Shown here: piece after piece, positions 1-64,000 of the stretch | How the letters are laid out: each line of letters begins with the position of its first letter | Position numbering within the stretch: position 1 is the stretch's first letter | NCBI GenBank assembly: GCA_019347715.1 | Contig: JAHWKU010000011.1 | Location: forward strand, 1 to 64,000 | Source: Actinomycetota bacterium | GTDB lineage: Bacteria > Actinomycetota > CADDZG01 > JAHWKV01 | Reading direction: 5' to 3' | DNA: 64,000 bases | The notes under the pieces: model-generated | The model's input: the letters and a program-made list of their open reading frames with translations, nothing else | Database searches by the model: none | What the model was told of the DNA's origin: nothing | Made by a program: the position numbers and the translations under genes

Positions 1-2
1 CT

Positions 3-269
3 CCAAGTCCCACGCCGTTTCCTGGTGCGGAGCGAACACCGGTTGCGGCTGAAACCACGAACTCTCACGGAACTTCTCATGCCACCGGTGATTCGGCAAG
101 GCCGGGACCCAGTGAACCGCCTGCCGAGCCCCCAAGTCCTCCTCCGACACGATCCGATCCGGACGAACCCACCGACCCTGACGAGCCCACCGACCCTGAC
201 GAGCCTGCCGACATACTGCAAGAGGTGATCGAGGAGTTGTTAGAGTCCTTGCCAATCCCCGGCCCCTAA
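3..269 (+). CDS. C-terminal tail of a proline/acid-rich protein (partial)
   Basis: The third forward frame is open from the window edge to a TAA at 267-269. It encodes about 88 residues of Pro/Ser/Glu/Asp-rich low complexity with the tandem unit DEPTDP repeated, then a short helical end (DILQEVIEELLESLPIPGP). The composition is like the Pro/Ser tail of the membrane-anchored protein at 37342-38022, so this is probably the extracytoplasmic tail of a secreted or anchored protein whose start lies upstream. No catalytic domain is visible and no function is proposed. The competing ATG-started frame (25-228) shifts the same repeats into Thr/Leu/Pro nonsense. Confidence 0.6.
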   Translation, partial: PSPTPFPGAERTPVAAETTNSHGTSHATGDSARPGPSEPPAEPPSPPPTRSDPDEPTDPDEPTDPDEPADILQEVIEELLESLPIPGP

Positions 270-496
270 ACCAACAAGATTCCGGCATCTTCTAACCATC
301 CAGAGAAGTGACGAGCAAGACCTGTCGCTCAAGCTGGATTTCTCACGCTTGCAAACTGAGGTCTGATCACGTGAGAGCCACAGTCTCGGTCGGGTCCACG
401 GAACTGAATGAATCCCCACGTCGGAGGTCGAGCTGCCAGGCGAATGATCGTGGAAGGATATGCATTCCAGCGAATTCGGCAGGAAGGAGTCAACTA

Positions 497-1015
497 ATGG
501 AGGAGTGGTTTGGTGCATCCTGGAGCGAGATTGGAAAGGTGGTGACGTCGACACTAGCAATCTATGCGAGCGTCTTAGCCGGCCTACGCATCGCAGGGCG
601 TAGAACCGTCTCGCAGATGTCGGCCTTCGACTTTGTCGTGACGATCGCGATCGGAAGCATCATAGGCGCCACGGTGCTTAGTTCCGACCCAACCTATGGA
701 AGGGCTGTCGCCGGACTCGTTACCTTGCTGGCAGCCCAGCAGTTAGTTGCGATCTTGCGACAACAGGTGCCCGCGACGCGGCGGCTACTAGATTTTTCAC
801 CGGAACATCTTTATGTCGATGGGAAAGTACAGCTTAGACATAATCCGCTCACCGCCCAAGTTACCGAAACGGAACTTTTCAGCAAGCTCCGCCGTCATGG
901 CGTCGAGTCGCTGGAAGACGTCAAGCTCGTGGTACTCGAGCCCGATGGACGAGTGTCGGTGCTGCGCTCAAACGGCAAGCACGAACTTTGGAAGGACGTA
1001 GCCCAGACGCGGTAG
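497..1015 (+). CDS. DUF421 (YetF-like) membrane protein
   Basis: This 172-residue protein has N-terminal membrane segments (about 14-31 and 43-62), the family hallmark GRRTVSQMSAFDF at 34-46, a third hydrophobic stretch near 70-85, and a soluble C-terminal YetF domain. The open frame extends further upstream, but only the ATG at 497 has a good ribosome site (AGGAAGGAG, 481-489) and gives a normal DUF421 N-terminus. The family's biochemical role is not well established. The 227 bases between the previous gene and this start hold nothing I recognise. Confidence 0.85.
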   Translation: MEEWFGASWSEIGKVVTSTLAIYASVLAGLRIAGRRTVSQMSAFDFVVTIAIGSIIGATVLSSDPTYGRAVAGLVTLLAAQQLVAILRQQVPATRRLLDFSPEHLYVDGKVQLRHNPLTAQVTETELFSKLRRHGVESLEDVKLVVLEPDGRVSVLRSNGKHELWKDVAQTR

Positions 1016-1061
1016 GCTGGCGGCTCACGTCTCAGCGCCGCTGCGCGCGCGATCAGGCGAG

Positions 1062-1235
1062 TTAGTCAGTGGATTTCAGCCGTCGCCACCACCGCTTTGC
1101 AACCATGTATGCACTCCCTCCCAGCAAGGCACCGACGACAATCAAAATCAAGATGAGCCATCCAGCGAGTTCTAGGAGGTCCCCGAGGAAGCCTCCAGCG
1201 ACGGCCAAAAGCAAGACCAGGAGGATCAACAACAT
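1062..1235 (-). CDS. Small hydrophobic membrane protein
   Basis: A 57-residue protein with two closely spaced membrane helices (about 1-18 and 24-46) separated by a Gly/Leu/Glu turn, ending in the basic tail KRWWRRLKSTD. It resembles the short proteins often annotated simply as hydrophobic protein in actinobacteria. The frame is open further upstream, but the upstream residues are polar and antisense to the next gene, so the internal ATG at 1233-1235 is chosen. Function unknown. Confidence 0.6.
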   Translation of the reverse strand: MLLILLVLLLAVAGGFLGDLLELAGWLILILIVVGALLGGSAYMVAKRWWRRLKSTD

Positions 1236-1370
1236 TGACGTGCAGCTCCGTTCACTGATGAATCGTATACCCCTGAGAGCGATGTCTGGAGAAGCTTGGC
1301 GGTTGGCTTGGTCTGGCTCGGAGTCTTCGCGCGTCCGCCTCGGGAAACTCGATCGGACTACCATAATCCG

Positions 1371-1847
1371 ATGGACTGGCTCGGGTGGGCAACGTTCGGA
1401 TTCGGAGCGACAGCCGCGCTGACTTCCATCATGGTCGGTGCCCAGCTCCTTGGGATTTCCAGAATGGATATGCCAATGATGCTGGGAACGGCTTTCACGG
1501 GCCGGCCCGGCCCGGCACGAGTCATCGGCGCAATTGTGCATCTACTGAACGGCCAAGCCTTTGGCCTTCTGTATGTCGGAGCGTTCGCTGCTCTCGGATG
1601 GGCGACATGGTGGCTTGGGGCTCTGTTTGGCTTGGGGCATGGGATCGCCGCCCTGGTCTTGATCATGCCCCTTCTTCCGGGCGCTCACCCGAGAATGGCC
1701 TCGGAGAGAAGCGGGCCGGAACTCGGGGCGCACTTGGAACCGCCGGGCTTCTTCGGTCTCAACTACGGTCGTGCGACTCCCATCGTCACCTTGGTGGCAC
1801 ATGTCGTGTTTGGTGGTCTTCTCGGTTTCTTCATTAGTCCTCATTAG
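1371..1847 (+). CDS. Four-helix integral membrane protein, unknown function
   Basis: 158 residues with about four hydrophobic helices (8-30, 52-72, 76-98, 135-156), Gly-rich, with a short periplasmic-like loop rich in Pro and Glu. It is of the same general type as the membrane proteins at 9430-9888 and 11664-12191. The start at ATG 1371 (MDWLGWATF) is preferred over an upstream TTG at 1296, which adds an Arg-rich segment; neither has a clear ribosome site. Its 3' end overlaps the convergent glycosidase by 14 bases. Confidence 0.55.
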   Translation: MDWLGWATFGFGATAALTSIMVGAQLLGISRMDMPMMLGTAFTGRPGPARVIGAIVHLLNGQAFGLLYVGAFAALGWATWWLGALFGLGHGIAALVLIMPLLPGAHPRMASERSGPELGAHLEPPGFFGLNYGRATPIVTLVAHVVFGGLLGFFISPH

Positions 1848-3624
1848 GTCGGAGAGCAATCGCAGCCTGCAACAGTGCGGCGTGAGTAAGTGCCTGAGGG
1901 AAATTGCCACGATGTTCCTTCGTGGAAGGATCCATCTGTTCGCCGTATAGAGAAACGTCATTTCCGAGCGAGCACAGCTGATCGAACAGATCGTGAGCCT
2001 CCTCCCGTTGACCCGTATCGGCGAGAGCCCGCACAAGCCAGAACGAGCATGCGAGAAAAGCAGAATCCTTACCCTCGAAGGCGTCGTCGCCGGGATCGTA
2101 GCGATAGAGCAAGGGGCCTCCGGCAGCGAGTTCCTCACGAATGGCTTTGATCGTATTGCCCACCCGTTCTGAATCGTGTTCGAAACCAAGCGTCGGCAGG
2201 ATAAGGTTCGCGGCATCCAATCCATCAGAGCCGTACTTTCTTATGTAGGCCCCCTTGTCGTGGTCAAATCCTCGGCTTCGTACCTCTGAGGCGATGGCAT
2301 CGCGGTTCGCCTTCCATCTCTCAACTCTCGAGGGTCTGGTGCGGTGATTTTGCGAAATCCATATAGCACAGTCGAGGCCATTCCAAGCCATCAGCTTGGA
2401 ATGAACGTAGTGCTCACGGGGGCCACGAACTTCCCAGATGCCGTTGTCGGGCTTCTGCCAGTTGCGGCAAATGTAGTCGGCGAACGCCGAAAACCCACGC
2501 CACTTGGGCTTGTCGAGAGGAAGCCCGGATTTCACGATGAGTCCTGCGGCACGCAGTACCCATCCGTAAACGTCCAGTTGCACCTGGTCGGCTGCGGCGT
2601 TGCCGATCCTCACGGGAAGACTGCTGCGATGCCCTCCGATGTCTTCCAGCTCGATTTCCTGGAGGTTCGGTGTTCCATCGAGGGTGTAGACGACTCTCAT
2701 TTGGGGCCGCGTGGTTCGGCTTGCTATGACCAGCCATCGCAGGAACGACTCGGCTTCGATTTGTTTCTTAGAGTGCTCCACTTCTAGGAAGGCCTCGACT
2801 CCCATGCTGGCATCCCTCGGCCAGGAAAATCGATAGTCCCAGTTCCTAGATCCGCCGATCTCGATGGGTAGAGAAGTTGTGGGAGCTGCAACCGGCGCGC
2901 CCGACGGAGAATAGGTGAGCAAACGAAGAGTGACGAGACTCCGTAATACCGATTCTCGGTGAGGGCCTTCGTAGCCGACGGTTGACGACCAGTTTCTCCA
3001 CCAGCGGTCGGAGTCCTCGAGCCGATTCACCGCCGATAGCGGGTCTATGAAGACAAGGGGCGCCTGATGTGCAGCAAGCATGCAAAAGGAAAATGAAGAT
3101 CCCTCGTCTAACACGAGCGTTAACTCTTGATCAGGTACTAGGTCGATGGATGGGGCGGATGCGATGGAAACCGCGAGGGATCCCCATTCACAAACCAGAG
3201 ATCCCCTGCTATTCCTCGAGCGGACCGGTTTCTTGCCGGGAAGGCCGGCTCGCGGATCGAACTTCACGCGGATTTGATTCCGGCCACGGGTTGACGAAAC
3301 AGTGCGGACGAGAGCGAACTCTGGAAGCAGCGCTGAGCTCACATCCAGCACGAGCCCTTCGGTTAACGTAACCGACCCAGAGCTCGTCTCCCAGGCTGTT
3401 TCGAGGATGGCGGAGCCTTGGCGATAGCGGCGCTCGGTTGACCTAATGCCTTCCGGAGTGATTTGAAATGACCCCCCTGTCTCTTCATCAACCAGACGGG
3501 AGAAGATTGGAGGGGAATCAAATCTCGGTAGACAAAGCCAGTCGATGGAGCCAGATTTGGAGCAAAGGGCGGCGGTGCGTGTATCACCGATCAATGCATA
3601 GTCATCGATGGGGGGTTGAGTCAT
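1834..3624 (-). CDS. Glycoside hydrolase family 15 protein (glucoamylase/trehalase type)
   Basis: 596 residues. An N-terminal beta-sandwich (about 1-220, beginning with the family motif DYALIGDTRTAAL) is followed by an (alpha/alpha)6 barrel. The barrel has the signature WDYRFSWPRDA (262-272), the probable general acid Glu398 in GIWEVRG and general base Glu562 in GEQMDP followed by GNFPQALTH. No signal peptide is seen, so it should act in the cytoplasm on an alpha-glucan, maltodextrin or trehalose; bacterial members include trehalases. The start overlaps the stop of the upstream Sec-AhpD gene (ATGA), so the two are translationally coupled and share the SigR-type promoter near 4206-4231. Confidence 0.9.
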   Translation of the reverse strand: MTQPPIDDYALIGDTRTAALCSKSGSIDWLCLPRFDSPPIFSRLVDEETGGSFQITPEGIRSTERRYRQGSAILETAWETSSGSVTLTEGLVLDVSSALLPEFALVRTVSSTRGRNQIRVKFDPRAGLPGKKPVRSRNSRGSLVCEWGSLAVSIASAPSIDLVPDQELTLVLDEGSSFSFCMLAAHQAPLVFIDPLSAVNRLEDSDRWWRNWSSTVGYEGPHRESVLRSLVTLRLLTYSPSGAPVAAPTTSLPIEIGGSRNWDYRFSWPRDASMGVEAFLEVEHSKKQIEAESFLRWLVIASRTTRPQMRVVYTLDGTPNLQEIELEDIGGHRSSLPVRIGNAAADQVQLDVYGWVLRAAGLIVKSGLPLDKPKWRGFSAFADYICRNWQKPDNGIWEVRGPREHYVHSKLMAWNGLDCAIWISQNHRTRPSRVERWKANRDAIASEVRSRGFDHDKGAYIRKYGSDGLDAANLILPTLGFEHDSERVGNTIKAIREELAAGGPLLYRYDPGDDAFEGKDSAFLACSFWLVRALADTGQREEAHDLFDQLCSLGNDVSLYGEQMDPSTKEHRGNFPQALTHAALLQAAIALRPNED

Positions 3625-4175
3625 TCCAAATTAAGAAGCTGACTCGCGAGACCGCGGAGCGGGTAGGAACGGGCCTCTCGTACTTCCGCAGGCCAGTTTG
3701 CCTCTAGTTCGACTCCAAGGCCATCCGCCACACGGTTCACGTAGTTGAAATAGGACACGACTTGGTTTGCATCGACAATGTCGCGATCAGAGAGGCCGAG
3801 TTTCCGCATCGGGTCAAGATCAGCCTCCCTCATGGCCCATGGCGAAACCGTCAACTTGAGCGCATATCTGCAGAGTGCTTGCATCCGTTGGGGGAGCAGA
3901 TTGAATCTTCCGGAAGCGACCGCCTCCGCCAGCTCCGGCTGACCCGACTCATTCGAGAGGGCCGTCCCGTGCTGAACTACTCAGTAGTGACAATCGTTAG
4001 CTGCGGAAACACAGACGGCGATCGCCTCACGTTCGGACCGGCTCAGCCCTGAATCTCCGAACATGATCGTCCGGTAAAGGGAAACGTGGGCCCGAAGCGC
4101 CTCACGATTAAGGCTGTGGCACTTCAGGATATGCGCGCCGACACCTATGTCGGCTGCTGTTTCTACCCAAGTCAT
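3621..4175 (-). CDS. AhpD-like peroxidase-related selenoprotein (Sec65)
   Basis: Read through one in-frame TGA (3981-3983), this is a complete 184-residue member of the carboxymuconolactone decarboxylase/AhpD-like, peroxidase-related family. The N-terminal helices lead to SAANDCHY-U-VVQHG, where the family normally has CHYC followed by a His; Cys62 and Sec65 would form the redox pair. After the TGA the frame continues through the conserved ALCRYALKLT and DANQVVSYFNYVNRVADGLG blocks to a normal stop. No base is missing or extra, and the ribosome site (AAGGAGG) is excellent. The expected role is reduction of hydroperoxides or other thiol/selenol redox chemistry in the cytoplasm. A SigR-type promoter lies just upstream and GH15 is coupled downstream. 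Alternatives are a nonsense mutation or sequencing error. Confidence 0.85.
3941..3963 (-). promoter_or_regulatory. Possible SECIS stem-loop of the AhpD-like gene
   Basis: Beginning 18 nt after the TGA, the transcript can pair GGCCC with GGGUC and, inside that, CUC with GAG around a GAAU loop. This lies within the usual distance of a bacterial SECIS but lacks the clear GU loop of the other four. A shorter GGG/CCC hairpin at +13 to +22 is an alternative. This is the weakest of the five SECIS calls. Confidence 0.35.
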
Positions 4176-4205
4176 CTTTGCCTCCTTGTCTCATTGATCC
4201 TTAGG

Positions 4206-4231
4206 AACCCGGCATTCACTGCTGTCATTCC
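4206..4231 (-). promoter_or_regulatory. SigR-type promoter for Sec-AhpD and GH15
   Basis: On the minus strand GGAAT (4231-4227), a 16-base spacer and GGGTT (4210-4206). This matches the Streptomyces SigR consensus GGAAT-N18/19-GTT and the other copies in this window. Transcription would start near 4199, about 24 bases before the ATG and just ahead of its ribosome site. Confidence 0.75.
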
Positions 4232-4267
4232 ATCAGTTGAACCCTCTTACCTGTGTAGAGTTCCAGC

Positions 4268-5128
4268 ATGAACGCTCCAGATTTCAAGCCGGACCCCACA
4301 CTATTTCCTTTCGAGTCAAAGTGGTTCGAGAGCAGCGTCGGAAGGATCCATTACATCGACGAAGGCAGTGGTACACCGATCATCCTGTTCCACGGTCAGC
4401 CGACATGGAGCTTTCTCTATAGAAAGATCGTGGAGAGGCTCGCTGACGGGTTCCGATGCATTGCGCCCGATTATCCGGGCTTCGGATTGTCAGTCCGTCC
4501 AGCTGAATACCAATACACGCCAGCGGAACACGCCACAGTGATCGGAGAACTGGTGGACGCTCTGGAACTCGACGGCTTCCTGATCATGGGGCAGGACTGG
4601 GGAGGACCGATCGGCCTATCGATTGCAGGGGATCGATCAGAACAGGTGAAGGGCTTGGTTCTAGGCAACACCTGGTTCTGGCCGGTGTCCCTTAGCGCAC
4701 GGATATTCAGCACGATTATGTCGACAGGGTTCATGCAGCACCAGATCGTCGAGAAGAACTTCTTCGTCGAAAAGATCATGCCCTTCGCCATGAAAAAAAA
4801 GCTGACTGAAGATGAGTTCGATCATTACCGAAAGGCGCAGCCGACCCCTGAGCTTCGAACGGGACTAGGCGAGTTCCCTAGACAACTTACTCGCTCGGAG
4901 TCCTTCCTCGAGAATCTCGAGAAAAGGGTGTTATCACAGCTTGCATCGAAGCCGACCTTGCTGACATGGGGAATGGGGGATATGGCGTTTAGACCTCGCC
5001 AATATATTCCGCAGTTGCGGATGCGGATGCCCCAAGCAGAAGTGGTGGAGCTACGGCGTGCCAAGCATTACATCCAGGAGGACGCACCGGACGAAATCGC
5101 GGGAGCCATTCGAGGAAAGTTCGGGTAG
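4268..5128 (+). CDS. Haloalkane dehalogenase-like alpha/beta hydrolase
   Basis: 286 residues of alpha/beta-hydrolase fold. The oxyanion-loop motif HGQPTWSF (42-49), nucleophile Asp110 in GQDWGG, a cap domain (about 140-205) and the C-terminal catalytic His in AKHYIQED are the pattern of haloalkane dehalogenases, where the nucleophile is Asp followed by a halide-binding Trp. The second halide ligand position is Gln instead of the usual Asn, so the natural substrate is uncertain. Members hydrolyse carbon-halogen bonds to alcohols in the cytoplasm. It diverges from Sec-AhpD over a 92-base intergenic region. Confidence 0.8.
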   Translation: MNAPDFKPDPTLFPFESKWFESSVGRIHYIDEGSGTPIILFHGQPTWSFLYRKIVERLADGFRCIAPDYPGFGLSVRPAEYQYTPAEHATVIGELVDALELDGFLIMGQDWGGPIGLSIAGDRSEQVKGLVLGNTWFWPVSLSARIFSTIMSTGFMQHQIVEKNFFVEKIMPFAMKKKLTEDEFDHYRKAQPTPELRTGLGEFPRQLTRSESFLENLEKRVLSQLASKPTLLTWGMGDMAFRPRQYIPQLRMRMPQAEVVELRRAKHYIQEDAPDEIAGAIRGKFG

Positions 5129-5143
5129 GAGCAGGATGATTTC

Positions 5144-5857
5144 TCAACCGTGATCGTGGTGATGTGAATCACGGACCTCTTCGAGGGCCTTGTCGAGATC
5201 TTCCTTCAACACTACGCCGATGAGAACGCCCTCTGATGTCGTAACCGGAGCAGTGTCGAGGTCGTGTTGCTTCATGAACTCGGTCATCTCCGGGGCAGAA
5301 ACGTTCGGCCGGAAGGTAGATGGTCCGGGCTTCATGATCGACTCAACCGTGGCTTCTGGATCCGAGTCCAGCTGCGATTTGTAGAGGCGTCCCAGCACTA
5401 CTTTTTCGTCGTTGACGACAATGGCTGTGTTCCATCCGTCTGTTTCCACTCGAGCTTTTACCTCTTCCAATCGTTCCTGCAATCCCGCAACAGGCACATC
5501 CTTGCGCGACACTTCTCCGATCGTTGGGACCTTTGCGAGTGTCCCTTCGGTGGGGAGCCCCGACGCTGCCCAGTCGGCAAGCCCGTTCGCGTACTCGTAG
5601 ACGTTCTTGAAACCAAGATCTTCGAGCCGCCACGCGGCTCGTGGGCTCATGTCTCACTGGGTATCCCAACAGTAGGTGATGACCGGGCTCTCGCGGTCGA
5701 GCTCCTTTAGCGCTCTCGAATCGATCTCCTTCAATGGAATGCTGACGGCACCGGGAAGGTGCTGCTCTTCGTACTCCTGCTTCGGTAAGACGTCGACTAT
5801 CTGGGCACCCTCCTGGATCAGCTTCTGTACTTCATCTCGATCGATCACTTTCGGCAT
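5144..5857 (-). CDS. Rhodanese-CBS domain selenoprotein (Sec68)
   Basis: Read through an in-frame TGA (5654-5656), the gene gives 237 residues. A rhodanese-like domain (1 to about 105) contains VITYCWDTQ-U-DMSPRAAW, where relatives have Cys at the U position. It is followed by two CBS motifs (about 118-160 and 170-228) and a His-rich tail HHHDHG. Frame and homology are continuous across the TGA, and the ribosome site GGGAGG precedes the ATG. Rhodaneses move sulfane sulfur, while CBS pairs often bind adenosyl ligands. It is the last gene of the sigR-rsrA-like operon (18-base gap from the Cys-rich gene), which places it in thiol-stress defence. A perfect 8-bp stem-loop follows the TGA. Confidence 0.85.
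5623..5641 (-). promoter_or_regulatory. SECIS-like stem-loop of the rhodanese-CBS gene
   Basis: Starting 13 nt after the TGA, the transcript reads CGAGCCGC-GUG-GCGGCUCG, a perfect 8-bp stem with a three-base GU-containing loop. Spacing and loop agree with bacterial SECIS elements. Confidence 0.7.
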
Positions 5858-5875
5858 CTGACCTCCCTAATCTCC

Positions 5876-6085
5876 TCAGTAGTCGTCAAACGGCGCGGGA
5901 GAAACTTTCTGCATAGGCCGTGGTCCATGCTCCGGGCAGCACTCCTTGTCGAAGCCGGTTTCAATAAGGTCGCGTGGTAAGAGCCAAGAACAACCCTCGC
6001 AGTAACAGTCGCCGAACCTGATCCATCGGGCGTCGGGGATGTCTGCTCCCCGTCTTACAGCCTGTTCGCAACATTCACATCTCAT
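5876..6085 (-). CDS. Small cysteine-rich protein, probable metal binder
   Basis: 69 residues with eight Cys: CECC near the start, CYCEGC in the middle and ECCPEHG near the end. The spacing suggests a zinc-ribbon or iron-sulfur fold. I do not recognise a named family. It sits between the anti-sigma gene (15-base gap) and Sec-rhodanese (18-base gap) on the same strand, so it should be co-expressed under thiol stress, perhaps as a thiol or zinc buffer. Confidence 0.65.
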   Translation of the reverse strand: MRCECCEQAVRRGADIPDARWIRFGDCYCEGCSWLLPRDLIETGFDKECCPEHGPRPMQKVSPAPFDDY

Positions 6086-6100
6086 CGGAACCGTCCCGTC

Positions 6101-6391
6101 TCAACCGAGTTCGATTTCGTCTCCATCCTCCCGTTCTCCGAGACTCTGTGCGAATTGGGAGAGCCGCGAGATCGCCTGCTGGTCCAGGGGGCCGAGTTGC
6201 TGAAGCGAATTCTTAAGACGTTTGTAGGTCTCGAACTCAAGCCCGCATCGTCTGCACATCTCCAGGTGAGCAGCCACTCTTCGAGCCGTCACATCGTCAC
6301 GCATTTCGCCGTCGATGTAGGACTGAAGGTGCTTCATGACCTCAGCGCAGGTCGCGGTGTCACTCGTAGTTTTGGCTCGCTTGAACCTCAT
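6101..6391 (-). CDS. rsrA: RsrA-type zinc-binding redox anti-sigma factor
   Basis: 96 residues with the ZAS pattern: Cys15, His42, Cys46 and Cys49 (HLEMCRRC). These correspond to the zinc and redox-switch residues of Streptomyces RsrA. Known members release their sigma factor when disulfide stress oxidises the cysteines and expels zinc. The start codon overlaps the stop of the sigma gene (ATGA), the usual arrangement. The RsrA assignment rests on the residue pattern, the partner gene and the promoter motif around it. Confidence 0.8.
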   Translation of the reverse strand: MRFKRAKTTSDTATCAEVMKHLQSYIDGEMRDDVTARRVAAHLEMCRRCGLEFETYKRLKNSLQQLGPLDQQAISRLSQFAQSLGEREDGDEIELG

Positions 6392-6939
6392 ACCTGTCCC
6401 CCCTCGACAAAGAGTTCTTCTGATTTCAGCCCTTCTCGAATCCTGGTTCTTCCCCGGTGCAGCCGGCTCATCACCGTACCGACCGGCACTCCGAGACGCG
6501 CCGCCGCTTCCGCGTAGCTCATGCCACTTATGTCAACGAGGGCCACCACCTCTCGAAACTTCCCGGGCAGTTCTTCGAAAGCAGCCGCCACCGCCCCATC
6601 GAAAGCCTGATCGACCACCTGGAACTCGGGGCTATCCCGATGGTCTGACACGCTCTCGGGATTGCCGGATTCATCGACGTCTGAAACAGGAAGCGGCACT
6701 TTCTTGCGGACCTGATTGGCAAGGGCGTTGCGAAGAATGGTGAGAAGCCAAGCTCTCGGATGGCGTCCGTCGAATCGTTCGATGGCACGAAAGGCTCTCA
6801 GCAGAGTCTCCTGAACGAGATCCTCGGCGTTCTCGGGCTTTCCGGTCATGGCCAGCGCCACGCGATAAAGGAGCTCCAGCTCGGGAACCACGTATTTATC
6901 GAAGCTTGCCTTGCGGCTCCGTTTACTCAACTTGGTCAT
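6388..6939 (-). CDS. sigR: SigR/SigH-like ECF sigma factor (thiol stress)
   Basis: 183 residues with region 2 (DLVQETLLRAFRAIERF and the AWLLTILRN helix) and region 4 (ELPGKFREVVALVDISGMSYAEAAARLGVPVGTVMSRLHRGR). Group identity with SigR/SigH is inferred from the coupled RsrA-like anti-sigma gene and from a SigR-type motif at its own promoter, implying autoregulation. The ATG at 6939 is chosen over a GTG at 6963 because it lies 9 bases after the -10 element, which fits a leaderless transcript; the GTG would lie inside the promoter spacer. Confidence 0.85.
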   Translation of the reverse strand: MTKLSKRSRKASFDKYVVPELELLYRVALAMTGKPENAEDLVQETLLRAFRAIERFDGRHPRAWLLTILRNALANQVRKKVPLPVSDVDESGNPESVSDHRDSPEFQVVDQAFDGAVAAAFEELPGKFREVVALVDISGMSYAEAAARLGVPVGTVMSRLHRGRTRIREGLKSEELFVEGGQV

Positions 6940-6948
6940 CGCGCTGGA

Positions 6949-6974
6949 AACCCCATCGAGCACGAGGATATTCC
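6949..6974 (-). promoter_or_regulatory. SigR-type promoter of the sigR-rsrA operon (autoregulatory)
   Basis: GGAAT (6974-6970), 16 bases, GGGTT (6953-6949). The sigma factor start codon follows 9 bases later, so the mRNA is probably leaderless. Confidence 0.75.
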
Positions 6975-7006
6975 GATTCGAGTCGTTAGAAGATTGTTTG
7001 GTGTCG

Positions 7007-7033
7007 GGAATGAATGAACCCAGGCCGCGGGTT
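7007..7033 (+). promoter_or_regulatory. SigR-type promoter of the lone zinc-finger gene
   Basis: GGAAT (7007-7011), 17 bases, GGGTT (7029-7033). It is divergent from the sigR promoter. The ATG at 7043 follows 9 bases after the -10, again leaderless. Confidence 0.65.
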
Positions 7034-7042
7034 TTCGTTTAC

Positions 7043-7297
7043 ATGACCTTCACTCACACTCAGGCAAGCCGATTTCTGGACGCCCTGGTTGACCAAGAGC
7101 TGGACGAATTGACCAGAGAAGCGTTTTCCTCCCACGTGGACGAGTGCCAGGATTGTCATCGCGCCTTTCTCCTCACCTGTCGAATCAAGAATTCGCTTGC
7201 CAAGCTGGCTGCGCTGACGGAGCCGGGGCTGGAAGCTTGGATTGGGACAGAAAGAAGAAGATCGTGGAAGAGGCGCGTGCCGTTTCGTCACGGCTGA
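7043..7297 (+). CDS. Second zinc-finger anti-sigma-like protein
   Basis: 84 residues with an N-terminal zinc-finger of anti-sigma type: VDQELD, then His31-x3-Cys35-x2-Cys38 (HVDECQDC), then a helical part and a basic tail (RRRSWKRRVPFRHG). It lacks the upstream Cys seen in the RsrA-like partner. It is divergent from sigR and has its own SigR-type promoter, suggesting a feedback regulator of the same or another sigma factor. The ATG at 7043 fits the promoter; an in-frame ATG at 7010 would overlap the -35 element. Confidence 0.7.
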   Translation: MTFTHTQASRFLDALVDQELDELTREAFSSHVDECQDCHRAFLLTCRIKNSLAKLAALTEPGLEAWIGTERRRSWKRRVPFRHG

Positions 7298-7301
7298 TTG
7301 A

Positions 7302-8495
7302 CTAACGGATGATCTTGGTATCGAGCAGGAATGCCGCCCATGCGAACCAGAAAGTATCCACGTGCTCGATCGGTTGAAGCTTCTCGCCGCGCTTCGGTCC
7401 AGCCACCGCATTTCCCAAAATGTCCCACTTGGTGCCGGTCAGGGAGTCGACGAATAATCCTCCTTGCGACATGAACTTCGAAGCTCTTCGGTCTACCGAA
7501 GCCTTGAAGACCCCCGTCTCACCTACGTCCTTGCCCTCGGGAATCTCGGAGGTGTCGAGGGCGGAGGCCGTCCCCGGGCGGGCAAACACTACGATCGATT
7601 GACCTGCCAGCTCTAAGTGCATCACTTTCTTCTTAATCAGAGTGTCGAGCACAACGGCGGCACTCTGTTCCTCCACTCGAATGCCGACCACCCGAGTCAT
7701 CGCCGGCATCCTTCCGTCGGTTTCACCCTCGAAGAGAAACGGCCTCTTCTCACGGTCGTCATATCCAACGTACGGGTTACGGCCGTAGTCCCGATCGAAC
7801 CCCGTGTTCTTGCTGAGAACCCACCCGTCCGGATTCGCGTTTCTCCAACTAGCCCACGACACGGTGCTGAGCGGATGTATTTCAAGGGTAGTTCCCGTCA
7901 ATCTGCCGGCGATGGCCTTGCCTTCGAACTGGCTCCAAAGCGATTCGGTCTGCCGGTCGTACATCACGAGAGCGGAGTTGTATAGCTTCCCCGAGGTTCC
8001 GAAGTCGACGATCCTCTCGCCGACGCGGCGATCGAAAGCGGTAGCCGAATTGCACAGAGGGCAGTAGGTCACCGTTACCGGCACCTTTCCCACGGTGTCG
8101 TTCACTATCTCGTGCCAGGTAAGGATCTGAGTAGGGTATGCCCTGTTTTCGCCCCCGAGTTCCAACGCCACGACGGGCTCTCTGTCCTTTAGCCACTCGA
8201 CTTCAGAGGTCCGGTTGAACTTTGGGCGATCGATCGGAGGAATCCCGTCGGGGGGAGGACCGCCCGGGATGATCTTCGATGGATCGACAAGCGGCTCTGG
8301 GAGGTCTGGACCGGAAGGGTCCTGGAGGGCGGAAGGGCCGTTCTCTTTCGGGCTCGAAGCTGCTTGAGGAAGTTCGACATCTCGCGCCTCCGGCGACTTC
8401 CCAGGGGTGGACACTCTGGAACACGAGGCGGCGAACAGAACGAAAAGAATCAGAGAAGCCGTGAGACGCGGCTGCCTTCCAATTTGCAGAGTCAC
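7302..8495 (-). CDS. DUF3179 domain lipoprotein
   Basis: 397 residues. The N-terminal signal peptide ends in a lipobox (LFAASC), followed by a Pro/Ser-rich linker (about 28-95) and a DUF3179 domain with the conserved blocks YPTQILTWHEIVNDTVG, VTYCPLCNSATAFDR and DFGTSGKLYNSALVMYD. The role of this exported family is not defined, but the CPLC pair suits the redox setting. The GTG start overlaps the upstream SRPBCC stop (GTGA), so the two are coupled and share a SigR-type promoter. Confidence 0.85.
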   Translation of the reverse strand: MTLQIGRQPRLTASLILFVLFAASCSRVSTPGKSPEARDVELPQAASSPKENGPSALQDPSGPDLPEPLVDPSKIIPGGPPPDGIPPIDRPKFNRTSEVEWLKDREPVVALELGGENRAYPTQILTWHEIVNDTVGKVPVTVTYCPLCNSATAFDRRVGERIVDFGTSGKLYNSALVMYDRQTESLWSQFEGKAIAGRLTGTTLEIHPLSTVSWASWRNANPDGWVLSKNTGFDRDYGRNPYVGYDDREKRPFLFEGETDGRMPAMTRVVGIRVEEQSAAVVLDTLIKKKVMHLELAGQSIVVFARPGTASALDTSEIPEGKDVGETGVFKASVDRRASKFMSQGGLFVDSLTGTKWDILGNAVAGPKRGEKLQPIEHVDTFWFAWAAFLLDTKIIR

Positions 8496-8830
8496 CTGTT
8501 AGGAGACCGAGCTTTTGGCGGGTGGATCTTGCTGCGGCTCGCCCTCTGGTACCTGAGCTCAGAGTTATCGCCTCGGGGAACGACTTCGATCTCTTCCTCA
8601 ACAAACGGCAGCGGACCCTCGAGCCAGCGGTACTTGATCATGGGGGGGTCTAGCACGACGAGCTCTACGGTTCGCACTTTCTTGCCGGCTGCTTCGAGCT
8701 CGAACTCGACTGTCTTTTCCCCATCGCGAGATTCCAGTGTCTTCCCGGCCGAGGAGACAACCTCATAAGGCAGGGGTGCCGGAGCCCTGACCGCCAACTG
8801 CTGACTCTTGAGCTCTCTAGGCCGACGCAT
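8492..8830 (-). CDS. Short SRPBCC (START-like) protein
   Basis: 112 residues that match the first two thirds of a polyketide-cyclase/START-like fold (VRAPAPLPYEVVSSAGKT, then LDPPMIKYRWLEGPLPFVEE). The usual last strand and long C-terminal helix are missing; after LRYQ the sequence becomes a basic, Pro-rich end. This could be an old frameshift near 8540 or a genuinely short form. It is coupled to DUF3179 by a GTGA overlap. The start at ATG 8830 has a GGGAGG ribosome site that can be sequestered in a hairpin. Confidence 0.6.
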   Translation of the reverse strand: MRRPRELKSQQLAVRAPAPLPYEVVSSAGKTLESRDGEKTVEFELEAAGKKVRTVELVVLDPPMIKYRWLEGPLPFVEEEIEVVPRGDNSELRYQRASRSKIHPPKARSPNR

Positions 8831-8831
8831 C

Positions 8832-8845
8832 GGAGGTACGCCTCC
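8832..8845 (-). promoter_or_regulatory. Hairpin covering the ribosome site of the SRPBCC gene
   Basis: GGAGG-CGTA-CCTCC lies immediately before the ATG. The 5-bp stem would hide the Shine-Dalgarno sequence, so it may dampen translation of this operon. Confidence 0.4.
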
Positions 8846-8871
8846 CTTCCCTGGGCAGGTTTCGTTAAGGG

Positions 8872-8897
8872 AACCCGAGTCCTCCTCCCAAAATTCC
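8872..8897 (-). promoter_or_regulatory. SigR-type promoter of the SRPBCC-DUF3179 operon
   Basis: GGAAT (8897-8893), 16 bases, GGGTT (8876-8872), giving a leader of roughly 35 bases. It is divergent from the next promoter. Confidence 0.75.
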
Positions 8898-8918
8898 CCA
8901 CAGTTAATGGGCAAGCCG

Positions 8919-8944
8919 GGAATGAAGAGCCGGTCTGGCGGGTT
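8919..8944 (+). promoter_or_regulatory. SigR-type promoter of the Tat lipoprotein gene
   Basis: GGAAT (8919-8923), 16 bases, GGGTT (8940-8944). Transcription would start about 50 bases before the GTG at 9001. Confidence 0.7.
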
Positions 8945-9000
8945 TGGGGGACAACTTCGTTTCGAGCCAAGTGGCGCCGTGCGCCAGGAGGGAGGCCAAG

Positions 9001-9282
9001 GTGGAAGACATCCAATCCCCGCGGGTGAACCGAAGGCAGTTTCTTGGTAAGGCGGCCCGCGCCTCGCTCCTGACCTTATCGCTTCCGGCCCTGCTGGAAG
9101 CCTGCACTACGGATCGTGGGGACCTGCGAACCCGGACCACTTTTACCCCTGACAGTTTCAAGGAGAAAACTAAGGCCATACAAGCACAGGCCGAAAAGCT
9201 AGTTGGCGACGTTCTCGATTTTCAGCTCACCTCCGACGACTGGGAGGGAGTATTCGGGTTCGCCAAGTTCTTCATGAAATGA
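9001..9282 (+). CDS. Tat-exported lipoprotein, probably truncated
   Basis: 93 residues. A twin-arginine signal (NRRQFLGKAA, Arg11-Arg12), hydrophobic core and lipobox (LLEAC, Cys35) precede a short acidic domain ending DWEGVFGFAKFFMK. The GTG at 9001 has a strong ribosome site (GGAGGGAGG). The last residues run antisense over a DoxX fragment, and the domain stops abruptly, so the 3' part of the gene seems to have been lost in a deletion. Function unknown. Confidence 0.65.
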   Translation: MEDIQSPRVNRRQFLGKAARASLLTLSLPALLEACTTDRGDLRTRTTFTPDSFKEKTKAIQAQAEKLVGDVLDFQLTSDDWEGVFGFAKFFMK

Positions 9283-9410
9283 CTCATCCGATTCTGCTTC
9301 TCGCCGGGATCTTCAATCTTCCAGAAATCGTGCATGTAGAGAGCTGTTGGAATGAGAAACACGACTAGGAACAGCGCGCCCAGATCTCCCCAAACCCCGA
9401 GAAGCACCAT
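9222..9410 (-). pseudogene. Remnant of a DoxX-family membrane protein gene
   Basis: The minus strand encodes a recognisable DoxX segment: LLGVWGDLGALFLVVFLIPTA, then HDFWKIEDPGEKQNRMSHFMKNLA. The N-terminal helices (replaced upstream by the end of the 9430-9888 gene) and the last helix (replaced after KNLA by sequence antisense to the Tat lipoprotein) are both missing. Two gene remnants are therefore joined tail to tail near 9265-9280. Confidence 0.65.
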
Positions 9411-9429
9411 AAGCCCTGACTCCCTTCGC

Positions 9430-9888
9430 TCATTTCATCATTTGGTAGGCGATCGTGGTCGCGGTGGCGTAGACCGCGTGATGAAAGGCATCGATAGCAA
9501 GGGCTTCTTTTCCCCATTCCTTTACGGGAGGCGTAACCCCCAAGGCAGGCTGCATCACGAGCGCGTTACCCCACACCGCGGCAAAGTGGGTGGCCGTACC
9601 CGTCAGGCCGTTTAAGCCCAAAGCGCCGAGCATGGCCCTGGGGATTCCCCAGGTGGTTCCGTAGGCGAAATGGACGAGATTCGAGAAGCGAACCTTCTCC
9701 TCTTTGCCGCGTGGCTGAACCCCTAGGACCTTCCCGGCGGCGTCACCCGGAACCGTGCTGGGCTTTCGTCCTCTGAGCTTCATCTCGAGAGTGCTCGAAA
9801 TCGTCATCGCTAGGGTTCCCACCAGACCGGCGATGATTCCCCTGCCCAGTTGGGTAGCGAGACGATCGAACTTCCTACTGTGCTCCAT
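9430..9888 (-). CDS. Membrane protein of unknown function
   Basis: 152 residues with about four helices (15-33, 77-95, 98-117, 132-149) and a basic cytoplasmic loop (KLRGRKPSTVPGDAAGKVLG). It resembles YagU/DUF1440-like small membrane proteins in layout, but I do not assign the family. It follows tlpA (stop at 9940) on the same strand with a 51-base gap, so it probably belongs to that SigR-controlled transcript. Confidence 0.6.
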   Translation of the reverse strand: MEHSRKFDRLATQLGRGIIAGLVGTLAMTISSTLEMKLRGRKPSTVPGDAAGKVLGVQPRGKEEKVRFSNLVHFAYGTTWGIPRAMLGALGLNGLTGTATHFAAVWGNALVMQPALGVTPPVKEWGKEALAIDAFHHAVYATATTIAYQMMK

Positions 9889-9939
9889 GTAACTGCCTTT
9901 CTGATCTAGCGAGATACATCCATTTAAGAATCTGCCCGG

Positions 9940-10506
9940 TCAAACGTCGTACAAATCGGCGAGTCTTTTGCGGAGCGCCGGCTCGGACAAGGCCCCCGAG
10001 GCCACATCGAGCACCTCTCCTTTCTCGTTATAGAAAGCAGTAAGAGGCATGCCGAACCCTCCAAGAGCTTGGTGGAGGTCGTTTTCCGCAGCACCTATAT
10101 CCTTAGCCAGTGGCCAGTGATCGATCTCGAACCGACGCGCCATCTCGAGGCCCCGACCTCCATCCTGGGTATTTACACCCACAAAGATGATTCGCCCTTC
10201 TAGTTCCTTGGAGATCGCGGAGAAATGGGGGAGTTCGAACTCACAAGGGCCGCACCAGGACGCGAAGAAGTTCAAGACCACCGGTTCTCCCCGAAAATCC
10301 TGCAGCCGGACCCTTCCCTCGGAGCCGAGTGCCGGCAGGTCCCAGTTTTTGGTATCCGAGGAGCCGTCTTGCCCACCGCTATCCGATGCGATGAACAACA
10401 CTCCGAGCAAGGCCACCACGGCGAGTAGGATCCCTGCGTTGACCCAGCGGGATCGCTCGCCTCTAACCTTCCTTTCAATCAGGGCGCGCTCCATCCGATC
10501 ACTCAC
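9940..10506 (-). CDS. TlpA/ResA-like membrane-anchored thioredoxin
   Basis: 188 residues: a short basic N-terminus, one membrane anchor (about 20-38), then a TlpA-like thioredoxin domain with active site FFASWCGPCEFELPH and the cis-Pro region FGMPLTAF. It should face outward and reduce disulfides of exported or heme-maturation proteins. The open frame extends to 10863, but that part is antisense to the Sec-TlpA gene. The GTG at 10506 is chosen because it lies 8 bases after the -10 element (leaderless); an ATG at 10494 is the alternative. Confidence 0.85.
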   Translation of the reverse strand: MSDRMERALIERKVRGERSRWVNAGILLAVVALLGVLFIASDSGGQDGSSDTKNWDLPALGSEGRVRLQDFRGEPVVLNFFASWCGPCEFELPHFSAISKELEGRIIFVGVNTQDGGRGLEMARRFEIDHWPLAKDIGAAENDLHQALGGFGMPLTAFYNEKGEVLDVASGALSEPALRKRLADLYDV

Positions 10507-10514
10507 GTATCGGA

Positions 10515-10540
10515 AACCCCGACCGAAGCACGCTAATTCC
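10515..10540 (-). promoter_or_regulatory. SigR-type promoter of tlpA
   Basis: GGAAT (10540-10536), 16 bases, GGGTT (10519-10515). The GTG start codon follows after 8 bases. Confidence 0.75.
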
Positions 10541-10571
10541 GCGGGCGATGCCCTGGCGGGCGATGAAAGTT

Positions 10572-10597
10572 GGAATACCCCCGGATTAAAGCGGGTT
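10572..10597 (+). promoter_or_regulatory. SigR-type promoter of the Sec-TlpA gene
   Basis: GGAAT (10572-10576), 16 bases, GGGTT (10593-10597). The ATG at 10607 follows after 9 bases, implying a leaderless message. It is divergent from the tlpA promoter. Confidence 0.75.
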
Positions 10598-10606
10598 CCG
10601 TGAACA

Positions 10607-11605
10607 ATGCTGATCCACTTGGGTGAGGGCGACACGGCAGTAGAGGCTCCAGCAGAGGACGGGCTTTGGGTCCCCCTCGACATCGTTGCTGCGGCCTTGG
10701 AGCTAGAGGTCCGAGACCTCGAAGAGGAATCGATCGGATTCTGCCCGAGCGATGACATCTGTGTCCCGGTTCCGCAGTCCGCACTGACGACCCAGAAGGG
10801 CGTCACGGCGATCCGGCTCCAAGATCTGGCCGCCTCCCTTGGGCTGGCGATCGCATCAGACACGGATCACGCCGTGGTACTGACCGGCGCCGTTAGAACC
10901 GTCTCTTTCGCACAGCTCGGCGCACCGCTCGTAGCCCAGCTTCCCAACGTTCACACCGGTGAAGTCGAGCCGCTCGGGCATCCCGGCAAAAAGACAGCGA
11001 TCTTCGCTTGGGCCTCTTGGTGAACCTGCCGGCATCAGCTGCCCGGGTGGCAGCAACTTCATGAGGAGTTCGGCGACAGCATCGGATTTACGAACGTAGC
11101 CGTAGATTTCCAAGGAGCGGAAGTCGCCCGGCCCTGGGTCGAAGCAGCCGAGATAACGTTTCGCTCCCTGGTGGACCGGCAGGGAGACCTGCTCAAGTTG
11201 ATGGGTCTGACTTTTGTGCCCATAGCGGCCTTTCTCGATGCTAAAGGAGACCTGGTCGAACCCCCAACTCCCATCGACATTCGCCAGCCCCAGATGCGGG
11301 AGGCCATCGTCGCCTGGGCCGATGGAGAGCAGGATAGTCCCGGTTTCGTTCATGACGCGCGCCGAGCGGACTCCGCGACTGCCTATGTAGAGGCCAGGGC
11401 CTTCGTACGGCTGGCCAATCTCGCGATCGCCGATGGACGAAAGAGCGACTCGGCCTCCCACCTAAAAGAAGCGTTGAAAAGAGACCCCGAGAATTGGCTC
11501 ATACGAAAGCAGATCTGGGCCATAGAGCACCCTGCGCGCTTCTATCAGGGCGACATCGATCTCGAGTGGCAGAAGGAGCAAATCGACCAAGGAGGACGAG
11601 GTTGA
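10607..11605 (+). CDS. TlpA-like redoxin selenoprotein (Sec139)
   Basis: Reading through the TGA at 11021-11023 gives 332 residues. An N-terminal domain (1 to about 115) with CPSDDICVP precedes a redoxin domain whose active site is FAWASW-U-TCRHQLPGW, and a C-terminal helical tail (about 255-325, including DPENWLIRKQIWAIEHP). Relatives have Cys where U is; Sec139 and Cys141 would be the redox pair. The frame is unbroken and homology continues without gap. A paralog with the same architecture and the same TGA is at 25086-26138. No signal peptide is evident. A GU-loop stem follows the TGA and a SigR-type promoter precedes the gene. Confidence 0.88.
11038..11054 (+). promoter_or_regulatory. SECIS-like stem-loop of the Sec-TlpA gene
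   Basis: Fifteen nt after the TGA: GCUGCC-CGGGU-GGCAGC, a 6-bp stem with a CGGGU loop. The paralog at 25763-25779 has the same loop and the same spacing with a different but still paired outer base pair (G-C against C-G). Confidence 0.75.
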
Positions 11606-11663
11606 GGACTCCGGTCACCAAACGACACAGTGAAACCTGCCTAATCCGTACTCGACTACCCTT

Positions 11664-12191
11664 CTAGCGAACGGGAATCCCGCCCGCCGCGATCTCGGGC
11701 TCAAGAGCTCTCGAGCGAACTCCTGCCAACCCTAACCACGCCCCGAGAGTTGCTCCATACAAAACATGCTCGATCGAGAAAGTCGGCCACCCGACCATCG
11801 TCGGCATGTCGCCTTGCCCGATGATGGGCAGGGCAATGAAGCTCATGAATGCCATGACCGCGAGCCCGTAGATCGCTCCCAGAAGGATCAAGCTCGCTCC
11901 GCCGATACGGATTCGACTAACCAGCAACGCAAACAAGACCCCCCATCCGATGGCTGTAACCATATGGATCATCATGCCGAGCGCGGCGGGTCCGGCGGAG
12001 AAGTAAAAGGTGCCGCCATCCATCGAAGACTTCATCTCCTCTGGCCCGATGAGGAAGGCCGCGATGTGATACATGGGGGTGAAGAACCCGGTCCCTAGAT
12101 AGGTTGCTCCCGCGATCATGGCGAACATGGCCATGACGATCCCGCCGACAAGCCCCCCCACGATTCCGCGGGTAATAGTTGATCGTTCCAT
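11664..12191 (-). CDS. Four-helix membrane protein, SigR regulon member
   Basis: 175 residues with four to five hydrophobic helices (about 8-30, 65-88, 95-117, 120-140, 148-165), Gly- and Met-rich, and a polar C-terminus. No catalytic motif is visible. The ribosome site (AAAGGAGG) before the ATG is excellent and a SigR-type promoter lies about 30 bases upstream, back-to-back with the thioredoxin promoter. Function unknown. Confidence 0.65.
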   Translation of the reverse strand: MERSTITRGIVGGLVGGIVMAMFAMIAGATYLGTGFFTPMYHIAAFLIGPEEMKSSMDGGTFYFSAGPAALGMMIHMVTAIGWGVLFALLVSRIRIGGASLILLGAIYGLAVMAFMSFIALPIIGQGDMPTMVGWPTFSIEHVLYGATLGAWLGLAGVRSRALEPEIAAGGIPVR

Positions 12192-12220
12192 AACGACCTC
12201 CTTTGCCGTATTGGCCTGGA

Positions 12221-12246
12221 AACCCGACTTCGCCTCCAGCTATTCC
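12221..12246 (-). promoter_or_regulatory. SigR-type promoter of the 11664-12191 gene
   Basis: GGAAT (12246-12242), 16 bases, GGGTT (12225-12221). Its -35 element is half of a 20-bp palindrome. Confidence 0.75.
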
Positions 12247-12257
12247 GCGGAATAGCT
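12238..12257. repeat. 20-bp perfect palindrome formed by two back-to-back -35 elements
   Basis: AGCTATTCCGCGGAATAGCT is perfectly self-complementary. It contains the GGAAT of both divergent SigR-type promoters, separated by CG, so one sigma binding locus serves the membrane protein and thioredoxin. Confidence 0.8.
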
Positions 12258-12275
12258 ATAGGGGCTAAATGGGTT
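12249..12275 (+). promoter_or_regulatory. SigR-type promoter of thioredoxin
   Basis: GGAAT (12249-12253), 17 bases, GGGTT (12271-12275). The leader to the ATG at 12334 would be about 50 bases. Confidence 0.7.
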
Positions 12276-12306
12276 TCCTTGTGAAAAGCGATCACGAAGG
12301 GAGGAA

Positions 12307-12325
12307 GGGCACCTTGCTGGTGCCC
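12307..12325 (+). promoter_or_regulatory. Leader hairpin upstream of thioredoxin
   Basis: GGGCACC-TTGCT-GGTGCCC, a perfect 7-bp stem placed between a purine-rich AGGGAGGAAGGG tract and the ATG. Folding would bring that tract nearer the start codon, or shield it. Confidence 0.4.
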
Positions 12326-12333
12326 GAAAGAAA

Positions 12334-12678
12334 ATGGGAACTACGCGAAAGGTCACTGACGGTGACTTCGAAAATCAGGTGCTGAGCTCGGAGAGACCAG
12401 TACTGGTGGACTTCTATGCCGACTGGTGCGGACCGTGCCACATGGTAGCTCCAGAGGTGGAGGCGATTGCCGATGAGATGAATGACCGTCTCAAGGTTGT
12501 GAAGCTGGATATAGATGCCAACCCCAAAACGGCTGAGAGATTCGGCGTAATGTCGATCCCGACGCTCGTGCTCTTCAGCGGTGGAGGAAATGAGGAGTTG
12601 AGGATCATAGGAGCACGCCACCGAGACGACCTGCGGAAGGAAATTGAACCAAAGCTATCCGCAGGCGCGACCGGGTGA
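12334..12678 (+). CDS. trxA: Thioredoxin
   Basis: 114 residues, full length for thioredoxin, with active site ADWCGPC at about 30-36 and the cis-Pro loop MSIPTLVLF. A cytoplasmic disulfide reductant. The SigR-type promoter upstream matches the known control of thioredoxin genes by SigR in Streptomyces. No thioredoxin reductase gene is in the window. Confidence 0.93.
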   Translation: MGTTRKVTDGDFENQVLSSERPVLVDFYADWCGPCHMVAPEVEAIADEMNDRLKVVKLDIDANPKTAERFGVMSIPTLVLFSGGGNEELRIIGARHRDDLRKEIEPKLSAGATG

Positions 12679-12708
12679 AAGATTGATTAACTCTGAAGGA
12701 GTAAGCGA

Positions 12709-12966
12709 GTGGGGATATTGAGCCGATCGAAAACCTGCGTTCATTACAGCGGCGAGAGCGCGGCCCCGCGCGCGAAGGCTTGCGAAGGGTGTGGGAGCAC
12801 CTTCAATTTGAGGGTCTGCACCGAATGCGGCCATGTCGGGTGTTGCGAGTCGCAGCAGGCTCACAATACGCAGCACTCCCGACAGGCTGGCCATCCTGTC
12901 ATTAAGTCCTTGCCACTAGGTAAGGGCTCCTTCACGTGGTGCTACGAGTGCCGAGCATACGTCTAG
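12709..12966 (+). CDS. UBP-type zinc finger protein
   Basis: 85 residues with the ZnF-UBP pattern: CEGCGSTFNLRVCTECGHVGCC, then HNTQHSRQAGHPV, then FTWCYECRAYV. Bacterial stand-alone copies exist but their role is unclear. The GTG at 12709 has a good ribosome site (GAAGGAG). It lies 30 bases after thioredoxin and is probably on the same transcript. Confidence 0.85.
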   Translation: MGILSRSKTCVHYSGESAAPRAKACEGCGSTFNLRVCTECGHVGCCESQQAHNTQHSRQAGHPVIKSLPLGKGSFTWCYECRAYV

Positions 12967-13716
12967 TCAAACTAAACGGAATCCAGGCCGCAGGCCCTGG
13001 ATCGTCGCCAGGTAGAAGAAGTAAGCAGCGATCCCAAGAAGAAAGAACGATGTGAGGCGTTGGGAGATACGAAGAGCGCGCGGGCTAACTTTCCATCCAC
13101 TCATGACGAACCAGACCAGACCCACGAGGAAGCCGGCATGCCCGATGCCGAAGGCGAGCATGACAAGGGCGCTGTAGATGGTGTTTCCGAATGTTGCCGC
13201 TGATGCCGCCACACCGATCACCACCCCGGCGCATGCAGGACAGTTCACCAATCCTGCCGGGATTCCGGCAAGGAAAGCGCCAAGAGCGGTGAGGTTTCTC
13301 CTTGTCGGCATCGCGCAGGCAGCACAGAAGGACGACGGCGTCAGCAGCAGGAACAGTGCGAATCCAGATATGAGAATCCCGAGTGTCAGATAGCCAATTC
13401 CCGAATAGGGCCTGAGAATCGATTCGGTGAGGTTATCTATTCGACTGGCGACGACTCCCACAGCGGTATACACCACTACCATTCCGGCTCCGAAAGCCGC
13501 GGCCACCTTGACTGCGCCGCCCCGCGCGGCCAGTGCCCCGGCACTTCCGAACCCGATAAAAGTGCCGAGTATCGGAAGCGCGGCGGGGTTCGCGCTCAAA
13601 AGCGCGCCCATGATTACCGCCACCGGGATCCCGAGCCACCAAGTGCTCTCGATCAGGCTAAAAGGATCAATGTCGCACCTCCGCCGAGTTCGTCCCTTAG
13701 GAGAACCCGAAAACAT
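12967..13716 (-). CDS. CcdA/DsbD-like membrane protein with cysteine pairs
   Basis: About 249 residues with six to seven membrane helices. Two Cys pairs (FCAACAMP and VNCPACAG) and a Pro/Gly-rich layout suggest a CcdA/DsbD-type carrier of electrons or metal across the membrane. The start is uncertain. ATG 13716 has an AAAGGAA site, but a SigR-type promoter (13704-13729) overlaps it; if that is used, translation would begin lower, for example at an ATT (13671) behind GGAGGTG or at a GTG further in. It is divergent from the HMA gene. Confidence 0.7.
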   Translation of the reverse strand: MFSGSPKGRTRRRCDIDPFSLIESTWWLGIPVAVIMGALLSANPAALPILGTFIGFGSAGALAARGGAVKVAAAFGAGMVVVYTAVGVVASRIDNLTESILRPYSGIGYLTLGILISGFALFLLLTPSSFCAACAMPTRRNLTALGAFLAGIPAGLVNCPACAGVVIGVAASAATFGNTIYSALVMLAFGIGHAGFLVGLVWFVMSGWKVSPRALRISQRLTSFFLLGIAAYFFYLATIQGLRPGFRLV

Positions 13717-13729
13717 CGAATTCAATTCC
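13704..13729 (-). promoter_or_regulatory. SigR-type promoter motif of the CcdA/DsbD-like gene
   Basis: GGAAT (13729-13725), 16 bases, GGGTT (13708-13704). It coincides with the longest plausible start codon, so either the gene starts further down or this copy is not used. Confidence 0.5.
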
Positions 13730-13752
13730 TTTGAGACTCCAAGGTTTAATCT
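13721..13752 (+). promoter_or_regulatory. MerR-type promoter/operator of the HMA-CcdA operon
   Basis: TTCAAT (13721-13726), 20-base spacer, TAATCT (13747-13752). The spacer holds the near-palindrome CCTTTGAGACTCCAAGG (13728-13744). An over-long spacer with a central dyad is the hallmark of MerR-activated promoters, and the CTCCAAGGT half is shared with the promoter at 14905-14936. Confidence 0.4.
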
Positions 13753-13758
13753 ATCTGC

Positions 13759-13977
13759 ATGAATTTGAAGACAGTCGAGCTTTCGGCGGACATGAATTGC
13801 CGGGCTTGTCAGTACCGGATTACCGGAGCCCTGAAACAACAGGATGGGGTCAAGTCCAATAAGGCGGACTTCCGGACCCAGAAAGTAACCATTGAGTTCG
13901 ATCCGTCACAGATAGACGAGACCGAACTCCGCCAAGTTATCGACAACGCCCTTAACCACGGCCTCTCGCTCGAGTAG
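13759..13977 (+). CDS. Heavy-metal-associated (HMA) domain protein
   Basis: 72 residues forming one HMA ferredoxin-like domain with metal site MNCRACQYRI at 12-21. It is a MerP/CopZ-like soluble carrier, probably for copper given the P1B ATPase nearby. Six bases separate it from the Sec-CcdA gene, indicating one operon. Confidence 0.88.
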   Translation: MNLKTVELSADMNCRACQYRITGALKQQDGVKSNKADFRTQKVTIEFDPSQIDETELRQVIDNALNHGLSLE

Positions 13978-13983
13978 CGCTTC

Positions 13984-14832
13984 GTGCCTTTCCTTGGCTC
14001 CCGTCCCGGTCGAAGATACGCCTTACTGGTCGCGGTTACTGCAGGGGTGTCTGTTGTCGGTTATGCGGGCTATGTTCTCTACCCGCGCTTCGACCTTCCG
14101 GCTGTAGCTGGAGGAAGTCTGTTCCTTCTCGCGGGCGCGGCTGGTGTGGCTTCGTTCTTCTCTCCTTGCTCGTTTCCTTTGGCCGTGACCATCCTCGCGC
14201 GTGAAGCGACAGGTAAAGACGACGCGCCCTCCGTCACTCGCCTCACGCTGTGGGTCGGACTCGGAGCGCTTACATTCTTGCTTCTCGCAGGCCTACTGAT
14301 CGCCGCCGGTGCCGGAGCGTTCTTCAAGCAGGTGACCTTCACGAGCACTGCAGGCATCACGATCAGGACGGTAGTGGGATCGCTTCTTATCCTTCTCGGC
14401 TTGATTCAGCTCAATGTGCTGCCCGTTTCCTTTCATCGCGTAGAGGAGGCGGCGCGTCCCCTTCTCGCCAGACAGGCCAGGCTGCGTAGCAGTAAACCCG
14501 CACTCGCCTTTGGTTTGTTCGGATTCGGTTATCTTCTCGCAGGCTTCGGTTGAACCGGGCCGATTCTGGCCGGTCTGGCTACGCACGCGCTGACGGTGGG
14601 AGGGGCCTCATCCGCCTTGATTGCATTCATCGTTTCTGGAGTAGTGCTTGCTGCAATGTTCGTCGGTCTATCGTTTGTTGTGGGATCGGTGCAGGAGAAG
14701 ACCTTGCAGCGGATCCGAACCAGCGCTCGAGACGTCAAGATGTGGGGCGGGTGGATCCTCATCACAGTTGGTTCCTGGTTCATAGTGCTCGCGATCTGGG
14801 CAGAGTTCTTCGCCAAAATCTTTCCCGTCTAG
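13984..14832 (+). CDS. CcdA-like thiol/disulfide membrane transporter, selenoprotein (Sec190)
   Basis: Reading through the TGA at 14551-14553 gives 282 residues with six to seven membrane helices. The first conserved CcdA motif is ASFFSPCSFPLA (normal Cys). The second, usually GxxCTGP, here reads LLAGFG-U-TGPILAGL. After the TGA the frame runs on through two further helices to a normal stop. CcdA/DsbD proteins pass electrons from cytoplasmic thioredoxin outward through exactly this Cys pair, so a Cys-Sec pair inside the membrane is implied. The operon partner is the HMA protein. The stem-loop after the TGA has the loop GGUCU, very like that of E. coli fdhF. I know of no described Sec form of this family. 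Confidence 0.85.
14567..14581 (+). promoter_or_regulatory. SECIS-like stem-loop of the Sec-CcdA gene
   Basis: Fourteen nt after the TGA: UGGCC-GGUCU-GGCUA, a 5-bp stem (one G-U pair) with a GGUCU loop. Distance and loop agree with the other candidates. Confidence 0.65.
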
Positions 14833-14904
14833 GAAGGAATCGGGTCTCTCATACGCTTCGATGCTCGGGGAGCCTTCCTGCGACGCCAGTTGAGACTGCC
14901 ATCC

Positions 14905-14936
14905 TTGAGTTGGGAGTTAACTCCAAGGTCTATGCT
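14905..14936 (+). promoter_or_regulatory. MerR-type promoter of the P1B ATPase
   Basis: TTGAGT (14905-14910), a 20-base spacer, TATGCT (14931-14936). The perfect dyad GGAGTTAACTCC (14913-14924) lies inside the spacer. This is the geometry of zntR/cueR-type promoters. No MerR regulator gene lies in this window. Confidence 0.65.
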
Positions 14937-15007
14937 TTTCCCATGGAGGCTTTGAGAATATCCGGGATCTTCTCGAGATCAAGTCCCATGGGAAATGTCA
15001 TCCGGGG

Positions 15008-17032
15008 ATGAGTAATCAACCCGATCATCACTCGAGCATGGTTCACGACAAGAACGACGGGCATGACCGCCATGCAGGCCACTCCGTCGATATGTTTCGA
15101 AACCGGTTCTGGGTTTGCCTTCTGCTTACAGTGCCGATCCTCATCTACGCCGAGATGCTGTGGCACTGGCTAGGTGTTCGTCCGCCGTCGCTTCCCGGCG
15201 AGAAGCTTGTGCCTTTCGCCCTCGGGTCGGTCGTCTATATCTACGGAGGCATGGTGTTCCTCCGTTCCGCACTGGGGGAGTTGCGTTCGCGAATACCAGG
15301 GATGATGACGCTCGTCTCCGTCGGTATCACTGCCGCCTACGTCTACAGCGCGGCCACCACGTTCGTTCTTCCGGGCGAAGGCTTCTACTGGGAGCTTGCG
15401 ACTTTGGTCGACATCATGCTCCTTGGTCACTGGATCGAGATGCGCGCCATCGGCAGGGCGAGCGGCGCCCTGGCAGAACTGGCCAAGTTGATTCCCGACA
15501 CGGCCGAGCGATTGAACGACGGAGGAACAGAAGAAGTCTCGGTTTCTGAATTGTCCAAAGGGGACGTTGTTCTGGTTCGCCCAGGCTCGCGGGTCCCCGC
15601 GGACGGGGAGGTGGCAGACGGCGAATCTCATCTTGACGAGTCGATGCTCACGGGGGAGTCCAAGCCGGTTCGTAAGAAGGCGGGCGATCGGGTGGTTGCC
15701 GGATCAGTCAACCAGGAAGGATCTCTACGAGTACAGGTCACCAAGGTTGGAGAGGAAACGGCACTTGCAGGGATCGCCCGCCTAGTCGAAGAAGCCCAGG
15801 CTTCCAAGTCGAGAGCGCAGGCCATCGCAGATCGCGCGGCCATGATTCTCACCTACGTTGCGGTCGGAGCTGGTGGACTTACCGCCATCGCCTGGGCGCT
15901 CGGTACGCAGCAGAGTACAGATTTCGTAATCGAGCGCTCAGTCACGGTCATCGTCATCGCATGCCCTCATGCTTTGGGTCTGGCGGTTCCACTAGTCATT
16001 GCTATCTCGACAAGTTTGGGAGCCCGAAACGGCCTCCTCGTGCGAAATCGTCTGGCGTTGGAGCAGGCGCGCAATCTCGATGTGGTTGTGTTCGACAAAA
16101 CCGGAACCCTGACGCGAGGCGAGCTTGGTGTCGTTGATATCTCGACAACTGATGGGACCTCACAGGACTCGGCACTCGAACTGGCCGCGGGTTTGGAGGC
16201 CGACTCCGAGCACTCTCTAGCCCGTGCGATTGTTAGCGAGACGCAAGCCCGAAAATTGACACCTAGGTCCATAGAGGGTTTCGAAGCCATAGCCGGAAAG
16301 GGAGTAAGAGGGAGGATCGAAGGAAAAGATGCTTACGTCGGAGGACCTCGACTCCTGGAGAGTTTGGATGTGAATAAGGACAAGGAACTCGAGAAATGGG
16401 CTTCGAAGCAGTCGGCCGATGGCAAAACAGTTGTGTACCTTGTCCAGGATGGCTCTACTGTCGCTGCATTCGCGTTGGCTGACGTTATTCGAGATGAATC
16501 CAGAGAAGCTGTAGCCAATCTCAAGAAAATGGGAATGAAAGTCGCCATGATCACAGGTGACTCCGAGGACGTGGCGCGCTGGGTCTCCGACCAACTCGAA
16601 ATCGACGACTTCTTCGCGGAGGTGCTTCCGGAACACAAGTCGGAGAAGGTCAAGGATCTCCAAGCTCAGGGCAAACAAGTGGCGATGGTTGGCGATGGGG
16701 TGAACGATGCTCCTGCCCTCGCGCAGGCCAACGTGGGGATAGCCATAGGCGCCGGGACGGATGTGGCGATCGAAACTGCGGACGTCGTTCTGGTAAGCGA
16801 TGATCCTCGGGATGTTGGCAGCGTGATCGAGCTCTCACACGCGAGCTACCGAAAGATGCTTCAAAACTTGGGATGGGCAACCGGGTACAACGTGGTCGCC
16901 CTGCCGCTTGCAGCAGGCGTTCTGGCGCCTATAGGAGTGATTCTGGCCCCGGCCATTGGGGCCGTTCTAATGTCCATCAGTACAGTCGTGGTCGCGCTCA
17001 ATGCCCAGCTTCTTAGGAGACTGTCTCTATGA
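15008..17032 (+). CDS. CPH-type P1B heavy-metal ATPase (CopB-like)
   Basis: 674 residues. A His-rich N-terminus (HDRHAGHSVD) replaces the HMA domain. Then follow membrane helices, the actuator motif TGES, the metal-transport motif ACPHALGLAVPL (near residue 318), the phosphorylation site DKTGTLTRG, TGDSED and GDGVNDAPAL. The CPH motif and His-rich tail mark the P1B-3 (CopB) subgroup, associated with copper or silver export. It is preceded by a MerR-type promoter and follows the HMA/Sec-CcdA pair. The YHS protein downstream is likely co-transcribed. Confidence 0.92.
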   Translation: MSNQPDHHSSMVHDKNDGHDRHAGHSVDMFRNRFWVCLLLTVPILIYAEMLWHWLGVRPPSLPGEKLVPFALGSVVYIYGGMVFLRSALGELRSRIPGMMTLVSVGITAAYVYSAATTFVLPGEGFYWELATLVDIMLLGHWIEMRAIGRASGALAELAKLIPDTAERLNDGGTEEVSVSELSKGDVVLVRPGSRVPADGEVADGESHLDESMLTGESKPVRKKAGDRVVAGSVNQEGSLRVQVTKVGEETALAGIARLVEEAQASKSRAQAIADRAAMILTYVAVGAGGLTAIAWALGTQQSTDFVIERSVTVIVIACPHALGLAVPLVIAISTSLGARNGLLVRNRLALEQARNLDVVVFDKTGTLTRGELGVVDISTTDGTSQDSALELAAGLEADSEHSLARAIVSETQARKLTPRSIEGFEAIAGKGVRGRIEGKDAYVGGPRLLESLDVNKDKELEKWASKQSADGKTVVYLVQDGSTVAAFALADVIRDESREAVANLKKMGMKVAMITGDSEDVARWVSDQLEIDDFFAEVLPEHKSEKVKDLQAQGKQVAMVGDGVNDAPALAQANVGIAIGAGTDVAIETADVVLVSDDPRDVGSVIELSHASYRKMLQNLGWATGYNVVALPLAAGVLAPIGVILAPAIGAVLMSISTVVVALNAQLLRRLSL

Positions 17033-17098
17033 CTCTGCTAGTACTGTTGACCACTGTTGTTATCTTGTCCAAGCCACCTAATAAGAAGGAGGATGAAT

Positions 17099-17251
17099 AT
17101 GGAAATTGATCCTGTCTGCAAGATGGAGGTCGACCCGGAGAATCCACCGGGAGGTCGGACAGAACATGATGGCAAGACCTATTACTTCTGCAGCCCCGGT
17201 TGTCGCAAGAGTTTCGAGGATGATCCAGCGAAATATCTGACGTCTAACTGA
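17099..17251 (+). CDS. YHS domain metal-binding protein
   Basis: 50 residues covering one YHS domain: DPVCKMEVDPE, then YYFCSPGCRKSFEDDPAKYL. Such domains bind heavy metals and often accompany copper ATPases. The second of two ATGs (17099) is chosen because the AGGAGG at 17087-17092 then has a 6-base spacing. Confidence 0.88.
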   Translation: MEIDPVCKMEVDPENPPGGRTEHDGKTYYFCSPGCRKSFEDDPAKYLTSN

Positions 17252-17258
17252 GAGAGAC

Positions 17259-17462
17259 ATGGACAATCCGCCGCCAGTTGAGACTCCCGCATCGCCACCA
17301 AAGGCGCCGAGATGGGTGAAGGTGTTTGCGATCATCGCGATCGTTGTTGTTCTTATCGTGGTCGTCGCGCTCGTTGCCGGGGGTGGCAAGCACGGTCCGA
17401 GGCGCCACATGCCGGACGGCGACAACGGAGAACACAATCCTCCTGCGCAGTACGGTCCCTAG
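17259..17462 (+). CDS. Single-pass small membrane protein
   Basis: 67 residues: a Pro-rich cytoplasmic start, one strong membrane helix (about 21-43), then a charged tail with GGGKHGPRRHMPDGDNGEHNPP. It starts 7 bases after the YHS stop and probably belongs to the metal operon. Unknown function; the His-containing tail could bind metal. Confidence 0.55.
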   Translation: MDNPPPVETPASPPKAPRWVKVFAIIAIVVVLIVVVALVAGGGKHGPRRHMPDGDNGEHNPPAQYGP

Positions 17463-17487
17463 GCCCTCGCCGGCCTCTGCCGTGGTG

Positions 17488-18006
17488 ATGAATCCGGGTC
17501 TTCGCAAGTTCACGCTAAGCATTCATCTAACTTTCTCCGTGGGATGGATCGGTGCCGTCTTTGTGTACCTGGCTCTCGGCGTCGCAGCCGTGACTAGCCC
17601 GGAGGCCCAGACGGTTCGTGCGGCTTGGGCGGTGATGGAACTGACCGGCTGGTACGTCATCGTTCCCATGGCCATCGCCGCGTGGCTGACCGGGATCGTA
17701 TTGGCGCTCGGTACCAAGTGGGGCCTGTTCCGGCACTACTGGGTGTTGATTTCGTTCGTATTGACTACGTTGGCCGCAATCGTGTTGGTCCTGCACATGC
17801 CAGACGTGAGCGTAATGGCGGCAGCGGCTCAGGGGGCGGACGGGGATGCGCTCGAAGAACTAGGAGGCGATCTCTTACACCCGGGACTTGGCCTGATGGT
17901 TTTGCTCGTGGTTCAGGTCCTCAATCTTTACAAGCCGCAAGGCTTGACCCGTTACGGATGGCGCAAACAGCAAGAGTATCGTTCTTCAGCTACTGACCCG
18001 AACTAG
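17488..18006 (+). CDS. DUF2269-like membrane protein
   Basis: 172 residues with four helices (about 7-30, 48-72, 78-100, 128-148), starting LRKFTLSIHLTFSVGWIGAVF, which resembles DUF2269-type membrane proteins. The open frame extends upstream over the previous gene, so the ATG at 17488 is preferred (two GTGs lie just before it). It ends 12 bases from the convergent exporter gene. Confidence 0.6.
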   Translation: MNPGLRKFTLSIHLTFSVGWIGAVFVYLALGVAAVTSPEAQTVRAAWAVMELTGWYVIVPMAIAAWLTGIVLALGTKWGLFRHYWVLISFVLTTLAAIVLVLHMPDVSVMAAAAQGADGDALEELGGDLLHPGLGLMVLLVVQVLNLYKPQGLTRYGWRKQQEYRSSATDPN

Positions 18007-18018
18007 ACGCAGAGAGCC

Positions 18019-18825
18019 TCACTTTGTGCGGCCGGCGGCCCTGTTGTACTGCCGGACTGAGAGGGGAATGAATACGACAAGGATGATTCCCACCCAGATG
18101 AGCGTGTATGCGATTGGATTGGCCAGAGACCACACATCGGGCTGAGGCAACGAACCAGTGTTCCCAAATGCCTCCCGCGCGGCCTGAGCCACCGCCGAGA
18201 CGGGATTCCACTCCGCGAAGGTCTTCAGTGGACCGGGCAGTAAATCGCTTCGTACGAACGTATTAGCGATGAATGTCATTGGAAAGATGAACATGAACGA
18301 GGCGTTCTGAACGACCTCGGGGCTCGATACTTTCATGCCAACGAAGGCCATGATCCAAGAGATCGCATAGGCGAACAGAAGCAGGGTGAGGAAGCCTCCG
18401 ATCGCTTCGAAAACACCAGTTCTTATGCGCCACCCTACGACAAGGCCAGCTATGGTCATCACGAGGATAGAAGTCATGTTGTAGAAGATGTCACTTCCCG
18501 TGCGGCCGACCAGAACGGCCGAACGCGACATCGGCAGCGACCGGAATCGATCGATGATCCCTTTGGTCATGTCGTCAGCGAGACCGGCTCCTGTGAAGGT
18601 CGAGCCGAAGATAACCGTTTGGACGAAGACTCCTGCAATCAGGTACTCGCGGTAGGTCGTGCCTGGGATCTCAATCGAGCTGCCGAACACGTAGGCAAAA
18701 AGCACCACAAACATGATCGGCGACATCGTCGTGAAAATGAGAATCTCTGGGACGCGTTTGATCTTGATCAGATTTCGCTTCGCGACAACGGCGCCATCCG
18801 CCAACGCAAGGGCTACGTTTCTCAT
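18019..18825 (-). CDS. ABC-2 type permease (DrrB-like)
   Basis: 268 residues with six membrane helices and the ABC-2 membrane layout (a cytoplasmic start with LIKIKRVPEILIFTTMSPIMF, then FIANTFVRSDLLPGPL before the last helix). Pairs with the ATPase at 18822-19832, whose stop overlaps this start (ATGA). DrrAB systems export drugs or lipids; the substrate is unknown here. Confidence 0.88.
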   Translation of the reverse strand: MRNVALALADGAVVAKRNLIKIKRVPEILIFTTMSPIMFVVLFAYVFGSSIEIPGTTYREYLIAGVFVQTVIFGSTFTGAGLADDMTKGIIDRFRSLPMSRSAVLVGRTGSDIFYNMTSILVMTIAGLVVGWRIRTGVFEAIGGFLTLLLFAYAISWIMAFVGMKVSSPEVVQNASFMFIFPMTFIANTFVRSDLLPGPLKTFAEWNPVSAVAQAAREAFGNTGSLPQPDVWSLANPIAYTLIWVGIILVVFIPLSVRQYNRAAGRTK

Positions 18826-19832
18826 CGTGCGTCCTCCCTTTCGCGTTCATGACTCGACTCATCGAGTTCATCGGCAGTGGATTCCTCAACTTCTTCTGCA
18901 TGGTGTCCGGTTAGCGAAAGGAATACATCGTCCAATGTGGGACGCCGCAATCCGACGTCTACCACGGAGATGTTGGCCTCAGAGAGTCGCTGGAGCACGT
19001 GTCTGAGAACATCCGCCCCGCCTGTGACCGCCGCCGTCAGCCTGCGTGTTTGCTCGTCGACCTGGACCTCTCCTACCGAAAATCCGGAGAGGATCGCTTG
19101 AGCCGGGGGAAGGTCAGCAGCGTTCGCGAGGACTGTCTCTACTCTCTCTCCGCCTATCTGCGCTTTCAGCTCGTCGGCAGTTCCTTGAGCTATGGCTCTT
19201 CCCCTGTCGATGACGACGATGTCGTTCGCGAGACGGTCAGCTTCCTCCATATATTGAGTTGTGAGCAGGACCGTCGAACCACCTCGCACTAACTCCTGAA
19301 TCGTGCTCCACATCTGGGCTCGACTTCGAGGGTCCAATCCAGTCGTCGGCTCGTCCAGGAACAGGACTTCCGGCTCGGCAACGAGTGCCGCGGCGAGGTC
19401 GAGGCGGCGCCGCATTCCTCCTGAATAAGTCTTCACCGGTCTGTCACCGGCCTCGGTGAGTTCAAATCGACCCAACAATTCGCGTGCACGCGCTTTAGAC
19501 CTCCGCCTCCCGAGGTGATAGAGACGAGCGACCATGTCGAGGTTCTCGTACCCGGTCAGATGCTCATCCACAGCGGCGTTCTGTCCGGATAGCCCGATAC
19601 GTTCCCGAACCTTGTCGGGTTGTGTCCGAACGTCCAACCCGGCGACTTCGACGGAACCCTCGTCGGGTTCTAGCAGAGTTGTCAGAATTCTGATCGCAGT
19701 GGTTTTTCCAGCTCCGTTGGGTCCGAGCAACCCGAGAACGGTCCCCTTGGGAACCAGCAAGTCCAGGCCATCCAGCGCAACTACCTTGCCGTAGTGCTTC
19801 ACCAGGCCAGACGTCCGAATCATGTGAGTCAC
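18822..19832 (-). CDS. ABC transporter ATPase (DrrA-like)
   Basis: 336 residues: Walker A GPNGAGKTTAIR near 38-49, signature YSGGMRRRLDLA, Walker B EVLFLDEPTTGLDP and a C-terminal DrrA-type extension (about 225-320) with an acidic Glu/Ser/Asp tail. It powers the coupled permease. A 193-base region with no recognisable gene separates it from the divergent VOC gene. Confidence 0.9.
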   Translation of the reverse strand: MTHMIRTSGLVKHYGKVVALDGLDLLVPKGTVLGLLGPNGAGKTTAIRILTTLLEPDEGSVEVAGLDVRTQPDKVRERIGLSGQNAAVDEHLTGYENLDMVARLYHLGRRRSKARARELLGRFELTEAGDRPVKTYSGGMRRRLDLAAALVAEPEVLFLDEPTTGLDPRSRAQMWSTIQELVRGGSTVLLTTQYMEEADRLANDIVVIDRGRAIAQGTADELKAQIGGERVETVLANAADLPPAQAILSGFSVGEVQVDEQTRRLTAAVTGGADVLRHVLQRLSEANISVVDVGLRRPTLDDVFLSLTGHHAEEVEESTADELDESSHEREREDAR

Positions 19833-20025
19833 GAGGACTTCCTCTCTCTGAAATGTCTTCTCTCACTCAGTGTGATCAGACTGGTCGAGAAGTTGAAACT
19901 AGTCGGGGCTCTCAGGCATTCCCAATCGGCTGGGATCGATCAGCGGGAAGGAACGACTTGGGGGTACCCCTCTTCCAAGGGATGCGTGAGTCTAGTAAGT
20001 TGGGGCCGCTTGAAAGGAGATTTGA

Positions 20026-20397
20026 ATGAACTTTAGCAGTGTATTGATCGGGTCCGAGAATCCCAAGAGGCTTGCAGACTATTACCGGGGATTGTTCGGA
20101 GAACCAAATTGGGATGAGGGTGGTTACACCGGGTGGATGATTGGCAGCGGAGGGCTGAGCGTTGGGCCACACGATGAGGTGAAAGGTAAGAACTCGCAAC
20201 CGGGAAGACTCATCCTGAATATCGAGTCTGACGACGTGAGAAGCGATTTCGATCGGTTTAAAGCTGCAGGAGCCCAGGTTGTCCGAGAGCCCTATCAAAT
20301 GGAGGGCTGGGAGGGATGGATCGCCACTCTCTCGGATCCCGACGACAACTACTTCCAGCTCATGAGCCCGATGAGTGGTGAGCCAACAGGAGATTGA
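20026..20397 (+). CDS. VOC (glyoxalase-like) protein
   Basis: 123 residues with two beta-alpha-beta-beta-beta modules (FSSVLIGSENPKRLADYYRGLFG at the start, LSDPDDNYFQLMSP at the end), the vicinal-oxygen-chelate fold. The metal ligands are not obvious, so substrate and activity are open. The ribosome site AAAGGAG precedes the ATG. Confidence 0.8.
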   Translation: MNFSSVLIGSENPKRLADYYRGLFGEPNWDEGGYTGWMIGSGGLSVGPHDEVKGKNSQPGRLILNIESDDVRSDFDRFKAAGAQVVREPYQMEGWEGWIATLSDPDDNYFQLMSPMSGEPTGD

Positions 20398-20406
20398 TTT
20401 CCCCGC

Positions 20407-20466
20407 TCAGATAGGAACTCGGGCAGTCACTCCTCCGTCCACGAGGTAGGTAGCGCCCGTTATGAC
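20407..20466 (-). pseudogene. C-terminal scrap of a short-chain dehydrogenase
   Basis: The minus strand reads SVITGATYLVDGGVTARVPI then stop, the unmistakable end of a glucose-dehydrogenase-like SDR. Nothing SDR-like remains upstream, where the transporter gene begins on the other strand. A rearrangement breakpoint near 20462 is implied. Confidence 0.65.
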
Positions 20467-21307
20467 GGATTTGCCTAATGCCTTGGAGATAGGGCTGGTC
20501 GTTACTGCCCTGGGCTTTGGATTCCGCCACGGCTTCGACTGGGACCATATCGCCGCAATCACCGATATTACGAGTTCGCAGGTGACCCGCAAACGATCGA
20601 TCTATTTCGCAACTCTCTATGCCCTTGGTCACGCAATCGTCGTATTCGCACTTGGGTTCGCGGCGATCGTGTTAGCCAGCAGGATTCCCGACTCCATCGA
20701 TTCGGCGATGGAGCGCGTGGTCGGAGTAACTCTGGTTCTGCTAGGGGGTTACGTCTTTTACGGGCTGGTTAGGCATGGGCGGGATTTCCGAATGCGCAGT
20801 CGCTGGATGTTGATCTTCGATGGCATCCACAAGGGCCTCCGCTGGACCCGGGCGAGGATGGGCCGGGAAGGTCGAGGATTCGATATAGAGCACGAGCACC
20901 ACCATGAACATGAAGTGGATGAAGAACAGACGCATCGTCACACTCACCGGCACAACTTGTCGGTTTCGAACAAGTCGTTCATGAAATATGGGAGTGCTAC
21001 TTCCCTCGTTGTTGGGATGATCCACGGGATCGGCGCGGAAACTCCGACGCAGGTCTTGATCTTCCTAAGCGCCGCGGGGGCAGGGGGCACGGCGGCAGGG
21101 GTGTTGCTTCTAATTGTCTTTCTCGTTGGATTACTTGCCGCGAACAGCCTCATAGCCGTGGCGGGAGCTTTTGGATTCCTGGGGGCCGAGAGAAGTTTTC
21201 CGATTTACGTGACGGTCTCGGTGCTTACGGGTGTCTTCAGTCTAGCGCTCGGAGTTCTTTACGTTCTGGGCAGAGGAACTCTTGTGCCGGCAATCTTCAC
21301 TGGCTAA
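20462..21307 (+). CDS. Nickel/cobalt-type transporter with His-rich loop
   Basis: 281 residues with six to eight membrane helices. The NiCoT-like signature FRHGFDWDHIAAIT (21-34) lies in helix 1-2, and a cytoplasmic His-rich loop (about 141-163, HEHHHEHEVDEEQTHRHTHRH) suggests divalent metal binding. UreH/RcnA-like transporters share these features, so import against export cannot be decided. Its start codon abuts an SDR remnant on the other strand. Confidence 0.82.
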   Translation: MTDLPNALEIGLVVTALGFGFRHGFDWDHIAAITDITSSQVTRKRSIYFATLYALGHAIVVFALGFAAIVLASRIPDSIDSAMERVVGVTLVLLGGYVFYGLVRHGRDFRMRSRWMLIFDGIHKGLRWTRARMGREGRGFDIEHEHHHEHEVDEEQTHRHTHRHNLSVSNKSFMKYGSATSLVVGMIHGIGAETPTQVLIFLSAAGAGGTAAGVLLLIVFLVGLLAANSLIAVAGAFGFLGAERSFPIYVTVSVLTGVFSLALGVLYVLGRGTLVPAIFTG

Positions 21308-21311
21308 CGCG

Positions 21312-21908
21312 TTGGACGTAAAGCAGATTCTGGATCTCTTTAGTAATCATCCGGCCGTCGCCTCGGTCGAACTGATTGGTTCTCGGGCTCGAGGGGACGC
21401 AATGCGATTTTCTGACTGGGATTTCGGGCTCAAGGTGCATGACTTTCCTTCATTCGCTAACGACATAGCGGCCTTGGTCGCGCCGCTGAGGCCGCTGGCC
21501 AGGCAGTGGGATCGTCTCAGCGAAATCAAGTGCTACATGCTGGTCGTGCACGGTCCCGTCAAGGTGGATTTCCTGTTCCCGGATGAGCCCAACGAGCAAA
21601 GTGGGCCTTGGCGAGTCAGCAAGGATTCCTTGGAGCAAATAGATGCACACTTCTGGGACTGGGTCCTTTGGCTTGCCAGCAAGCAGTTTCGAGGAAATCT
21701 AGAACTGGTAAGCACCGAGCTCGCCAAACTCTTCGATCACATTCTCCAACCAATGCTCGTCCAGCAACCCCCGCAGACGATTTCGGATGCCACCAACGAT
21801 TACAAGAAGGCTCGAGGGGATTTTGAAGCGCGATTCCGGATATCCATGAACACAGAACTTCAGGATGAAGTTGAACCTCTTATTTCTGAGGCATTGGAGA
21901 GCAGATGA
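21312..21908 (+). CDS. Nucleotidyltransferase-fold protein
   Basis: About 198 residues. The pol-beta-like motif GSRARGDAMRFSDWD carries the paired acidic residues and VKVDFLFP the third. It resembles minimal or aminoglycoside nucleotidyltransferases. The start is uncertain: TTG 21312 (used) or a TTG at 21282 that overlaps the transporter gene by 26 bases. Confidence 0.7.
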   Translation: MDVKQILDLFSNHPAVASVELIGSRARGDAMRFSDWDFGLKVHDFPSFANDIAALVAPLRPLARQWDRLSEIKCYMLVVHGPVKVDFLFPDEPNEQSGPWRVSKDSLEQIDAHFWDWVLWLASKQFRGNLELVSTELAKLFDHILQPMLVQQPPQTISDATNDYKKARGDFEARFRISMNTELQDEVEPLISEALESR

Positions 21909-21909
21909 T

Positions 21910-21938
21910 TTGACAAAATTTCTTGTCTAATGTAAAGA
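21910..21938 (+). promoter_or_regulatory. Sigma-70 promoter with overlapping operator for the ArsR-like gene
   Basis: A consensus TTGACA (21910-21915), 17 bases, then TAAAGA (21933-21938). The inverted repeat GACAA-N6-TTGTC (21912-21927) overlaps the -35, a natural site for autorepression by the encoded HTH protein. Confidence 0.5.
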
Positions 21939-21945
21939 TATCGGC

Positions 21946-22575
21946 ATGTCCTCCTCAGTAGCCGTTCTCTCCGAACAATCGCAGTTGCGAGCAGTTCTTT
22001 CTCCTCTACGGCGCCGGATCCTGCTGCTTCTACGTGAACCGGATTCGGCAACCGGCTTGGCCAGACGCCTGGGTCTGACCCGTCAAAAGCTCAACTACCA
22101 CCTCCGGGCACTCGAGGAAGCCGGCCTGGTGGAACTCGTCGAGGAGAGACCGCGGCGCGGCTTCGTCGAACGCATCATGAGGGCGTCCGCGAAGTCGTTC
22201 GTTATCGGGCCCGAGGGAGCAGGTATCCATGAGCTCGCCACGACCGGCGACCGAATGGCTTCCGATACCCTTCTTGCCTCAGCGGCGAGAACCCTTTCGG
22301 ACGTCTCCATATTGAGAGAACGAGCGGACGCCGCTGGGAAACACCTCTTGACCATGAGCATCGAGGGAGAAGTCGTCTTCCCTTCCCCTCTTGCTGCGAA
22401 GTCGTTTGCCGAGGAGGTCGCCAGAGCGGTCGCCAAGATTGCCGAGCACCATGCGGCCGGGGGGAAGGGACGGAAGTACCGGTTCACTTCAGGTTTACAT
22501 CCAGTGATCACCAAGACACCAGTGGAAGCCCGAGTGGATTCGGTTCCAGTTCGAAAGAGGAGAAGGAAGGGTTGA
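21946..22575 (+). CDS. ArsR-type winged-helix regulator
   Basis: 209 residues. The N-terminal winged helix (about 15-80) has ATGLARRLGLTRQKLNYHLRALEEAGLVEL, followed by a C-terminal domain with FPSPLAAKSFAEEVARAVAKIA. No metal site is obvious. It lies one base before the SRPBCC gene, the common ArsR-AHSA1 pairing. Confidence 0.85.
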   Translation: MSSSVAVLSEQSQLRAVLSPLRRRILLLLREPDSATGLARRLGLTRQKLNYHLRALEEAGLVELVEERPRRGFVERIMRASAKSFVIGPEGAGIHELATTGDRMASDTLLASAARTLSDVSILRERADAAGKHLLTMSIEGEVVFPSPLAAKSFAEEVARAVAKIAEHHAAGGKGRKYRFTSGLHPVITKTPVEARVDSVPVRKRRRKG

Positions 22576-22576
22576 G

Positions 22577-23401
22577 ATGGACGAGAGATCACATACGCAC
22601 GAGATCGAGATCGACGCATCTGCGGAAGAGGTTTGGAACGCCGTTACCAATCCAAGCGAGATTCGGAAATATTTTGACGAAGTAGGAGAGCTCGAGCCAA
22701 GGGAGGGAGGTAAATTTCGCTTTTCCATGGCGGATGAAGAGGTCTCACGAATCGAAGTTTGGGATCCGCCCCGCCGCTTCAAGGTAGCCAGCCCTCCGAC
22801 TCCGGCGCCAGGGGGTGGGGGGACACCCGAGAGGGCGGCGCAATCCTTCGATTACACGATCGAGAGTCGCCGGGGCAAATCCATCCTTCGGATGACACAC
22901 TCGGGTATTCCCACTGACTCTTCCTGGGATCCCTACTACGACGCCACCCAAAATGGCTGGGGCTCTGTCTTTCGGACCATGCGCCACATCGTCGAGGAGA
23001 AGGTGGGACAGGACGTCAACAAGTTCACAGTCTTTGGCGGCACTGATCTCAGCATTGAGGAGGTTTGGAAGCGAGCGTTCGGCAAAGGTGGAATCTTTGG
23101 GGAGATCGTTGATCTTGGGAATGAGCGGTTCGAACTGAAGACATCCTTGGGCCACCAATGGTCGGGTAAAGTGCTTCATCGGCGTGATCCAGGGGCCTCC
23201 GGCCATGACGGCGGAACATTGACTCTTGCCGTCGACCAGCTGAATGGGGGGCTCGTATCGGTGGCCACCGAACCGATGATGGGACCAAAGAATATCGCCG
23301 CAGCGAACCTTGTCGTATTCGATTCCACTCATGCTGGGGGGGCAGAGGAGTACCGGAAGCTGCTCGAAGAGGCTTTCGAAATCCAGCCCTTAGAAACTTA
23401 G
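22577..23401 (+). CDS. SRPBCC (AHSA1-like) protein
   Basis: 274 residues, about two SRPBCC-like halves: the first starts EIEIDASAEEVWNAVTNPSEIRKYF, the second covers about 145-270. This family binds hydrophobic ligands or acts as Hsp90 co-chaperone-like domains; bacterial function is usually unknown. Co-transcribed with the ArsR-type regulator. Confidence 0.8.
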   Translation: MDERSHTHEIEIDASAEEVWNAVTNPSEIRKYFDEVGELEPREGGKFRFSMADEEVSRIEVWDPPRRFKVASPPTPAPGGGGTPERAAQSFDYTIESRRGKSILRMTHSGIPTDSSWDPYYDATQNGWGSVFRTMRHIVEEKVGQDVNKFTVFGGTDLSIEEVWKRAFGKGGIFGEIVDLGNERFELKTSLGHQWSGKVLHRRDPGASGHDGGTLTLAVDQLNGGLVSVATEPMMGPKNIAAANLVVFDSTHAGGAEEYRKLLEEAFEIQPLET

Positions 23402-23501
23402 CTCAATGAGGTCGTGAGGCCTAGCGCGGTGGACCTGGTCTCTCTAGGTTCAGGCTCTGGAGGTACTGGTATCACCGCTTCCGGGGGAGAAGGCCTACCG
23501 A

Positions 23502-23530
23502 GAAAGGGGAGGCTAGCCTTCTTTTCTTTC
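23502..23530 (+). terminator. Possible Rho-independent terminator after the ArsR-SRPBCC operon
   Basis: AAGGGGAGG-CTAG-CCTTCTTTT can form a nine-pair stem (three G-U) followed by a T-rich run (TTTCTTTC). It lies in the 175-base gap before the lipoprotein gene. Confidence 0.3.
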
Positions 23531-23576
23531 GAGGGTCAGAAGAAGATGATTCGATTACTTCTCACGAGAGGGAGCC

Positions 23577-24551
23577 GTGAAAAGAACGGGTTTGGGCCTC
23601 AATTCTGTTCTTCTTTTTTGTCTTTGCCTCATGTTTCAGGCATGCGGGATCGTAAAAGTCTCACGTGCAGAGAGATCTGTGTGGATCGATCCGTGCAAAG
23701 CACTGGTCGCTAAAGATGCTGAGATCTTTTTCGAAACCCAAGAGGTCCGGTCTGGCTACCTCGTCTTCTCCGATAATCTCCTTTATTGCTGGTGGGAAAG
23801 CGCTCAGGGGGATCCAACCTCGGTAACCAAGACCTTGGGTATTCGGATAGCCAGCCGCACGTCAACTAAGGAAGCCGTAGACGAGTTCCGTGATGAGCAG
23901 ATCGACCTAGGTGAAACGGGTCACTTTCATACCATCCCTCCCAAACACGTAACTGTTCACTTCTTGAGCAAAGATGGAGCAGAGATCCGAATGTTTCTCA
24001 CGGACCTCAATGGCGACTTGGCACGTCTTAAGGAAGTTGGAAGATCTCTGGGGCAGAATGTCTTGGAAAGGGTCGAGCGCCTCTTTCCGGGATCGGAGGA
24101 TCAGATCCCAAAGACGAACGTTCCAAGTCCAGATCCCTGTGGCTTGATTTCTACATCCGAGATCGCCCAAGCATTTGGATTAGGAGCAACCCTGCCTGAG
24201 CCAAGGTCATACGAGATTCTGCAGGCTAACGGAGGGGTGTTTGGATGCGACTGGGACTCCGATAATGGGATCGACTTGAGCGAGGTCGGCATCGAACTCG
24301 GCACGACCTCGGCAAATCTGCCCCCCGGCGGAGAGAGACTCCGAGGGCTCGGAGACGCCGCTTATCTCTTCCCTCAACAATTCCGCTCACATCAAGTCCT
24401 CTTTGCCGAAAAGGACCCCGGCTACTCAATCTCGGTGGTGAAAGGCGATAAGCACCTCTTCCTCTACTCTCTCAAGCAGCCCCACGTGTCTGATGAGCAA
24501 TTGCGTGAAGCGTTGAAACAGATCGCTACTTTGGCGGCGTCGCGCCTGTAG
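23577..24551 (+). CDS. DUF3558-like lipoprotein
   Basis: 324 residues with a lipoprotein signal (lipobox FQAC, Cys23). Two similar halves follow; the second has DPCGLISTSEIAQAFG and FGCDWDSDNG, like actinobacterial DUF3558 lipoproteins. Surface-anchored, of unknown role. The GTG at 23577 has a GAGAGGGAG ribosome site. Confidence 0.7.
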   Translation: MKRTGLGLNSVLLFCLCLMFQACGIVKVSRAERSVWIDPCKALVAKDAEIFFETQEVRSGYLVFSDNLLYCWWESAQGDPTSVTKTLGIRIASRTSTKEAVDEFRDEQIDLGETGHFHTIPPKHVTVHFLSKDGAEIRMFLTDLNGDLARLKEVGRSLGQNVLERVERLFPGSEDQIPKTNVPSPDPCGLISTSEIAQAFGLGATLPEPRSYEILQANGGVFGCDWDSDNGIDLSEVGIELGTTSANLPPGGERLRGLGDAAYLFPQQFRSHQVLFAEKDPGYSISVVKGDKHLFLYSLKQPHVSDEQLREALKQIATLAASRL

Positions 24552-24630
24552 CAGGCGAACGACGAAAACCCGCGCTTGGTGGGCCTCGGCCGAGTTCCCT
24601 TTACGCGTCCCCGCGATCTATAGTTTCTCC

Positions 24631-25107
24631 GTGGAAAAACTACGCTACTCCGTAACCGTCAAAGCGCCCAGGGAAAAGGTTTGGAAAGTTCTCTTCGATG
24701 GCGAAACGTACAGGATCTGGACCAGCGAGTTTGCGGAAGGATCTTACGCGGTCACTGATTGGGCGGAAGGGAGCAAGGCCCTGTTCCTCACCCCTTCTGG
24801 AGAGGGGATGGTGGCCCGGATCGCAAGGCACGTTCCTAACGAGTTTCTCTCGATAGAACACCTCGGCGTCGTGAAAGACGGTGTCGAGGATAAAGAAAGT
24901 GACGAAGTTAAAAAGTGGGCAGGCGCTCGCGAGGATTATCTCCTCCGTGAGACCGACAGCGGCTCCGAACTCTCCGTCGAGATGGATGTCGCCGGCGATG
25001 AGAAGCAATCGTTAGAGAAAATCTGGCCCAAGGCGCTAGAAAAAGTCAAAGAACTCGCCGAAGCACCTGCGGGAGACTCGCCTGACTATGGCTGGAATGC
25101 CGGGTAG
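24631..25107 (+). CDS. SRPBCC-fold protein
   Basis: 158 residues with the classic opening YSVTVKAPREKVWKVLFDGETYRIW and a closing amphipathic helix (SLEKIWPKALEKVKELAE). Ligand unknown. GTG start; its end overlaps the convergent Sec-redoxin gene by 22 bases. Confidence 0.8.
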   Translation: MEKLRYSVTVKAPREKVWKVLFDGETYRIWTSEFAEGSYAVTDWAEGSKALFLTPSGEGMVARIARHVPNEFLSIEHLGVVKDGVEDKESDEVKKWAGAREDYLLRETDSGSELSVEMDVAGDEKQSLEKIWPKALEKVKELAEAPAGDSPDYGWNAG

Positions 25108-26138
25108 TAATTCTCGGAGCCGATACTTTTCACGTCGTCTGTCCAATTTCCATCGTACACAGGCGTCGGCCCCTGTTTGGGATCAATGAAACTCCAGGCT
25201 TGGCGTTTGTAGGTCCAGTTCGATGGGTGTAAGCGATGGGCTTCCCGGAAGTGGAATACCGCGTCCTCGGTAAACCCGGCGCGATGAAGGTGTTGCCCCA
25301 ACTCGAATTGTGCTGCGGCGGTCGCAATCTCTTGTGACCTCGGATGCGATCTAGCGATGACTTCATCAGGCGTTAGAGCAAAGCGCGAGGCCGAGCCTTT
25401 GGCAACCCAGTCGCGGATCGCGCTCACATAGGCATCACCTTCTATTCGCAGTCCCCTCGCGAGTTCGATCAGTTCTACGCGCTCGGGTGGCGTATCTTCG
25501 GGGATCGGTACATTGCTGTAGTCGATGGTGCGAGTCCACGCAGGTTCGGCAGGCCGAACGATCATGCCTTCCTCATCGATCCAAACCCCGTTTGGGACGT
25601 TAACGATGCCGAACAGCTCGTCGACTACATGTGCCTCATCGATGACCGACGGGTGCTGCGCGTCGGCGTCGAGAACGTATTGGCGACAGGCCTCCGGTCC
25701 GCCTGTATCGAGTGCGACCGTTACTACCTCGAGTCCTTTTGGCTTGAGCTCTGTTCTCAATGCCTGCCACCCGGGCAGGTCGTTACGGCATCCTCACCAG
25801 GAGGCCCATGCCACCAGTAGAATTTTCTGCCCAAGCAGGAATCGAAGATCGAACGTGCCGCCTCGCATGTCCGGCAGGACGAGGGGCGGAGCCACCGCTG
25901 AAGAGAGGGCCCGGCCCCCGGCTTCGGGCCCGAGGCTGTAGATCCGGTGCTGTTCGTTGTAGACGAGGGGCATGCGGAGCTGCTCTGCCAGCAAGCTTGC
26001 ATCGACTAAGGAGTCTGAACAAGTCTCCGGCGAAATCGGGACGCAGACATCTCCTCTGCACGCTTGCAGCTCTTCGATTTTCCAGCCAGTGCGCTGCTCG
26101 ATCTCTTCGGCACTAACTCGCAGCTTTTCGAGGATCAT
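25086..26138 (-). CDS. TlpA-like redoxin selenoprotein, paralog (Sec115)
   Basis: Reading through the TGA at 25794-25796 gives 350 residues with the same plan as the 10607-11605 protein. An N-terminal domain with VSAEEIEQRTGWKIEEL and CRGDVCVP precedes a redoxin domain with active site LVAWASW-U-GCRNDLPGW, and a helical tail (HRLHPSNWTYKRQAW). Sec115 and Cys117 form the putative redox pair. It lies 36 bases after the M3 peptidase gene on the same strand, so it is probably expressed with the peptidase and the FAD-Rieske oxidoreductase. I see no SigR-type motif before it. Confidence 0.87.
25763..25779 (-). promoter_or_regulatory. SECIS-like stem-loop of the second Sec-redoxin
   Basis: Fifteen nt after the TGA: CCUGCC-CGGGU-GGCAGG, a 6-bp stem and CGGGU loop at the same position as in the paralog, with a compensatory change in the outer pair. 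Confidence 0.75.
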
Positions 26139-26174
26139 CTCTGCACACTTGTCCCTTCCAAACGAAGCTGGCTG

Positions 26175-28256
26175 CTAAGAAGCTTTAGGCGTGAGGCCAA
26201 GATGGTCTAGCAGAGGTCTGGTCTCCGGATCACGGCCGCGGAACTCTCGGAAGATCTCTGAGGGATGGCGACTTCCGCCTAGAGCGAGGATCGTATCTCT
26301 GAAACGCTCCCCGACTTCATACGCGTTCTCCCGACCTGCTTCAACGAATGCGTAGTAGACATCTGTGCTGAGCATCTCAGACCACAGGTAGCTGTAGTAG
26401 CCGGCGGCGTATCCGCCATTAAAGATGTGCTCAAAGCCGCAGAGAAATTGATCATCCTCTGGAGGCTCGAGTACCAGATTCCTATCGGTGATGATTCGGA
26501 CAACCTCGTCGAGGGACTGGTCGGAGTCCGGATCGAACCGATCGTGGACCTCGAGATCTAGCTCTGTGTACCAAATCGTGCTAGCCAGCCTGTATCCAGA
26601 ACCGAAGGTTCTCGAGCCAGCGATGTTTTCGAACAGATCCTCGGGCATTGGCTCACCCGTTTCATAGTCACGCGCAAATGCCATCAGAGTTTCCTTGTCG
26701 AAGCACCAGTTCTCCATAAAAGTGCTGGGGATCTCCACGGCATCCCATTCGACGTTGCTGGTTCCAGCAGCCCAGCCGAACTCCACTTTCGTGAGCATTG
26801 TGTGAAGTGCATGGCCCATTTCGTGGAACAGAGTCTGCACTTCGATGAAGGTCATGAGTGAGGGGGTGTTGTCCACCGGGGGCAGCTGGTTGCACGCTAG
26901 CCACGCCGACGGTACCCGGAGCTCCCCATTACTATCGCGGTGTCGTGAAGTGAAAGAACTTTGCCAGGCGCCGGTCCTCTTTTCTCCCGGGCGTTGGAAT
27001 GCATCGATGTAGATGTACGCGACATGCTCGTTGGAGGAGTCGAAGACTTTAAAGAGGCGTACTGAAGGATCCCAAACGTCGCCTTCACCATCTGCCGCCT
27101 CGAAGCGCACGCCGAACATCTTGCTGCAGAATTCGAACAGTCCGGCGAGTACTTGTTCGAACGGGAAGTAACGTCTCAGCTGTTCTGAGTTGAATCCGTA
27201 AAGCTTCTCGCGAAGTTTTTCACTCCAATAGAGCAGATCCCAGACCTTGAGCTCAAATGTGTCGTCGCCGGTTGTCTCACGAGCGAATTGGGCCACTCTT
27301 TCTACGTGGCTTTTGGTGCCGTCCTCGGAGGCTTCGCGAAGCTCTGCGAGGAAGCTCCAGATCGTCTCCGGAGAGTCGACCATCTTCTGGACGAAATTCA
27401 TCTCGGCAAAGTTTCGGTAGCCCAGAAGGGAAGCCTGCTCCTTGCGTAACCGCAAGATCTCTCTTATGACTTCGTTGTTGTCGAATTGCCCTGATGATGC
27501 GCGAGTGAAATACGCCCTGTATAGCTGTTCACGGAGTTGCCGATCGTCTGCATTTCGCAGAACCCCGCTCAGGACCGCCCCGTCTAAAGTCGCCTTCCAC
27601 GGACCAGCTTCCGGGTCGAAATCGGTACTGCCTTCGTCGTCGGCAGCGTTCTTGGCCATGAGACCAAGGATCGGAGGAGCTATCCCCGCGACCTGGGATG
27701 GGTCCGTCAGGAGGATCGAGAACTCCTTGGTGTGGTCGAGGACGTTGTTTGAGAACTTTGTGCCGAGGGCAGCTAGGTCGGTTTGTATCTGTTTGAATCG
27801 TGCGAGTTGTTCGCCTTCTAGCCCGACGCCGTCGAGCTCTGCTTCCCGGATCTTGGATTCCACCAGCCTTTGCTGAACTGGCGCGAGGTCCTCCCAAGAA
27901 GATTCCTTCAGTTTGCTGAGTGCCTCACACAAGGATCGGCTTCGAGAAATGCGCGTGGTCAGTTCGACTATCTTGGGCTGCAGGGCCTCGTGGGCTTCTC
28001 TTAGCTCGGAGTTGTCCTTGGTACTCTTTAGCGTGTCTACGATGGCCCATGCATAGAGGAGGGGCTCGACGATGTCGAAGAGTCTGCCCAAACTTCCTTC
28101 CCACGTTGGTTCGACAGATAATTCGAAGTCGTCGACCTGACCGGATACCTTGGAGATCAACTCATTCATACTGCCTTCGATTTCACTCGACGAAATAGCC
28201 GCAAAGGCGGGCAGGGGATCCATGCTCGAAAGCGCAATCTGGGTATCAGACGTCAT
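26175..28256 (-). CDS. M3 family metallopeptidase (oligopeptidase)
   Basis: 693 residues, the usual length of thimet-oligopeptidase/PrlC-like enzymes. The zinc site LFHEMGHALH is followed about 25 residues on by STFMENWCF, whose Glu completes the site. A cytoplasmic enzyme cleaving short peptides. The start overlaps the stop of the FAD-Rieske gene (ATGA). Confidence 0.93.
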   Translation of the reverse strand: MTSDTQIALSSMDPLPAFAAISSSEIEGSMNELISKVSGQVDDFELSVEPTWEGSLGRLFDIVEPLLYAWAIVDTLKSTKDNSELREAHEALQPKIVELTTRISRSRSLCEALSKLKESSWEDLAPVQQRLVESKIREAELDGVGLEGEQLARFKQIQTDLAALGTKFSNNVLDHTKEFSILLTDPSQVAGIAPPILGLMAKNAADDEGSTDFDPEAGPWKATLDGAVLSGVLRNADDRQLREQLYRAYFTRASSGQFDNNEVIREILRLRKEQASLLGYRNFAEMNFVQKMVDSPETIWSFLAELREASEDGTKSHVERVAQFARETTGDDTFELKVWDLLYWSEKLREKLYGFNSEQLRRYFPFEQVLAGLFEFCSKMFGVRFEAADGEGDVWDPSVRLFKVFDSSNEHVAYIYIDAFQRPGEKRTGAWQSSFTSRHRDSNGELRVPSAWLACNQLPPVDNTPSLMTFIEVQTLFHEMGHALHTMLTKVEFGWAAGTSNVEWDAVEIPSTFMENWCFDKETLMAFARDYETGEPMPEDLFENIAGSRTFGSGYRLASTIWYTELDLEVHDRFDPDSDQSLDEVVRIITDRNLVLEPPEDDQFLCGFEHIFNGGYAAGYYSYLWSEMLSTDVYYAFVEAGRENAYEVGERFRDTILALGGSRHPSEIFREFRGRDPETRPLLDHLGLTPKAS

Positions 28257-29776
28257 GACTCTGGCCTCCTTTTCTCCAGGTCCTTCACAGCTGGACCCTG
28301 GATCACCCTACCTTCCAGGTCGAAACGTGAACCGTGACACGGGCAATCCCATGTCTTTTCGGCCGTGTTGAAGGAGACAAGACAACCCATATGAGTGCAG
28401 ACCGGCGAGACCGCAATGAGGCTGCCGGATTCGTCTCTGTACGCGGCAACTTTGTTGCCATCGACCTGAACCAATCCGCCTTCACCCATAGAGAGCGAGT
28501 CCGCGTCAGGGACGGAGAGCGTTCGCAGCCGGTCACCGACCAGGTGGTCAACCGAGTCGACGCCTTGCTCCATCACCTTCTTGGCTGACTTGAGTAGGTC
28601 TAGCCTCATTGAATCGAAGAAAGGAGCCCATGGGTTCTCGACGCCGGTGATTCGATCAGACAGGATCATCGCGGCGGCGGTTCCATTGGTCATGCCCCAT
28701 TTCTGAAACCCTGTGGCAACCCAGATGTGTTCCTCCCTCAGCCCGTTGGCTCCCACGAATGGAACGCCGTCGGCGGACATATAGTCCTGCGCCGACCACC
28801 GGCTTTCGATCTTGGCAACATCGAAACGGCTGCGCGCCCATTCTTCTAGGGCCTGATACCGACCCCGAGTGTCGTCGTCCTCGCCGACCCTGTGATTCTC
28901 GCCGCCGATGATCACGAGGTCGTCGCCCAATGCAGGGTGTGGCCGGATAGAGCGGGTTGGACTCTCGATGCCGATGTACATGCCCTGGGGGGCCTTACCT
29001 CTGATTCTCGCAGCCAGGGCGTATGACCTCTCAGGAATTGTGCGGGCGAAGAAAAGCCCCCTGTCGAGTGTGGGTATTTGGGTGGCGACCACCAAGTGAT
29101 CGGCCCGAAGCGTTGCCTTGTCGGTTTGGATTTCCAGGCGGTCCGGCTTCTCGATGCCGAGGAACTTCGTTTGCTCGAAAACCCGGCTGCCGTCGCCGTC
29201 GATGGCAGAGGCGAGGCCCAGACAGTATTTGCGGGGATGGAACAGAGCCTGATCATCGAAGCGCACAGCGGCCTTGACCGGGTAGGGGAGATCGGTCTCC
29301 TGCACCAGCGCCGCAGGAAGACCAAGAGCCAGCGCTGCTTCGACTTCCTCCTCGATCTTGTGAACCGAATCTTCGCTCTCGGTATAGGTGAAGGCTGGCT
29401 GTGCTAAATGGTCGCAATCGATACCGAGTTCCCCCGCGAGTTCGGCAATCTTCCGAATGCCGGCCTGATTGGCTTCAGCGTAGAGCCGGGCGTTGTCCTG
29501 CCCAAACGCCTTGGTAAGCCGCGCGTAAATCAAGGAGTGCAACGACGTGATCTTGGCGGTTGTGTAGCCAGTCACTCCGGAGGCGATTCGATCGGACTCG
29601 ATCACCACCACTTTTTGGCCGCGGCGCTTGAGCAACAAGGCAGTCGTCAGGCCTGTTATGCCTGCGCCTGCAATCACGACATCGAAATCGGCTTCGGTTT
29701 CCAGCGGCGGATAGGACGCAGCATCTGTGGTATTAGAAATCCAGATTGACTGGTTTACTTGATGGATCTTTCCCAT
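28253..29776 (-). CDS. FAD-dependent oxidoreductase with C-terminal Rieske domain
   Basis: 507 residues. A DAO-like FAD domain begins at about residue 28 with FDVVIAGAGITGLTTALLL, and the C-terminal Rieske [2Fe-2S] domain has CTHMGCL and CPCHGSRFD. This fusion is common in bacteria; the substrate is unknown. First gene of an operon with M3 peptidase and the second Sec-redoxin. Confidence 0.9.
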   Translation of the reverse strand: MGKIHQVNQSIWISNTTDAASYPPLETEADFDVVIAGAGITGLTTALLLKRRGQKVVVIESDRIASGVTGYTTAKITSLHSLIYARLTKAFGQDNARLYAEANQAGIRKIAELAGELGIDCDHLAQPAFTYTESEDSVHKIEEEVEAALALGLPAALVQETDLPYPVKAAVRFDDQALFHPRKYCLGLASAIDGDGSRVFEQTKFLGIEKPDRLEIQTDKATLRADHLVVATQIPTLDRGLFFARTIPERSYALAARIRGKAPQGMYIGIESPTRSIRPHPALGDDLVIIGGENHRVGEDDDTRGRYQALEEWARSRFDVAKIESRWSAQDYMSADGVPFVGANGLREEHIWVATGFQKWGMTNGTAAAMILSDRITGVENPWAPFFDSMRLDLLKSAKKVMEQGVDSVDHLVGDRLRTLSVPDADSLSMGEGGLVQVDGNKVAAYRDESGSLIAVSPVCTHMGCLVSFNTAEKTWDCPCHGSRFDLEGRVIQGPAVKDLEKRRPES

Positions 29777-29870
29777 TGCTCCTCCTGGTGCCTAGAAGTC
29801 GAGGCCTCGCCATGGAGCCCCGGGGAGTGTAGCCCGTAAAGCCGAGTGACTTTTCTGAGACGATTCACTG

Positions 29871-30512
29871 ATGACGGAGCAAAATTGGCGGCCGGGTCAA
29901 ACCATCGTCCTTCAGGACGTCTGGGACGGGAAGCTGTGGAGTGCAAGGCCGATGAAAGTCGTCGAGGACTCTGGCGGCCGGATCATTCTTTGGAAGCCCA
30001 AGGGAACTAGGTGGAAGGTGCCCGTCACGCCACCAGTGAGACCTAAGGCGGACAATCGGGGGGAGCGCGTGGCCCAGCTCATGATTCATCGAGATTGGCT
30101 TTTCGAAGATCGTGAGTGGGATGTGTCCACGCTCTGGATCATCGAAGAGGGGAGAGGTTGCGCGATATTGGCGTCGTGGTTTGATGACTCAAAGTTCTGG
30201 GGCTGGTACGTGAATCTGCAGGAGCAATACAGTCGCAAGGCCACGACCCTTCAAACCATGGATCTTGCGCTCGACATATTGATCGACTCGGACCGCAGCT
30301 GGCGTTGGAAGGACGAAGACGAGCTCAAAGCCCTCGTCACAGAGGGGGCGATCGATCAAAGGAAGGCTGATCAGATCAGAGCAGAGGGACTGGCCGCCAT
30401 CGCAGACCTAGAGAACAATGCGCCGCCGTTCTCCGAACCTTGGGACCAATGGAAGCCCGATCCTGATTGGGAGGCGCCGGTACTTCCCGAGGATTGGGAA
30501 CGGCTGGAGTAA
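29871..30512 (+). CDS. DUF402 domain protein
   Basis: 213 residues with the DUF402 barrel (VLQDVWDGKLWSARPMKVVED, then WYVNLQEQYSRKATTLQTMDLALDI) and a C-terminal helical/Pro-rich end. Several DUF402 proteins are nucleoside phosphatases, but no specific substrate can be read here. Confidence 0.85.
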   Translation: MTEQNWRPGQTIVLQDVWDGKLWSARPMKVVEDSGGRIILWKPKGTRWKVPVTPPVRPKADNRGERVAQLMIHRDWLFEDREWDVSTLWIIEEGRGCAILASWFDDSKFWGWYVNLQEQYSRKATTLQTMDLALDILIDSDRSWRWKDEDELKALVTEGAIDQRKADQIRAEGLAAIADLENNAPPFSEPWDQWKPDPDWEAPVLPEDWERLE

Positions 30513-30514
30513 AT

Positions 30515-31300
30515 TCAGGACTCCCGCTGAACAACAGCTCGAGACCAATATAGGTCTGTGATGTATGGCAATTCGAACACATCACGATCTTTCAGGTCGG
30601 GATGGGTTTCGACAAGTTCGAGCACCTCATCCAAGACCCTTCGCTGGTCAGGCTCATTCAAAGAGGCGATGTAGCTCCTCGATTTGACTGCAGCCAGCAG
30701 TGTCTTCAAGTCCACAACCTGCGAGTGTTCGAACTGCTGTTTCTGCAAAGGGGAGAAGAGGCCCACGCGCTCGAAGTCGTTGGGCCAGGTGGTGCTGGCA
30801 TCGAGCTGGCGTGCTGCCGGTTCGTGTCTGTCCATGATTCGAGTGACTTCTTCAGTCCATCCCGCTGAGACTTCCCGGTGGTTCCAAAGCAGTGCAAGGC
30901 CCCCGCCAGGACGAAGTACTCGGTAGAAATCCCGCAGTGCTTTTTCAGTGTGGAACCAGTGGAATGACTGACCGCAAACGATTATGTCTATGGACTCGTT
31001 TGCCAGCATGATCGACTCGGCACTGCCGCCCACGATCCTCACATCGGGCAAGTTTTCCTCGAGTCGCCTCCGCATCCCCTCTACCGGCTCCAGCGCGGCG
31101 ACGTCGGCTCCCGTAGACAGGATCTGCGCCGTCAACTTGCCGGTGCCGGCACCGACATCTAGGACGTTCGTTTGAGAGGTGATCGAGAACTCTCGGGTCA
31201 GAAAATCGATCGCTTCCGGGGAGTAACCCGGCCGACCTCGGTCGTAATCGTCCGCGACTTCACCAAAACTTTGAACGATCCTTTTGATCTCATGGTTCAT
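30515..31300 (-). CDS. Class I SAM-dependent methyltransferase
   Basis: 261 residues with motif I VLDVGAGTGKLT, an acidic motif II region (DVAALEP) and FYRVLRPGGGLALLWN. Methyl acceptor unknown. Its start is only 19 bases from the divergent acetyltransferase start. Confidence 0.9.
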   Translation of the reverse strand: MNHEIKRIVQSFGEVADDYDRGRPGYSPEAIDFLTREFSITSQTNVLDVGAGTGKLTAQILSTGADVAALEPVEGMRRRLEENLPDVRIVGGSAESIMLANESIDIIVCGQSFHWFHTEKALRDFYRVLRPGGGLALLWNHREVSAGWTEEVTRIMDRHEPAARQLDASTTWPNDFERVGLFSPLQKQQFEHSQVVDLKTLLAAVKSRSYIASLNEPDQRRVLDEVLELVETHPDLKDRDVFELPYITDLYWSRAVVQRES

Positions 31301-31319
31301 AGTCGTGCATCCTTTTGCA

Positions 31320-31847
31320 ATGCAGGATTTCAGGATAAGGCCTGCCGTTCCGGAGGATGCTGGCTCGATCGCCTCGGTCCACGTGAGGTCCTGGCAGCAG
31401 ACCTATCGAGGACAGCTGCCAGATGAGTATCTCGACAGGCTTGTCGAGGACATCCCCAGGCGGAAGGAAGTGTGGCAGCGGATTGCGACGACGATGTCGG
31501 AGAAAGCCGCCCTTTTCGTAGCAGTGGTTGGCGGGGAAACTGTCGGCTTCGTGAATGTGAATCCTTCTCGGGATGAGGATCTAGATCCCCAAACGTTCGG
31601 TGAGCTGGGAGTCATCTACCTGCTGGAGGAATTCTGGGGGCAGGGTATCGGTAAGGCCCTGCACGATGAGGGGATGAACTACCTGAGAGGAGCCGGCTTC
31701 ACCAATGCGATGCTGTGGGTCCTCGATTCGAACGAGAGGACTAGACGATGGTACGAGCGACAGGGCTGGAGGGTGGATTCGATGGTCAAGACCGATGACC
31801 GAGGAACATTCGTGCTGAACGAAGTTCGGTACATCATTCAGCTGTAA
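31320..31847 (+). CDS. GNAT family N-acetyltransferase
   Basis: 175 residues: FRIRPAVPEDAGSIASVHVRSW opening, the acetyl-CoA loop region LLEEFWGQGIGKALHDEGM, and the closing NERTRRWYERQGWRVDS. The internal ATG 31320 is preferred since the longer frame overlaps the divergent gene. Confidence 0.9.
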   Translation: MQDFRIRPAVPEDAGSIASVHVRSWQQTYRGQLPDEYLDRLVEDIPRRKEVWQRIATTMSEKAALFVAVVGGETVGFVNVNPSRDEDLDPQTFGELGVIYLLEEFWGQGIGKALHDEGMNYLRGAGFTNAMLWVLDSNERTRRWYERQGWRVDSMVKTDDRGTFVLNEVRYIIQL

Positions 31848-31860
31848 TTTGGTGACTGAC

Positions 31861-33105
31861 CTATGAGAGCCCTCGAACCCGGCTCAGCAGTAGTTCCTTC
31901 TCACGATCGTTTTGAGTCAAAGACGCGGCGCGTTCGAATTCATCGCGGGCTTCTTGGTGACGTCCCACCTTCGCAAGGAGATCACCGCGAACGCTGGGGA
32001 GGAGGTGATAGTTCGCCAGGCTCGGCTCCGACAAGAGAGCATCCACCAGTTCCAGCCCTGCCTCCGGTCCGAAGGCCATCGCCCGTGCAACGGCTCGGTT
32101 CAACTCGACTACCGGTGAAGGCGAAGCTGCTGATAGCTCGTCATAGAGAGACGAAATTTGTTCCCAGTCGGTTTCCCCTGGCGTGCCTGCCCGCGCGTGA
32201 CAAGCAGCGATCGCTGCTTGAAGTGTGTATGGCCCTGAGACAGAGCCAAGCTCTTCGGCTCGCTGAAGCGCGGCAAGACCCCGCTGAATCAATAAATGGT
32301 CCCAACGTGCCCGGTCTTGATTGAGCAACAAGATCGGTTCTCCCGACGCCCCGACTCGCGCTCTCAATCGGGATGCCTGGATCTCCATCAGGGCCACCAA
32401 TCCGTGAACCTCAGGCTCGTCCGGAGCCAACCCCGCCAAAATCCTTCCGAAGCGAAGCGCGTCTTCGCAGAGGCCCGGACGAACCCAGTCTGTCCCCGAT
32501 GTTGCCGAGTATCCCTCGTTGAAAATTAGATAGATGACTTCAAGAACCGACGATAGGCGCTCGGCCAGCTGGGAGCGCTCTGGAACTTCAAATGGAATCT
32601 TGGCGTCGGCAAGGCTTCTCTTCGCCCTGACGATGCGTTGAGCAATGGTCGGCTCGGGGACCAGGAAAGCCCGTGCGATCTCTTCGGTTGAGAGTCCGCC
32701 AAGCAAATGAAGTGTGAGTGCTACCCGGCCGCTAGTGGGAACGACCGGATGGCATGCAGTGAAGATAAGGCGGAGCATGTCGTCGCCGAAATCCTCTTCC
32801 GGCGTGGCAGCGAAGCTTTCCTCGGGCTCCGCTAGAGTGCGTTGCAACTCAGCGTACTTTTTGTCTCGCCTTTCCTCCCGGCGAATGTGGTCGATAGCCC
32901 GGCGTTTAGCGACGGCCATTAGCCAGGCACCAGGATTATCCGGTATCCCTGAGCCGGGCCACTGCTCGAGGGCCGCAACCATGGCGTCTTGCGCAAGTTC
33001 CTCAGCGAGGCCTACTTCTCGCACCAGACGCGCGATTCCTGCAACCAGTCTCGGTGATTCGATCTGCCAGACTGCTTCTACAGCCGAATGGGTATCGGTA
33101 GCCAT
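31861..33105 (-). CDS. ECF42-type sigma factor with C-terminal TPR-like domain
   Basis: 414 residues. Sigma regions 2 and 4 (about 10-180, with LAQDAMVAALEQWPG and LSTEEIARAFLVPEPTIAQRIVRAKR) are followed by a long helical DUF6596-like domain, the ECF42 arrangement. Such factors are linked to a DGPF/YCII protein instead of an anti-sigma factor, and that gene is directly upstream here. Confidence 0.88.
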   Translation of the reverse strand: MATDTHSAVEAVWQIESPRLVAGIARLVREVGLAEELAQDAMVAALEQWPGSGIPDNPGAWLMAVAKRRAIDHIRREERRDKKYAELQRTLAEPEESFAATPEEDFGDDMLRLIFTACHPVVPTSGRVALTLHLLGGLSTEEIARAFLVPEPTIAQRIVRAKRSLADAKIPFEVPERSQLAERLSSVLEVIYLIFNEGYSATSGTDWVRPGLCEDALRFGRILAGLAPDEPEVHGLVALMEIQASRLRARVGASGEPILLLNQDRARWDHLLIQRGLAALQRAEELGSVSGPYTLQAAIAACHARAGTPGETDWEQISSLYDELSAASPSPVVELNRAVARAMAFGPEAGLELVDALLSEPSLANYHLLPSVRGDLLAKVGRHQEARDEFERAASLTQNDREKELLLSRVRGLS

Positions 33106-33155
33106 TGCTGGCTACCGATATCACCACCCTTTGCGGATTAGCGCAATCGCAAGGA

Positions 33156-33593
33156 TTAGCGGTTACGTTCAGCCTGTTCGCGGATGCGAGCCTCTTGCTC
33201 TCTCAGCTCTGGGCTAAGTTGATCGCCGAAGTCTTCGGTTTCGAACACCTGACGAATCTCTATCTCTAACTCTTGTCCGTCAGGCAGGGGACCATCGAAT
33301 GGTGCTCGCTTGACCCACTCGACCGCCTCTTCCATGGTCTTCACCTGCAGCAGCCAGAAGCCTGCGATCAATTCCTTCGTCTCACTGAAGGGACCATCGA
33401 TCACGGTTGTCTTGCCTTGGTTGAAACGGACTCGAGCTCCCTTCGAACTTGGCTGGAGTCCCTCGCCTGCGAGCATGACGCCGCCCTTTACTAGTTCCTC
33501 GTTGTACTTGCCCATCTTCTCGAGGACCTCTTTGCTGGGCAGAATGCCCTGTTCCGAGTCCTGATTGGCCTTGACTATGAGCATGCACCGCAT
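33156..33593 (-). CDS. YCII-related (DGPF) protein
   Basis: 145 residues of YCII type: a start MRCMLIVKANQDSE, the family motif VIDGPFSETKELIAGFWLLQV, and the tail PFDGPLPDGQELEIRQVFE-like region. It precedes the ECF42 sigma factor by 50 bases, the standard genomic pairing. Excellent AAAGGAGG ribosome site. Confidence 0.9.
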   Translation of the reverse strand: MRCMLIVKANQDSEQGILPSKEVLEKMGKYNEELVKGGVMLAGEGLQPSSKGARVRFNQGKTTVIDGPFSETKELIAGFWLLQVKTMEEAVEWVKRAPFDGPLPDGQELEIEIRQVFETEDFGDQLSPELREQEARIREQAERNR

Positions 33594-33614
33594 CTCGAAC
33601 CTCCTTTGAATTCA

Positions 33615-33631
33615 GCCGGCCCTTTGCCGGC
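33615..33631 (-). promoter_or_regulatory. Leader hairpin of the YCII-ECF42 operon
   Basis: GCCGGC-AAAGG-GCCGGC lies about 22 bases before the YCII start. A stable 6-bp stem; no T-run, so not a terminator. Confidence 0.35.
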
Positions 33632-33764
33632 TTCTCATGTATACGTCGAACGGGACCACGTCGAATCGACATCTTCCCAAAGTTTTTTGATTCCTCGTCA
33701 GAATGCATGGTCAGGGGTTTTAGGCTTCGGTCGGACATCAAGACGGGGACGAAGGGGGGACGTA

Positions 33765-34703
33765 GTGGATTGGGCAACCCATCGGGCCCATCTACTGAGT
33801 TCTCCCACGCGCGAGGGCCTTGCCCAGCTGGCTCACCAAATCGCGCCCGGCTCCCGCCCGATACGTGTTCGGCGCTTGGGCGGGGGATTGGCGACCTCAA
33901 CGCATTCCGTGGATCTGGAAAGCAAGACTCGAAAGGTGCTTAGGGTAGTTCTCAAGCGCTACCGAGTGGAGGATCGCACTTCCCTCCTCGAGTGGGACCG
34001 TCTGTCCTTCGCTCGCGGGTTACCCGTGCCGTCGCCTGAGCCCTTGGCGCTCGATGCATCGGGACAATGGTTTGGCACCCCCGCCCTCGTCATGAGCCGG
34101 CTCCCCGGTCGCGCGTGCGTTCTCCCAAAACGTCTTGATCCGTGGCTGGAGCAAATGGCGACTACACTCGTGAATATCCAGGATCGACCAATGAGTGGGA
34201 CGCCAGCGGCCCTTAGACGACCTCATTTGGTCGACAACTGGAAACCCCCAAGCGACCTGCGGCGAAGCGACATTGTGAAGCGCGCGATTGTCTCTGTCCG
34301 TAGGAATTTGGCGGAAGCCCTCGAGGCCGGCCGGGCGATAGGTCACGGGGACTTTCATCCCGGCAATCTCTTGTGGTCCCGAGAACGACTGACGGGCGTG
34401 ATCGACTGGAGCTCGGCTCGCATTGGCCCGCGCGCGTACGAGGTGGCATATTGCCGGGCAGATCTCACAGTCCTAATCGGTGCTGATGCGGCAGAGCGCT
34501 TTCGACAAGTCTACGAGCGAGTCTGGGGCCAAAGTCTCGGCAATGATCTGTGGGTTTGGGATTTGATCTGCGCGCTCGACGCGATGAAGTGGGGTCATCT
34601 GTGGGCAGTGGCATATCGCGAGCAGGGAAGGACAGATCTCACCGCCCGCCATGTATGGCCCCGTGCCGCGGCACTGGCACGGAATGCCTTAGCAAATTTG
34701 TGA
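33765..34703 (+). CDS. Aminoglycoside-phosphotransferase-like kinase
   Basis: 312 residues with VLKRYRVEDRTSLLEWD (nucleotide lysine region), catalytic HGDFHPGNLLW and metal-binding VIDWSSARIGP, the APH/choline kinase fold. Substrate unknown. The GTG at 33765 sits behind AAGGGGGG; the longer open frame upstream crosses the promoter of the divergent operon. Confidence 0.85.
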   Translation: MDWATHRAHLLSSPTREGLAQLAHQIAPGSRPIRVRRLGGGLATSTHSVDLESKTRKVLRVVLKRYRVEDRTSLLEWDRLSFARGLPVPSPEPLALDASGQWFGTPALVMSRLPGRACVLPKRLDPWLEQMATTLVNIQDRPMSGTPAALRRPHLVDNWKPPSDLRRSDIVKRAIVSVRRNLAEALEAGRAIGHGDFHPGNLLWSRERLTGVIDWSSARIGPRAYEVAYCRADLTVLIGADAAERFRQVYERVWGQSLGNDLWVWDLICALDAMKWGHLWAVAYREQGRTDLTARHVWPRAAALARNALANL

Positions 34704-34765
34704 TCCTCAAGAACTCTTCAGTTACCTGCTCGACAGTCGCTGACTCGCTTGTAGGGTAGGCGGAC

Positions 34766-36259
34766 ATGCCCACTAACTCTCGTCCTCGGCAACTGGGGCC
34801 GGCTTTGGCCGCGGGAATCGTCTTCTTTGCGTCTGGGGCGGTGCTCGTGCTCGAGATCTTGAGCTTGCGCCTCGTGGCCCCCTATCTCGGATTGACCCTC
34901 CAAACCAGCACGGCGGTCATCGGTTTCGCTCTCGGCGCGATAGCGGCAGGAGCATGGGTAGGAGGCCGGATCGCAGACCGGATGGCTCCCCAGCGACTAT
35001 TGGGGCCGATCTTGCTTGCAGCCGGTGTGCTCGTGCTGTTTGTCGGGCCGGCGGTGCGTTGGACGGGGGAGCAGGTGCGGGGAGGCGACGTTTCGGCTGT
35101 CCTCTTGATGGCGGCCCTGGCAGTGTTCGTTCCTGCTGCCTTGCTCGCGTCGGTCACACCGATGGTGGTGAAACTGCGCCTGGCCACGTTGTTGGAGACT
35201 GGAACGGTAGTGGGACGTCTTTCGGGGATCGCGACGTTGGGGGCCCTCGTGGCAACGTTCGCCACCGGCTTCCTGTTGGTTGCTGCTCTGCCGACAAGTG
35301 TCATTCTGTTGGTTCTCGGCACGACGCTGATCGCCCTCGGAGTGGTGCTAACCATTCTCCTGCGCGGCATCGCCACAATCGCCGGACCCTTGGCCGTCGC
35401 GGTGATCGGAGTTGTGGCTTCGGTATCGGCTCCTGCACCTTGCGATGTCGAAACTGCGTATCACTGCGCCCGCATAGTCTCCGATGAAGGCCGGACGACT
35501 GGTCGAACGCTTCACCTGGACACGCTTTCGCATTCCTATGTGGATCTCGCCGATCCCACCCATCTGGAGTTCAGCTACATCCGGGGTATGGCTTCAGTAA
35601 TCGACGCCGTCAAGACTGGGCCGATCCGGGCTCTTCATCTCGGGGGAGGCGGGCTAACCGTGCCACGCTACCTGGACTCTACGCGGCCCGGCAGCGAGAA
35701 CCTCGTGCTGGAAATCGATCAGGGCGTCGTAGATCTCGATGTGAGCGAGCTCGGGCTGCGTCTGGGTGAAGGTATCGCAGTTCGAGTGCAAGACGCGCGT
35801 GTTGGATTGGCGGAAGAGCCTTCATCGACACGTGACGTGGTTGTCGGAGATGCATTCGGGGGCCTGACGGTGCCATGGCACTTGACCACCCGAGAGACGG
35901 TTGCCGGCGTACGCCGGGTGCTGGTATCGGACGGCGTATACCTAGTGAACGTCATCGACTACCCACCGTTGCGTTTCGCGCGGGCCGAGGTTGCGACAAT
36001 CGCCGCAGTCTTTCCACACGTAGCCATACTGGCGCGGCCCCGGGTACTGCGCGGAGAGGGGGGCGGCAATCTGGTCATCGTGGCGTCCAACCGGCCACTG
36101 GGAACTGCAGAGATAGAGGTGCACCTCTCGCGCCGGGCTCCCGAACTCGATCTACTGGCGGATCCATCCGCAGTCAGAGGGTTCATCGGAGACGCTCAGG
36201 TGCTTACCGACGATTTCGCGCCCGTGGATCAGCTTTTCACTCCATATTCTCAGCGCTAA
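34766..36259 (+). CDS. Membrane-fused spermidine-synthase-like protein
   Basis: 497 residues. The N-terminal half (about 1-215) has seven membrane helices; the C-terminal half is an aminopropyltransferase-like Rossmann domain with LHLGGGGLTVPRYL, VLEIDQGVVD and VVGDAFGGLTVPWHL. Such fusions are common in actinobacteria. Whether polyamine is the product is not established. Confidence 0.85.
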   Translation: MPTNSRPRQLGPALAAGIVFFASGAVLVLEILSLRLVAPYLGLTLQTSTAVIGFALGAIAAGAWVGGRIADRMAPQRLLGPILLAAGVLVLFVGPAVRWTGEQVRGGDVSAVLLMAALAVFVPAALLASVTPMVVKLRLATLLETGTVVGRLSGIATLGALVATFATGFLLVAALPTSVILLVLGTTLIALGVVLTILLRGIATIAGPLAVAVIGVVASVSAPAPCDVETAYHCARIVSDEGRTTGRTLHLDTLSHSYVDLADPTHLEFSYIRGMASVIDAVKTGPIRALHLGGGGLTVPRYLDSTRPGSENLVLEIDQGVVDLDVSELGLRLGEGIAVRVQDARVGLAEEPSSTRDVVVGDAFGGLTVPWHLTTRETVAGVRRVLVSDGVYLVNVIDYPPLRFARAEVATIAAVFPHVAILARPRVLRGEGGGNLVIVASNRPLGTAEIEVHLSRRAPELDLLADPSAVRGFIGDAQVLTDDFAPVDQLFTPYSQR

Positions 36260-36299
36260 GACACTACGGAGCGGGTCAATCTGTGTGGCACGACGTCTC

Positions 36300-37298
36300 T
36301 TAGATAATGAAGACGCCTTCTTTCATCAGGTATTGACCATCGACTTTGATCGTTGAGCGGGTGGCCACGACGTCCAAGTGGCTGGGGCAGGTCCAGTCGG
36401 CCCCCGTCTCCTCAGGGTATGGGTATCCGAAAGCGATGTGGACTCCCGGTACCTTCTCGTCTTGCAGAAGGTTGCCTGAAAGCTCCTTGAGAGCAATGTT
36501 CGTTCCGATGGCGTATTCGCCCACGCGGTTCGAGTTTTCGTGCTGCGCTAGGTAGGTCTCTAATTCTTCTCGGAGCCCATCGTTTTCCGACTCAACGCGC
36601 CGAACCCTCCCGCCGGCCAATTCGAACCTGGCAGGTTTCGAAAGGATCCCGTACTTCTCCGAGAAGTGATCGCCAAGCACTTCGGCCCCCATCACTCCAT
36701 CCACCGACATGGGGCTGGTGAACGTCTCGCCCTCGGGAAGGTTCCCCCATTCGCCTTGCGTGTGGTACAAGCCCGGGCATGGCTGCCACTTCCTCTTAGA
36801 GGGATCGAAGGTTGCTCTCATATCTGTGCCGGAAGGAGTCTTGACCTCGATCTGCCTGGCACCCCTTACCGCCTCGGTAACGCGGTGAGTCACCCGGGCG
36901 ATCTCCTTGTAGTCCGCCTCCATGCCTTGCTGCATCAACGGCTCTGTTATTCCGACCATATGGCCGTGACGAAGCTTCATCTGATAGATGACGAGGTCCA
37001 TGTACGGTCTTCTGAACGTCAGTTCTCCAGGAAGAGCCTGGGTGGCGTAGAAGGAAACCGCGGGTTTGAAGGACGCGATCGCGTCAGTCAGGGTCGAAGG
37101 CAGGTCGGTCGCGGGGCGCTTCATGAAGTCTTCCATGAGAAGTACTTTCGATGCTGCGCCGACGGATTCGCATTCCAGTTCCAGGGCGCGGCCAATGGCC
37201 TCGCGAGCCTTATCGGACAGGATCACCACGCGCTCGCCAGGCTGTACGTTCATGCAAACCTTGACGGCGTTCGAGGCTCCCGGCTGCAAATCAATCAT
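36300..37298 (-). CDS. M29-family aminopeptidase-like protein
   Basis: 332 residues with the M29/AmpS-type C-terminal metal region: SPMSVDGVMG, then NRVGEYAIGTNIAL, then HIAFGYPYPEETGADWTCPSHLDVV. These are metallo-aminopeptidases or related leucyl aminopeptidases. No signal peptide. Confidence 0.8.
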   Translation of the reverse strand: MIDLQPGASNAVKVCMNVQPGERVVILSDKAREAIGRALELECESVGAASKVLLMEDFMKRPATDLPSTLTDAIASFKPAVSFYATQALPGELTFRRPYMDLVIYQMKLRHGHMVGITEPLMQQGMEADYKEIARVTHRVTEAVRGARQIEVKTPSGTDMRATFDPSKRKWQPCPGLYHTQGEWGNLPEGETFTSPMSVDGVMGAEVLGDHFSEKYGILSKPARFELAGGRVRRVESENDGLREELETYLAQHENSNRVGEYAIGTNIALKELSGNLLQDEKVPGVHIAFGYPYPEETGADWTCPSHLDVVATRSTIKVDGQYLMKEGVFII

Positions 37299-37341
37299 GA
37301 GATCAGGAGTTTAAGCCAAGGCCTTTCGGGAGCTGTGCCCC

Positions 37342-38022
37342 TTAGGGAGAGGGGCTTGGTGACGTCGGTGGTGATGGTGATGGTGACGCGGTTGGGGTTG
37401 GAGTATGAGTCGGTGACGAGGATGGCGACGAGGACGGCGACGAGGAAGGCGACGGAGTTCCTTGGGGGGACGGTGAAGGAGAAACTATTGGGCTCGCACT
37501 GGGTGAAGGAGAAGGAGATGGTAAGGGCGACGGGCTTGGAGAAGGAGATGGCAAGGGACTCGGTAGTGGGTCGATAAGGATATCAGCCAGCGGCTGGGTC
37601 AAATCATCGAACCTCAGAGGCCCGGAGTCGAAAGTCTGGTCGATAAGAGTCCCTGCCATTCGAAAGATGGCCGACGGTGAACGGCCGACCCTTCTCAACC
37701 CCCGCTTGAAAGCCTTGGTGATTTTGCCGATCCCCCGTTTTAGGCGCTCTCCCACGCTGGCCGGTCTTTCATCTTCGTCGGTTACGTCGCCGGCCGACCC
37801 GACGGAGTCGGGCCCTCTATCCCGATTGGGTCCCTGAGCCGCCACGCCCGGACTCCGGGGGCCGATCACCTCCTCATTTACGGACGGGATTATGCCGACG
37901 CCGATAACTGTTCCGGCGAGTACGACGATGGAGGCAGCGACGATGGCGAGGAGTAGCTTTGGCCGGGTTAGAAGTCGCGCCGGGATCGATCCCTCTTCTT
38001 GGAAGAAAACGTCCTCAGTCAT
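37342..38022 (-). CDS. Membrane-anchored protein with long Ser/Pro-repeat tail
   Basis: 226 residues: a cytoplasmic start ([11 protein letters not shown]), one membrane helix (about 23-47), a basic middle ([20 protein letters not shown]) and a C-terminal tail of some 75 residues built of SP, SPSP and SSPS units. The tail is probably outside and may be glycosylated or wall-spanning. Its ATG overlaps the stop of the GT39-GH8 gene by 8 bases, so the two are coupled. No enzymatic domain is visible. Confidence 0.7.
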
Positions 38023-40663
38023 GATCCGTCCAGAGGTTTGGGAGTCGATCTTCGTATATGGCCGATGCGAACCATCCCCATTCCTGCGCGTATAGATCAG
38101 CTCTCGGGGTCCAGAACATCTCCGACGTGGTCCCTTGAAGTCCGCCAAGAACTTGAGCCGAGAACAATCGTTCTGCTTTTGGCCGATCGTGGAAGCCCAG
38201 AGCCGCGATGGCTCCCGCAGTTCCAACCATGGAAGGGCCGCGTTCGACTACCTCTCCGTCATGGCTGTAGACAGAACTCACAAAGCCCTTTCTTTCCACC
38301 TCATCGGCCAAGAAGCCGCTCTGTTCTAGGTAGGATGCGGCCCGCCCGTCTTCAGACCACGAATAATCCATGGCCACCCTCCACCATGTTCTAGCGGCGT
38401 CATACCCATAATCCGTAGCATCTTTTTCTCCCATCTCGATCGGCACAAACTTGCCCGTCGATGGCTCAATGCCGATCCAATCAGGCGGCAGACCGGCGGA
38501 ATTGTCGTGGCCCAGGACGGATTCGGTGACCTCGAACAGGAGCGAATAGCCCGAATCAATCACCGCACCCCAATCGTTGTCCGGATCTACTTCCGCGAAT
38601 ATTCGGTAGGCATAAGGCGAGAAGTAGCTCGGGTTGATCGGAGCGTCATCAACTGTTTCCCACCAATCGCCGGCGGTGATGTACGGCGTTCCGTTTACGA
38701 CTGCCACTTCATGTTCGAAAATCGATGACACCATCCGGGTACCCTCGTCGACCAGTTCGTCCTCCTCCCATTGCTGGCCGGCCATGAGCAAAGCGAGCGC
38801 GGTATCAGTATCGGCGTCGGTGGCTGACGCCTCGTCCGTTATCCGTCCGTTCTGCCATTTCCAAGAAAGCAAGGCGTCGTCGCGCTGGAGATTCTCGCGG
38901 GTCCAATCCCAGGCACGATCAAAGGTCTCACGGTCGTCCATCCAAACCGAGCGGAGCAGGGCGTACGACTGGGCTTCTGAAGTGACGGACCCATCTTTCT
39001 CGAAGAACGCTCCATCTTTCTCGAAATGTTCTGAGATGTGCTTGTGAGCTTTCTCGAGGATGCCGGCATCAAGAGGTCTATCGTTTGTGACCTTCCAAAG
39101 CTCGACGGTATTGCCTCCTGTCTTCCAACGCTTGACGAGGTGAGCGTTTTCCAGCGCGGTCATGACCAGCTCGTTTCCCGAGGCCTCAAATGCTTCCGGC
39201 ATGTCGGGCGTTATCAGCAGGTAGTCGATCCTTCGCCAATCACCATGGAAGACGGCGTCGCGCACGTCGGGGTCGGCCCCTACTTTCCAATGACTATGGG
39301 TGTTCGGAAAGGCAGGACCCCGAAAGGGCTCACGGAGATCTGCCCAGAAGTCATCTCGGGCCACGATCCTGCTTTTAGAAGGAATGTTCGCCTTGATCCA
39401 CCTGACCGCTTCCCGGTTTGCCTCCGTCGGCCGTTCGGCAAGTAAGGCCATAGCGTCTCCGGAGCCGGTCCATAGGAGTCCCGAACCTATAAGGAGTATT
39501 AACGCAACGGCCGCGGCCAGGGGCCCTCGTGAACGGCTGAAGATCCAGGAAAGGGCGGAGCCGATGTTCAAGGCCAGAAGGGGGATGGCGAGAACGAAAT
39601 AGAAGTCAAAGACGATCCCTCCTCTTGCCAGATAAACAAATGGCAAGAGTCCCAGTAACGCCGTTGCAAGCGCCCTGCGATCTTGCTTGGCTCTCATCAA
39701 GTTGATGCCGCAGGCCGCTACGCCGCCGATCAAAAGGATTGGATCCAGCCGAAGCCATTCGCCACGGACCAACTGCCAAAACATGTTGTCCAGGCTGAAG
39801 AGCCCGCCTCCGGAGCGGGTGGCTTGCCATTTGACGGCCTCGAAGAGAGATACATGCGGTCCAGGGTCGTTGGACACCACGGCAAAAAGGGCTTGTCCTG
39901 CCGGCAGAAGTTCCCCTTTCAGGGCTGCAAACAGGGGATACCAGCTGATAGTCATGAACGCCGTCATGACCCAGGCACCTACTGCGAAGCGTCCCTGGTG
40001 CCGCCACCGTTGGCCGAACGCGATGTACAGCATGGCCGGCAACAGGAAGATCGCGGTCTCCTTCGTCAAGAACGCGATGCCAAATGTCAAGCCGCTAAGA
40101 ACGTGGCGACTGAGCCTGCCCCACCCATCGAGAAGCAGGTTGATACTCAACAGGAGCCAGAAGACCATCAGGTTGTCGAGCATGAAGAGCCGCTGGTAAG
40201 TGAGAGACAGAGGAGATAAGGAAAAGATCAGAGTTGCCAGCGCCGCCATCCAAACCTCGCATCCGAGTTTGCGGCCGATCCGGTAAACGAGAGGGATCGA
40301 GGCTAGGTGCACCAAGAGTACGAGCATGCGACCGCTGAGGATCGCCCCACCGAAAGTTGCGGGGCCCCCTGTAAGCGCCATCCAGATTGAACTCAGAATC
40401 CAGCCGCCGGGCGCGTGGTCGTAGGTATAGGTGTAAGGGCTCAGGGTTCCTTGCCGCAACATCGACCACGATTGAGCTGCATAGATTCCTTCGTCTTCTT
40501 TGAAGGAAGGGGCATTGAACATGTTGAAGGCGTGAGCAGCGAAGCCGATCAGAATGAGGCCAACCAGAAGCCCGAGCTCCCACCCGAATATCGAAGAGAG
40601 TTTGTCCTCCCGTCGAGGAGAAACGATGATCGGATCTGCCCCTTGGATCGTGTCAGTCGCCAT
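38015..40663 (-). CDS. GT39-like membrane glycosyltransferase fused to GH8 glycosidase
   Basis: 882 residues. The N-terminal part (to about 450) is a PMT/ArnT-like enzyme with many helices and the acidic motif [13 protein letters not shown] in the first loop. The C-terminal part (about 530-880) is a GH8 (alpha/alpha)6 domain with probable general acid Glu563 in [10 protein letters not shown] and [13 protein letters not shown] (614-626). GH8 enzymes cut beta-1,4-glucans or chitosan and accompany cellulose-type synthases. Coupling to the GT2 gene (5-base gap) suggests synthesis and trimming of one polymer. The ATG 40663 is chosen; the frame extends upstream over the GT2 gene. Confidence 0.82.
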
Positions 40664-40668
40664 TGTGC

Positions 40669-41952
40669 CTAACCCGTTGCCGACGTCTGCCGATGGGCCC
40701 CGGTGTGGTGGGTCTTCTCCCAGTTGTTGACTCCGCGTAGGTGACGGATGTATGCCCTCAGAGCCGCGAAGGCCAGAATCCATTGGTACGGGAGGTAGAC
40801 CAGGGCAAGCTTGATGGACGTCAAAACCGAGGGCTTCAATCCATGGGCCGACGTGAACTCGTGGAGTCCGACGATATTGATCAACAGCTGCACGAGCATC
40901 ATGTAAAGCGGGAGGCTGGCCAACATTGCCACCAAAATGGGAACTTCCCAATAGAAGAGGGTGTAGATGCTGATCGGCAGATACAGCATGAAGAGGGCCT
41001 GCAGCATTGGGAAGGCCAGCGTGTAGAGGGCCAGGGTCCTCTGCCTCCGCGAAGGAAGCCGTCGCCAGTCGCCCTTCTTCAGAACTTGGAGAAAACCTTG
41101 GTCCCATCGCGTGCGCTGTTTGATGAATTGACCGATGGAATGAGGGGTTTCTTCCCGTGTCACGTACCTATCGTCATGCGCGACGCGGATGGTGGCCCCG
41201 TAGGCGCTTATGCGGATTCCGAGATCGGCATCTTCGGTGAGGCAATAGTCGTCCCAACCACCGATTCTCTCTAGGAGGTCCTTTCGCATGAATGCCGTGT
41301 TCCCCCCAAGGGGGATCATCCCGCGGGTGGCATGGAAATGGAGACGGCTCTTGAACCAGAAGAAGTATTCCAGAACGTTCAGTGAGGAGAACCAGTGATC
41401 TCGATAGTTCATCAGTTGGACCCCGCATTGAACGACCGGAGCCCCTTCACGCACCATAAGGGTATTGACCACGTTCAGGATGTCGGGATGCGGCTCGTCC
41501 TCCGCGTCGAAAATTGTCACTACCTCGCCGCTGGCATGCCGCAGTCCCACGTTCAGGCCGTGAGGTTTTGTCACTGGTTCGTCGTCGAAGGTGATGAGTT
41601 GCACTGAGTTGACCTTGGCCGAATGCAGCTGATCGAGCTTTTGGCTGACGACGGCGATCGTGCCTTCGTCACTGGAGTCAATAATCACCAGGATCTGCAC
41701 CAGATGGCGGGGATATTTGAGATCGACCATGCGCTGGATAGTGTCCGCGATGACGCTCTCTTCACTCTTGGCCGGAAGAAGGAGGGTGAAGGAGTTCTTT
41801 GGAGGCTCGAAGTCCTCGGGAATCCGGCTCGCAGCACGTTTCGACTCGTCCTCCCACGCATAAAGGGAAAGGGAGATGCTGTGAGCGGACTGAACAGCCA
41901 GGAGCACCGACCAGACTCCGAGAGCCCATGCTGAATAGTCTTGGAAGGACAT
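40669..41952 (-). CDS. Processive GT2 glycosyltransferase (polysaccharide synthase type)
   Basis: 427 residues. One helix at the start (about 8-30), a cytoplasmic GT-A domain with DDE at 123-125, DAED at 149-152, TEDAD at 239-243 and QRTRW at 279-283, then three to four C-terminal helices. The D,D,D,QxxRW set marks processive synthases such as cellulose or hyaluronan synthase. The start is uncertain: ATG 41952 is used; a GTG at 42078 adds 42 polar residues. Confidence 0.85.
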   Translation of the reverse strand: MSFQDYSAWALGVWSVLLAVQSAHSISLSLYAWEDESKRAASRIPEDFEPPKNSFTLLLPAKSEESVIADTIQRMVDLKYPRHLVQILVIIDSSDEGTIAVVSQKLDQLHSAKVNSVQLITFDDEPVTKPHGLNVGLRHASGEVVTIFDAEDEPHPDILNVVNTLMVREGAPVVQCGVQLMNYRDHWFSSLNVLEYFFWFKSRLHFHATRGMIPLGGNTAFMRKDLLERIGGWDDYCLTEDADLGIRISAYGATIRVAHDDRYVTREETPHSIGQFIKQRTRWDQGFLQVLKKGDWRRLPSRRQRTLALYTLAFPMLQALFMLYLPISIYTLFYWEVPILVAMLASLPLYMMLVQLLINIVGLHEFTSAHGLKPSVLTSIKLALVYLPYQWILAFAALRAYIRHLRGVNNWEKTHHTGAHRQTSATG

Positions 41953-42116
41953 CAGTTCGTCAGAGCAAATCGAGACATGATGTGGCCCAGCCGTCCTCTG
42001 ATTGAGTTTGACCTTCGAGCCCGCCTCCAAGCCGGGGCATGACCCGCAGGCATGCTTACCCATCTTTTCGGTCGTCACGCCTGGTGAGCGCGAAACCGTT
42101 CTACTATCTCGCTGCT

Positions 42117-43031
42117 ATGGGGGATGACCGGAAGTCTCAGCTCACCGTCCTAGCCTTCATTGCCATGGTGATCCTGGCAGGAGGCAACGCAGTGGCGGTC
42201 AAATTCACCGTACTTGAGCTCCCCCCGTTCTGGGGTGCGAGCCTGCGCTTCGGAGCGGCTGCGGCCATCTTGCTGGCCTTGATGGCGATACGCCGCGTCC
42301 CCCGGCCTAAGGGGATGGCGCTGTGGGGCGCAGTCATATATGGCGTGCTCGGGTTTGGAGCTCCGTTCGCCTTCTTCTATTGGGGAGTCCAAAGGGCGTC
42401 TGCGGGTACGGGTCAGGTGATCCTGGCCTGTGCCCCCCTGCTGACGGTTCTACTGGCCTTCATTCACCGATTGGAACCCCTGAGACTTCGCGGGATTCTG
42501 GGGTCTCTTGTCGCGCTTGGGGGATTCTTCGTCGTGTTTCGCGATCAGCTCGACGCAAACGTACCGGTCTCTTCTCTGATCGCATTTTTGTTAGGTGCAG
42601 CGTCCTTCGCGGAGACCGGGGTGATCGTGAAGCTGATCCCGAAGATCAATGGGCTCGCCAGGAATGCGATCGGCATGGCTACCGGAACGGGCCTGCTCCT
42701 CGTGCTCTCGGCAATAACCGGAGAGCCGCATACGCTGCCCGAGAGGCCCGAGACGTGGATCGCCATCGCATATCTCGTAGTTGGCGGTTCTATCGCCGTA
42801 TTCACCCTTTATCTCTTTGTTTTGAAGACCTGGACCGCTTCGGTGACTTCGTATGAGTTCGTTCTCATACCTTTTGTAACCGTCATCCTTGGAGCACGGC
42901 TGCTTGGAGAACGAGTCTCTGCTGTGTTCGCCTTGGGGGCAGTGCTCGTCTTGGCCGGTGTCTATCTTGGAGCTCTTTCTGGCGGGCACCGAAAGGGCCA
43001 AGTTGTCTCTAAAGAACTTCCGCTGAGATAA
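42117..43031 (+). CDS. EamA/DMT-family transporter
   Basis: 304 residues with ten helices in two EamA repeats (first near 8-140, second near 150-290, ending GAVLVLAGVYLGALSG). Exports small metabolites; substrate unknown. ATG 42117 is preferred over an upstream ATG at 42039 that overlaps the divergent GT2 region. Confidence 0.87.
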   Translation: MGDDRKSQLTVLAFIAMVILAGGNAVAVKFTVLELPPFWGASLRFGAAAAILLALMAIRRVPRPKGMALWGAVIYGVLGFGAPFAFFYWGVQRASAGTGQVILACAPLLTVLLAFIHRLEPLRLRGILGSLVALGGFFVVFRDQLDANVPVSSLIAFLLGAASFAETGVIVKLIPKINGLARNAIGMATGTGLLLVLSAITGEPHTLPERPETWIAIAYLVVGGSIAVFTLYLFVLKTWTASVTSYEFVLIPFVTVILGARLLGERVSAVFALGAVLVLAGVYLGALSGGHRKGQVVSKELPLR

Positions 43032-43058
43032 GTCAGAAATCGTAGGAGGATGTGTGCC

Positions 43059-44417
43059 ATGAAGACCGTCCGTGGTCTGGCTCTGCGTCTGGTCCTGCTG
43101 GTCTTGAACTTGTCGTTGCTTTTCCTTGGAACCATCGCAGCCAGTAGTCAGGTCGGGCAATCTCCACCCCCAAGAACGATGGCTGCTCCGGCGCCGGTGC
43201 AAGACCTGCACGTTCCGAATTATCTCAAGCCCCCAATCTCGGTCGTCGCGGCACCGGCGGCCGAAGTCTCCGGCATCCAAGGCTTGCGTGGTCAGATCGA
43301 AAACGCTCTCGCTTCCTCCACAGCGTCTACGAAAGGCGCAGTCGTTTGGATCGATGGTTTCGGCACGGTATTTGAAGAGAACTCCAATCTCGAGCTTCTT
43401 CCGGCCTCAACTCAGAAGATGTTCGTTGGTGCCGCCGCTCTCAAACTTCTCGGGGATAACCACGCCTTCAGCACTCGAGTCATGAGTAAAGAGAAGGTTA
43501 CGGCTGACGGCACGGTCGATGGCGATCTCGTCCTGGTAGGCGGAGGGGACCCTTCCCTTTCCCGAATAGATGTCGAGAATCTGGCTAAGGCGGTGGCGCT
43601 TTCGGGGATAAGGACGGTGTCTGGGGGTGTCCTCGCTGATGAGAGCCACTTCGATCGTCTGCGAGCTGCGCCGGGGTGGAAGGACACATACGTGCCACGG
43701 CAGTCTGGAGCTCTTTCCGCGCTGGCAGTGGACCAAAACAGTTACCGAAATGATCCGGAGTTCATCGCGGAGCCTGCCCTCGCCAATGCGCAACTATTCA
43801 GAGAGATGCTCGTCGCTGCCGGTGTTGCCGTGACTGCGCCCGCGGGCATTAGTCCGTCCCCGCATTCGGCCGGGGTCGTGATTGCTCGGAAGGACTCTCC
43901 TCCCCTCAGGGATCTCGTAGGTCACATGCTCATTGAATCCGACAACTTCTTTGCTGAGATGATCCTTAAGGAGGTGGGATTTTCGGCAGGCAATGCATCG
44001 ACCTCTGGAGGGATTGATGTCATCCGCAGATTTGCCTCCTCGTGGGGATTGCCGCTCGGACCTTCCGCGGACGGCTCGGGCCTCTCCCAGCAGAACAGGC
44101 AAAGCGCTGCGGCTCAAATTCAGTGGCTGGCCTGGATCGACCAGGAGCTCGCAGGAGCCGGCTTTCATCAAATGCTTGCACGGTCCTGCTCGACGATCGG
44201 AACCTTGAAAAGAAGGATGTGCGAGTCCCCGGCAGCGGGCAGGGTCCTGGCCAAAAGTGGCGGCCTCCCACACGTGGCAACCCTGTCGGGATACACGACG
44301 ACCGCCTCCGGCAGGCACGTCCGGTTCACCTTCCTTTTGACCGATGCCGCCTCGACGAAATCGGCTCGTCTGGCCATCGACAATGCGCTCGGCGCCATAG
44401 CGGCTTTTGCAGAGTAG
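43059..44417 (+). CDS. dacB: D-alanyl-D-alanine carboxypeptidase, PBP4 type (S13)
   Basis: 452 residues with an N-terminal signal/anchor (about 5-28), catalytic S117-x-x-K120 (PASTQKMF), the SxN-type motif ESDNFFAE and the KSG box AKSGGLPHVATLSGY. It trims peptidoglycan cross-links in the cell wall. The second ATG (43059) is chosen for its 9-base spacing from TAGGAGG. Confidence 0.88.
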   Translation: MKTVRGLALRLVLLVLNLSLLFLGTIAASSQVGQSPPPRTMAAPAPVQDLHVPNYLKPPISVVAAPAAEVSGIQGLRGQIENALASSTASTKGAVVWIDGFGTVFEENSNLELLPASTQKMFVGAAALKLLGDNHAFSTRVMSKEKVTADGTVDGDLVLVGGGDPSLSRIDVENLAKAVALSGIRTVSGGVLADESHFDRLRAAPGWKDTYVPRQSGALSALAVDQNSYRNDPEFIAEPALANAQLFREMLVAAGVAVTAPAGISPSPHSAGVVIARKDSPPLRDLVGHMLIESDNFFAEMILKEVGFSAGNASTSGGIDVIRRFASSWGLPLGPSADGSGLSQQNRQSAAAQIQWLAWIDQELAGAGFHQMLARSCSTIGTLKRRMCESPAAGRVLAKSGGLPHVATLSGYTTTASGRHVRFTFLLTDAASTKSARLAIDNALGAIAAFAE

Positions 44418-44468
44418 GGCACCCCCGGATTTCTCAGGGTGGGGCCGGTTTCAGTCGATAAGGCTGAT

Positions 44469-45833
44469 ATGGCGACTACGGTTCAATCCAGGTTCCAGCG
44501 CGCCCGCAGTCTCTTGCCTGAGGGCATTCCTCTTCCCAAAGGGATGTGGGAACGCCGGCACAAGGTTGTGCTGGTGATCCTTTGGGCTCACTTCGCCTGG
44601 ATCGCCATTTGGGGCCAGCTGTTGCCGCTTGGATTCGCCCATGCCGCGGCGGAGGCTTTGGCAGTCGCCACTCTTGCCGGTATGGCAATGGCAGTTCGGC
44701 AGCGCTCTGAACTAGCGTCGCTGTTTGCCACCGCTGGCCTGATCACCTCATCGGGCATCCTGGTCCACTTCTCCGGCGGTCTGATCGAAATGCATTTTCA
44801 TTTCTTCGTCATGGTTGCACTCGTGACGCTCTATCAGCGATGGCTCCCATTCCTGTTCGCTATCGGATTCGTCCTGCTTCATCACGGCATCGTGGGAGCT
44901 ATCGATCCAGACTCTGTCTACAACCATGCGGCTGCCATCGAGAATCCTTGGAAGTGGGCCACGATCCACGCCGCATTCATTGCCGCGATCAGTCTCGTCG
45001 GGCTCGCCAGCTGGAAGTTCAACGAACAGAGTCGGAAGCAGGCAGAGGACTATTACCGCCAGCTGTATGAGGGAGAAAAGGGACTGGCACAGCGTCTCGC
45101 CGAGGCCGATCGCCTAAAGGAAGAGCTGATCGGCATCGTGTCCCACGAGCTGCGCACCCCGATCTCGGTGGTGGTCGGTTTCACTCGGACCATTCTTCAC
45201 CGACGCGCTCTTTTGGACGAAAACGAGACCACCGACATGATCCAGCGCATTCACAAGCAGGGCAAACGACTGGAAGCGCTGGTGAACAATCTGCTCGATC
45301 ACTCCAAAGCGCTTCAGTCATCTCCCGACGCAAAGTGTTCGGTCGAAGAAGTTCTGCATGACGTTCGGGTTCACGCCGAGGAGACGTTCGAGCAGTTGCC
45401 GCCGATCACGTGGGTCTTGGAGAGAAATCTGCACATGGCAATGTCTCACGAGTCAATGGTCCTCGTGATGACCAATCTGGTGGGGAACGCAGCCAAGTTT
45501 GCTCCATCGGGGACTCCGGTCGACGTCTCGGCAAGAAGCATGACCGATCAATGGGCATTCGTTGAAGTAACCAACCGGGTCTCACAACCGATTCCTCAAG
45601 ACCAACTCGACCGGCTATTTGACCCGTTCTTTCAAGGGGATTCATCGTTGACGAGGACAGCCGGCGGCGTGGGGCTGGGACTTCACATCGTTCGCAGGAT
45701 CGTTGAAACCCATGGGGGCGAGGTTTCCGTCGCATGCACCGACGACTCCATTACCGTGGGCTTGCGTTTGCCTAGAGCCTCTTCGATCGAACCGCAGCAT
45801 GTCGGGGATGGAACGCAGTCGAGCAAGGTTTAG
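44469..45833 (+). CDS. Membrane histidine kinase
   Basis: 454 residues: six membrane helices (about 30-185) with a His-rich stretch (EMHFHFF, LLHHG), a linker helix, HisKA with His226 in SHELRTPI, and an HATPase domain ending in GGVGLGLHIVRRIVETHGG. No response regulator is adjacent, so its partner is elsewhere. Confidence 0.88.
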   Translation: MATTVQSRFQRARSLLPEGIPLPKGMWERRHKVVLVILWAHFAWIAIWGQLLPLGFAHAAAEALAVATLAGMAMAVRQRSELASLFATAGLITSSGILVHFSGGLIEMHFHFFVMVALVTLYQRWLPFLFAIGFVLLHHGIVGAIDPDSVYNHAAAIENPWKWATIHAAFIAAISLVGLASWKFNEQSRKQAEDYYRQLYEGEKGLAQRLAEADRLKEELIGIVSHELRTPISVVVGFTRTILHRRALLDENETTDMIQRIHKQGKRLEALVNNLLDHSKALQSSPDAKCSVEEVLHDVRVHAEETFEQLPPITWVLERNLHMAMSHESMVLVMTNLVGNAAKFAPSGTPVDVSARSMTDQWAFVEVTNRVSQPIPQDQLDRLFDPFFQGDSSLTRTAGGVGLGLHIVRRIVETHGGEVSVACTDDSITVGLRLPRASSIEPQHVGDGTQSSKV

Positions 45834-46156
45834 GCCGGGTTACGAACGACCTCTAGGAGCTTGTCCAGTCCACTGATTGAAAGAACTTTCTCTACTTGGG
45901 GGGAGGGATTGACGATCCTCAACTTTCCTCCATTGCCTTCCAGTGAACGTAATGTCCGAGCCGCGAGCCCGATACCTTGCGAGTCCATAAACGGGACGTT
46001 CTGCATGTCGAGATCAAGCTGGTCCACGCCTTTATCAAGCACCTGCTCTATCGATTCTTCCAGGAGGGGCGCGGTCGCGATGTCTATCTCTCCCGAAACC
46101 GAAATGATGCCAACACCTAACTCAATTCGGACATCTGCTGCGAATTCCCCCGTCAT
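45830..46156 (-). CDS. STAS-domain anti-sigma factor antagonist
   Basis: 108 residues, one STAS domain with the phosphorylatable Ser in VPFMDSQGIGLA. It should act in a partner switch with a RsbW-like kinase, plausibly the divergent MEDS-ATPase protein 82 bases away. Confidence 0.88.
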   Translation of the reverse strand: MTGEFAADVRIELGVGIISVSGEIDIATAPLLEESIEQVLDKGVDQLDLDMQNVPFMDSQGIGLAARTLRSLEGNGGKLRIVNPSPQVEKVLSISGLDKLLEVVRNPA

Positions 46157-46237
46157 AGCGTTCTAGACCCTACTTCCTTGTGCCGGAATGTTTCCATAGT
46201 GGGTTCTTTGCTCATTTCCAACCTACAATATTTGGAT

Positions 46238-47215
46238 ATGAGTGCCTCCTTGCCTGTGAATACTCACTCAGGCGGCCTTCGTCATGCTGCGCTCTTCTAC
46301 TCTGGACCCGACAAATTCGCGGAGCTAACGGCTTCATTTGTGAGACAGGGATTGGATGCGGGCGAGGCAGTTATGGTTTTGGCAAAGGGAGAAAAGGCCG
46401 GTGCCCTCAAGGAGGAACTGGGCAGCAAGGCGGCAGAGGTGCTGTTCGGCGACATGGAAGAGATCGGGCGCAATCCCGCTCGGATCCTTCCGGTATGGCA
46501 GGACTTCATCACTTCACACGACGGGAGCAACCGCGGTCTGCGCGGCGTTGGTGAACCTATATGGGCCGGCAGAACTCCAGAGGAGATTGTCGAGGCGCAG
46601 CGCCATGAATCGCTTATCAATTTCGCTTTAGCCGACGCCCCGCTTTTGATTGCCTGTCCCTATGACATCGGCGCCCTCGAGCCGGACATGATCGAAGAAG
46701 CGCGCCGGACCCACCCCCTCCTGTTGGAGGAAGGGGACTTGGAGTATCGCGACAGTCCTGCTTATCGACACACCGAAGACACGGGAGCTCCCTTTGACGA
46801 TCCCTTGCCGGAACCTCGCTCACGCCCTGAGGAAATGCCGGTGTCGCCAGATCGCATAGGCGAACTGAGGATATTTGTGTCGCGTAGATCCGCGGCCTTT
46901 GGCCTCGATCCAGCCAGGACTGAAGACCTCGTTCTTGCGGTAAACGAGATCGTTACTAACACCCTCCGTCATGGCGGAGGGCGCGGGGTGCTGCGCTTAT
47001 GGCACGAGGGACATTCGCTTGTCTGCGAGGTCCGCGACCGAGGCCAGATCGATGAGCCGATGGTGGGACGCATGCGGCCGAGTCCGAATCAGGAGAGTGG
47101 GTTTGGTCTGTGGTTGGTCAACCACTTATGCGATCTCGTTCAGGTTCGGTCCTTTGCCAGCGGCACGGTTGTTCGTGTGCACATGGGGCGGACGATGCCG
47201 CAGTCCGTGGCTTAG
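46238..47215 (+). CDS. MEDS sensor domain fused to RsbW-like ATPase
   Basis: 325 residues. The N-terminal MEDS (DcmR-type) domain (about 8-165; HAALFYSGPDKF start) precedes an HATPase domain with NEIVTNTLRHGGG and GFGLWLVNHL. Probably an anti-sigma kinase acting on the divergent STAS protein in response to an unknown small-molecule signal. ATG 46238 is chosen over an upstream in-frame start at 46178 that adds poorly conserved residues. Confidence 0.85.
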   Translation: MSASLPVNTHSGGLRHAALFYSGPDKFAELTASFVRQGLDAGEAVMVLAKGEKAGALKEELGSKAAEVLFGDMEEIGRNPARILPVWQDFITSHDGSNRGLRGVGEPIWAGRTPEEIVEAQRHESLINFALADAPLLIACPYDIGALEPDMIEEARRTHPLLLEEGDLEYRDSPAYRHTEDTGAPFDDPLPEPRSRPEEMPVSPDRIGELRIFVSRRSAAFGLDPARTEDLVLAVNEIVTNTLRHGGGRGVLRLWHEGHSLVCEVRDRGQIDEPMVGRMRPSPNQESGFGLWLVNHLCDLVQVRSFASGTVVRVHMGRTMPQSVA

Positions 47216-48342
47216 GGCGTTTTCCCCGAACTGAATTCCGACCGCAGCCTATCGACCAAGGCTGCCACCAGAGCAGCTCTTTGTGGCATCGCCGATATGG
47301 ATATGTGCTCTCCCTCCGCGTGGGCACCTTTCCCGACTGCACCAAGGCCGTCCAACGTCGGAACTCCAAGTGCGGCGGTGATGTTTCCGTCTGAGCCACC
47401 CCCGACTTCGACTCCGTCGAGGTCTGGAAGTCCGAGATCCTTCGCGATGTTGCGAGCTTTCTCGAACAATTCCGAAGACATTTCTCTCTCGAAGGGGAGA
47501 CGAGGAGGCTTCTTCTCGAGAATGAGCTTGGCTCCTTCGACCTTGGCGGATAGGTCACCCATTTCTTTGTCCACGCGCTCGAGTTCGGCCACCGTTTTGG
47601 CCCTTACATCGACTGCGACTCTGGCTGCAGCTGGAACGGTGTTGGAGGTAGTGCCCGCCGACGCCACTGTAGGAGTCACGGTGGTGCCAACTTCTTGTCG
47701 GCCGATCCTCGAGATCTCGAGGATCTGGTGTGCGAGCTCCACCACTGCATTAATCCCGCGTTCAGGCTCCAAACCAGAGTGCGCAGCCCTGCCTTCAACG
47801 CTCAAGACATAAGAGGCGACTCCCTTGCGGGCCAATTTGAGCGACCCGCCCTCGCTTGGCTCCAAAACGAGAACCGCTGAGGCTCGGCGCGCGGACTCCT
47901 CTATAAAGCCAATGGAGGATTCTGAGCCAATCTCTTCGTCGGAGTTGAACAAGATCTCGATTCCCGAAAGATCGCCGAGTGACCCGAGGGCGAAGAGGCC
48001 CTGGATCAATCCGGATTTCATGTCAAAGATGCCGGGCCCCGTCGCCTTGTCGCCATCGATGGAGAATGGCCATCTTTCCACAGTGCCCCTGGGCCACACC
48101 GTGTCGAAATGGCCGAGGATCAAAACTGCCGGGGCATCACCGAATCGCCAGCGAAGGTGCCTTTTCTCGTCTCCCAGCCGTTCGGGCTTGGCCCCCAAGA
48201 TCGAAGATCCCAGCCTTGCCAGCTCATCCGCGCACGACCGGACCGCTTCCAGGTCCTTGGATGGGGATTCGGTATTGACGATGAGCTCGAGGGAATCGAG
48301 CATCGCTTTGGTCTTTTCTTGGAGAGAGTGCAGCGAGATCAA
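47212..48342 (-). CDS. M20 family metallopeptidase (carboxypeptidase G2-like)
   Basis: 376 residues: VLILGHFDTVWPRG (first His/Asp metal ligands), NSDEEIGS (catalytic Glu and metal Glu), a dimerisation domain (about 180-290) and a final metal His in KGAHAEGEHI. It hydrolyses peptide or N-acyl bonds in the cytoplasm. Ends overlapping the convergent MEDS gene by 4 bases. Confidence 0.9.
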   Translation of the reverse strand: MISLHSLQEKTKAMLDSLELIVNTESPSKDLEAVRSCADELARLGSSILGAKPERLGDEKRHLRWRFGDAPAVLILGHFDTVWPRGTVERWPFSIDGDKATGPGIFDMKSGLIQGLFALGSLGDLSGIEILFNSDEEIGSESSIGFIEESARRASAVLVLEPSEGGSLKLARKGVASYVLSVEGRAAHSGLEPERGINAVVELAHQILEISRIGRQEVGTTVTPTVASAGTTSNTVPAAARVAVDVRAKTVAELERVDKEMGDLSAKVEGAKLILEKKPPRLPFEREMSSELFEKARNIAKDLGLPDLDGVEVGGGSDGNITAALGVPTLDGLGAVGKGAHAEGEHISISAMPQRAALVAALVDRLRSEFSSGKTP

Positions 48343-48397
48343 CCGTTTCCTTTCGGACGGGATCCGATTATCCTCGGTATTCAGCCCCGACCACCCT

Positions 48398-49207
48398 CTA
48401 TGAGTCTTCCCCCCGCGACCGACTTCGAAAGTCTGGCAGCATCATCCCCTCGGCCCCCGGTACTCGGGGGCCGGGCACTCCTCGGAACTTGTATTTGAGT
48501 GGCTCCCGCCCCGGCTGGACGACCCAGGCCTGGCCCGTGCTCCCATCGAGCACCGCGGCAACGACTGCCTTTGCGATCTCGTCTGGCTGGATGAGTGGAA
48601 ATCCAGATTCTTTCAGGAATTGCGCGGCAGCCTCGCCGACCATTGGGGTCTCGACCACACCGGGGCAGATGCAATTGATGGTGATCTTCTTGCCTTCCAA
48701 CTGGGGGGCGAGGCTTCGGACCAATCCAACGACAGCATGCTTGGTGAGTGAATACACCGGATCGATCGGATACGAAGTGATTCCTGCGATCGAAGCGGTC
48801 GCGACGATCGACCCTCCTCCCGAGTTTCGCATCGCAGAGACTGCTTCGCGGACCCCGAAGAAAACTCCGTCGACATTCGTTCCGATTATCTTGCGGTAGA
48901 GATCATTGCTGACACTTTCGATATCGGACTGCTCTCCAAGAGTTATCCCGGCATTGAGGTATGCGATATCGATGCCCCCGAGAGACGAGTCGGCCTGAGC
49001 GAACATTCCTCGTACCTGCTCCGGGTCGGAAACGTCCCCCGCGATTGATTCCATGCCGAGCTTGGCAGCGGCGCTCTCAACCGCGGACGCATCTATGTCT
49101 GCGAGCAAGACCTGCGCGCCCTCCGAGACAAACTTCTTTGCGGTTGCGAGTCCGATGCCCGATGCCGCGCCGGTGATGAGAGCCCTTCTTCCGGTGAGAG
49201 TCTCCAT
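48398..49207 (-). CDS. Short-chain dehydrogenase/reductase
   Basis: 269 residues. Cofactor motif TGAASGIG (13-20), NAG, and the catalytic Ser-Tyr-Lys set ending YSLTKHA. Substrate unknown. It follows the phosphotriesterase-family gene by 8 bases, so they form an operon. Confidence 0.88.
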   Translation of the reverse strand: METLTGRRALITGAASGIGLATAKKFVSEGAQVLLADIDASAVESAAAKLGMESIAGDVSDPEQVRGMFAQADSSLGGIDIAYLNAGITLGEQSDIESVSNDLYRKIIGTNVDGVFFGVREAVSAMRNSGGGSIVATASIAGITSYPIDPVYSLTKHAVVGLVRSLAPQLEGKKITINCICPGVVETPMVGEAAAQFLKESGFPLIQPDEIAKAVVAAVLDGSTGQAWVVQPGREPLKYKFRGVPGPRVPGAEGMMLPDFRSRSRGEDS

Positions 49208-49215
49208 ACCTCGCC

Positions 49216-50202
49216 CTACCCTTCACCCGAGAGTAGTTTTGCCGGATTCTTCTCGAAGATGGTGACTCGATCCTGCGCCGTGAACCCCTCCTTTTCGAGA
49301 AGCGGCCAGAACTCGGTGAAGATGTAACTGAGAGGCCTGCCGGTCATCTGTTCGGAGATCCATGGCTGGAGCTGCGCGAATCCATCGCGCAGGTGGTCGG
49401 GGACCGCGTACGGAAACCTAGCCGACCGCAGAGAGCAGATGCGGTCCTGGCTCAGACACAGTTGATCGATGAGTCCGGCCTCGCGTACCGCCGAAGCCAG
49501 CTCAACGCGCTTTTCGATGGGAGACAGGACCTCGTAGCCGACTCGGTCTATGCCCGCGAAAGACCCATTGTGAGCTATCGAGATCAACTGCTCTCCCGTA
49601 TCGGCTTGATCCTGGTGGCCTATCAGGCAACGGCCTGGATCGACGCCATGCTTGGCGAAGATCTCCTGTTGAACGTCCCAACCATTGGAGTTCTCGCAAT
49701 GCGTGATGATCGGAAGTCCGCTTCGCTCAGATGCTATGGCCGCGGCTTCGAGGAAGCGTTTCTCCAGGTCCGTCGGGGGATCGCCTGAAGCTGCCTTGAT
49801 CACTCCAGGGGCGACGCCGGTGCCCCCGATTCCGTTTTCAATCTCGAACAGATAGAAACTGGCGATCTCGTCGACGCTTCGGTTGCGCCAGTAAAAGGGG
49901 ATTCCAATGTCCTCGACATAGAAGCCGGTGGCGCAGACTACGTTGACTCCAGACGCCCGCGACGCCTCCGCCATGAGCCGTGGATCACGGCCGCACTCAA
50001 CGGGACACGGATCGACGATCGTATGTATCCCGTGCTCTTTGACCTCTCCTAGGCGTTCCGCGATCTTGTCGAGTTCGGGGCCGCGCTCCCAACCATCGTT
50101 GGGGTCCAAGTGGTCTCCTGGAAAAGAGAAATAGAGATGTTCGTGAACGAGAGTTCCCTGCAGCTCTTCAGCATCGATGGGGCCCAGCACCGTGCCGACC
50201 AT
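49216..50202 (-). CDS. Phosphotriesterase-family amidohydrolase
   Basis: 328 residues, TIM barrel with the binuclear metal ligands: HEHLYF near 20, the bridging Lys in [18 protein letters not shown] and the final Asp in LSQD. Members are lactonases, phosphotriesterases or related hydrolases. ATG 50202 is chosen; the longer frame is antisense to the acyl-CoA dehydrogenase. Confidence 0.85.
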
Positions 50203-50256
50203 GGCGTCCCTTCTGTTAGATTCGCCCACAGAAGCAAGCGATATGCGGAGGCTACC

Positions 50257-51465
50257 GTGGAATTCGAATTCAGCCCAAAGGTGAACGAGTACCGCGAGAA
50301 GCTGCTCGACTTCATGGATTCGTACATCTATCCGGCAGAGCAGACTTATCGCGACCAGATGCTTGCCCAGGAAGACCGGCACACGCAGCCGCCGATCATG
50401 GAGGACCTGAAGAAGGAGGCTAGGAGCAGGGGACTCTGGAACCTGTTTCTTCCTAACCCGAAGTGGGGCGCCGGTCTTACCAACTTCGAATACGCGCCAC
50501 TGTCGGAGATCATGGGACGAAGCCCCATCGCGTCAGAAGTTTTCAATTGCTCGGCCCCCGACACGGGGAACATGGAGATCCTCGCCGAGTTCGGCACTCA
50601 AGAACAGCAAGACACTTGGCTGAAGCCGCTGCTGGAAGGGGAGATCCGCTCCTGCTTCGGTATGACGGAGCCGGAGGTGGCGAGCTCCGACCCGACGAAC
50701 ATACAGAGCACGATCGTTGCCGACGGTGACGAGTATGTGATCAACGGCAGAAAGTGGTGGACGAGCGGGGCTGCCGACCCCCGCTGCAAGATCAATCTGT
50801 TCATCGGCAAGAGCCACCCCGACAAGGAGCGTTACATGCAGCACAGCCTTGTACTGATTCCCATGGACAGCCCAGGACTCGAGGTTGTTCGCACGCTTCC
50901 GGTATTCGGTTACGACGGGGGCCATGGGCACTGCGAGATCTCATACGAGGACGTACGAATTCCAACCTCCAACCTTTTGGGCCAGGAGGGAGGCGGCTTT
51001 TTGATCGGGCAGGCGCGTCTCGGACCGGGCCGCATTCATCACTGCATGCGGGCGGTTGGGATGTCGGAGCGGGCCCTCGAGCTGATGTGCAAACGCGCCA
51101 ACTCTCGCGTTGCGTTCGGTGTCCCGCTATCGAAGCAGGGCGTGATACGGGACTGGATCGCCGAATCGAGGGTGAAGATCGAGCAAGCGCGTCTTTTGGT
51201 CTTGAAGGCGGCCTGGATGATGGACACCGTTGGTAACCAGCAAGCAAGAACTTTGATATCCGCCATTAAGCTTGCGGCCGCCGACATGGCGACCTACGTG
51301 ATCGATCGGGCGATCCAAGTCCACGGGGGTGCAGGAGTCTCCGACGACTTCCCTCTGGCCGCGATGTATGCCTATGCGCGCACGCTGCATATCGTCGATG
51401 GCGCCGATGAAGTTCACAAGATGGTGATCTCGCGCGAAGAGTTGAGGAACTGGGCTCCGGCCTAG
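50257..51465 (+). CDS. Acyl-CoA dehydrogenase
   Basis: 402 residues with [16 protein letters not shown] and the flavin-binding C-terminal helices ([23 protein letters not shown]). It oxidises an acyl-CoA, feeding electrons to ETF. The GTG at 50257 has a CGGAGG ribosome site; the longer frame overlaps the divergent hydrolase. Confidence 0.9.
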
Positions 51466-51474
51466 GGCCACTAG

Positions 51475-52254
51475 TTAGCGCAGCGTTGCTGCGCCACCAT
51501 CGACAGGAATCACCGCGCCGGTCACGTAAGAACCCGCGCGCGATGACAGGAAGATGACGGTGCCGGCCATGTCTTCGGGCCGGCCAACGCGTTGCAGCGG
51601 TATCGCAGAAGCAAGAGCCTGCTCGGCTCCCTCGTTCTCGAACATGAACTTCGTCATGCGGCTGGGGAAGAGTCCTGGAGCGATGGCGTTCACCGTGATG
51701 AAGTGACCTACGAGGGCAGACGCCATGTGGCGCGAAAGCTGGTGGATACCGGCCTTGCTAGCAGAGTACGCGTAGTTCTCCAGAGCCGGGACCCGGAGGC
51801 CATCTATTGATCCGATGTTGATCACGCGAGCCGGATCCTCTGGACTTGCCGCAGCCTTCAGTTGAGGCAGAAGCTTTTGAGTCAGATGAAAAGGCGCTTG
51901 AACGTTGACGGCCCAAACCTTGTTGAAGGATTCGGGCGGATACTCTTCGAGGGGGGCTCCCCAGGCCGTCCCCGCGTTGTTGACGAGGATGTGGAGCTCG
52001 GGGGCCTGGCTCTCCAGCTCACTGCCAAGGTGGTCGATCCCGGACGCGGTGGAGAGATCCGCAGGGATCGAGATGCACTCGCCGTCCTTCGAGAGATTGG
52101 CTGCGACCTCATCGCAGACCTCGGCCTTTCTCGATGAGATGAAGACTCGAACGCCAGCTTTGACCAGGCCCTCGGCAATCATCAGCCCGATGCCTCTTGA
52201 TCCGCCGGTTACGACCGCGCTCTTGCCCTTTAGTTCGAAGATGCCCTCGCCCAT
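51475..52254 (-). CDS. Short-chain dehydrogenase/reductase
   Basis: 259 residues: TGGSRGIG cofactor site near 16-23, NNAGTAWG, Ser in GSIDG and YSASKAG, typical Rossmann SDR. Convergent with the acyl-CoA dehydrogenase (9-base gap) and divergent from the HTH gene. Confidence 0.88.
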   Translation of the reverse strand: MGEGIFELKGKSAVVTGGSRGIGLMIAEGLVKAGVRVFISSRKAEVCDEVAANLSKDGECISIPADLSTASGIDHLGSELESQAPELHILVNNAGTAWGAPLEEYPPESFNKVWAVNVQAPFHLTQKLLPQLKAAASPEDPARVINIGSIDGLRVPALENYAYSASKAGIHQLSRHMASALVGHFITVNAIAPGLFPSRMTKFMFENEGAEQALASAIPLQRVGRPEDMAGTVIFLSSRAGSYVTGAVIPVDGGAATLR

Positions 52255-52314
52255 TGTGTCCGCTCCTCTCGCTGTTGCGCAGAGTTAGGCTATAGCTTGT
52301 CAATCAGAGTCAAT

Positions 52315-52569
52315 ATGAGTACAGTAGAATCAATGTTATCCAGCCAGGAATTCCTCACCAGCGACGAGGCCTGCGCTGCGCTTGGAGTAAAGCTCTCCAC
52401 CCTCTACGCGTACGTGAGTCGCGGAAAGCTGAGGAGCTATCGCCTGGGCTCGAGGCGGCAGCGGTTCTACTCGGCCAGAGAACTGAGGGCGATGGCCGGG
52501 ACCATCCCTGAGCTAAAGGATTCCTCCGCCAGGGTCCCCCTCGCCGCAGACTGGATCAGCTACGTCTGA
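52315..52569 (+). CDS. Excisionase/MerR-like helix-turn-helix protein
   Basis: 84 residues: FLTSDEACAALGVKLSTLYAYVSRGKLRSYRLG is a winged HTH like those fused to actinobacterial citrate synthases, followed by a short tail. Its stop overlaps the next start by one base (TGATG), so it is produced together with the metallolyase and may control it. ATG 52315 follows a TTG alternative at 52297. Confidence 0.75.
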   Translation: MSTVESMLSSQEFLTSDEACAALGVKLSTLYAYVSRGKLRSYRLGSRRQRFYSARELRAMAGTIPELKDSSARVPLAADWISYV

Positions 52570-53996
52570 TGGAGCCCGACTACTTCCCTTCATCCTTTCC
52601 TCCCGATAACTTTCCTCGCTTCGACTGGCTGAACAAGCCATCGACTTTCCCAACCGAGGTCTGGACCACCGAGACAACGCATCGCGACGGCCAACAGGGG
52701 GGCCTGCCATTCGATGCTGAGACCGGGCTACAGATCTACGACCTTCTCTGCAAGTTCACGGGCACGTCGGGAGCCGTCCGCCAAGCGGAGTTTTTCGTTT
52801 ATCACCCCGGCGACCGAAAGATGATTCAAGAGGCGATCGCACGATGGCGCGACGGCGCGCCGATCGAGCCGACGTCATGGATAAGAGCGACGCCATCCGA
52901 TGTCGCTCTCGTGAAAGACCTCGGTGTCCGCGAGACGGGGATGCTCGCCTCGATCTCGGACTTTCATACCTTTCACAAGTTCACTCCGGCCGGAAGAACC
53001 CAGGCGGCGGAGAGATACCTCGACGCCGTGAAGGAGGTACTCAACGCCGGCATCAGGCCCCGGCTTCATCTCGAAGACGCAACCAGAGCGCCATCGGGAT
53101 TCATGCTCGAGTTCATCGAGCGCTGCATGCTGGCCGCAGACGGCTTCGGTCAAGAGCTCGCGCCGAAATTCCGGGTGTGCGACACGATGGGGCTCGGACT
53201 TCCATTCGAACATGTAGCCGCCCCAAGGAGCATCCCAAGGTTATTCAGAAAACTGAGGGAATTGGGTGTGCGCTCAGAGGATCTGGAGTTCCATCCTCAC
53301 AATGACGCCTGGCTGGTGGTAGCGAACTGTCTTGCCGCGATCACTGAAGGCTGTTCCGTGATCAACGGGTGTTGCCTGGGTAAGGGAGAACGCACCGGCA
53401 ACGCTCCTCTCGAAGCCGTCCTGATGCATGTGATCGGTATGGGATATTTCGAAGAAGCGCGCCCGGACTTCACGGTCTTGAACGATCTTGCAGATCTCTA
53501 TTCCAGACTTGGCGAACCTCTTGCGACCCGATACCCGTTGTACGGGAAAGATGCTCATCGTACTCGGGCCGGCATCCATGCCGACGGTCTAAACAAGTTT
53601 TGGTGGATGTACGCGCCGTTCGACGTCAAAAAGCTGCTCGGAAGGTCGCTAACTGTTTCGATCACAAAGGATTCGGGTGTTGCGGGGTTGATCTTTCTGG
53701 CAAAGGAACACCTTGGCCTCGAGATTCCCAAGGACGACCCAGGCATAGGTTGGATTCACTCCTGGGTCATGCGCCAATTCGAGGAAGGCCGGGAGGTTGC
53801 AATCGAGTGGGAGGAGCTCGCGCCGCTCTTCGAGGCCAAGTTAGCTCTCCGCTCTGGTGGCGTGGAACTGAGTGGGGTCGCGGGGCAGCCCGTCGAATCC
53901 CCTCCAAACGAAGGCGAGCATGTAGTCGACGACGACTTCACGCGGCATGGTCTTGGTCCTGAGCCACCAATCCAGAACCGAGTCGGTTCCGCCTAG
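52569..53996 (+). CDS. DRE-TIM metallolyase (isopropylmalate/homocitrate synthase-like)
   Basis: 475 residues. The HMGL-like barrel carries TTETTHRDGQQGGLPF (the HRDGQ metal/catalytic motif), FRVCDTMGLGLPF and the metal site LEFHPHNDAWL. Members condense acetyl-CoA or cleave acyl-CoAs; the substrate is not clear. The C-terminal 52 residues run antisense over the TetR gene and look non-conserved. Coupled to the HTH gene. Confidence 0.8.
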   Translation: MEPDYFPSSFPPDNFPRFDWLNKPSTFPTEVWTTETTHRDGQQGGLPFDAETGLQIYDLLCKFTGTSGAVRQAEFFVYHPGDRKMIQEAIARWRDGAPIEPTSWIRATPSDVALVKDLGVRETGMLASISDFHTFHKFTPAGRTQAAERYLDAVKEVLNAGIRPRLHLEDATRAPSGFMLEFIERCMLAADGFGQELAPKFRVCDTMGLGLPFEHVAAPRSIPRLFRKLRELGVRSEDLEFHPHNDAWLVVANCLAAITEGCSVINGCCLGKGERTGNAPLEAVLMHVIGMGYFEEARPDFTVLNDLADLYSRLGEPLATRYPLYGKDAHRTRAGIHADGLNKFWWMYAPFDVKKLLGRSLTVSITKDSGVAGLIFLAKEHLGLEIPKDDPGIGWIHSWVMRQFEEGREVAIEWEELAPLFEAKLALRSGGVELSGVAGQPVESPPNEGEHVVDDDFTRHGLGPEPPIQNRVGSA

Positions 53997-54479
53997 CAGC
54001 GCGTGGGCGTAGATATCTGCCCCTTCGCTTCGAAGACCGGCCCCCTTCATAACGTCCGCGATGGTGGTCGCGAGCCCCCGGGCAATCCTTTCCCGCATGT
54101 CTGCGAGGCGCTCTCCGATCTCGGGATCTATCTCCGAGGTAGCACCGGCAAGCAGGTGGAACCCGTCGGGGTGTTCTTCACCGAATCCCACGTAAGCGCT
54201 CAGTCCCCTGTGCAGCCTTTCCCTAGGATCCGTCGAGGAAGCCATCGCCTCCCAAAGAACCTGCATGAGCTTGGATATGTGCTGGTCTAAGACCGCCATG
54301 AAAAGCTCCGCTTTGCCTCCGGGGAAGTGCTTGTAGATCACCGGTTTTGTGACCCCGCAGGTTCGGGCGATCTGTTCGATCTCGGTCTTCCGGTAACCCC
54401 GCTCCCCAAACAGGCGCGCTGACTGTTCGAGGAGGATCTGTCTGCGCTCCTGCTTTTTGAGTCTGGTTCGAGTGACCAA
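53841..54479 (-). CDS. TetR-family regulator
   Basis: 212 residues with the HTH TEIEQIARTCGVTKPVIYKHF (32-52) and a ligand domain. It starts at a TTG behind GAGGTAA, since no ATG or GTG is available. It faces the fatty-acid operon across a 33-base region with an inverted repeat, so it probably senses an acyl ligand and controls that operon and itself. Its 3' end overlaps the metallolyase by 156 bases. Confidence 0.82.
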   Translation of the reverse strand: MVTRTRLKKQERRQILLEQSARLFGERGYRKTEIEQIARTCGVTKPVIYKHFPGGKAELFMAVLDQHISKLMQVLWEAMASSTDPRERLHRGLSAYVGFGEEHPDGFHLLAGATSEIDPEIGERLADMRERIARGLATTIADVMKGAGLRSEGADIYAHALLGGTDSVLDWWLRTKTMPREVVVDYMLAFVWRGFDGLPRDPTQFHATRAES

Positions 54480-54482
54480 GAA

Positions 54483-54497
54483 GTTACCTCACGTAAC
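54483..54497. promoter_or_regulatory. Probable TetR operator between the regulator and the fatty-acid operon
   Basis: GTTAC-CTCAC-GTAAC, a 5-bp inverted repeat. A further GTAAC follows at 54500-54504, and TTACGTGA recurs in inverse orientation at 54530-54537. Confidence 0.45.
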
Positions 54498-54512
54498 TAG
54501 TAACGATTGACC

Positions 54513-55061
54513 ATGTGGGGTGTCTTACTTTACGTGATTGACGCAAGAGGGAGGGCGGACCGACCGCGTCGTTGGCGGGAAGTAGCCTTCCGTGAAGTTT
54601 ACTCAAGGTATCTTAAGCCTCTTCGGGCATACATCTACCGGCTGGTGGGCAACCATCACGACGCCGAAGACCTTACCGCGGAGGCTTTCGCCCGCGCGCT
54701 CAATCATCTAGAAGAGAAAGACATCGACTCCCCAGAGCTGGCGGCGTGGCTGTTCAAGGCCGCCCGAAACCTGAGCTCCAATCATCGCCGGTCGACCCGC
54801 CGCATCGTGATCTCCCTCGAGGAAGTCACTGAGCCTTCGGTGGATGAGGAGCCCGATGAGAGCCTCATTGCGGAAGAAGAGCTGCAGCGGCTGGTAACGG
54901 CGATAACCCAGCTCCCGGTTGAGAAGCAGCGGGCTGTAGTGATGCGTTTCTTCGACGAGTTGTCTCACTCTGAGATCGCCGACGAGCTCGGCAGGACGGA
55001 GACATCGGCGAGAGTGCTCCTTCATCGCACTCTTTCCGACTTGCGCAAGGAGGTCTCGTGA
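54513..55061 (+). CDS. ECF sigma factor at the head of the fatty-acid operon
   Basis: 182 residues with region 2 (YLKPLRAYIYRLVGNHHDAEDLTAEAFARAL) and region 4 (LPVEKQRAVVMRFFDELSHSEIADELGRTETSARVLLHRTL). No anti-sigma gene is next to it. Its stop overlaps the fabD start (GTGA). Start uncertain: ATG 54513 is used; GTG 54534 and TTG 54507 are alternatives. Confidence 0.82.
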   Translation: MWGVLLYVIDARGRADRPRRWREVAFREVYSRYLKPLRAYIYRLVGNHHDAEDLTAEAFARALNHLEEKDIDSPELAAWLFKAARNLSSNHRRSTRRIVISLEEVTEPSVDEEPDESLIAEEELQRLVTAITQLPVEKQRAVVMRFFDELSHSEIADELGRTETSARVLLHRTLSDLRKEVS

Positions 55062-55972
55062 CCGCCTGGCTCTTTCCCGGACAGGGTTCACAGCGTCCAG
55101 GGATGGCGAACGGATTCTCTGCGTGTGCGCCGTTGGTCAAGACCGCTGAGGAGATCGTCGGGGCCCCCATACGCTGGGTTTGCTGTTCGCCAACCAACGA
55201 CGTTTGGCCGGCCGACCTCGTGCAGCCTGCCATCTACCTGACCGATGTAGGGGGTGCGCAAGCGCTGTCCGGCGAAGGCCTGGATCCCGACGCAGTGCTC
55301 GGCCACAGTCTCGGCGAGTACGCCGCACTGGTGGCCGCAGGAAGTCTTTCGTTCGAAGACGGTCTTCGGCTCGTGTCTGTGAGAGGGGCCGCCATGATGA
55401 GAGCCGGCCGTAAGCAGCCGGGCGGGATGGCCGCGGTCCTGGGATTGGAAGCAGAAAAGGTCGATCACATCTGTGCCGAGGGCGGAGCGGTGTGGGTCGC
55501 GAATCTCAACTCGCCGCTGCAGACCGTCATCTCCGGTTCAGACATATCACTGGCCGCCGCCGCCAAGCGGTTGAGGGAGGCAGGGGGCCGCGTCGTGAGG
55601 CTGCAGGTCCCCGTTGCCGCGCATACCCCGCTGATGAAGGCGGCTGTCGCCGAGGTGCGCTCCGTGCTGGATCAGGTCGAGATCAAACCTCCGACTGCTG
55701 CATTCTTTTCTTCGGTAGACGGCAAGCGTCACGAAGACCCTGCTGAAATACGGCGGCTCCTCCTAGAGCAAATCGTCGGGCCGGTCAGGTTCGAGGAAGC
55801 GGTCAGGGCGATAGCTGCAACCGGAACAGATCATTTCGTCGAGGTTGGCCCCGGCGACGCATTGTCCGGACTCGTAAAGCGGATCCTCTCCGACGTGAGA
55901 GTTGACCGCGTCGACGATGACGAGAAGGCATATGCACTCTCATCCCCATCTCTCAAGGAGCAAGTGACATGA
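55058..55972 (+). CDS. fabD: Malonyl-CoA:ACP transacylase
   Basis: 304 residues: GQGSQ at 8-12, nucleophile Ser84 in GHSLGEYAAL and the catalytic His in VAAHTPLM. It loads malonate on ACP for elongation. GTG start coupled to the sigma gene; stop overlaps the next start (ATGA). Confidence 0.95.
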   Translation: MTAWLFPGQGSQRPGMANGFSACAPLVKTAEEIVGAPIRWVCCSPTNDVWPADLVQPAIYLTDVGGAQALSGEGLDPDAVLGHSLGEYAALVAAGSLSFEDGLRLVSVRGAAMMRAGRKQPGGMAAVLGLEAEKVDHICAEGGAVWVANLNSPLQTVISGSDISLAAAAKRLREAGGRVVRLQVPVAAHTPLMKAAVAEVRSVLDQVEIKPPTAAFFSSVDGKRHEDPAEIRRLLLEQIVGPVRFEEAVRAIAATGTDHFVEVGPGDALSGLVKRILSDVRVDRVDDDEKAYALSSPSLKEQVT

Positions 55973-56301
55973 CGGCCACAACCGATTCTGCTGCGCGCAA
56001 TGCAGCCCTTCTTCAGAGCGAGATCGAATCAGAGGATCTGCTGGTCCACGACACGACGCTCATGGACGAAAAAATCCTGATCTCTCCCGCGCAGGGAAGG
56101 TTTCGATTTTCCCCATCTCAGAACTTCACTTCCGAGGGGGAGTATGTCCTCGAGGGTCAGCTGATCGGCCATGTGGTCTCAAAGAGCGGCGACGAGATTC
56201 CCGTTACAGCGTCTCACTCAGGTTGGGTCATGCAGTTCTTTCTTCGTGACGGATGGCCCGTGCAGTCGCGTCAGCCGGTTCTAAGCCTGAGACTGTTGTG
56301 A
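55969..56301 (+). CDS. Biotinyl/lipoyl-like domain protein without the modified lysine
   Basis: 110 residues. The second half (about 45-110) has the barrel-sandwich pattern GEYVLEGQLIGHVV, TASHSGWVMQFFLRDGWPVQSRQPVLSLR, where biotin carriers would have MKM or lipoyl domains DK. No acceptor Lys is at the tip (HSGWV). Coupled on both sides in the fab operon (ATGA and GTGA overlaps). It may be a structural relative of BCCP that regulates or scaffolds the synthase. Confidence 0.7.
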   Translation: MTATTDSAARNAALLQSEIESEDLLVHDTTLMDEKILISPAQGRFRFSPSQNFTSEGEYVLEGQLIGHVVSKSGDEIPVTASHSGWVMQFFLRDGWPVQSRQPVLSLRLL

Positions 56302-57311
56302 CCGGGGTGAGGATCACCGGACTCGGAAGGGCCCTGCCGGAGCGCGTCGTTACGAACCGTGAGGTCGCCGAGCGTCTTGGCGTAGAGGAGAACTGGATCT
56401 TCTCTCGCACCGGGATCAGCGAGAGAAGGTACACATCTCCAGCCGAGACCATTTCCACATTGGGGACCGAGGCTGCTCTCGAGGCCCTAGCGCACGCGGA
56501 TGTATCAGCAGGCGATCTCGATCTGATCATTACTGCAACCTGTACCCCAGACCATCTCTTCCCTTCCACGGCCTGTCTGATTCAGTCAGCGATAGGCGCG
56601 AACAAAGCCGGCGCATTCGATCTGAACGCAGCCTGCTCTGGGTTCATCTACGGCCTTTCGATGGCGGCTGCCTCGGTGACATCGGGGCAAGCCGAAAAAG
56701 TTCTAGTCGTCGGTGGAGATGTGTTGTCGAAGTTCGTTGACCCCAACGATCCCGTCACCTGTCCGCTTTTTGGGGATGGAGCCGGCGCAGCCATCGTGGA
56801 AGCAGCCGAAGCCGGGGAGATGCGTTTCGAGCTCGGGGCAGATGGCTCCGGCAGCCAGCACGTCATCATGCCGGCCGGAGGCAGCAGGATTCCCTCTTCG
56901 AAGGAGTCCATCGATGGCGGCCTCCACTTCATTCACATGGCAGGACGCGAAGTGTTTCGAAGCGCGGTTCGAGCAATGACTTCGCTCGGCAAGTCTCTGG
57001 AGGGAGACGGATTCGACCTCGTGATAGCTCACCAGGCGAATCTGAGGATCCTGACCGAGACCGCAGACGAGTTGGGCATCGACCGCGACCGCCTGTTCAT
57101 CAACATCGACCACGTGGCCAACACATCAGCCGGATCTATTCCCATTGCGATGTACGAAGCGTGGCACCAGGGCCGGCTCCAGCCCGGCACACGGCTTCTC
57201 CTGCTGGCTTTCGGCGCCGGGTTCACCTGGGCCGGTGCCAGATTCGATTGGACTCTTGCCCAGCCCGATCTCGCAGAAGCAGCTGAGGATTTGGCAGGGG
57301 TGAGCAGATGA
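56298..57311 (+). CDS. fabH: 3-oxoacyl-ACP synthase III
   Basis: 337 residues: Cys113 in NAACSGFIYG, His in IAHQANLRI and Asn in VANTSAGSIP form the KAS III triad. It starts chains from an acyl-CoA and malonyl-ACP. The GTG 56298 overlaps the previous stop (GTGA). Confidence 0.95.
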   Translation: MTGVRITGLGRALPERVVTNREVAERLGVEENWIFSRTGISERRYTSPAETISTLGTEAALEALAHADVSAGDLDLIITATCTPDHLFPSTACLIQSAIGANKAGAFDLNAACSGFIYGLSMAAASVTSGQAEKVLVVGGDVLSKFVDPNDPVTCPLFGDGAGAAIVEAAEAGEMRFELGADGSGSQHVIMPAGGSRIPSSKESIDGGLHFIHMAGREVFRSAVRAMTSLGKSLEGDGFDLVIAHQANLRILTETADELGIDRDRLFINIDHVANTSAGSIPIAMYEAWHQGRLQPGTRLLLLAFGAGFTWAGARFDWTLAQPDLAEAAEDLAGVSR

Positions 57312-58030
57312 CGCTGACTGGAAAGGTTGCCTTTGTCACCGGCGCTTCCGGCGGCATCGGCGGAGAGTGCGCTCGGATCCTTTCCGAACATGGCGCGCGC
57401 GTAGCGATTGGGTTCAAGGAGGACAAAGACGGCGCTGTGGCAGTCTCGGAAGACTGCCATGGGTCGAAGCCCATCCGGATCGATGTCGCCGATCCCGTCG
57501 CGGTAAACGAAGCGTTTGATGAGGCTGAAGAAGAAATCGGCCCGGTCACCATTCTCGTGAATGTGGCCGGCGTCACCAGGGACAAGCCGATCCTCAAGAT
57601 GACCGACGACGAATGGCAGCAGGTTATCGACATCAATCTGAGCGGAGCCTTCTTCTGCATGAGAAGAGCCCTGAAAGCCATGGTTCGCACGGGGTGGGGG
57701 AGGATCGTGAACATCGGCTCGGTAGCCGGCCACACGGGCAACGCCGGACAGGCGAACTACTCCGCCGCCAAGTCCGGCATAGTCGGGCTCACCAAATCTG
57801 CCGCCATAGAAATGGGAAGAGCCGGGGTGACCGTAAACCTGGTCTCCCCAGGGCTGGTCGATACCGCTCTTACCCAGCCTCTTGGGGACAAGGCACGGCA
57901 GGCGATTCTGGATAGAACCCTCCTGCGTCGGACCGGGACGACCCGGGAAGTCGCGGAAGCGGTGTTGTTTTGCATAGAAGCGAGCTACATGACCGGTCAG
58001 ACCATAAGGCTGGACGGAGGGATGTCATGA
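57308..58030 (+). CDS. fabG: 3-oxoacyl-ACP reductase
   Basis: 240 residues: TGASGGIG at 11-18, NVAGVTRD, catalytic Ser in GSVAGHTGN, YSAAKSG, and the FabG-like end MTGQTIRLDGGMS. Reduces 3-oxoacyl-ACP with NADPH. ATGA overlaps on both sides. Confidence 0.95.
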   Translation: MTLTGKVAFVTGASGGIGGECARILSEHGARVAIGFKEDKDGAVAVSEDCHGSKPIRIDVADPVAVNEAFDEAEEEIGPVTILVNVAGVTRDKPILKMTDDEWQQVIDINLSGAFFCMRRALKAMVRTGWGRIVNIGSVAGHTGNAGQANYSAAKSGIVGLTKSAAIEMGRAGVTVNLVSPGLVDTALTQPLGDKARQAILDRTLLRRTGTTREVAEAVLFCIEASYMTGQTIRLDGGMS

Positions 58031-58293
58031 AAGGGGAAGAGATGGAAGACACGAAGCTTTACGACGCACTAAGCGAGGTGCTGGTGACGCGTCTCAAAGT
58101 AGACGCCGACCAGATCACGCCCGCAGCAGACCTCTTCGAGGACCTGGGCCTTGATTCGATCGACATGATGACTGCAGTCATGGCGATCGAAGAGCAGTTC
58201 GGCATTGAGGTCTCGGACAAGGAAGTTGAAGGCGTTCGCACCTTGCAGGAAGCAGTCGATCTCTTGACGCAGAAGGTCACTGCTCGTGCCTGA
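58027..58293 (+). CDS. acpP: Acyl carrier protein
   Basis: 88 residues with the phosphopantetheine site Ser44 in GLDSIDMM and typical acidic helices. ATG 58027 overlaps the fabG stop and has GGAGGG upstream; an internal ATG (58042) is an alternative. Confidence 0.95.
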   Translation: MKGEEMEDTKLYDALSEVLVTRLKVDADQITPAADLFEDLGLDSIDMMTAVMAIEEQFGIEVSDKEVEGVRTLQEAVDLLTQKVTARA

Positions 58294-59530
58294 AAGTCCT
58301 AGACGGGTGGTGGTGACCGGCATAGGTCCGGTCACTCCTATCGGAACCGGCGTTGAAGACTTCTGGCGCGCATTGCTGGAAGGCAAATCGGGCATCGGTC
58401 CGCTCACGAGGTTTGATCCTTCGGAGTTCGCGGTGCAGATCGCGGGAGAGATAAACGACTTCGAAGTTGACGATTATCTTCCTCCGAAGAGGGCTCGTCG
58501 CCACGACCGCTTCTCCCAGTTTGCGTTCGCCGCAGGCAAGCTTGCGCTCGACGATGCCGGACTCGAGCCGACCGATCCGGACCCGGCTCGGGTGGCGATA
58601 GTCATAGGAACGGGAATAGGTGGTATCGCGATCTACGAACAGGAACACGAGGCGATGCTCGAGAAGGGGCCCCGCTTCGTAAGCCCAGAGCTGATTGCAA
58701 AGATGATTCCCAACGCCGCTGCTGGGCTCATGGCAATCGAGTTTGGATTCACCGGCCCGAATGAATGCACGGTTACGGCCTGCGCTTCTAGCGGCCATGC
58801 GATCGCGAGAGCTTTCGATCTGATCGCAGGCGGCATGGCAGATGTTGCACTTGCGGGAGGCACTGAAGCTGCCATCACTCCGCTCGCTCTCGCTTCATTC
58901 TGTTCTGCACGCGCTCTGTCGCGCAGAAACGACGATCCTAAGACTGCATCGAGGCCATTCGATGCCGATCGCGACGGATTCGTTCTCTCTGAAGGGGCGA
59001 CGGTGCTCGTTCTGGAAACTCTGGAAACCGCGACGGCACGTGGCGCCCGAATCCTCGGCGAGATCGTCGGCTACGGCCTGTCGGCAGACGCGTACCATAC
59101 GGTGGCTCCTCATCCCGAGGGCGCGGGGGCCTCGGCCGCGATGTCGGCGGCATTGGCGAAGGCATCAGTGCTTCCCGATGAGGTCGACTACATCAACGCC
59201 CACGGCACATCTACGCCTCTGGGTGACGTTTCGGAGACGAAGGCGATTCGAAAAGTGTTCGGGAACAACCCACCACCGACGTCGTCGACCAAGTCGATGA
59301 CTGGCCATCTTCTGGGAGCCGCTGGTTCCACGGAAGTTGCGGCCACCCTATTAGCGATGAGAGACCAGATTCTTCCTCCGACTATCAACTACGGAACCGC
59401 CGACCCTGATTGCGATCTGGACGTTGTTCCCAATAAGGCAAGGCCGGCCAAGGTTGAGATGGCTCTGTCGAACTCATTTGGATTCGGTGGGCACAACGCA
59501 TCGATCCTCATGGTCGGACACGCGAGATGA
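58286..59530 (+). CDS. fabF: 3-oxoacyl-ACP synthase II
   Basis: 414 residues with Cys166 in VTACASSGHA, His in NAHGTSTPLGD and His in KSMTGHLLGAAG (C-H-H triad of KAS II). Elongates acyl-ACP by two carbons. GTG start inside the end of acpP. Confidence 0.95.
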   Translation: MPESPRRVVVTGIGPVTPIGTGVEDFWRALLEGKSGIGPLTRFDPSEFAVQIAGEINDFEVDDYLPPKRARRHDRFSQFAFAAGKLALDDAGLEPTDPDPARVAIVIGTGIGGIAIYEQEHEAMLEKGPRFVSPELIAKMIPNAAAGLMAIEFGFTGPNECTVTACASSGHAIARAFDLIAGGMADVALAGGTEAAITPLALASFCSARALSRRNDDPKTASRPFDADRDGFVLSEGATVLVLETLETATARGARILGEIVGYGLSADAYHTVAPHPEGAGASAAMSAALAKASVLPDEVDYINAHGTSTPLGDVSETKAIRKVFGNNPPPTSSTKSMTGHLLGAAGSTEVAATLLAMRDQILPPTINYGTADPDCDLDVVPNKARPAKVEMALSNSFGFGGHNASILMVGHAR

Positions 59531-59916
59531 CCATCGGGATCGACATCGTCGACGTAAAGAGACTGGAAAGGACCGTCAGGTCGTTTCCGGGGTTCATCGA
59601 CCGAGTGTTCACCGAAGAAGAGAAGCGTTATTCGCTGTCGAAGCCGCGTCCTATCGAACATCTCGCGGCGCGATTCGCAGCCAAAGAGGCTGCCTTCAAG
59701 TCTCTTGGAACTGGTTGGCCCTATCTGTCCTGGCATGAAGTCGAAGTGCAGTCCGGCCCGCGAGGACCCCAGCTGGTGGTGACGGGCAAGGCCCATGAGT
59801 TGGGAGGCGACTGTCGCTGGGTGGTGTCACTGGCCCACGATGGGGGATTCGCCATCGCAGAGGTGGCAAGGCTCCTGCGCCCGTCGCTGGTTTCCTGGGA
59901 TGAACCCGATCACTGA
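59527..59916 (+). CDS. acpS: Holo-ACP synthase
   Basis: 129 residues: GIDIVDVKRLE at the start and ARFAAKEAAFKSLG, the magnesium and CoA sites of AcpS. Converts apo- to holo-ACP. ATGA overlap with fabF. Confidence 0.93.
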   Translation: MTIGIDIVDVKRLERTVRSFPGFIDRVFTEEEKRYSLSKPRPIEHLAARFAAKEAAFKSLGTGWPYLSWHEVEVQSGPRGPQLVVTGKAHELGGDCRWVVSLAHDGGFAIAEVARLLRPSLVSWDEPDH

Positions 59917-60649
59917 TCGTTTCGAGGGCAAGGTGGCCCTCATAACGGGTGGTTCCAAGGGGATCGGAAAGGCGATTGCCCTAAGGCTGGCGCGCGAAGG
60001 GGCCGCGGTTGCGGTCACATGGTTTAGAGACCGGCCTTCTGCTGAAAAGGCGATTGCCGAACTCGAGGAGGCCGGATCGAAGGTTCGTGCGATCCAGGCC
60101 TTCCTCGGGGAACCGGAGGCCCCTGCCGCAATCCTGGAAGAAGTCCGATCGGTGCTCGGCGAACCCTCCCTATTTGTCTCGAACGCCGCGACCGGTGTCC
60201 AGCGTCCTTTGATGGAGATCACCGACAGGCACTGGGATTGGACCATCGAGACCAATGCGCGGGCGCTTTTGCGGCTGGTTCAGCAGGCTCCCGAACTCGA
60301 GAGTGTTCTGGCATTGACGAGTCTTGGAAGCACCAGGGTCATGCCGGGCTACGGGATCGTCGGGATATCGAAGTCTGCGATCGAGACCGCGGTTCGTTAT
60401 CTTGCCGTGGAACTGGCGCCCCGGTGCAGGGTGAATGCGATCAGCGCAGGGGTGGTCGATACCGATTCGCTGAGGCGCTTTCCCACCGCAGACGAACTGC
60501 TCGCCGAGGCTGCTTCGAGAACTCCTGCAGGTCGCCTCGTTGACCCGCTGGATGTAGCGTCTCTGGCCGGTTTTCTTCTGTCGGCAGAGGCCTCGATGAT
60601 CACAGGTCAGGTTGTGACTATCGACGGGGGTATGTCGCTTCTAGCTTGA
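59900..60649 (+). CDS. fabL: Enoyl-ACP reductase, FabL-like
   Basis: 249 residues, SDR fold with TGGSKGIG, HWDWTIETNARALL, Y-x6-K (YGIVGISK) and VVDTDSLRRFPTADELL, closely matching the Bacillus FabL pattern. The Y-x6-K spacing is that of enoyl reductases, not of ordinary SDRs (Y-x3-K). Completes the reductive steps of the operon. Overlaps acpS by 17 bases. Confidence 0.85.
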   Translation: MNPITDRFEGKVALITGGSKGIGKAIALRLAREGAAVAVTWFRDRPSAEKAIAELEEAGSKVRAIQAFLGEPEAPAAILEEVRSVLGEPSLFVSNAATGVQRPLMEITDRHWDWTIETNARALLRLVQQAPELESVLALTSLGSTRVMPGYGIVGISKSAIETAVRYLAVELAPRCRVNAISAGVVDTDSLRRFPTADELLAEAASRTPAGRLVDPLDVASLAGFLLSAEASMITGQVVTIDGGMSLLA

Positions 60650-61987
60650 GTATCTGTCGGCGAGTTCCAGTACGCCGTCGAGTATCTCGAGCCCAGCCTC
60701 CAGCTCGGATTCAGTTATGACGAGCGGGGGCGCGATCACGACAACGTTCCAGTGAACGAACAAAAATAGCCCTCTTTCCATCGCCGCTGCCGCAAGCTCG
60801 TTTATCGGTTCAGCATCTTTACCGGAAGCATTGAAAGGAACCAAGGGTTCGCGGGTCTCTCGGTTTCGAACCAGCTCCAGGCCCCAGAAGAGTCCAAGCC
60901 CCCTTATCTCCCCGATCGAGGGATGCTTACCCGCGAGCTCTTTCAGGGAACCCGCAAGCTTGGCTCCGAGGCCGGCGACATTTTCCACGACGCCTTCGTC
61001 TCTCATTATCCCGATCGACGCGACCGCTGATGCGCAGGCAAGAGGGTGTCCGCTGTAGGTAAGGCCACCCCAGAACATCCGATCCTCCAGCCACTTTGAG
61101 ATCGGCTCGGAGACGACCATCGCGCCAAGAGGAACGTAACCGGAGTTGATTCCCTTAGCGACGGTCATGATGTCCGGGACGACATCCCAGTGGTCGGCGG
61201 CGAACCACTTGCCCGTGCGCCCGAATCCAGCCATAACCTCGTCCAGGATCAGCAGGATCCCGTGGCGGTCACAGACCTCACGGATCTGCCGAAGATAGCC
61301 ATCGGGCGGAACGATGATGCCGTTGGTCCCGGTCACCGTCTCCAAGAGAACCGCTGCGACCGTGTCCGGATTCTCGTACTGCAGAATCTCCTCGAGATGC
61401 GGCCCCCCGGTGCAGACAGGGCATGGGTCGGGATGGCCGGCCGGACAGCGATAGGTGTATGGATCGAACATCCTTACAACTCCGGGGATTCCCGGTTCCG
61501 CCGGCCAGCGGCGAGGGTCGCCGGTGAGAGTCATGGCCCCCGCAGTCGCTCCGTGGTACGAACGGTAGCGGGCGATTATCTTGTGGCGGCCGGTGTAGGC
61601 GCGTGCAAGCTTCAGAGCATTTTCGTTGGCCTCTGCACCGCCGTTCGTAAAGAAGGAACCCTTCAGATTGCCCGGCGTCACTTCTGCCAGCAGCCGCGCC
61701 AGTTCACTTCGCTGATCGTTAGCAACCGCCGGAGAAATCGTCGAGAGAGTTTCCGCCTGCTCCTTGATTGCTTCGACCATTCTGGGATGCTGGTGTCCCA
61801 AGTTCAGGTTGATCAGCTGCGATGCGAAGTCGAGATAGCGATTGCCTTCGTGGTCCCAGAAATAAGAGCCACTGCCTCCAGAAACGAGCAAAGGCTTTCT
61901 CGAGGACTGCACGGACCAAGAATGGATGACGTATTCGCGATCGTCGGCGATGATCTGGTCTGGGGATGTTTTGGGATCGACTTTCAT
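60641..61987 (-). CDS. Class III omega-aminotransferase
   Basis: 448 residues: NGGAEANENALKLAR, SYHGATAGAMTLTGD, DEVMAGFGRTGKWF and the PLP Lys in TVAKGINSGYVPLGA. Like beta-alanine, taurine or GABA transaminases. The start overlaps the MmsA stop (ATGA). Converges on fabL with a 9-base overlap. Confidence 0.88.
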   Translation of the reverse strand: MKVDPKTSPDQIIADDREYVIHSWSVQSSRKPLLVSGGSGSYFWDHEGNRYLDFASQLINLNLGHQHPRMVEAIKEQAETLSTISPAVANDQRSELARLLAEVTPGNLKGSFFTNGGAEANENALKLARAYTGRHKIIARYRSYHGATAGAMTLTGDPRRWPAEPGIPGVVRMFDPYTYRCPAGHPDPCPVCTGGPHLEEILQYENPDTVAAVLLETVTGTNGIIVPPDGYLRQIREVCDRHGILLILDEVMAGFGRTGKWFAADHWDVVPDIMTVAKGINSGYVPLGAMVVSEPISKWLEDRMFWGGLTYSGHPLACASAVASIGIMRDEGVVENVAGLGAKLAGSLKELAGKHPSIGEIRGLGLFWGLELVRNRETREPLVPFNASGKDAEPINELAAAAMERGLFLFVHWNVVVIAPPLVITESELEAGLEILDGVLELADRYSS

Positions 61988-63462
61988 GCCGATTCCGTCA
62001 CCGGGCCGTTGGATGACTTGAACCACCTGGATGTGACTACCTTGTGGCGAGTATAGAAACGAAATGCGTCGGACCCCGTGGCATGCAGGTCGCCGAAGAA
62101 CGAGTTCTTCCAGCCGGTGAACGGAAAGGCTGCAGCCGGCGCAGCCACTCCGATGTTCACCCCAAGCATCCCGGCCTCGGCACGTCTGCGAAATTCTCTC
62201 GCGTTGTGACCCGAGGACGTGAAGATCGATGCCATGTTCCCGAAGTTACTTGCGTTCAGGGTGGTTAGAGCTTCATCGATGTCGGACGCCCTCATCACCG
62301 AAAGGACCGGACCGAAGAGTTCTTCCTTCCACAGATTCATGTCTTTTGTCACGCCATCGAAGATCGTGGCGCCGAGGAAGAAGCCTTCGGCAGGTCCTGC
62401 ACCCCTTCCGTCGAGTGCAAGGACGGCATCGGAACCTTGAGCCTCAGAGATATATCCCTCCAGCTCCTTACGGCGCTCCTCCCTGATGACCGGTCCCATC
62501 TGCGTCTCGGGATTCGAGCCGGGGCCGAGCCGCAGTCCGTCCGCCTTTTGCACCAGCTCGTGCAGAAGAGGCTCGGCGACGTTCCCCACTCCAACCACGA
62601 CGCTTCCGGCAAGACACCGCTGGCCGGCGTTACCGAACGCGGACGACATGATTGCCGAGACGGATGCGTCGAGCTCGGCGTCGTCCATCACCAGCAAGTG
62701 GTTCTTCGCACCGCCAAGAGCCTGGACGCGCTTTCCCTGAGATGCCGCCGTCGTGTATATGTACTTTGCGGTTGTGGCCGAGCCCACGAAGGAGACTGCG
62801 TCGACGCCAGGGTGGTTCAACAGCGCGTTTACGACTCTCTTGCCTCCGTGCACTACGTTCAGGACGCCATCGGGAAGCCCGGCCTCGGCCAGGAGCTGAG
62901 CAATTTTCATCCCCGACAGGGGAGTTCGCTCGGACGGTTTCAATATGAAGGTGTTGCCCGCGACGAGGGCAATCGGGATCATCCAAAGAGGGACCATGTT
63001 GGGGAAGTTGAACGGAGTGATGCCCGCCACCACGCCGACCGGGAATCGGACGAGCTGCTGATCGATCCCGTTTGCTACCTGATCGAGGTTCGTTCCCATC
63101 GTGAGAGTGGGGGCTCCCGTGGCGAAGTCCACGACCTCGATGCCTCTTCTTACCTCGCCCCTCGCTTCCTCGATGATCTTCCCGTTCTCCTGGACGACGA
63201 GGTTCGACAACGTCTCGAAGTCGCGCTCGAGAAGAGACTTAAAGGCAAACATGACCTGCGTTCTCTCGAAGACCGGGGTGTCGGCCCATGCCGGGAAAGC
63301 GGATGCCGCTGCTCGAACTGCGCGATCGACATCTGACTCGGTGGAGTAGGGGAGGAGCGCGATCGTTTCTCCCGTGGCGGGATCGTAGATCGGCTCCACT
63401 TCTTCACCGGAACTGGGTGCCAGAGAATTGCCGATTAGCTGAGGCACTCGTTCGGCAGTCAT
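61984..63462 (-). CDS. mmsA: CoA-acylating methylmalonate-semialdehyde dehydrogenase
   Basis: 492 residues: ITPFNFPNMVPLWMIP, FVGSATTAKYIYTTA, LGGAKNHLLVMDDAEL and catalytic Cys in FGNAGQRCLAGS, the MmsA/IolA pattern. It turns malonate- or methylmalonate-semialdehyde to acetyl- or propionyl-CoA. With the aminotransferase it would degrade beta-alanine or 3-aminoisobutyrate. ATG 63462 has GGGAGGGGG upstream. Confidence 0.9.
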   Translation of the reverse strand: MTAERVPQLIGNSLAPSSGEEVEPIYDPATGETIALLPYSTESDVDRAVRAAASAFPAWADTPVFERTQVMFAFKSLLERDFETLSNLVVQENGKIIEEARGEVRRGIEVVDFATGAPTLTMGTNLDQVANGIDQQLVRFPVGVVAGITPFNFPNMVPLWMIPIALVAGNTFILKPSERTPLSGMKIAQLLAEAGLPDGVLNVVHGGKRVVNALLNHPGVDAVSFVGSATTAKYIYTTAASQGKRVQALGGAKNHLLVMDDAELDASVSAIMSSAFGNAGQRCLAGSVVVGVGNVAEPLLHELVQKADGLRLGPGSNPETQMGPVIREERRKELEGYISEAQGSDAVLALDGRGAGPAEGFFLGATIFDGVTKDMNLWKEELFGPVLSVMRASDIDEALTTLNASNFGNMASIFTSSGHNAREFRRRAEAGMLGVNIGVAAPAAAFPFTGWKNSFFGDLHATGSDAFRFYTRHKVVTSRWFKSSNGPVTESA

Positions 63463-64000
63463 TGCCGTTTTTCCCCCTCCCAATGCAGAAACCGAATCGC
63501 CGCCCCGGCGAAGACCTTTGCCGACTCGATCAGATCCGATACCTCCACGAATTCGTCAACCTGGTGCGCGATCCACTTGCCTCCGGGACCGTAAACCACG
63601 ATTGGGATCTGCGCGTCACGCCACAGGATCGTTCCGTCGGTAGTTCCAGGAACGCCGCCAAATGAGGGAGCTTGGCCGGTTACCTCCTCATGCGCCTCCA
63701 CAAGGGCTTGCACGACTGGAGCGTCTTCCGGGATCTCCGAAGCGGGCCTATCGTCGATGATCTCCATCGAAAGCCGAACCTCGCCGGTAGAGGCTGCCTC
63801 TACTTCGTCCTCGATTGAGGCCAGCAGCTTTGAGTGGTCGATGGCGGGAACGGTTCTGATGTCGAGCGCCAGTTCCGCTCTTCCAGGGATTACGTTCAGC
63901 TGGGCGAGTTCTCCTCCTCGAAAGACCGTTGGGGTTATGTAAGGAAGGCCAAGATGTGGGTGTGAACCTGCGGTCTGTTGGAGGTCAAGCTGCAGTTCGC
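63459..64000 (-). CDS. M20/ArgE-type peptidase, C-terminal part (partial)
   Basis: The frame is open from the window edge (180 residues): a dimerisation domain with GGELAQLNVIPGRAELALDIRT followed by the catalytic-domain end GTTDGTILW and GPGGKWIAHQVDEFVEV. It overlaps the mmsA start (ATGA), so it is in the same operon. Probably deacylates an N-acyl or N-carbamoyl amino compound, giving the amine for the aminotransferase. Confidence 0.85.
   Translation of the reverse strand, partial: ELQLDLQQTAGSHPHLGLPYITPTVFRGGELAQLNVIPGRAELALDIRTVPAIDHSKLLASIEDEVEAASTGEVRLSMEIIDDRPASEIPEDAPVVQALVEAHEEVTGQAPSFGGVPGTTDGTILWRDAQIPIVVYGPGGKWIAHQVDEFVEVSDLIESAKVFAGAAIRFLHWEGEKRQ

Follow-up and report, generated by a model that had tools for sequence, protein, structure and literature searches.

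A predicted selenocysteine-containing rhodanese-CBS protein encoded with an ECF sigma factor and a zinc-type anti-sigma factor

The window, which is the whole 64,000-nucleotide stretch of DNA that was analysed, contains on its minus strand the genes for an ECF sigma factor, a zinc-type anti-sigma factor (ZAS), a small Cys-rich protein and a rhodanese-CBS protein with predicted selenocysteine (Sec), in that order (Table 1). In our view, these genes probably form the operon that controls a small thiol-redox regulon, most of it local, with the Sec-rhodanese as an output, and we assign this reading, together with the mechanism proposed below, a probability of about 0.6. The operon order, the Sec codon with its hairpin, the cluster of promoters and the occurrence of the promoter across most of the sigma clade are backed by sequence statistics; the sensing, the pairing of sigma with promoter and the chemistry are what we infer. 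The ORF coordinates bear out the layout described in the earlier note, including the strand, the ATGA overlap of the sigma stop with the anti-sigma start and the gaps of 15 bases (anti-sigma to Cys-rich ORF) and 18 bases (Cys-rich ORF to rhodanese-CBS).

Table 1. Coordinates of the operon, its predicted promoter and other features of the window
Feature	Position	Strand	Details
AhpD-like selenoprotein, CxxU	3621..4175	-	UGA 3983-3981; promoter 4231-4206; TIGR01926 143.8 bits (cut-off 81.8)
Predicted Sec-rhodanese-CBS	5144..5857	-	237 aa if TGA is Sec; rhodanese ~1-105, CBS pair ~113-235; Pfam Rhodanese and CBS
SECIS-type hairpin	5623..5641	-	stem 5641-5634/5630-5623; loop GUG 5633-5631, starting 20 nt past UGA
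UGA, predicted Sec68	5654..5656	-	in-frame TGA within rhodanese-CBS gene
Small Cys-rich protein	5876..6085	-	69 aa, 8 Cys
Zinc anti-sigma factor (ZAS)	6101..6391	-	96 aa; zf-HC2 33.7 bits; TIGR03988 30.6 bits (cut-off 62.5)
ECF sigma factor	6388..6939	-	183 aa, ATG 6939; Pfam Sigma70_r2, Sigma70_r4_2
Predicted sigma promoter of operon	6949..6974	-	GGAAT 6974-6970, N15, GGGGTT 6954-6949
Variant promoter GGAAT-N16-CGGGTT	7007..7033	+	divergent from sigma promoter
Second ZAS-like protein	7043..7297	+	84 aa; HHCC ligands H5, H31, C35, C38 by eye; zf-HC2 25.9 bits (longer ORF)
Small protein (8830-8492, no Pfam match) and DUF3179 (8495-7302)	7302..8830	-	promoter 8897-8872
Tat-signal-like small protein (by eye)	8971..9282	+	promoter 8919-8944; 103 aa from GTG 26 bases past -10
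TlpA-like thioredoxin (GTG 10506 to 9940) and 9888-9430 (no Pfam match)	9430..10506	-	promoter 10540-10515
Redoxin selenoprotein, WASWUTC	10607..11605	+	UGA 11021-11023; promoter 10572-10597, ATG 9 bases on
Membrane-type protein (by eye)	11664..12191	-	promoter 12246-12221; no family found
CcdA/DsbD-like membrane protein	12967..13623	-	promoter 13729-13704; 218 aa, start putative
CcdA/DsbD-like selenoprotein (by eye)	13984..14832	+	UGA 14551-14553
Redoxin selenoprotein, WAxxUGC	25086..26138	-	UGA 25796-25794; NF041054 514 bits (cut-off 300); outside promoter cluster

Selenocysteine in the rhodanese-CBS gene

The rhodanese-CBS gene has the features looked for in a bacterial selenoprotein, namely a conserved in-frame TGA, a SECIS-type hairpin and a genome that encodes the Sec machinery (tRNA-Sec, 84.2 bits; SelB, 335; SelA, 510; SelD, 388, the last on a different contig from the operon). 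The earlier note had read the gene in this way, and the prediction of Sec at position 68 is now well supported. The aligned site is TGA in all 24 other strong homologues from relatives (matches above 170 bits). In a count restricted to matches that span query residues 60 to 80 with an E of at most 1e-15, it is TGA in 70 of 81 and TGC in 11 (79 loci), proportions that are not a census because one of the two seed patterns had Cys at the Sec position and 80 of 109 relatives were kept. The hairpin loop lies 19-20 nt past the UGA in 78 of 79 Sec-type genes, with a mean z of -1.42 against synonymous recoding; for the 11 Cys-type genes, three of which have a loop at that position, z is -0.16, indicating a weaker hairpin. 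Stem positions 14-19 are paired in 79 of 79; seven of these genes show a compensatory change in which U-A replaces C-G at one pair, and none of 60 shuffles gave a hairpin as good as that observed in the window. The presence of tRNA-Sec failed to separate TGA from TGC genomes (14 of 18 and 8 of 11, respectively, in 29 chosen from the 79 loci).

We regard it as extremely improbable that the TGA acts as a genuine stop codon, giving two separate short proteins. An in-frame ATG (5650) does follow the TGA, and a long match occurs in four plasmid records, of which two list the halves as separate genes and one the CBS half alone (the gene table is incomplete); but the coding score runs on across the TGA, TGC takes its place in the Cys-type matches, and the hairpin is conserved with a compensatory change and weaker in the Cys genes.

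The protein matches Rhodanese PF00581 with 67.7 bits (cut-off 22.2) and has the catalytic Cys, C63, which is invariant across a 25-row alignment and forms the pattern C-x4-U with U68. Among the 81 matches this residue is itself Sec in 11, giving U-x4-U, and Ser in one. The AlphaFold2 model (pLDDT 94.5) has a rhodanese and a CBS fold; the CBS region gives one Pfam match and superposes in the model on CBS pairs, consistent with two motifs. TGA-type genes occur in named Micromonospora, Pseudonocardia, Haloechinothrix and Rubrobacter records, and Cys versions in Streptomyces and several Acidobacteria. The selenoprotein exceeds no NCBIfam cut-off among the models tried and does not appear in the available part of a 2026 review. 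Judged by its sequence, rhodanese-CBS is an additional selenoprotein family, outside the tested NCBIfam models, with C-x4-U and sometimes double-Sec U-x4-U.

The sigma factor, its predicted promoter and the surrounding genes

The operon pair was rejected as SigR/RsrA. The sigma factor scores 110.1 bits against TIGR02947 (SigR/SigH family; cut-off 251.55), and the anti-sigma is similarly far under the RsrA family cut-off (Table 1). A better pair is encoded on contig C33 of the same genome, with 240.7 bits, just below the SigR/SigH cut-off, and 77.9 bits, above that for RsrA. In a comparison of chosen sigma rows, several of them near-copies and with the broken sigma of genome G002 (locus L188) excluded, the operon sigma falls in a sister clade to the SigR-like sigmas. 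By eye the anti-sigma has the CHCC zinc ligands (C15, H42, C46 and C49), as these are defined in the available part of PMC4960319. The pair is RsrA-like, the term that the earlier note uses for the anti-sigma, but falls short of the family scores; the SigR-type promoter that the note described is present as a motif, and the sigma itself is not SigR. The ATG of the second ZAS-like gene lies 9 bases past the variant promoter.

The motif before the operon, GGAAT-N18-GTT, is on sequence a mark of the SigR/RsrA type, and the C. glutamicum SigH promoter is given as GGAAT-N18-19-GTT in the available part of PMC10012870. The window has ten occurrences, whereas 100 shuffles gave 1.7 on average and 8 at most. 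The strict form, GGAAT-N15-SGGGTT, has 11 sites across the genome (control, 1), eight of these inside 4206-13729, approximately 9.5 kb around the operon, and for a looser motif the Poisson probability is 1.4e-10. Three further strict sites lie outside the window and were not promoter-like on inspection, which suggests that the regulon is small. Within the clade, the strict motif also lies upstream of four of the five remaining sigma genes, that of G052 being the exception; it precedes none of ten SigR-like rows. A search of 3500-14000 gave no sigma-70-type promoter. The operon sigma very probably reads promoters of the type found before its own operon. Its ATG is 9 bases past the -10, and in all five motif-bearing sigma genes of the clade, this one included, the longest-frame start codon lies 8-9 nt past the -10; a leaderless mRNA is likely for the sigma gene. 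A start at GTG 6963, which would give a longer ORF, was rejected because it sits upstream of the -10.

The data support the view that the predicted sigma promoter also heads thiol-redox genes, including TlpA-, CcdA- and AhpD-like genes and a redoxin, with two more candidate selenoproteins among them. The AhpD-like gene overlaps the next gene (GH15-type, 3624-1834), and its site is TGA in three and TGC in one of four other covering matches. The redoxin at 10607-11605 scores 136 bits against NF041054, below the cut-off of 300, and has TGA in six of six other matches. The putative start of the CcdA/DsbD-like membrane protein is that of the longest frame starting within 140 bases of the -10; the ORF from 13719 matches DsbD_TM with 28.4 bits (cut-off 27.1). 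No Pfam match was obtained for the ORF starting at 8944, in the region of the Tat-signal-like protein. The CcdA/DsbD-like selenoprotein has TGA in four of four other covering matches; no sigma-type promoter was found upstream of it, and it has no Pfam or NCBIfam match. When the hairpins of these selenoproteins were compared with 60 shuffles, the number as good was 2 for AhpD, 37 and 10 for the redoxins and 53 for CcdA, so that in this automatic search one redoxin and the CcdA selenoprotein were no better than shuffles. Two further TGA codons ranked by a codon-usage scan were rejected as Sec on reading: TGA 9942 (rank 2 of 10) lies where a second gene in the same frame comes after TlpA, and TGA 50535 (rank 4 of 10) is largely antisense to the gene 50110-51465. 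At gathering scores Rfam had no match in the window, ARAGORN found no tRNA there, and positions 1-27000 hold no repeats of at least 30 bases.

Proposed role and its conservation in relatives

In the mechanism that we propose, the CHCC zinc anti-sigma would hold the ECF sigma, and oxidation or an electrophile would produce a disulfide in the anti-sigma, expel the zinc and free the sigma, by analogy with RsrA. The freed sigma would read GGAAT-N15-SGGGTT promoters, the first of them that of its own operon, giving a positive loop with extra anti-sigma as a brake, and would induce neighbours that include the TlpA-/CcdA-like thiol carriers, the AhpD-like selenoprotein, the Sec redoxin, DUF3179 and others. 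In the rhodanese, C63 would most likely take the persulfide sulfur and U68 attack it, with sulfide released or the sulfur passed on; the selenenylsulfide left behind would be reduced by the co-induced thiol carriers, and the CBS pair may couple activity to adenine nucleotides. Handling of reactive sulfur by the rhodanese is plausible. It might instead supply selenophosphate synthesis with selenium in the form of a bound perselenide, as the selenoprotein-rich surroundings and the full Sec machinery could suggest; we consider this very unlikely in view of the Cys versions of the family and the location of SelD on another contig.

Selenium dependence can be envisaged at the level of the regulon output. 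The earlier note had suggested that the selenoprotein could connect selenium status with the stress response, but a direct effect of selenium status on sigma release is unsupported: the UGA lies in the last gene of the operon and none follows on that strand before a convergent gene, so that there is no cis route from selenium to the sigma.

The conservation of the linkage was surveyed at 90 distinct rhodanese sites, near-identical ones having been dropped and many being on short contigs. The four-gene order is found among these in the window genome only, and a conserved four-gene operon was therefore rejected. An ECF sigma of any group lies within 5 kb at six sites, the window operon included. 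That the linkage is general is thus not supported: besides the window, the orthologous sigma occurs near the rhodanese at one site, in G005, within 3 kb and in a different gene order. Pseudonocardia sp. N23 (L134) is another carrier of the two genes. A SigR-type promoter precedes rhodanese genes elsewhere in one loose match among 91 checked (approximately 1.9 expected from the same-loci rate), and none was found directly upstream of the relatives' other Sec genes at 15 loci, where one loose match lies on the opposite strand (L219). Given this lack of conservation, and with no such promoter seen directly before these genes in relatives beyond the loose matches, the coupling could be a recent or an incidental one. 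A rearrangement might have brought the Cys-rich and rhodanese genes behind the sigma operon as passengers, which would be co-transcribed with it but have no role in sensing. The restriction of the gene order to this genome, and the other regulators that adjoin the rhodanese elsewhere, are in keeping with such an origin; we judge it possible but unlikely, since the same promoter stands nearby before two further selenoproteins and several thiol-redox genes, and the G005 sigma is also close to a rhodanese gene.

The neighbours at the 90 sites include clusters of ArsR-like (16, chained with antisense frames), MerR (12), MerB alkylmercury lyase (8) and HMA (7) genes, names that derive from Pfam matches of single cluster representatives. 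These clusters would fit a C/U pair that acts on soft metals, mercury for instance, by binding or exchanging them, and not on persulfide, in an operon that answers thiol damage caused by metals. We find this improbable: none of the genes next to the window operon could be recognised as a mercury gene, and the clusters occur mostly in more distant family members, in a view limited by contig ends.

The small Cys-rich protein has no Pfam or NCBIfam match. A small Cys-rich ORF, of two kinds, lies directly 3' of the rhodanese at eight other sites, and a homologue of the window protein adjoins the rhodanese in L063 (8675-8881). This arrangement, and the common operon, could suggest that the two proteins tune or reset the anti-sigma, for example by stripping persulfide off the cysteines that bind its zinc, or by giving zinc back to it. 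Such feedback is also improbable in our estimation; no orthologous sigma was found near those eight sites, and no contact is evident from the sequences. The broader proposal that this branch of ECF sigma factors took over local selenoproteins, with a selenium-dependent output and with feedback on the anti-sigma from the Sec-rhodanese and its Cys-rich partner by way of persulfide, metal or zinc, is one that we hold to be doubtful. Our preferred reading, a small thiol-redox regulon with the Sec-rhodanese as an output, provides a case of selenoprotein genes behind an ECF-sigma-type promoter and opens the oxidative-stress regulation of such genes to test.

Comparison with known systems

Like SigR/RsrA and SigH/RshA of the Actinobacteria, the operon combines an ECF sigma with a CHCC zinc anti-sigma, a GGAAT...GTT promoter and predicted thiol-redox targets. 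It differs from them in the separate clade of its sigma, the SigR/RsrA-like pair being encoded separately on C33, in the position of eight of the 11 strict motif sites beside the sigma gene, and in the selenoproteins among the putative targets.

Rhodanese selenoproteins are tabulated as forms 1-5 in the available part of PMC13188914, where the closest is form 5, TsoB (NF045694, UxxxxU). TsoB shares the rhodanese domain with Sec and the U-x4-U spacing of the double-Sec matches; in rhodanese-CBS the CBS pair replaces the DsbD part and most members have C-x4-U. Against NF045694 the window protein scores 42.9 bits (cut-off 805), over residues 3-123 only. By fold, it is 34-35% identical to the rhodanese BH2092 (PDB entries 3nhv and 3o3w), the loop ITYCWGPAC of which aligns with ITYCWDTQU. 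BH2092 has Cys and not Sec, and its chains, of 126-144 residues, are too short also to hold a CBS pair. The SAO and Tso selenoprotein operons (PMC13188914) likewise have several selenoprotein genes in one cluster; a sigma factor is not mentioned with them in the available part of that source, whereas here several predicted transcripts have a common sigma-type promoter.

Selenocysteine and the hairpin after the UGA

Comparison of homologues indicates that the in-frame TGA of the rhodanese-CBS gene (UGA at 5656-5654, in a C63-x4-U68 loop) is a selenocysteine codon. The window makes up the first 64 kb of contig C2. The genome, a draft of 2.43 Mb in 55 contigs that is about 90% complete, encodes tRNA-Sec (84.2 bits), SelB (335 bits), SelA (510 bits) and SelD (388 bits), with the SelA gene adjoining that of SelB. 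The SelD match itself contains one in-frame TGA, and this SelD is probably also a selenoprotein. When the full protein was used to query 61 genomes, 24 other matches scored above 170 bits, and all 24 have TGA at the aligned site; one of these is truncated by a contig end, and one is a second copy in the same genome (L050, 43% identity). The next homologue down (93.5 bits) has no stop and carries a serine codon at this site. Among 81 site-covering matches in 79 named loci the codon is TGA in 70 and TGC in 11, the TGC cases coming from records of Streptomyces and Acidobacteria. Cys63 is replaced by serine in one match (L111) and its codon is also TGA in 11, giving U-x4-U; ten of these 11 matches come from records titled Chloroflexi or Dehalococcoidia and one from a record titled Proteobacteria. 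We note that in such genes, among them L078, L081, L086, L088, L095, L102, L121, L126, L129 and L136, a single hairpin would lie about 35 bases past the first UGA and 20 past the second.

The predicted hairpin downstream of the rhodanese UGA is conserved across 79 genes with TGA (Sec genes) and 11 with TGC (Cys genes) compared after removal of identical stretches. The apical loop begins 19 or 20 bases past the UGA in 78 of the 79 Sec genes, but at this position in only three of the 11 Cys genes. Against synonymous recoding, the Sec hairpins have a mean stability z of -1.42, and in 27/79 no more than 5 of 100 recodings reach the observed stability, whereas the Cys genes are hardly above recoding (z -0.16; 2/11 at the same threshold; Mann-Whitney p 3.5e-4 between the two sets). 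Stem positions 14 to 19 are paired in every Sec gene, and the pair 18-26 shows compensatory change, with C-G in 72 genes but U-A in seven; it forms in four of the 11 Cys genes. The full eight-pair stem is present in 50/79 Sec genes and 0/11 Cys genes. Taken alone, the hairpin of the window's rhodanese gene only modestly beats recodings and shuffles, which were as good in 12/100, 11/200, 10/200 and 0/60 cases.

The rhodanese-CBS family and its neighbours

The structure model (pLDDT 94.5) has a rhodanese domain and, C-terminal to it, a CBS pair. The best solved relative of the rhodanese part is BH2092, whose corresponding loop is C-x4-C, and those of the CBS part are CBS pairs, among them nucleotide-bound AcuB. 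The protein exceeds no NCBIfam cut-off. A 2026 review of prokaryotic selenoproteins, as far as its text was available, describes five rhodanese forms (1 to 5) and uses neither CBS nor CxxxxU as a term in its main text, and CBS is likewise absent from the available text of a 2022 review; no paper joining rhodanese, selenocysteine and a CBS domain was found in the open-licence literature. Seven plasmid records contain a match: two from Pseudonocardia annotate it as two genes, one from Rubrobacter annotates the CBS half, two have a rhodanese gene annotated where the match spans less than half of the query, and two annotate no gene there.

Similar frames within 5 kb of 90 distinct rhodanese sites were clustered and representatives searched against Pfam. 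Among the clusters were an ArsR-like one (16 sites, with antisense frames chained to it), MerR (12), a small VLHFDGCP-containing protein without a Pfam match (10), MerB alkylmercury lyase (8), HMA (7), GH15-type (7) and ECF sigma factors of any group (6, including that of the window). The MerB-type frames are at L066, L083, L087, L091, L124, L130, L134 and L137, assigned by Pfam at two of the eight (L091 and L137); they suggest that the family is connected with stress from organomercury or soft metals, and with MerR and MerB as neighbours elsewhere a metal role is possible. By eye, the Sec-rhodanese start in L055 and L058 overlaps the end of a small ArsR-type-looking regulator gene. The L050 copy, like that of the window, lies near a GH15-type gene. 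DUF3179 genes, too, are recurrent neighbours of Sec-rhodanese-CBS genes, in the window and at L040, L041 and L085; at the last of these the stretch matching DUF3179 stops about 20 bases ahead of the rhodanese match on the same strand.

The earlier note had proposed a search of relatives for the same operon, and there the linkage is not conserved: an orthologous sigma gene was found near the rhodanese only here and in genome G005, placed in the same family, where the sigma genes lie 2.4 kb downstream, past a GH15-type gene. In Pseudonocardia sp. N23 the two are about 6 kb apart and on opposite strands. Elsewhere, a sigma-type promoter directly upstream of the rhodanese gene is not found beyond chance (one loose match in 91). 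In L063 the gene after the rhodanese encodes a homologue of the Cys-rich protein (40% over 45 residues), and in L038, L039, L040, L065, L066, L067 and L069 a different ORF with seven to nine cysteines takes this place (L039 and L067 are near-copies); linkage of the rhodanese to a Cys-rich ORF thus exists in two forms and is seen more often than linkage to the sigma.

The operon and other selenoproteins of the window

The gene order and coordinates proposed for the operon were confirmed, as listed below.

Features of the window and of two further contigs of the same genome
Feature	Position	Strand	Remarks
ECF sigma gene	6939-6388	-	Pfam Sigma70_r2 and r4_2
Anti-sigma gene	6391-6101	-	Pfam zf-HC2
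Cys-rich ORF	6085-5876	-	no Pfam or NCBIfam match
Rhodanese-CBS gene	5857-5144	-	Pfam Rhodanese and CBS
Haloalkane-dehalogenase-like gene	4268-5128		convergent on operon, 15 bases away; score below family cut-off
Second zinc anti-sigma-like protein	7043-7297		divergent; small, HHCC type by eye
DUF3179 gene	7302-8495
CcdA/DsbD-like membrane protein	13984-14832		conserved Sec; no Pfam or NCBIfam match
Second rhodanese-CBS copy (L050)	C26:11118-11783
SelD	C28:6232-7164

Besides the rhodanese, the first 26 kb encode an AhpD-like protein (CxxU), a redoxin (UxxC), a CcdA-like protein and a WAxxUGC redoxin. In other covering matches TGA occupies the aligned site in 3/4 for the AhpD-like protein (the fourth has TGC), 4/4 for the CcdA-like protein and 6/6 for the first redoxin, one of the six being the second redoxin of the window. 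A codon-usage scan of the whole window places the TGAs of both redoxins, the CcdA-like protein and the rhodanese among the top six of the ten it lists, which do not include that of the AhpD-like protein; the other two of the top six were accounted for otherwise than as selenoproteins. By eye, the CcdA-like gene has a five-pair stem with loop GGUCU 19-23 bases past its UGA.

A link between selenium status and the stress response had been proposed. Because the UGA is in the last gene, shortage cannot reach the sigma and anti-sigma genes by polarity, and could only lower the output of rhodanese, AhpD and redoxin. Feedback from the rhodanese onto the anti-sigma factor is speculation. Among the matches listed in the open-licence literature, no title or abstract beginning describes such an operon.

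The sigma factor and a promoter cluster

The earlier note had described an RsrA-like anti-sigma factor and a SigR-type promoter; the sigma factor is not SigR but a sister of it. Against the SigH/RsrA models the window pair scores 110.1 and 30.6 bits. The corresponding scores for a pair on contig C33 are 240.7 (just below cut-off) and 77.9 (above). In a maximum-likelihood tree built on chosen rows, the window sigma groups with full support with those of G005, Pseudonocardia sp. N23, G052, G056 and G028, while the C33 sigma and other SigR-like rows fall outside. In the Protein Data Bank the sigma best matches M. tuberculosis SigH (1.6e-26); the anti-sigma matches RsrA at only E 0.17. Its ligands by eye, C15, H42, C46 and C49, form a CHCC arrangement, which has been linked to oxidative release in work on RsrA (PMC4960319).

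The window has 10 copies of the loose motif GGAAT-N18-GTT where 1.7 would be expected, and the genome has 62, compared with 21 of the reversed control. Of the strict form, GGAAT-N15-SGGGTT, the genome has 11 sites and of its reversed control one; eight of the 11 fall within 4206-13729, and the other three, judged by their flanks, did not resemble promoters. The eight precede the AhpD-like selenoprotein and a GH15-type gene, the sigma operon, 8830-8492 and DUF3179, a Tat-signal-like protein, a TlpA-like gene and 9888-9430, the Sec redoxin, 12191-11664 and the CcdA-like protein. Of the five selenoprotein genes, three have a sigma-type promoter ahead of them if the promoter of the operon is counted for the rhodanese. 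A variant with one extra spacer base precedes the second zinc anti-sigma-like protein, which could be another brake. At four of nine sites (sigma, second anti-sigma, redoxin and TlpA) the start codon is 8 or 9 bases past the -10, as expected for leaderless mRNAs.

A strict site also precedes the sigma genes of G005, Pseudonocardia sp. N23, G056 and G028, and in each case the longest frame begins 8 bases past it; the sigma gene of G052, of the same clade, lacks such a site. Within 250 bases upstream of ten SigR-like rows there was no strict and one loose match. In G002 a strict site is located upstream of a run of TlpA-like, sigma and anti-sigma genes, the sigma being in two pieces. Strict sites in other family relatives precede a pyridine nucleotide-disulfide oxidoreductase (L199) and a glucose-6-phosphate dehydrogenase (L198), which either SigR or a sigma of the window type could read; others have no obvious gene downstream. 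The C. glutamicum SigH consensus, GGAAT-N18-19-GTT (PMC10012870), is alike, so the motif type is already known; in our view it is the clustering of the motif here, and not its type, that stands out.

Follow-up and report, generated by a model that had tools for sequence, protein, structure and literature searches.

Two reading frames in the window, by which we mean the whole 64,000-nucleotide stretch analysed, raise the question of whether the TGA inside each is read as selenocysteine (Sec, U), whether the two products belong to one family and what sets them apart. P0001 (10607–11605, + strand), a UTC-type three-part redoxin, is open over 332 amino acids when TGA is read as U; its sole in-frame TGA is codon 139 (U139, 11021–11023, +), a true stop closes the frame and C141 is encoded at 11027–11029 (+). 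P0002 (25086–26138, − strand), of UGC type, has 350 amino acids and its sole in-frame TGA at codon 115 (U115, 25794–25796, −). A sequence-only reading had described both as sharing three parts, marked by C(x4-5)CVP, ASWUxCRxxLPGW and NW(x4)QxW, and the two frames do carry all three motifs: C46-x5-C52-VP, ASWUTCRHQLPGW and NW-LIRK-QIW (residues 296–304) in P0001, and C27-x4-C32-VP, ASWUGCRNDLPGW and NW-TYKR-QAW in P0002. The active site of each is U-x-C (UTC and UGC, respectively) instead of CxxC, as had also been proposed. BLASTP aligns the two proteins with 28% identity over 309 columns (E 2e-23). The Pfam models AhpC-TSA and Redoxin match the middle part, in P0001 above their cut-offs, and the tail gives weak TPR signals.

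The TGA in both genes almost certainly encodes Sec, judging from the sequence comparisons and the gene content of the host. The genome (2.4 Mb, 90% complete) contains a tRNA-Sec (84 bits over the Rfam cut-off), SelB (335 bits) and SelA (510 bits). Almost all of the approximately 70 homologues have TGA at the equivalent codon and the remainder have Cys; L067, L138, L139 and L141 encode Cys at the position of U139. A SECIS-like hairpin, CUGCC-CGGGU-GGCAG, lies 15 nt after the TGA of P0001 (11039–11053, +) and is also present in P0002 (25764–25778, −). When the 54 nt from the Sec or Cys codon were compared in 76 distinct family sequences (73 with TGA, three with Cys), all five pairs of CUGCC-NG(G/U)NU-GGCAG, beginning 15 nt after the TGA, were kept in 73/73 Sec members and in one of the three distinct Cys-encoding sequences. 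Synonymous recoding with each gene's own codon usage retained the stem in 20.4 ± 3.7 sequences, with a maximum of 32 (2000 runs). The Leu codon within the stem is CTG or TTG in 72/73 members, and these two codons together account for 37% of the Leu codons in the remainder of those genes. Five of the six TTG cases carry the compensatory CAA, and they occur in KSB1, Poribacteria, Dehalococcoidia and Acidobacteriota; in L025, with GTC/GAC, two pairs are swapped and both amino acids altered. Related sequences are not independent in these statistics, and the compensatory changes recur across separate phyla. The loop, N-G-(G/U)-N-U, has the G that is characteristic of the small apical loop of bacterial SECIS elements (PMC1088965). 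The stem overlaps the LPGWQ codons, so part of the conservation of this motif may stem from the RNA; most of these amino acids are also kept in the Cys members. Rfam has no match within the window. Folds of the 50 nt following each TGA are no more stable than those of shuffled sequences (z about −0.2), and for P0002 the structure of minimum energy is not the five-pair stem; for this reason we used the family-wide pairing rather than single-sequence folds. Under table 11 TGA is a stop, and both genes would then be pseudogenes or assembly errors producing only fragments; a TGA shared at one codon by almost all homologues and otherwise replaced by Cys, the SECIS pairing, and the tRNA-Sec, SelA and SelB of the genome make this scarcely credible.

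P0001 was modelled with AlphaFold2 (mean pLDDT 85.9). The redoxin domain (residues 99–243; 10901–11335, +) resembles ResA, StoA and DsbE in Foldseek and VIA searches, with VIA superpositions on ResA and DsbE at Z 16–17 and r.m.s.d. 2.2–2.6 over approximately 135 residues. P0001 and P0002 share with ResA, StoA, TlpA and DsbE the redoxin fold, the WASW-C start of the active site and the conserved VP loop. They differ in that those proteins, most of them extracytoplasmic, have CxxC and neither an amine-oxidase-like N-terminal domain nor a TPR tail. In the HMMER alignment to StoA, U-T-C falls on the CxxC and leaves a gap of one residue; the U-x-C site is one residue shorter than the CxxC of ResA, TlpA and StoA. 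W138, U/C139, C141, L145, W148, Q149, D190, P205 and G214 are invariant over 43 proteins, as are N296, Q302, W304, P309 and W321 of the helical, TPR-like C-terminal tail (NWLIRKQIWAIEHPARFY...DLEWQKEQ; 11375–11593, +), whose end has the conserved segment NWxxxKQIW...EHP..FY...WQ.

The N-terminal domain (residues about 17–94; 10655–10888, +) contains C46 (10742–10744, +) and C52 (10760–10762, +), which are the only invariant columns in 37 such domains. The whole P0001 model returned redoxin-domain matches only in Foldseek. Modelled alone, the N-terminal domain has a pLDDT of 76 and repeated strand-helix-strand-strand units, and in Foldseek it has no match better than E 0.5. Its best VIA match is residues 6–81 of E. 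coli copper amine oxidase (Z 6.0, r.m.s.d. 2.9, 60 residues), an enzyme that fills the top nine rows (Z 5.7–6.0, r.m.s.d. 2.9–3.3, approximately 60 residues), all below Z 8. The corresponding Pfam model, PF07833, scores 18.5 bits in homologue L097 and 15.9 in L089, below its gathering cut-off of 24.2, and has no match in P0001 or P0002. The modelled domain resembles copper-amine-oxidase domain 1; with Z under 8 and Foldseek silent, the relation is a likeness and not proof. The Chloroflexota members lack this domain, as do several members from Acidobacteriota and the short actinobacterial proteins; it and its C46/C52 pair are thus dispensable for the core chemistry.

Whether the terminal parts of the two proteins are related at all was the point on which the idea of one family could have failed. 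Compared directly, the N-terminal domains of P0001 and P0002 match weakly (hhalign probability 3%); intermediates connect them, the P0001 domain matching the Poribacteria group profile at 95% and the group 2 profile at 93%, and the P0002 domain matching group 2 at 97%. The tail profiles give 99.7% for P0001 against the Poribacteria group and 96% for P0002; the relation between the two proteins is stronger for the tails than for the N-terminal domains. Profile comparisons therefore link the terminal parts of both proteins into a single homologous family, although for the N-terminal domain the intermediates are needed.

A scan of genome contigs with P0001 alone recovered zero relatives, and a profile scan with an alignment of P0001 and two short relatives identified 63 further loci whose products have this redoxin and tail; in nearly all of them a TGA occupies the corresponding codon. 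That 63 loci share these parts means that the TGA frames of P0001 and P0002 are not due to chance. The loci are found in Poribacteria, Phycisphaerae, KSB1, Armatimonadota, Acidobacteriota, Verrucomicrobiota, Chloroflexota and Actinomycetota, and searches across the phylum Actinomycetota turned up further UxC groups. The residue between U and C is G, A, T, S, V, I or M across the family. Plasmid searches gave partial redoxin-like or tail-like matches only. Among the short actinobacterial members, L138, L139 and L141 have Cys (CTC) replacing Sec. L138 and L139 lie directly after a conserved 257-residue frame; L141 (CAMCVN010000023.1) is near-identical to them, and its title, a Bifidobacterium breve MAG, is probably a wrong organism label.

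The UxC site had been presented as distinctive. It does differ from CxxC, but it is not new. UGC-containing Prx-like selenoproteins have been catalogued since the Global Ocean Sampling study of 2008 (PMC2398784), they appear as UGC-containing Prx-like or TlpA disulfide reductase family selenoproteins in later work (PMC9312934, PMC13188914), and earlier work on the Sargasso Sea set had already noted a single UXC case (PMC1088965). By description, the only basis of this comparison, the catalogued proteins likewise have Sec in a UGC motif of an AhpC/TSA-type domain; the accessible portions of these catalogues describe no three-part layout, N-terminal domain or other UxC variants. P0002 belongs to the NCBIfam family NF041054 (WAxxUGC_long, ‘ResA-like WAxxUGC motif-containing protein’), which describes it with 514 bits over positions 1–353 against a curated cut-off of 300. 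P0001, at 136 bits, falls outside this family, and none of the wider UxC members tested passes an NCBIfam equivalog cut-off. P0001 is like NF041054 in its N-terminal domain, redoxin domain and U-x-C site, and differs in its UTC (own string WAxxUTC), in its tail sequence (KQIW..EHP..FY..WQ) and in its branch of the tree. The selenoprotein family is well supported as real, with P0001 a new variant and P0002 a known protein. Since the U-x-C motif and P0002 were already known, what is added is the breadth of the family, its layout and the group of P0001. Scattered UGC-type entries are joined into one clade with a three-part layout, in at least eight phyla and almost always with Sec, marked by a variable middle residue, an invariant Cys pair outside the redoxin domain and a signature tail.

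In a tree of UxC proteins and CxxC redoxins, every UxC protein falls into a single clade separate from the CxxC redoxins (100/98), and P0001 and P0002 belong to different subclades of it. P0001 groups with L089 of Phycisphaerae and L092 of KSB1 (96/91); P0002 lies within an actinobacterial UxC clade (100/100), in its WAxxUGC_long subgroup (99/95). P0001 sits on a long branch (1.29), which makes its precise position less certain than the fact that it is separate from P0002. The two genes had been called paralogues. They are homologous, as that term requires, but a recent duplication within this genome followed by divergence of roles is very unlikely: the same architecture and a distance of 14 kb on one contig would suit it, whereas the sister relation is rejected (AU p 1.8e-5), the different subclades are well supported and the identity is only 28%. 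Nearly as improbable is a hybrid origin of P0001, in which a short actinobacterial UTC redoxin and tail acquired an N-terminal domain from the WAxxUGC_long lineage. The tail of P0001 does match those of the short UTC proteins L022 and L068, both of which lack the domain; against this, Phycisphaerae, KSB1, Poribacteria and others have three-part proteins that carry this tail, the N-terminal domain of P0001 is closer to the Poribacteria group profile than to that of group 1, and a tree forcing P0001 together with the short actinobacterial UTC clade is rejected (p 1.9e-4). Tree tests thus reject both origins. Among 24 genomes of the class, P0001-like and P0002-like genes occur in this genome only, and a short UTC gene that scores comparably is present in one other, G022; such a patchy spread fits horizontal transfer.

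The most interesting point of P0001 is its SigR-type setting. GGAAT-N18-GTT lies just before its ATG (10572–10597, +), the GTT ending 9 nt upstream, which makes a leaderless or near-leaderless transcript likely. In the window this pattern occurs 10 times against 1.74 expected, a count reached in 0/100 shuffles, and none lies near P0002 within the scanned window; a SigR-type promoter at the first copy only had been predicted. Ten of the 11 window matches to GGAAT-N15-18-GGTT fall between 4.2 and 13.8 kb. Genome-wide, GGAAT-N15-17-CGGGTT has 14 matches against 0–1 for the reversed control, and seven of the 14 lie at 4–14 kb of the P0001 contig. Of the seven on other contigs, some lie before unrelated genes (frames that by eye resemble Nudix hydrolase and undecaprenyl-diphosphate synthase) or within frames, and the evidence for a regulon consequently rests on the island.

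SigR promoters have a spacing of 18 bases. Their elements are reported as GGAAT and GTTG (PMC5005934). The island encodes an ECF sigma factor that matches the SigE and SigH/SigR models at scores under their cut-offs (6388–6939, −; promoter 6949–6974, −) and a zinc-finger, RsrA-like (zf-HC2) anti-sigma factor (6101–6391, −). Their scores, 110 bits against 251.55 for the SigR (SigH_actino) equivalog and 30.6 against 62.5 for RsrA, are below the cut-offs. GGAAT-N18-GTT together with a SigR/RsrA-like pair nearby places the promoter in the SigR class as far as letters can tell. The other promoter-bearing genes of the island encode a TlpA-like CxxC redoxin with what looks like a membrane anchor at its N terminus (9940–10494, −), divergent from P0001 (GGAAT promoter 10515–10540, −); a thioredoxin (12334–12678, +; GGAAT promoter 12249–12275, +); a DsbD_TM/CcdA-like membrane protein, whose start codon is unsettled (12967–13690, −; GGAAT promoter 13704–13729, −); and, as the third selenoprotein of the window, an AhpD-like peroxidase-related protein (3621–4175, −; TIGR01926, 147.6 bits, cut-off 81.8) with CHYU (CxxU; TGA 3981–3983) and GGAAT-N18-GTT at 4206–4231 (−). 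A DUF3179 protein (7302–8495, −; 360 bits) also lies in the island and has Cys only (CPLC); DUF3179 also figures in listings of selenoprotein families. Just after the thioredoxin gene is a small Cys/His-rich frame (12710–12967, +) that looks by eye like a UBP-type zinc finger. The island (4200–13800) probably forms a thiol-redox regulon that includes its regulator. Like the Streptomyces SigR–RsrA regulon it has an ECF sigma and zinc-finger anti-sigma pair, GGAAT and GTT elements and thioredoxin among the likely targets; it differs from that regulon in a sigma and anti-sigma that fall short of the equivalog cut-offs, a −10 region of GGGTT and the presence of selenoproteins among its likely targets. 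The promoter of P0001 hints at selenium use tied to thiol-stress regulation. The neighbours of the two copies differ, as had been noted: P0001 is in the redox island, and P0002 follows an M3 oligopeptidase gene (26175–28256, −) after 36 nt, probably on the same transcript. Judged from regulation, the divided roles suggested for P0001 and P0002 are plausible.

What P0001 might do can be approached from this setting. Its most probable role is that of a Sec-dependent disulfide reductase or isomerase that works in the cytosol as part of a thiol-stress regulon, an activity that we infer. The combined account that we favour, with moderate confidence, has a broad UxC family, P0001 in this function and P0002 as a separately regulated form from a different lineage. 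An in-frame TGA at 10601–10603 excludes an ordinary longer start and leaves no room for an upstream signal peptide; with none apparent in the N-terminal sequence, P0001 would reside in the cytosol. On thiol stress the RsrA-like anti-sigma would free the ECF factor and P0001 would be made. Loss of one residue from the active-site loop of a ResA/StoA-type fold would put Sec and Cys one residue apart; the selenolate may attack a disulfide (or a peroxide), a short, strained selenenylsulfide could then form with C141, and electrons would be restored by thioredoxin, whose gene is 0.7 kb away, or via the C46/C52 pair. A CGC dithiol that mimics PDI has a potential near −167 mV (PMC4316792), from which the U-x-C site should be more oxidising than that of thioredoxin unless Sec offsets this. 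A natural Sec and Cys one residue apart makes such short selenenylsulfide chemistry testable.

Two other functional readings are possible but rather unlikely. The proteins may be peroxiredoxin-like Sec peroxidases, with peroxide reduction by Sec and the nearby Cys as resolving residue. The database label ‘UGC-containing Prx-like’, the AhpC-TSA and Redoxin matches in Pfam, the placing of UGC proteins under pfam00578 in review tables (PMC9312934) and the AhpD-like, peroxidase-related selenoprotein of the same promoter island point that way. The best structural matches are nevertheless the disulfide reductases ResA, StoA and DsbE, with peroxiredoxins next (Z 14–16); Sec occupies the first-Cys position of CxxC and is followed by Cys, as in thiol-disulfide enzymes; and the site is ASWUTC or ASWUGC, without the TxxU or TxxC motif of peroxiredoxins. 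Equally tentative is the proposal that these are unnamed multi-phylum selenoenzymes in which the CxnCVP dithiol of the N-terminal domain and U-x-C form a relay, recruited with the AhpD-like selenoprotein to a SigR-type regulon. If so, selenium would serve as an inducible disulfide-stress defence; the members that lack the N-terminal domain weaken the relay idea. The disulfide reductase or isomerase reading of P0001 concerns a cytosolic protein, and the cellular compartment is not fixed across the family, given that the Poribacterial and Phycisphaerae homologues look, by eye, exported.

In Poribacteria the start of the UxC selenoprotein gene overlaps the end of a small monohaem cytochrome c gene by 4 nt (ATGA). 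The cytochrome is apparently membrane-anchored and has CSRCH or CSKCH. The arrangement, which suggests a coupled exported pair, is not present in L108, L118 and L149, and is seen in L090, L091, L093–L107, L109–L117, L119, L120, L122–L126, L129, L146, L148 and L150.

Follow-up and report, generated by a model that had tools for sequence, protein, structure and literature searches.

The question raised by this locus is whether a TGA codon that falls at a conserved cysteine position of a putative membrane electron carrier is a stop signal or is read as selenocysteine (Sec) and, in the latter case, what a membrane-embedded Sec could be used for. The window, that is, the whole stretch of DNA analysed, comprises 64,000 nucleotides of an Actinomycetota bacterium (GCA_019347715.1, contig JAHWKU010000011.1, positions 1 to 64,000).

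A CcdA-family frame with TGA at a conserved cysteine position

The frame under study and its two key codons are the following:
13984-14832, + strand: predicted CcdA-family selenoprotein gene, 282 aa including Sec190, with GTG start and TAG stop (14830-14832), translated with TGA as U
14167-14169, + strand: codon for Cys62 in FFSPC, the first of the two conserved intramembrane cysteines; no aligned member, a canonical CcdA included, departs from it
14551-14553, + strand: UGA predicted to be read as Sec, residue 190, at the second conserved intramembrane Cys position; TGA in 18 loci, TGC or TGT in three

The TGA at codon 190 is the sole interruption of this frame and is followed by 92 further codons. 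In the translated protein it lies in the motif FGYLLAGFG-U-TGPILAGL, and the first conserved cysteine lies in FFSPCSFP. A profile built from the family matched the CcdA structure 5vkv (hmmsearch, E=4.6e-14), with Cys62 and residue 190 aligned with both intramembrane cysteines of that protein, and in the alignment C62 and C/U190 were invariant, canonical CcdA rows included. The preliminary description of this DNA, which had identified the protein as CcdA-like and the TGA as taking the place of its second conserved intramembrane Cys, was thus confirmed; it was also right that the residue in FFSPCSFP is Cys, but the number that it gave, "Cys56-type", was slightly off, as the residue is 62.

No family of NCBIfam release 20 or Pfam was assigned to the window protein, and Pfam DsbD_TM gave no match to it and remained below the cut-off in one relative (L055, 21.6 vs 27.1 bits). 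An AlphaFold model (pLDDT 73.6) had 5vkv as its top Foldseek match, with a probability of 0.99 but with E=0.033 and TM scores of 0.33-0.39. Positive charges cluster on the predicted cytosolic side, with 6 K/R in loop 3 and 5 in loop 5. Given this positive-inside pattern and the extra first helix, the N-terminus would be cytosolic, as would the heavy-metal-associated (HMA) domain that is fused there in relatives. Compared with the CcdA/DsbD transmembrane domain (PF02683; 5vkv), the window protein shares the CcdA core, the PC motif in TM1, the aligned TM4 position and a nearby thioredoxin gene, but it differs in having Sec for the TM4 Cys, an extra N-terminal helix, an HMA domain fused or adjacent and a score below the Pfam cut-off.

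Codon 190 is TGA or Cys across at least two phyla

A scan of GTDB species genomes yielded four relatives (47-57% identity), all with TGA at codon 190, from genomes titled Actinomycetota and Thermomicrobiales/Chloroflexia MAGs; one of them, L019, carries an upstream frameshift besides the TGA. Further members were collected from kin genomes and two phylum samples. The window genome and L017 (titled Actinomycetota) belong to one phylum, and the sample centred on L019 represents a different one. Altogether, TGA was found at codon 190 in 18 loci, including the window, from 16 genomes and at least two phyla, and three relatives have Cys at this position: L049/L058 (TGC), L085 (TGT) and L088 (TGT). 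No residue other than Sec or Cys was found among these 18 TGA loci and three Cys relatives. The preliminary description had proposed to look in metagenomes for UGA-containing homologs followed by a stem-loop; the genome searches recovered such homologs, with the hairpin conserved, and a sense codon other than Cys, which it had regarded as contrary evidence, did not appear in any relative found. A search using the window protein gave no match on plasmids.

The region downstream of the TGA is also conserved in length: of the 14 TGA loci in the comparison, 13 have exactly 92 codons after it; the exception is L056, in which the frame is lost soon after the TGA. In the more divergent members L086 and L087, 96 codons follow. 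Family fragments comprising only the C-terminal or the N-terminal part were seen in G016:C258 and G317:C18, respectively, and represent contig-edge or decayed copies.

In the phylogenetic tree, the Cys form L058 is nested in the Sec clade with a support of 99/100, on a long branch that makes its exact placement unsure. This locus retains GCCGGTCTGGCC, likely a relic of a SECIS element. Its position inside the Sec clade, together with this sequence, suggests a Sec-to-Cys change in the L058 lineage.

A SECIS-like hairpin downstream of the UGA

Two nested RNA features were delimited after the UGA:
14554-14597, + strand: probable bacterial SECIS hairpin with a possible lower stem; -15.2 kcal/mol if the apical stem is enforced, -18.0 for the free optimum, which is a different fold
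14567-14581, + strand: SECIS apical stem-loop UGGCC-GGUCU-GGCUA, loop at 14572-14576, 18 nt after the UGA; codons 195-198 synonymously frozen, 98.8% of pair cells formed

The consensus across members is UGGCC-GGUCU-GGCYR. Codons 195-198 read CTG GCC GGT CTG in all 11 members first aligned, even though GGT accounts for just 19% of the Gly codons in these genes. Out of 66 invariant degenerate columns, only six use a single codon, and four of those six lie next to each other, at the hairpin codons 195-198. Synonymous identity was 46% overall and fell to 18-36% at codons 191-192 and 202-203. Where codon 195 does change, to TTG (Leu) in L087 and to GTG (Val) in L086, the stem bases TG are retained. 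In 17 sequences, 98.8% of the pair cells were formed, vs at most 52% for a slid hairpin. Changes within the stem were one-sided (GC to GU, UG to UA), with no two-sided compensatory change in the 17 sequences.

The loop GGUCU, starting 18 nt after the UGA, resembles that of the E. coli fdhF SECIS, as had been noted in the preliminary description; the fdhF element, which carries a GGUCU loop about 18 nt after its UGA, has a different stem sequence. A stem of 5-7 bp (with one mismatch in L055), this loop and this spacing all fall within the published bSECIS model, in which the loop has 3-9 nt with G at its first two positions, the stem has 4-16 bp and the spacing is 16-37 nt (PMC13188914). With respect to the bSECIS energy criterion (at most -7.5 kcal/mol), the 22 nt apical part reached this value in 11 of 14 members, the others being the window (-5.8), L018 (-7.4) and L055 (-7.1).

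Folding of single sequences was less favourable. For the window RNA by itself, a competing hairpin is the free optimum (-18.0 kcal/mol, against -15.2 when the SECIS stem is enforced), and the 50 nt region does not exceed its shuffles in stability (z -0.20); as single-sequence z-scores do not back the hairpin, the case for it rests on conservation. The competing hairpin, which pairs columns 5-12 with 21-28, was considered and rejected as less conserved, with 86.8% of cells paired vs 98.8% and one pair broken in 12 of the 17 sequences. Rfam, at gathering scores, reported no RNA in the window.

Selenocysteine machinery in the host genomes

The window genome encodes SelB (335 bits, profile), a tRNA-Sec (84 bits), SelD with an in-frame TGA (388 bits, profile) and, directly upstream of selB, a SelA-like ORF identified by reading rather than by profile. 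SelB was above the cut-off in 13 of the 14 member genomes checked, the exception being 83% complete, with a baseline of 213/394 in the phylum sample, and SelD was found in all 20 member genomes. The SelD gene L090 (G000:C28) has its TGA in GUACK, with a strong hairpin, GGCGCAGGUCCUGCGCC, after it, and is a second selenoprotein gene of this genome.

Taken together, these data make it very probable that the window gene encodes a selenoprotein, namely, a membrane protein of the CcdA/DsbD family that has an additional helix at its N-terminus and in which the second conserved Cys, in TM4, is Sec, inserted at UGA190 by SelB and the downstream SECIS. Two other readings of the codon were weighed. Under the standard code UGA terminates translation, and GTG and TTG codons occur further on, so that the gene could be broken or end at codon 189, the rest being a relic or a separately started fragment; but the maintenance of the downstream part in length and sequence, the restriction of the codon to TGA or Cys across two phyla, the synonymous freeze exactly at the hairpin and the presence of Sec machinery in the genome render a true stop very unlikely. 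The open frame through the TGA would equally be expected if a variant genetic code assigned UGA to Trp or another residue. This explanation is weaker still, to the point of being almost negligible, since the host has tRNA-Sec and SelB, homologs carry Cys at the site, and several member genes terminate at a final TGA.

A gene neighbourhood pointing to soft metals

The genes surrounding the selenoprotein gene in the window include the following:
12334-12678, + strand: thioredoxin (WCGPC), possible cytosolic electron donor (TIGR01068, 111 bits)
13759-13977, + strand: HMA domain protein with CxxC (NCRAC) (Pfam HMA, 46.8 bits)
15008-17032, + strand: P1B-type heavy-metal/copper ATPase with a CPH motif and a His-rich N-terminus, CopB-like (TIGR01525, 614 bits; TIGR01511, 601 bits)
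17057-17251, + strand: YHS domain protein, probable metal-related partner (Pfam YHS, 52.5 bits)

The ATPase gene starts 176 nt downstream of the selenoprotein gene, and the cluster also holds a TlpA-like gene beside that of thioredoxin. The HMA gene is in frame with the selenoprotein gene, its TAG (13975-13977) being followed by two codons (six bases) before the GTG. In L054, a single TAG (5006-5008) splits the HMA/selenoprotein frame just as in the window; close relatives are fused, and in L055 the codon is Trp. This single TAG may reflect a gene split, a MAG error or coupling of the two genes. A second, distant CcdA-like gene (12967-13839, - strand; DsbD_TM 27.8 bits; Cys motifs FCAAC and NCPAC) adjoins the HMA gene in back-to-back orientation.

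Similar settings were found in the other loci. L017, L055, L060 and L061 encode the HMA domain and the CcdA part as a single fused frame, and the domain is fused or adjacent in 9 of the 21 loci tallied. A MerR-type regulator was located within 1.9 kb in 15 of the 21, mostly at less than 400 nt, and by score these regulators are kin of MerR, CadR, ZntR and CueR. The window copy has no adjacent MerR, and neither MerR nor HMA was found near L094 and L095. The Cys form L096 is organized as a plain merR-HMA-ccdA operon, and L063 has upstream of it a gene akin to the DF (seleno)protein family (63 bits vs a cut-off of 70). The combination of MerR, HMA and P1B ATPase points to a role in the handling of soft metals, in which the protein would reduce a metal-binding partner or pass on the metal itself.

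Further observations were made around these loci. In L058, a truncated MerA C-terminus (8366-8575; 58 bits) lies between merR and the Cys-form ccdA, possibly as the remains of a decayed mer operon. A MerA-like reductase frame with one in-frame TGA (G066:C16:200235-201584) lies beside a true MerA and could be a selenoprotein or a broken gene. DUF3179 proteins are encoded near the CcdA gene in the window (7302-8495, - strand) and in the Cys-form loci L058 and L097; the window copy has Cys, and predicted Sec forms of the DUF3179 family exist (PMC13188914).

Comparison with described selenoproteins and metal transporters

The preliminary description had stated that no Sec form of the CcdA family was known. 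This held within the sources consulted: none was found in NCBIfam release 20, among the 119 prokaryotic selenoprotein families catalogued in 2026 or in text searches of the literature; an unnoticed annotation may exist elsewhere in RefSeq. The nearest entries in the 119-family table are TsoB, MerT, SO_0444 and YeeE/YedE (PMC13188914). TsoB, a rhodanese/DsbD fusion-like selenoprotein (NF045694), is alike in having a DsbD-like part (PMC13188914, Table 1), but it differs in its UxxxxU motif with two Sec, and its profile did not match the window protein even at E=10. The MerT/CopZ fusion-like heavy metal transport selenoprotein (NF045683) and the MerT-type selenoproteins (PF02411) are similar in combining a membrane protein with HMA, Sec and a link to metals. 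However, the match to NF045683 is limited to the HMA part (22-32 bits vs a cut-off of 375), and the membrane part is here CcdA-like, not MerT-like, with no NCBIfam or Pfam match to a MerT, MerC or MerTP profile over this region. Actinomycete CcdA-type proteins annotated as mercury transporters (PMC12195606, Table 4) belong to the same family and occur in a metal-resistance setting; that table gives neither Sec nor a functional test for them. Judged from sequence, what appears to be new is a Sec variant of the known CcdA family in a conserved operon setting.

Electron transfer or metal relay

By analogy with the disulfide of CcdA, Cys62 (TM1) and Sec190 (TM4) would form a reversible selenylsulfide pair. 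Electrons from cytosolic thioredoxin would cross the membrane through this pair and would reduce thiols on a partner, extracytoplasmic or membrane-bound, within a metal-regulated system of copper or other soft-metal homeostasis. The role of electron carrier that the preliminary description assigned to the Cys-Sec pair is plausible. The whole reading, that is, a Sec-decoded CcdA-family protein whose Cys62-Sec190 pair passes electrons to a soft-metal homeostasis partner, is the one that we moderately favour, the electron transfer being deduced from the family, the conservation of the motifs and the gene neighbourhood.

The metal setting of the loci fits equally well a protein in which Sec is likewise inserted but serves, together with Cys62, to bind a soft metal (Cu+, Hg2+) and to carry it through the membrane, towards or away from the HMA domain in the cytosol, as a CcdA-fold metal permease comparable to MerT plus MerP. 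Consistent with such a relay, an HMA domain with an intact CxxC adjoins the protein or is fused at its predicted cytosolic end, MerR-type metal regulators adjoin most loci, the Cys form in L058 is preceded by the MerA remnant, and CcdA-type proteins are listed as actinomycete mercury transporters (PMC12195606, Table 4), although those names are annotation. On the other hand, Cys62 and Sec190 are exactly the CcdA redox pair, and MerA is above the cut-off in only 5 of 20 genomes and below it in the window genome (best 316 vs 454 bits). Selenols bind soft metals very tightly; this speaks for a relay, yet it could also impede release of the metal. Metal relay is accordingly a possibility to be taken seriously but not the probable one. 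Mercury uptake for MerA, in particular, was marked down because the window genome lacks a MerA above the cut-off. In its specific form, a merR-HMA-ccdA operon type with a CcdA-fold selenol gate, where Cys62 and Sec190 would pick up Cu+ or Hg2+ within the membrane and trade the ion with the HMA domain on the cytosolic side, the proposal is tentative and rather doubtful.

Implications

The selenoproteins catalogued so far are mostly soluble redox enzymes of the thiol type. A Sec within the buried CcdA redox pair would offer a direct handle on the transmembrane passage of reducing equivalents, since a selenol differs from a thiol in its lower pKa and lower potential and is amenable to tracking by selenium spectroscopy. 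If the gate reading were true, the family would include a metal-permease branch of an electron-transfer family, with the first natural Sec in its membrane-embedded pair. In addition, the conserved merR/HMA setting makes a role in metal homeostasis for part of the CcdA family testable.
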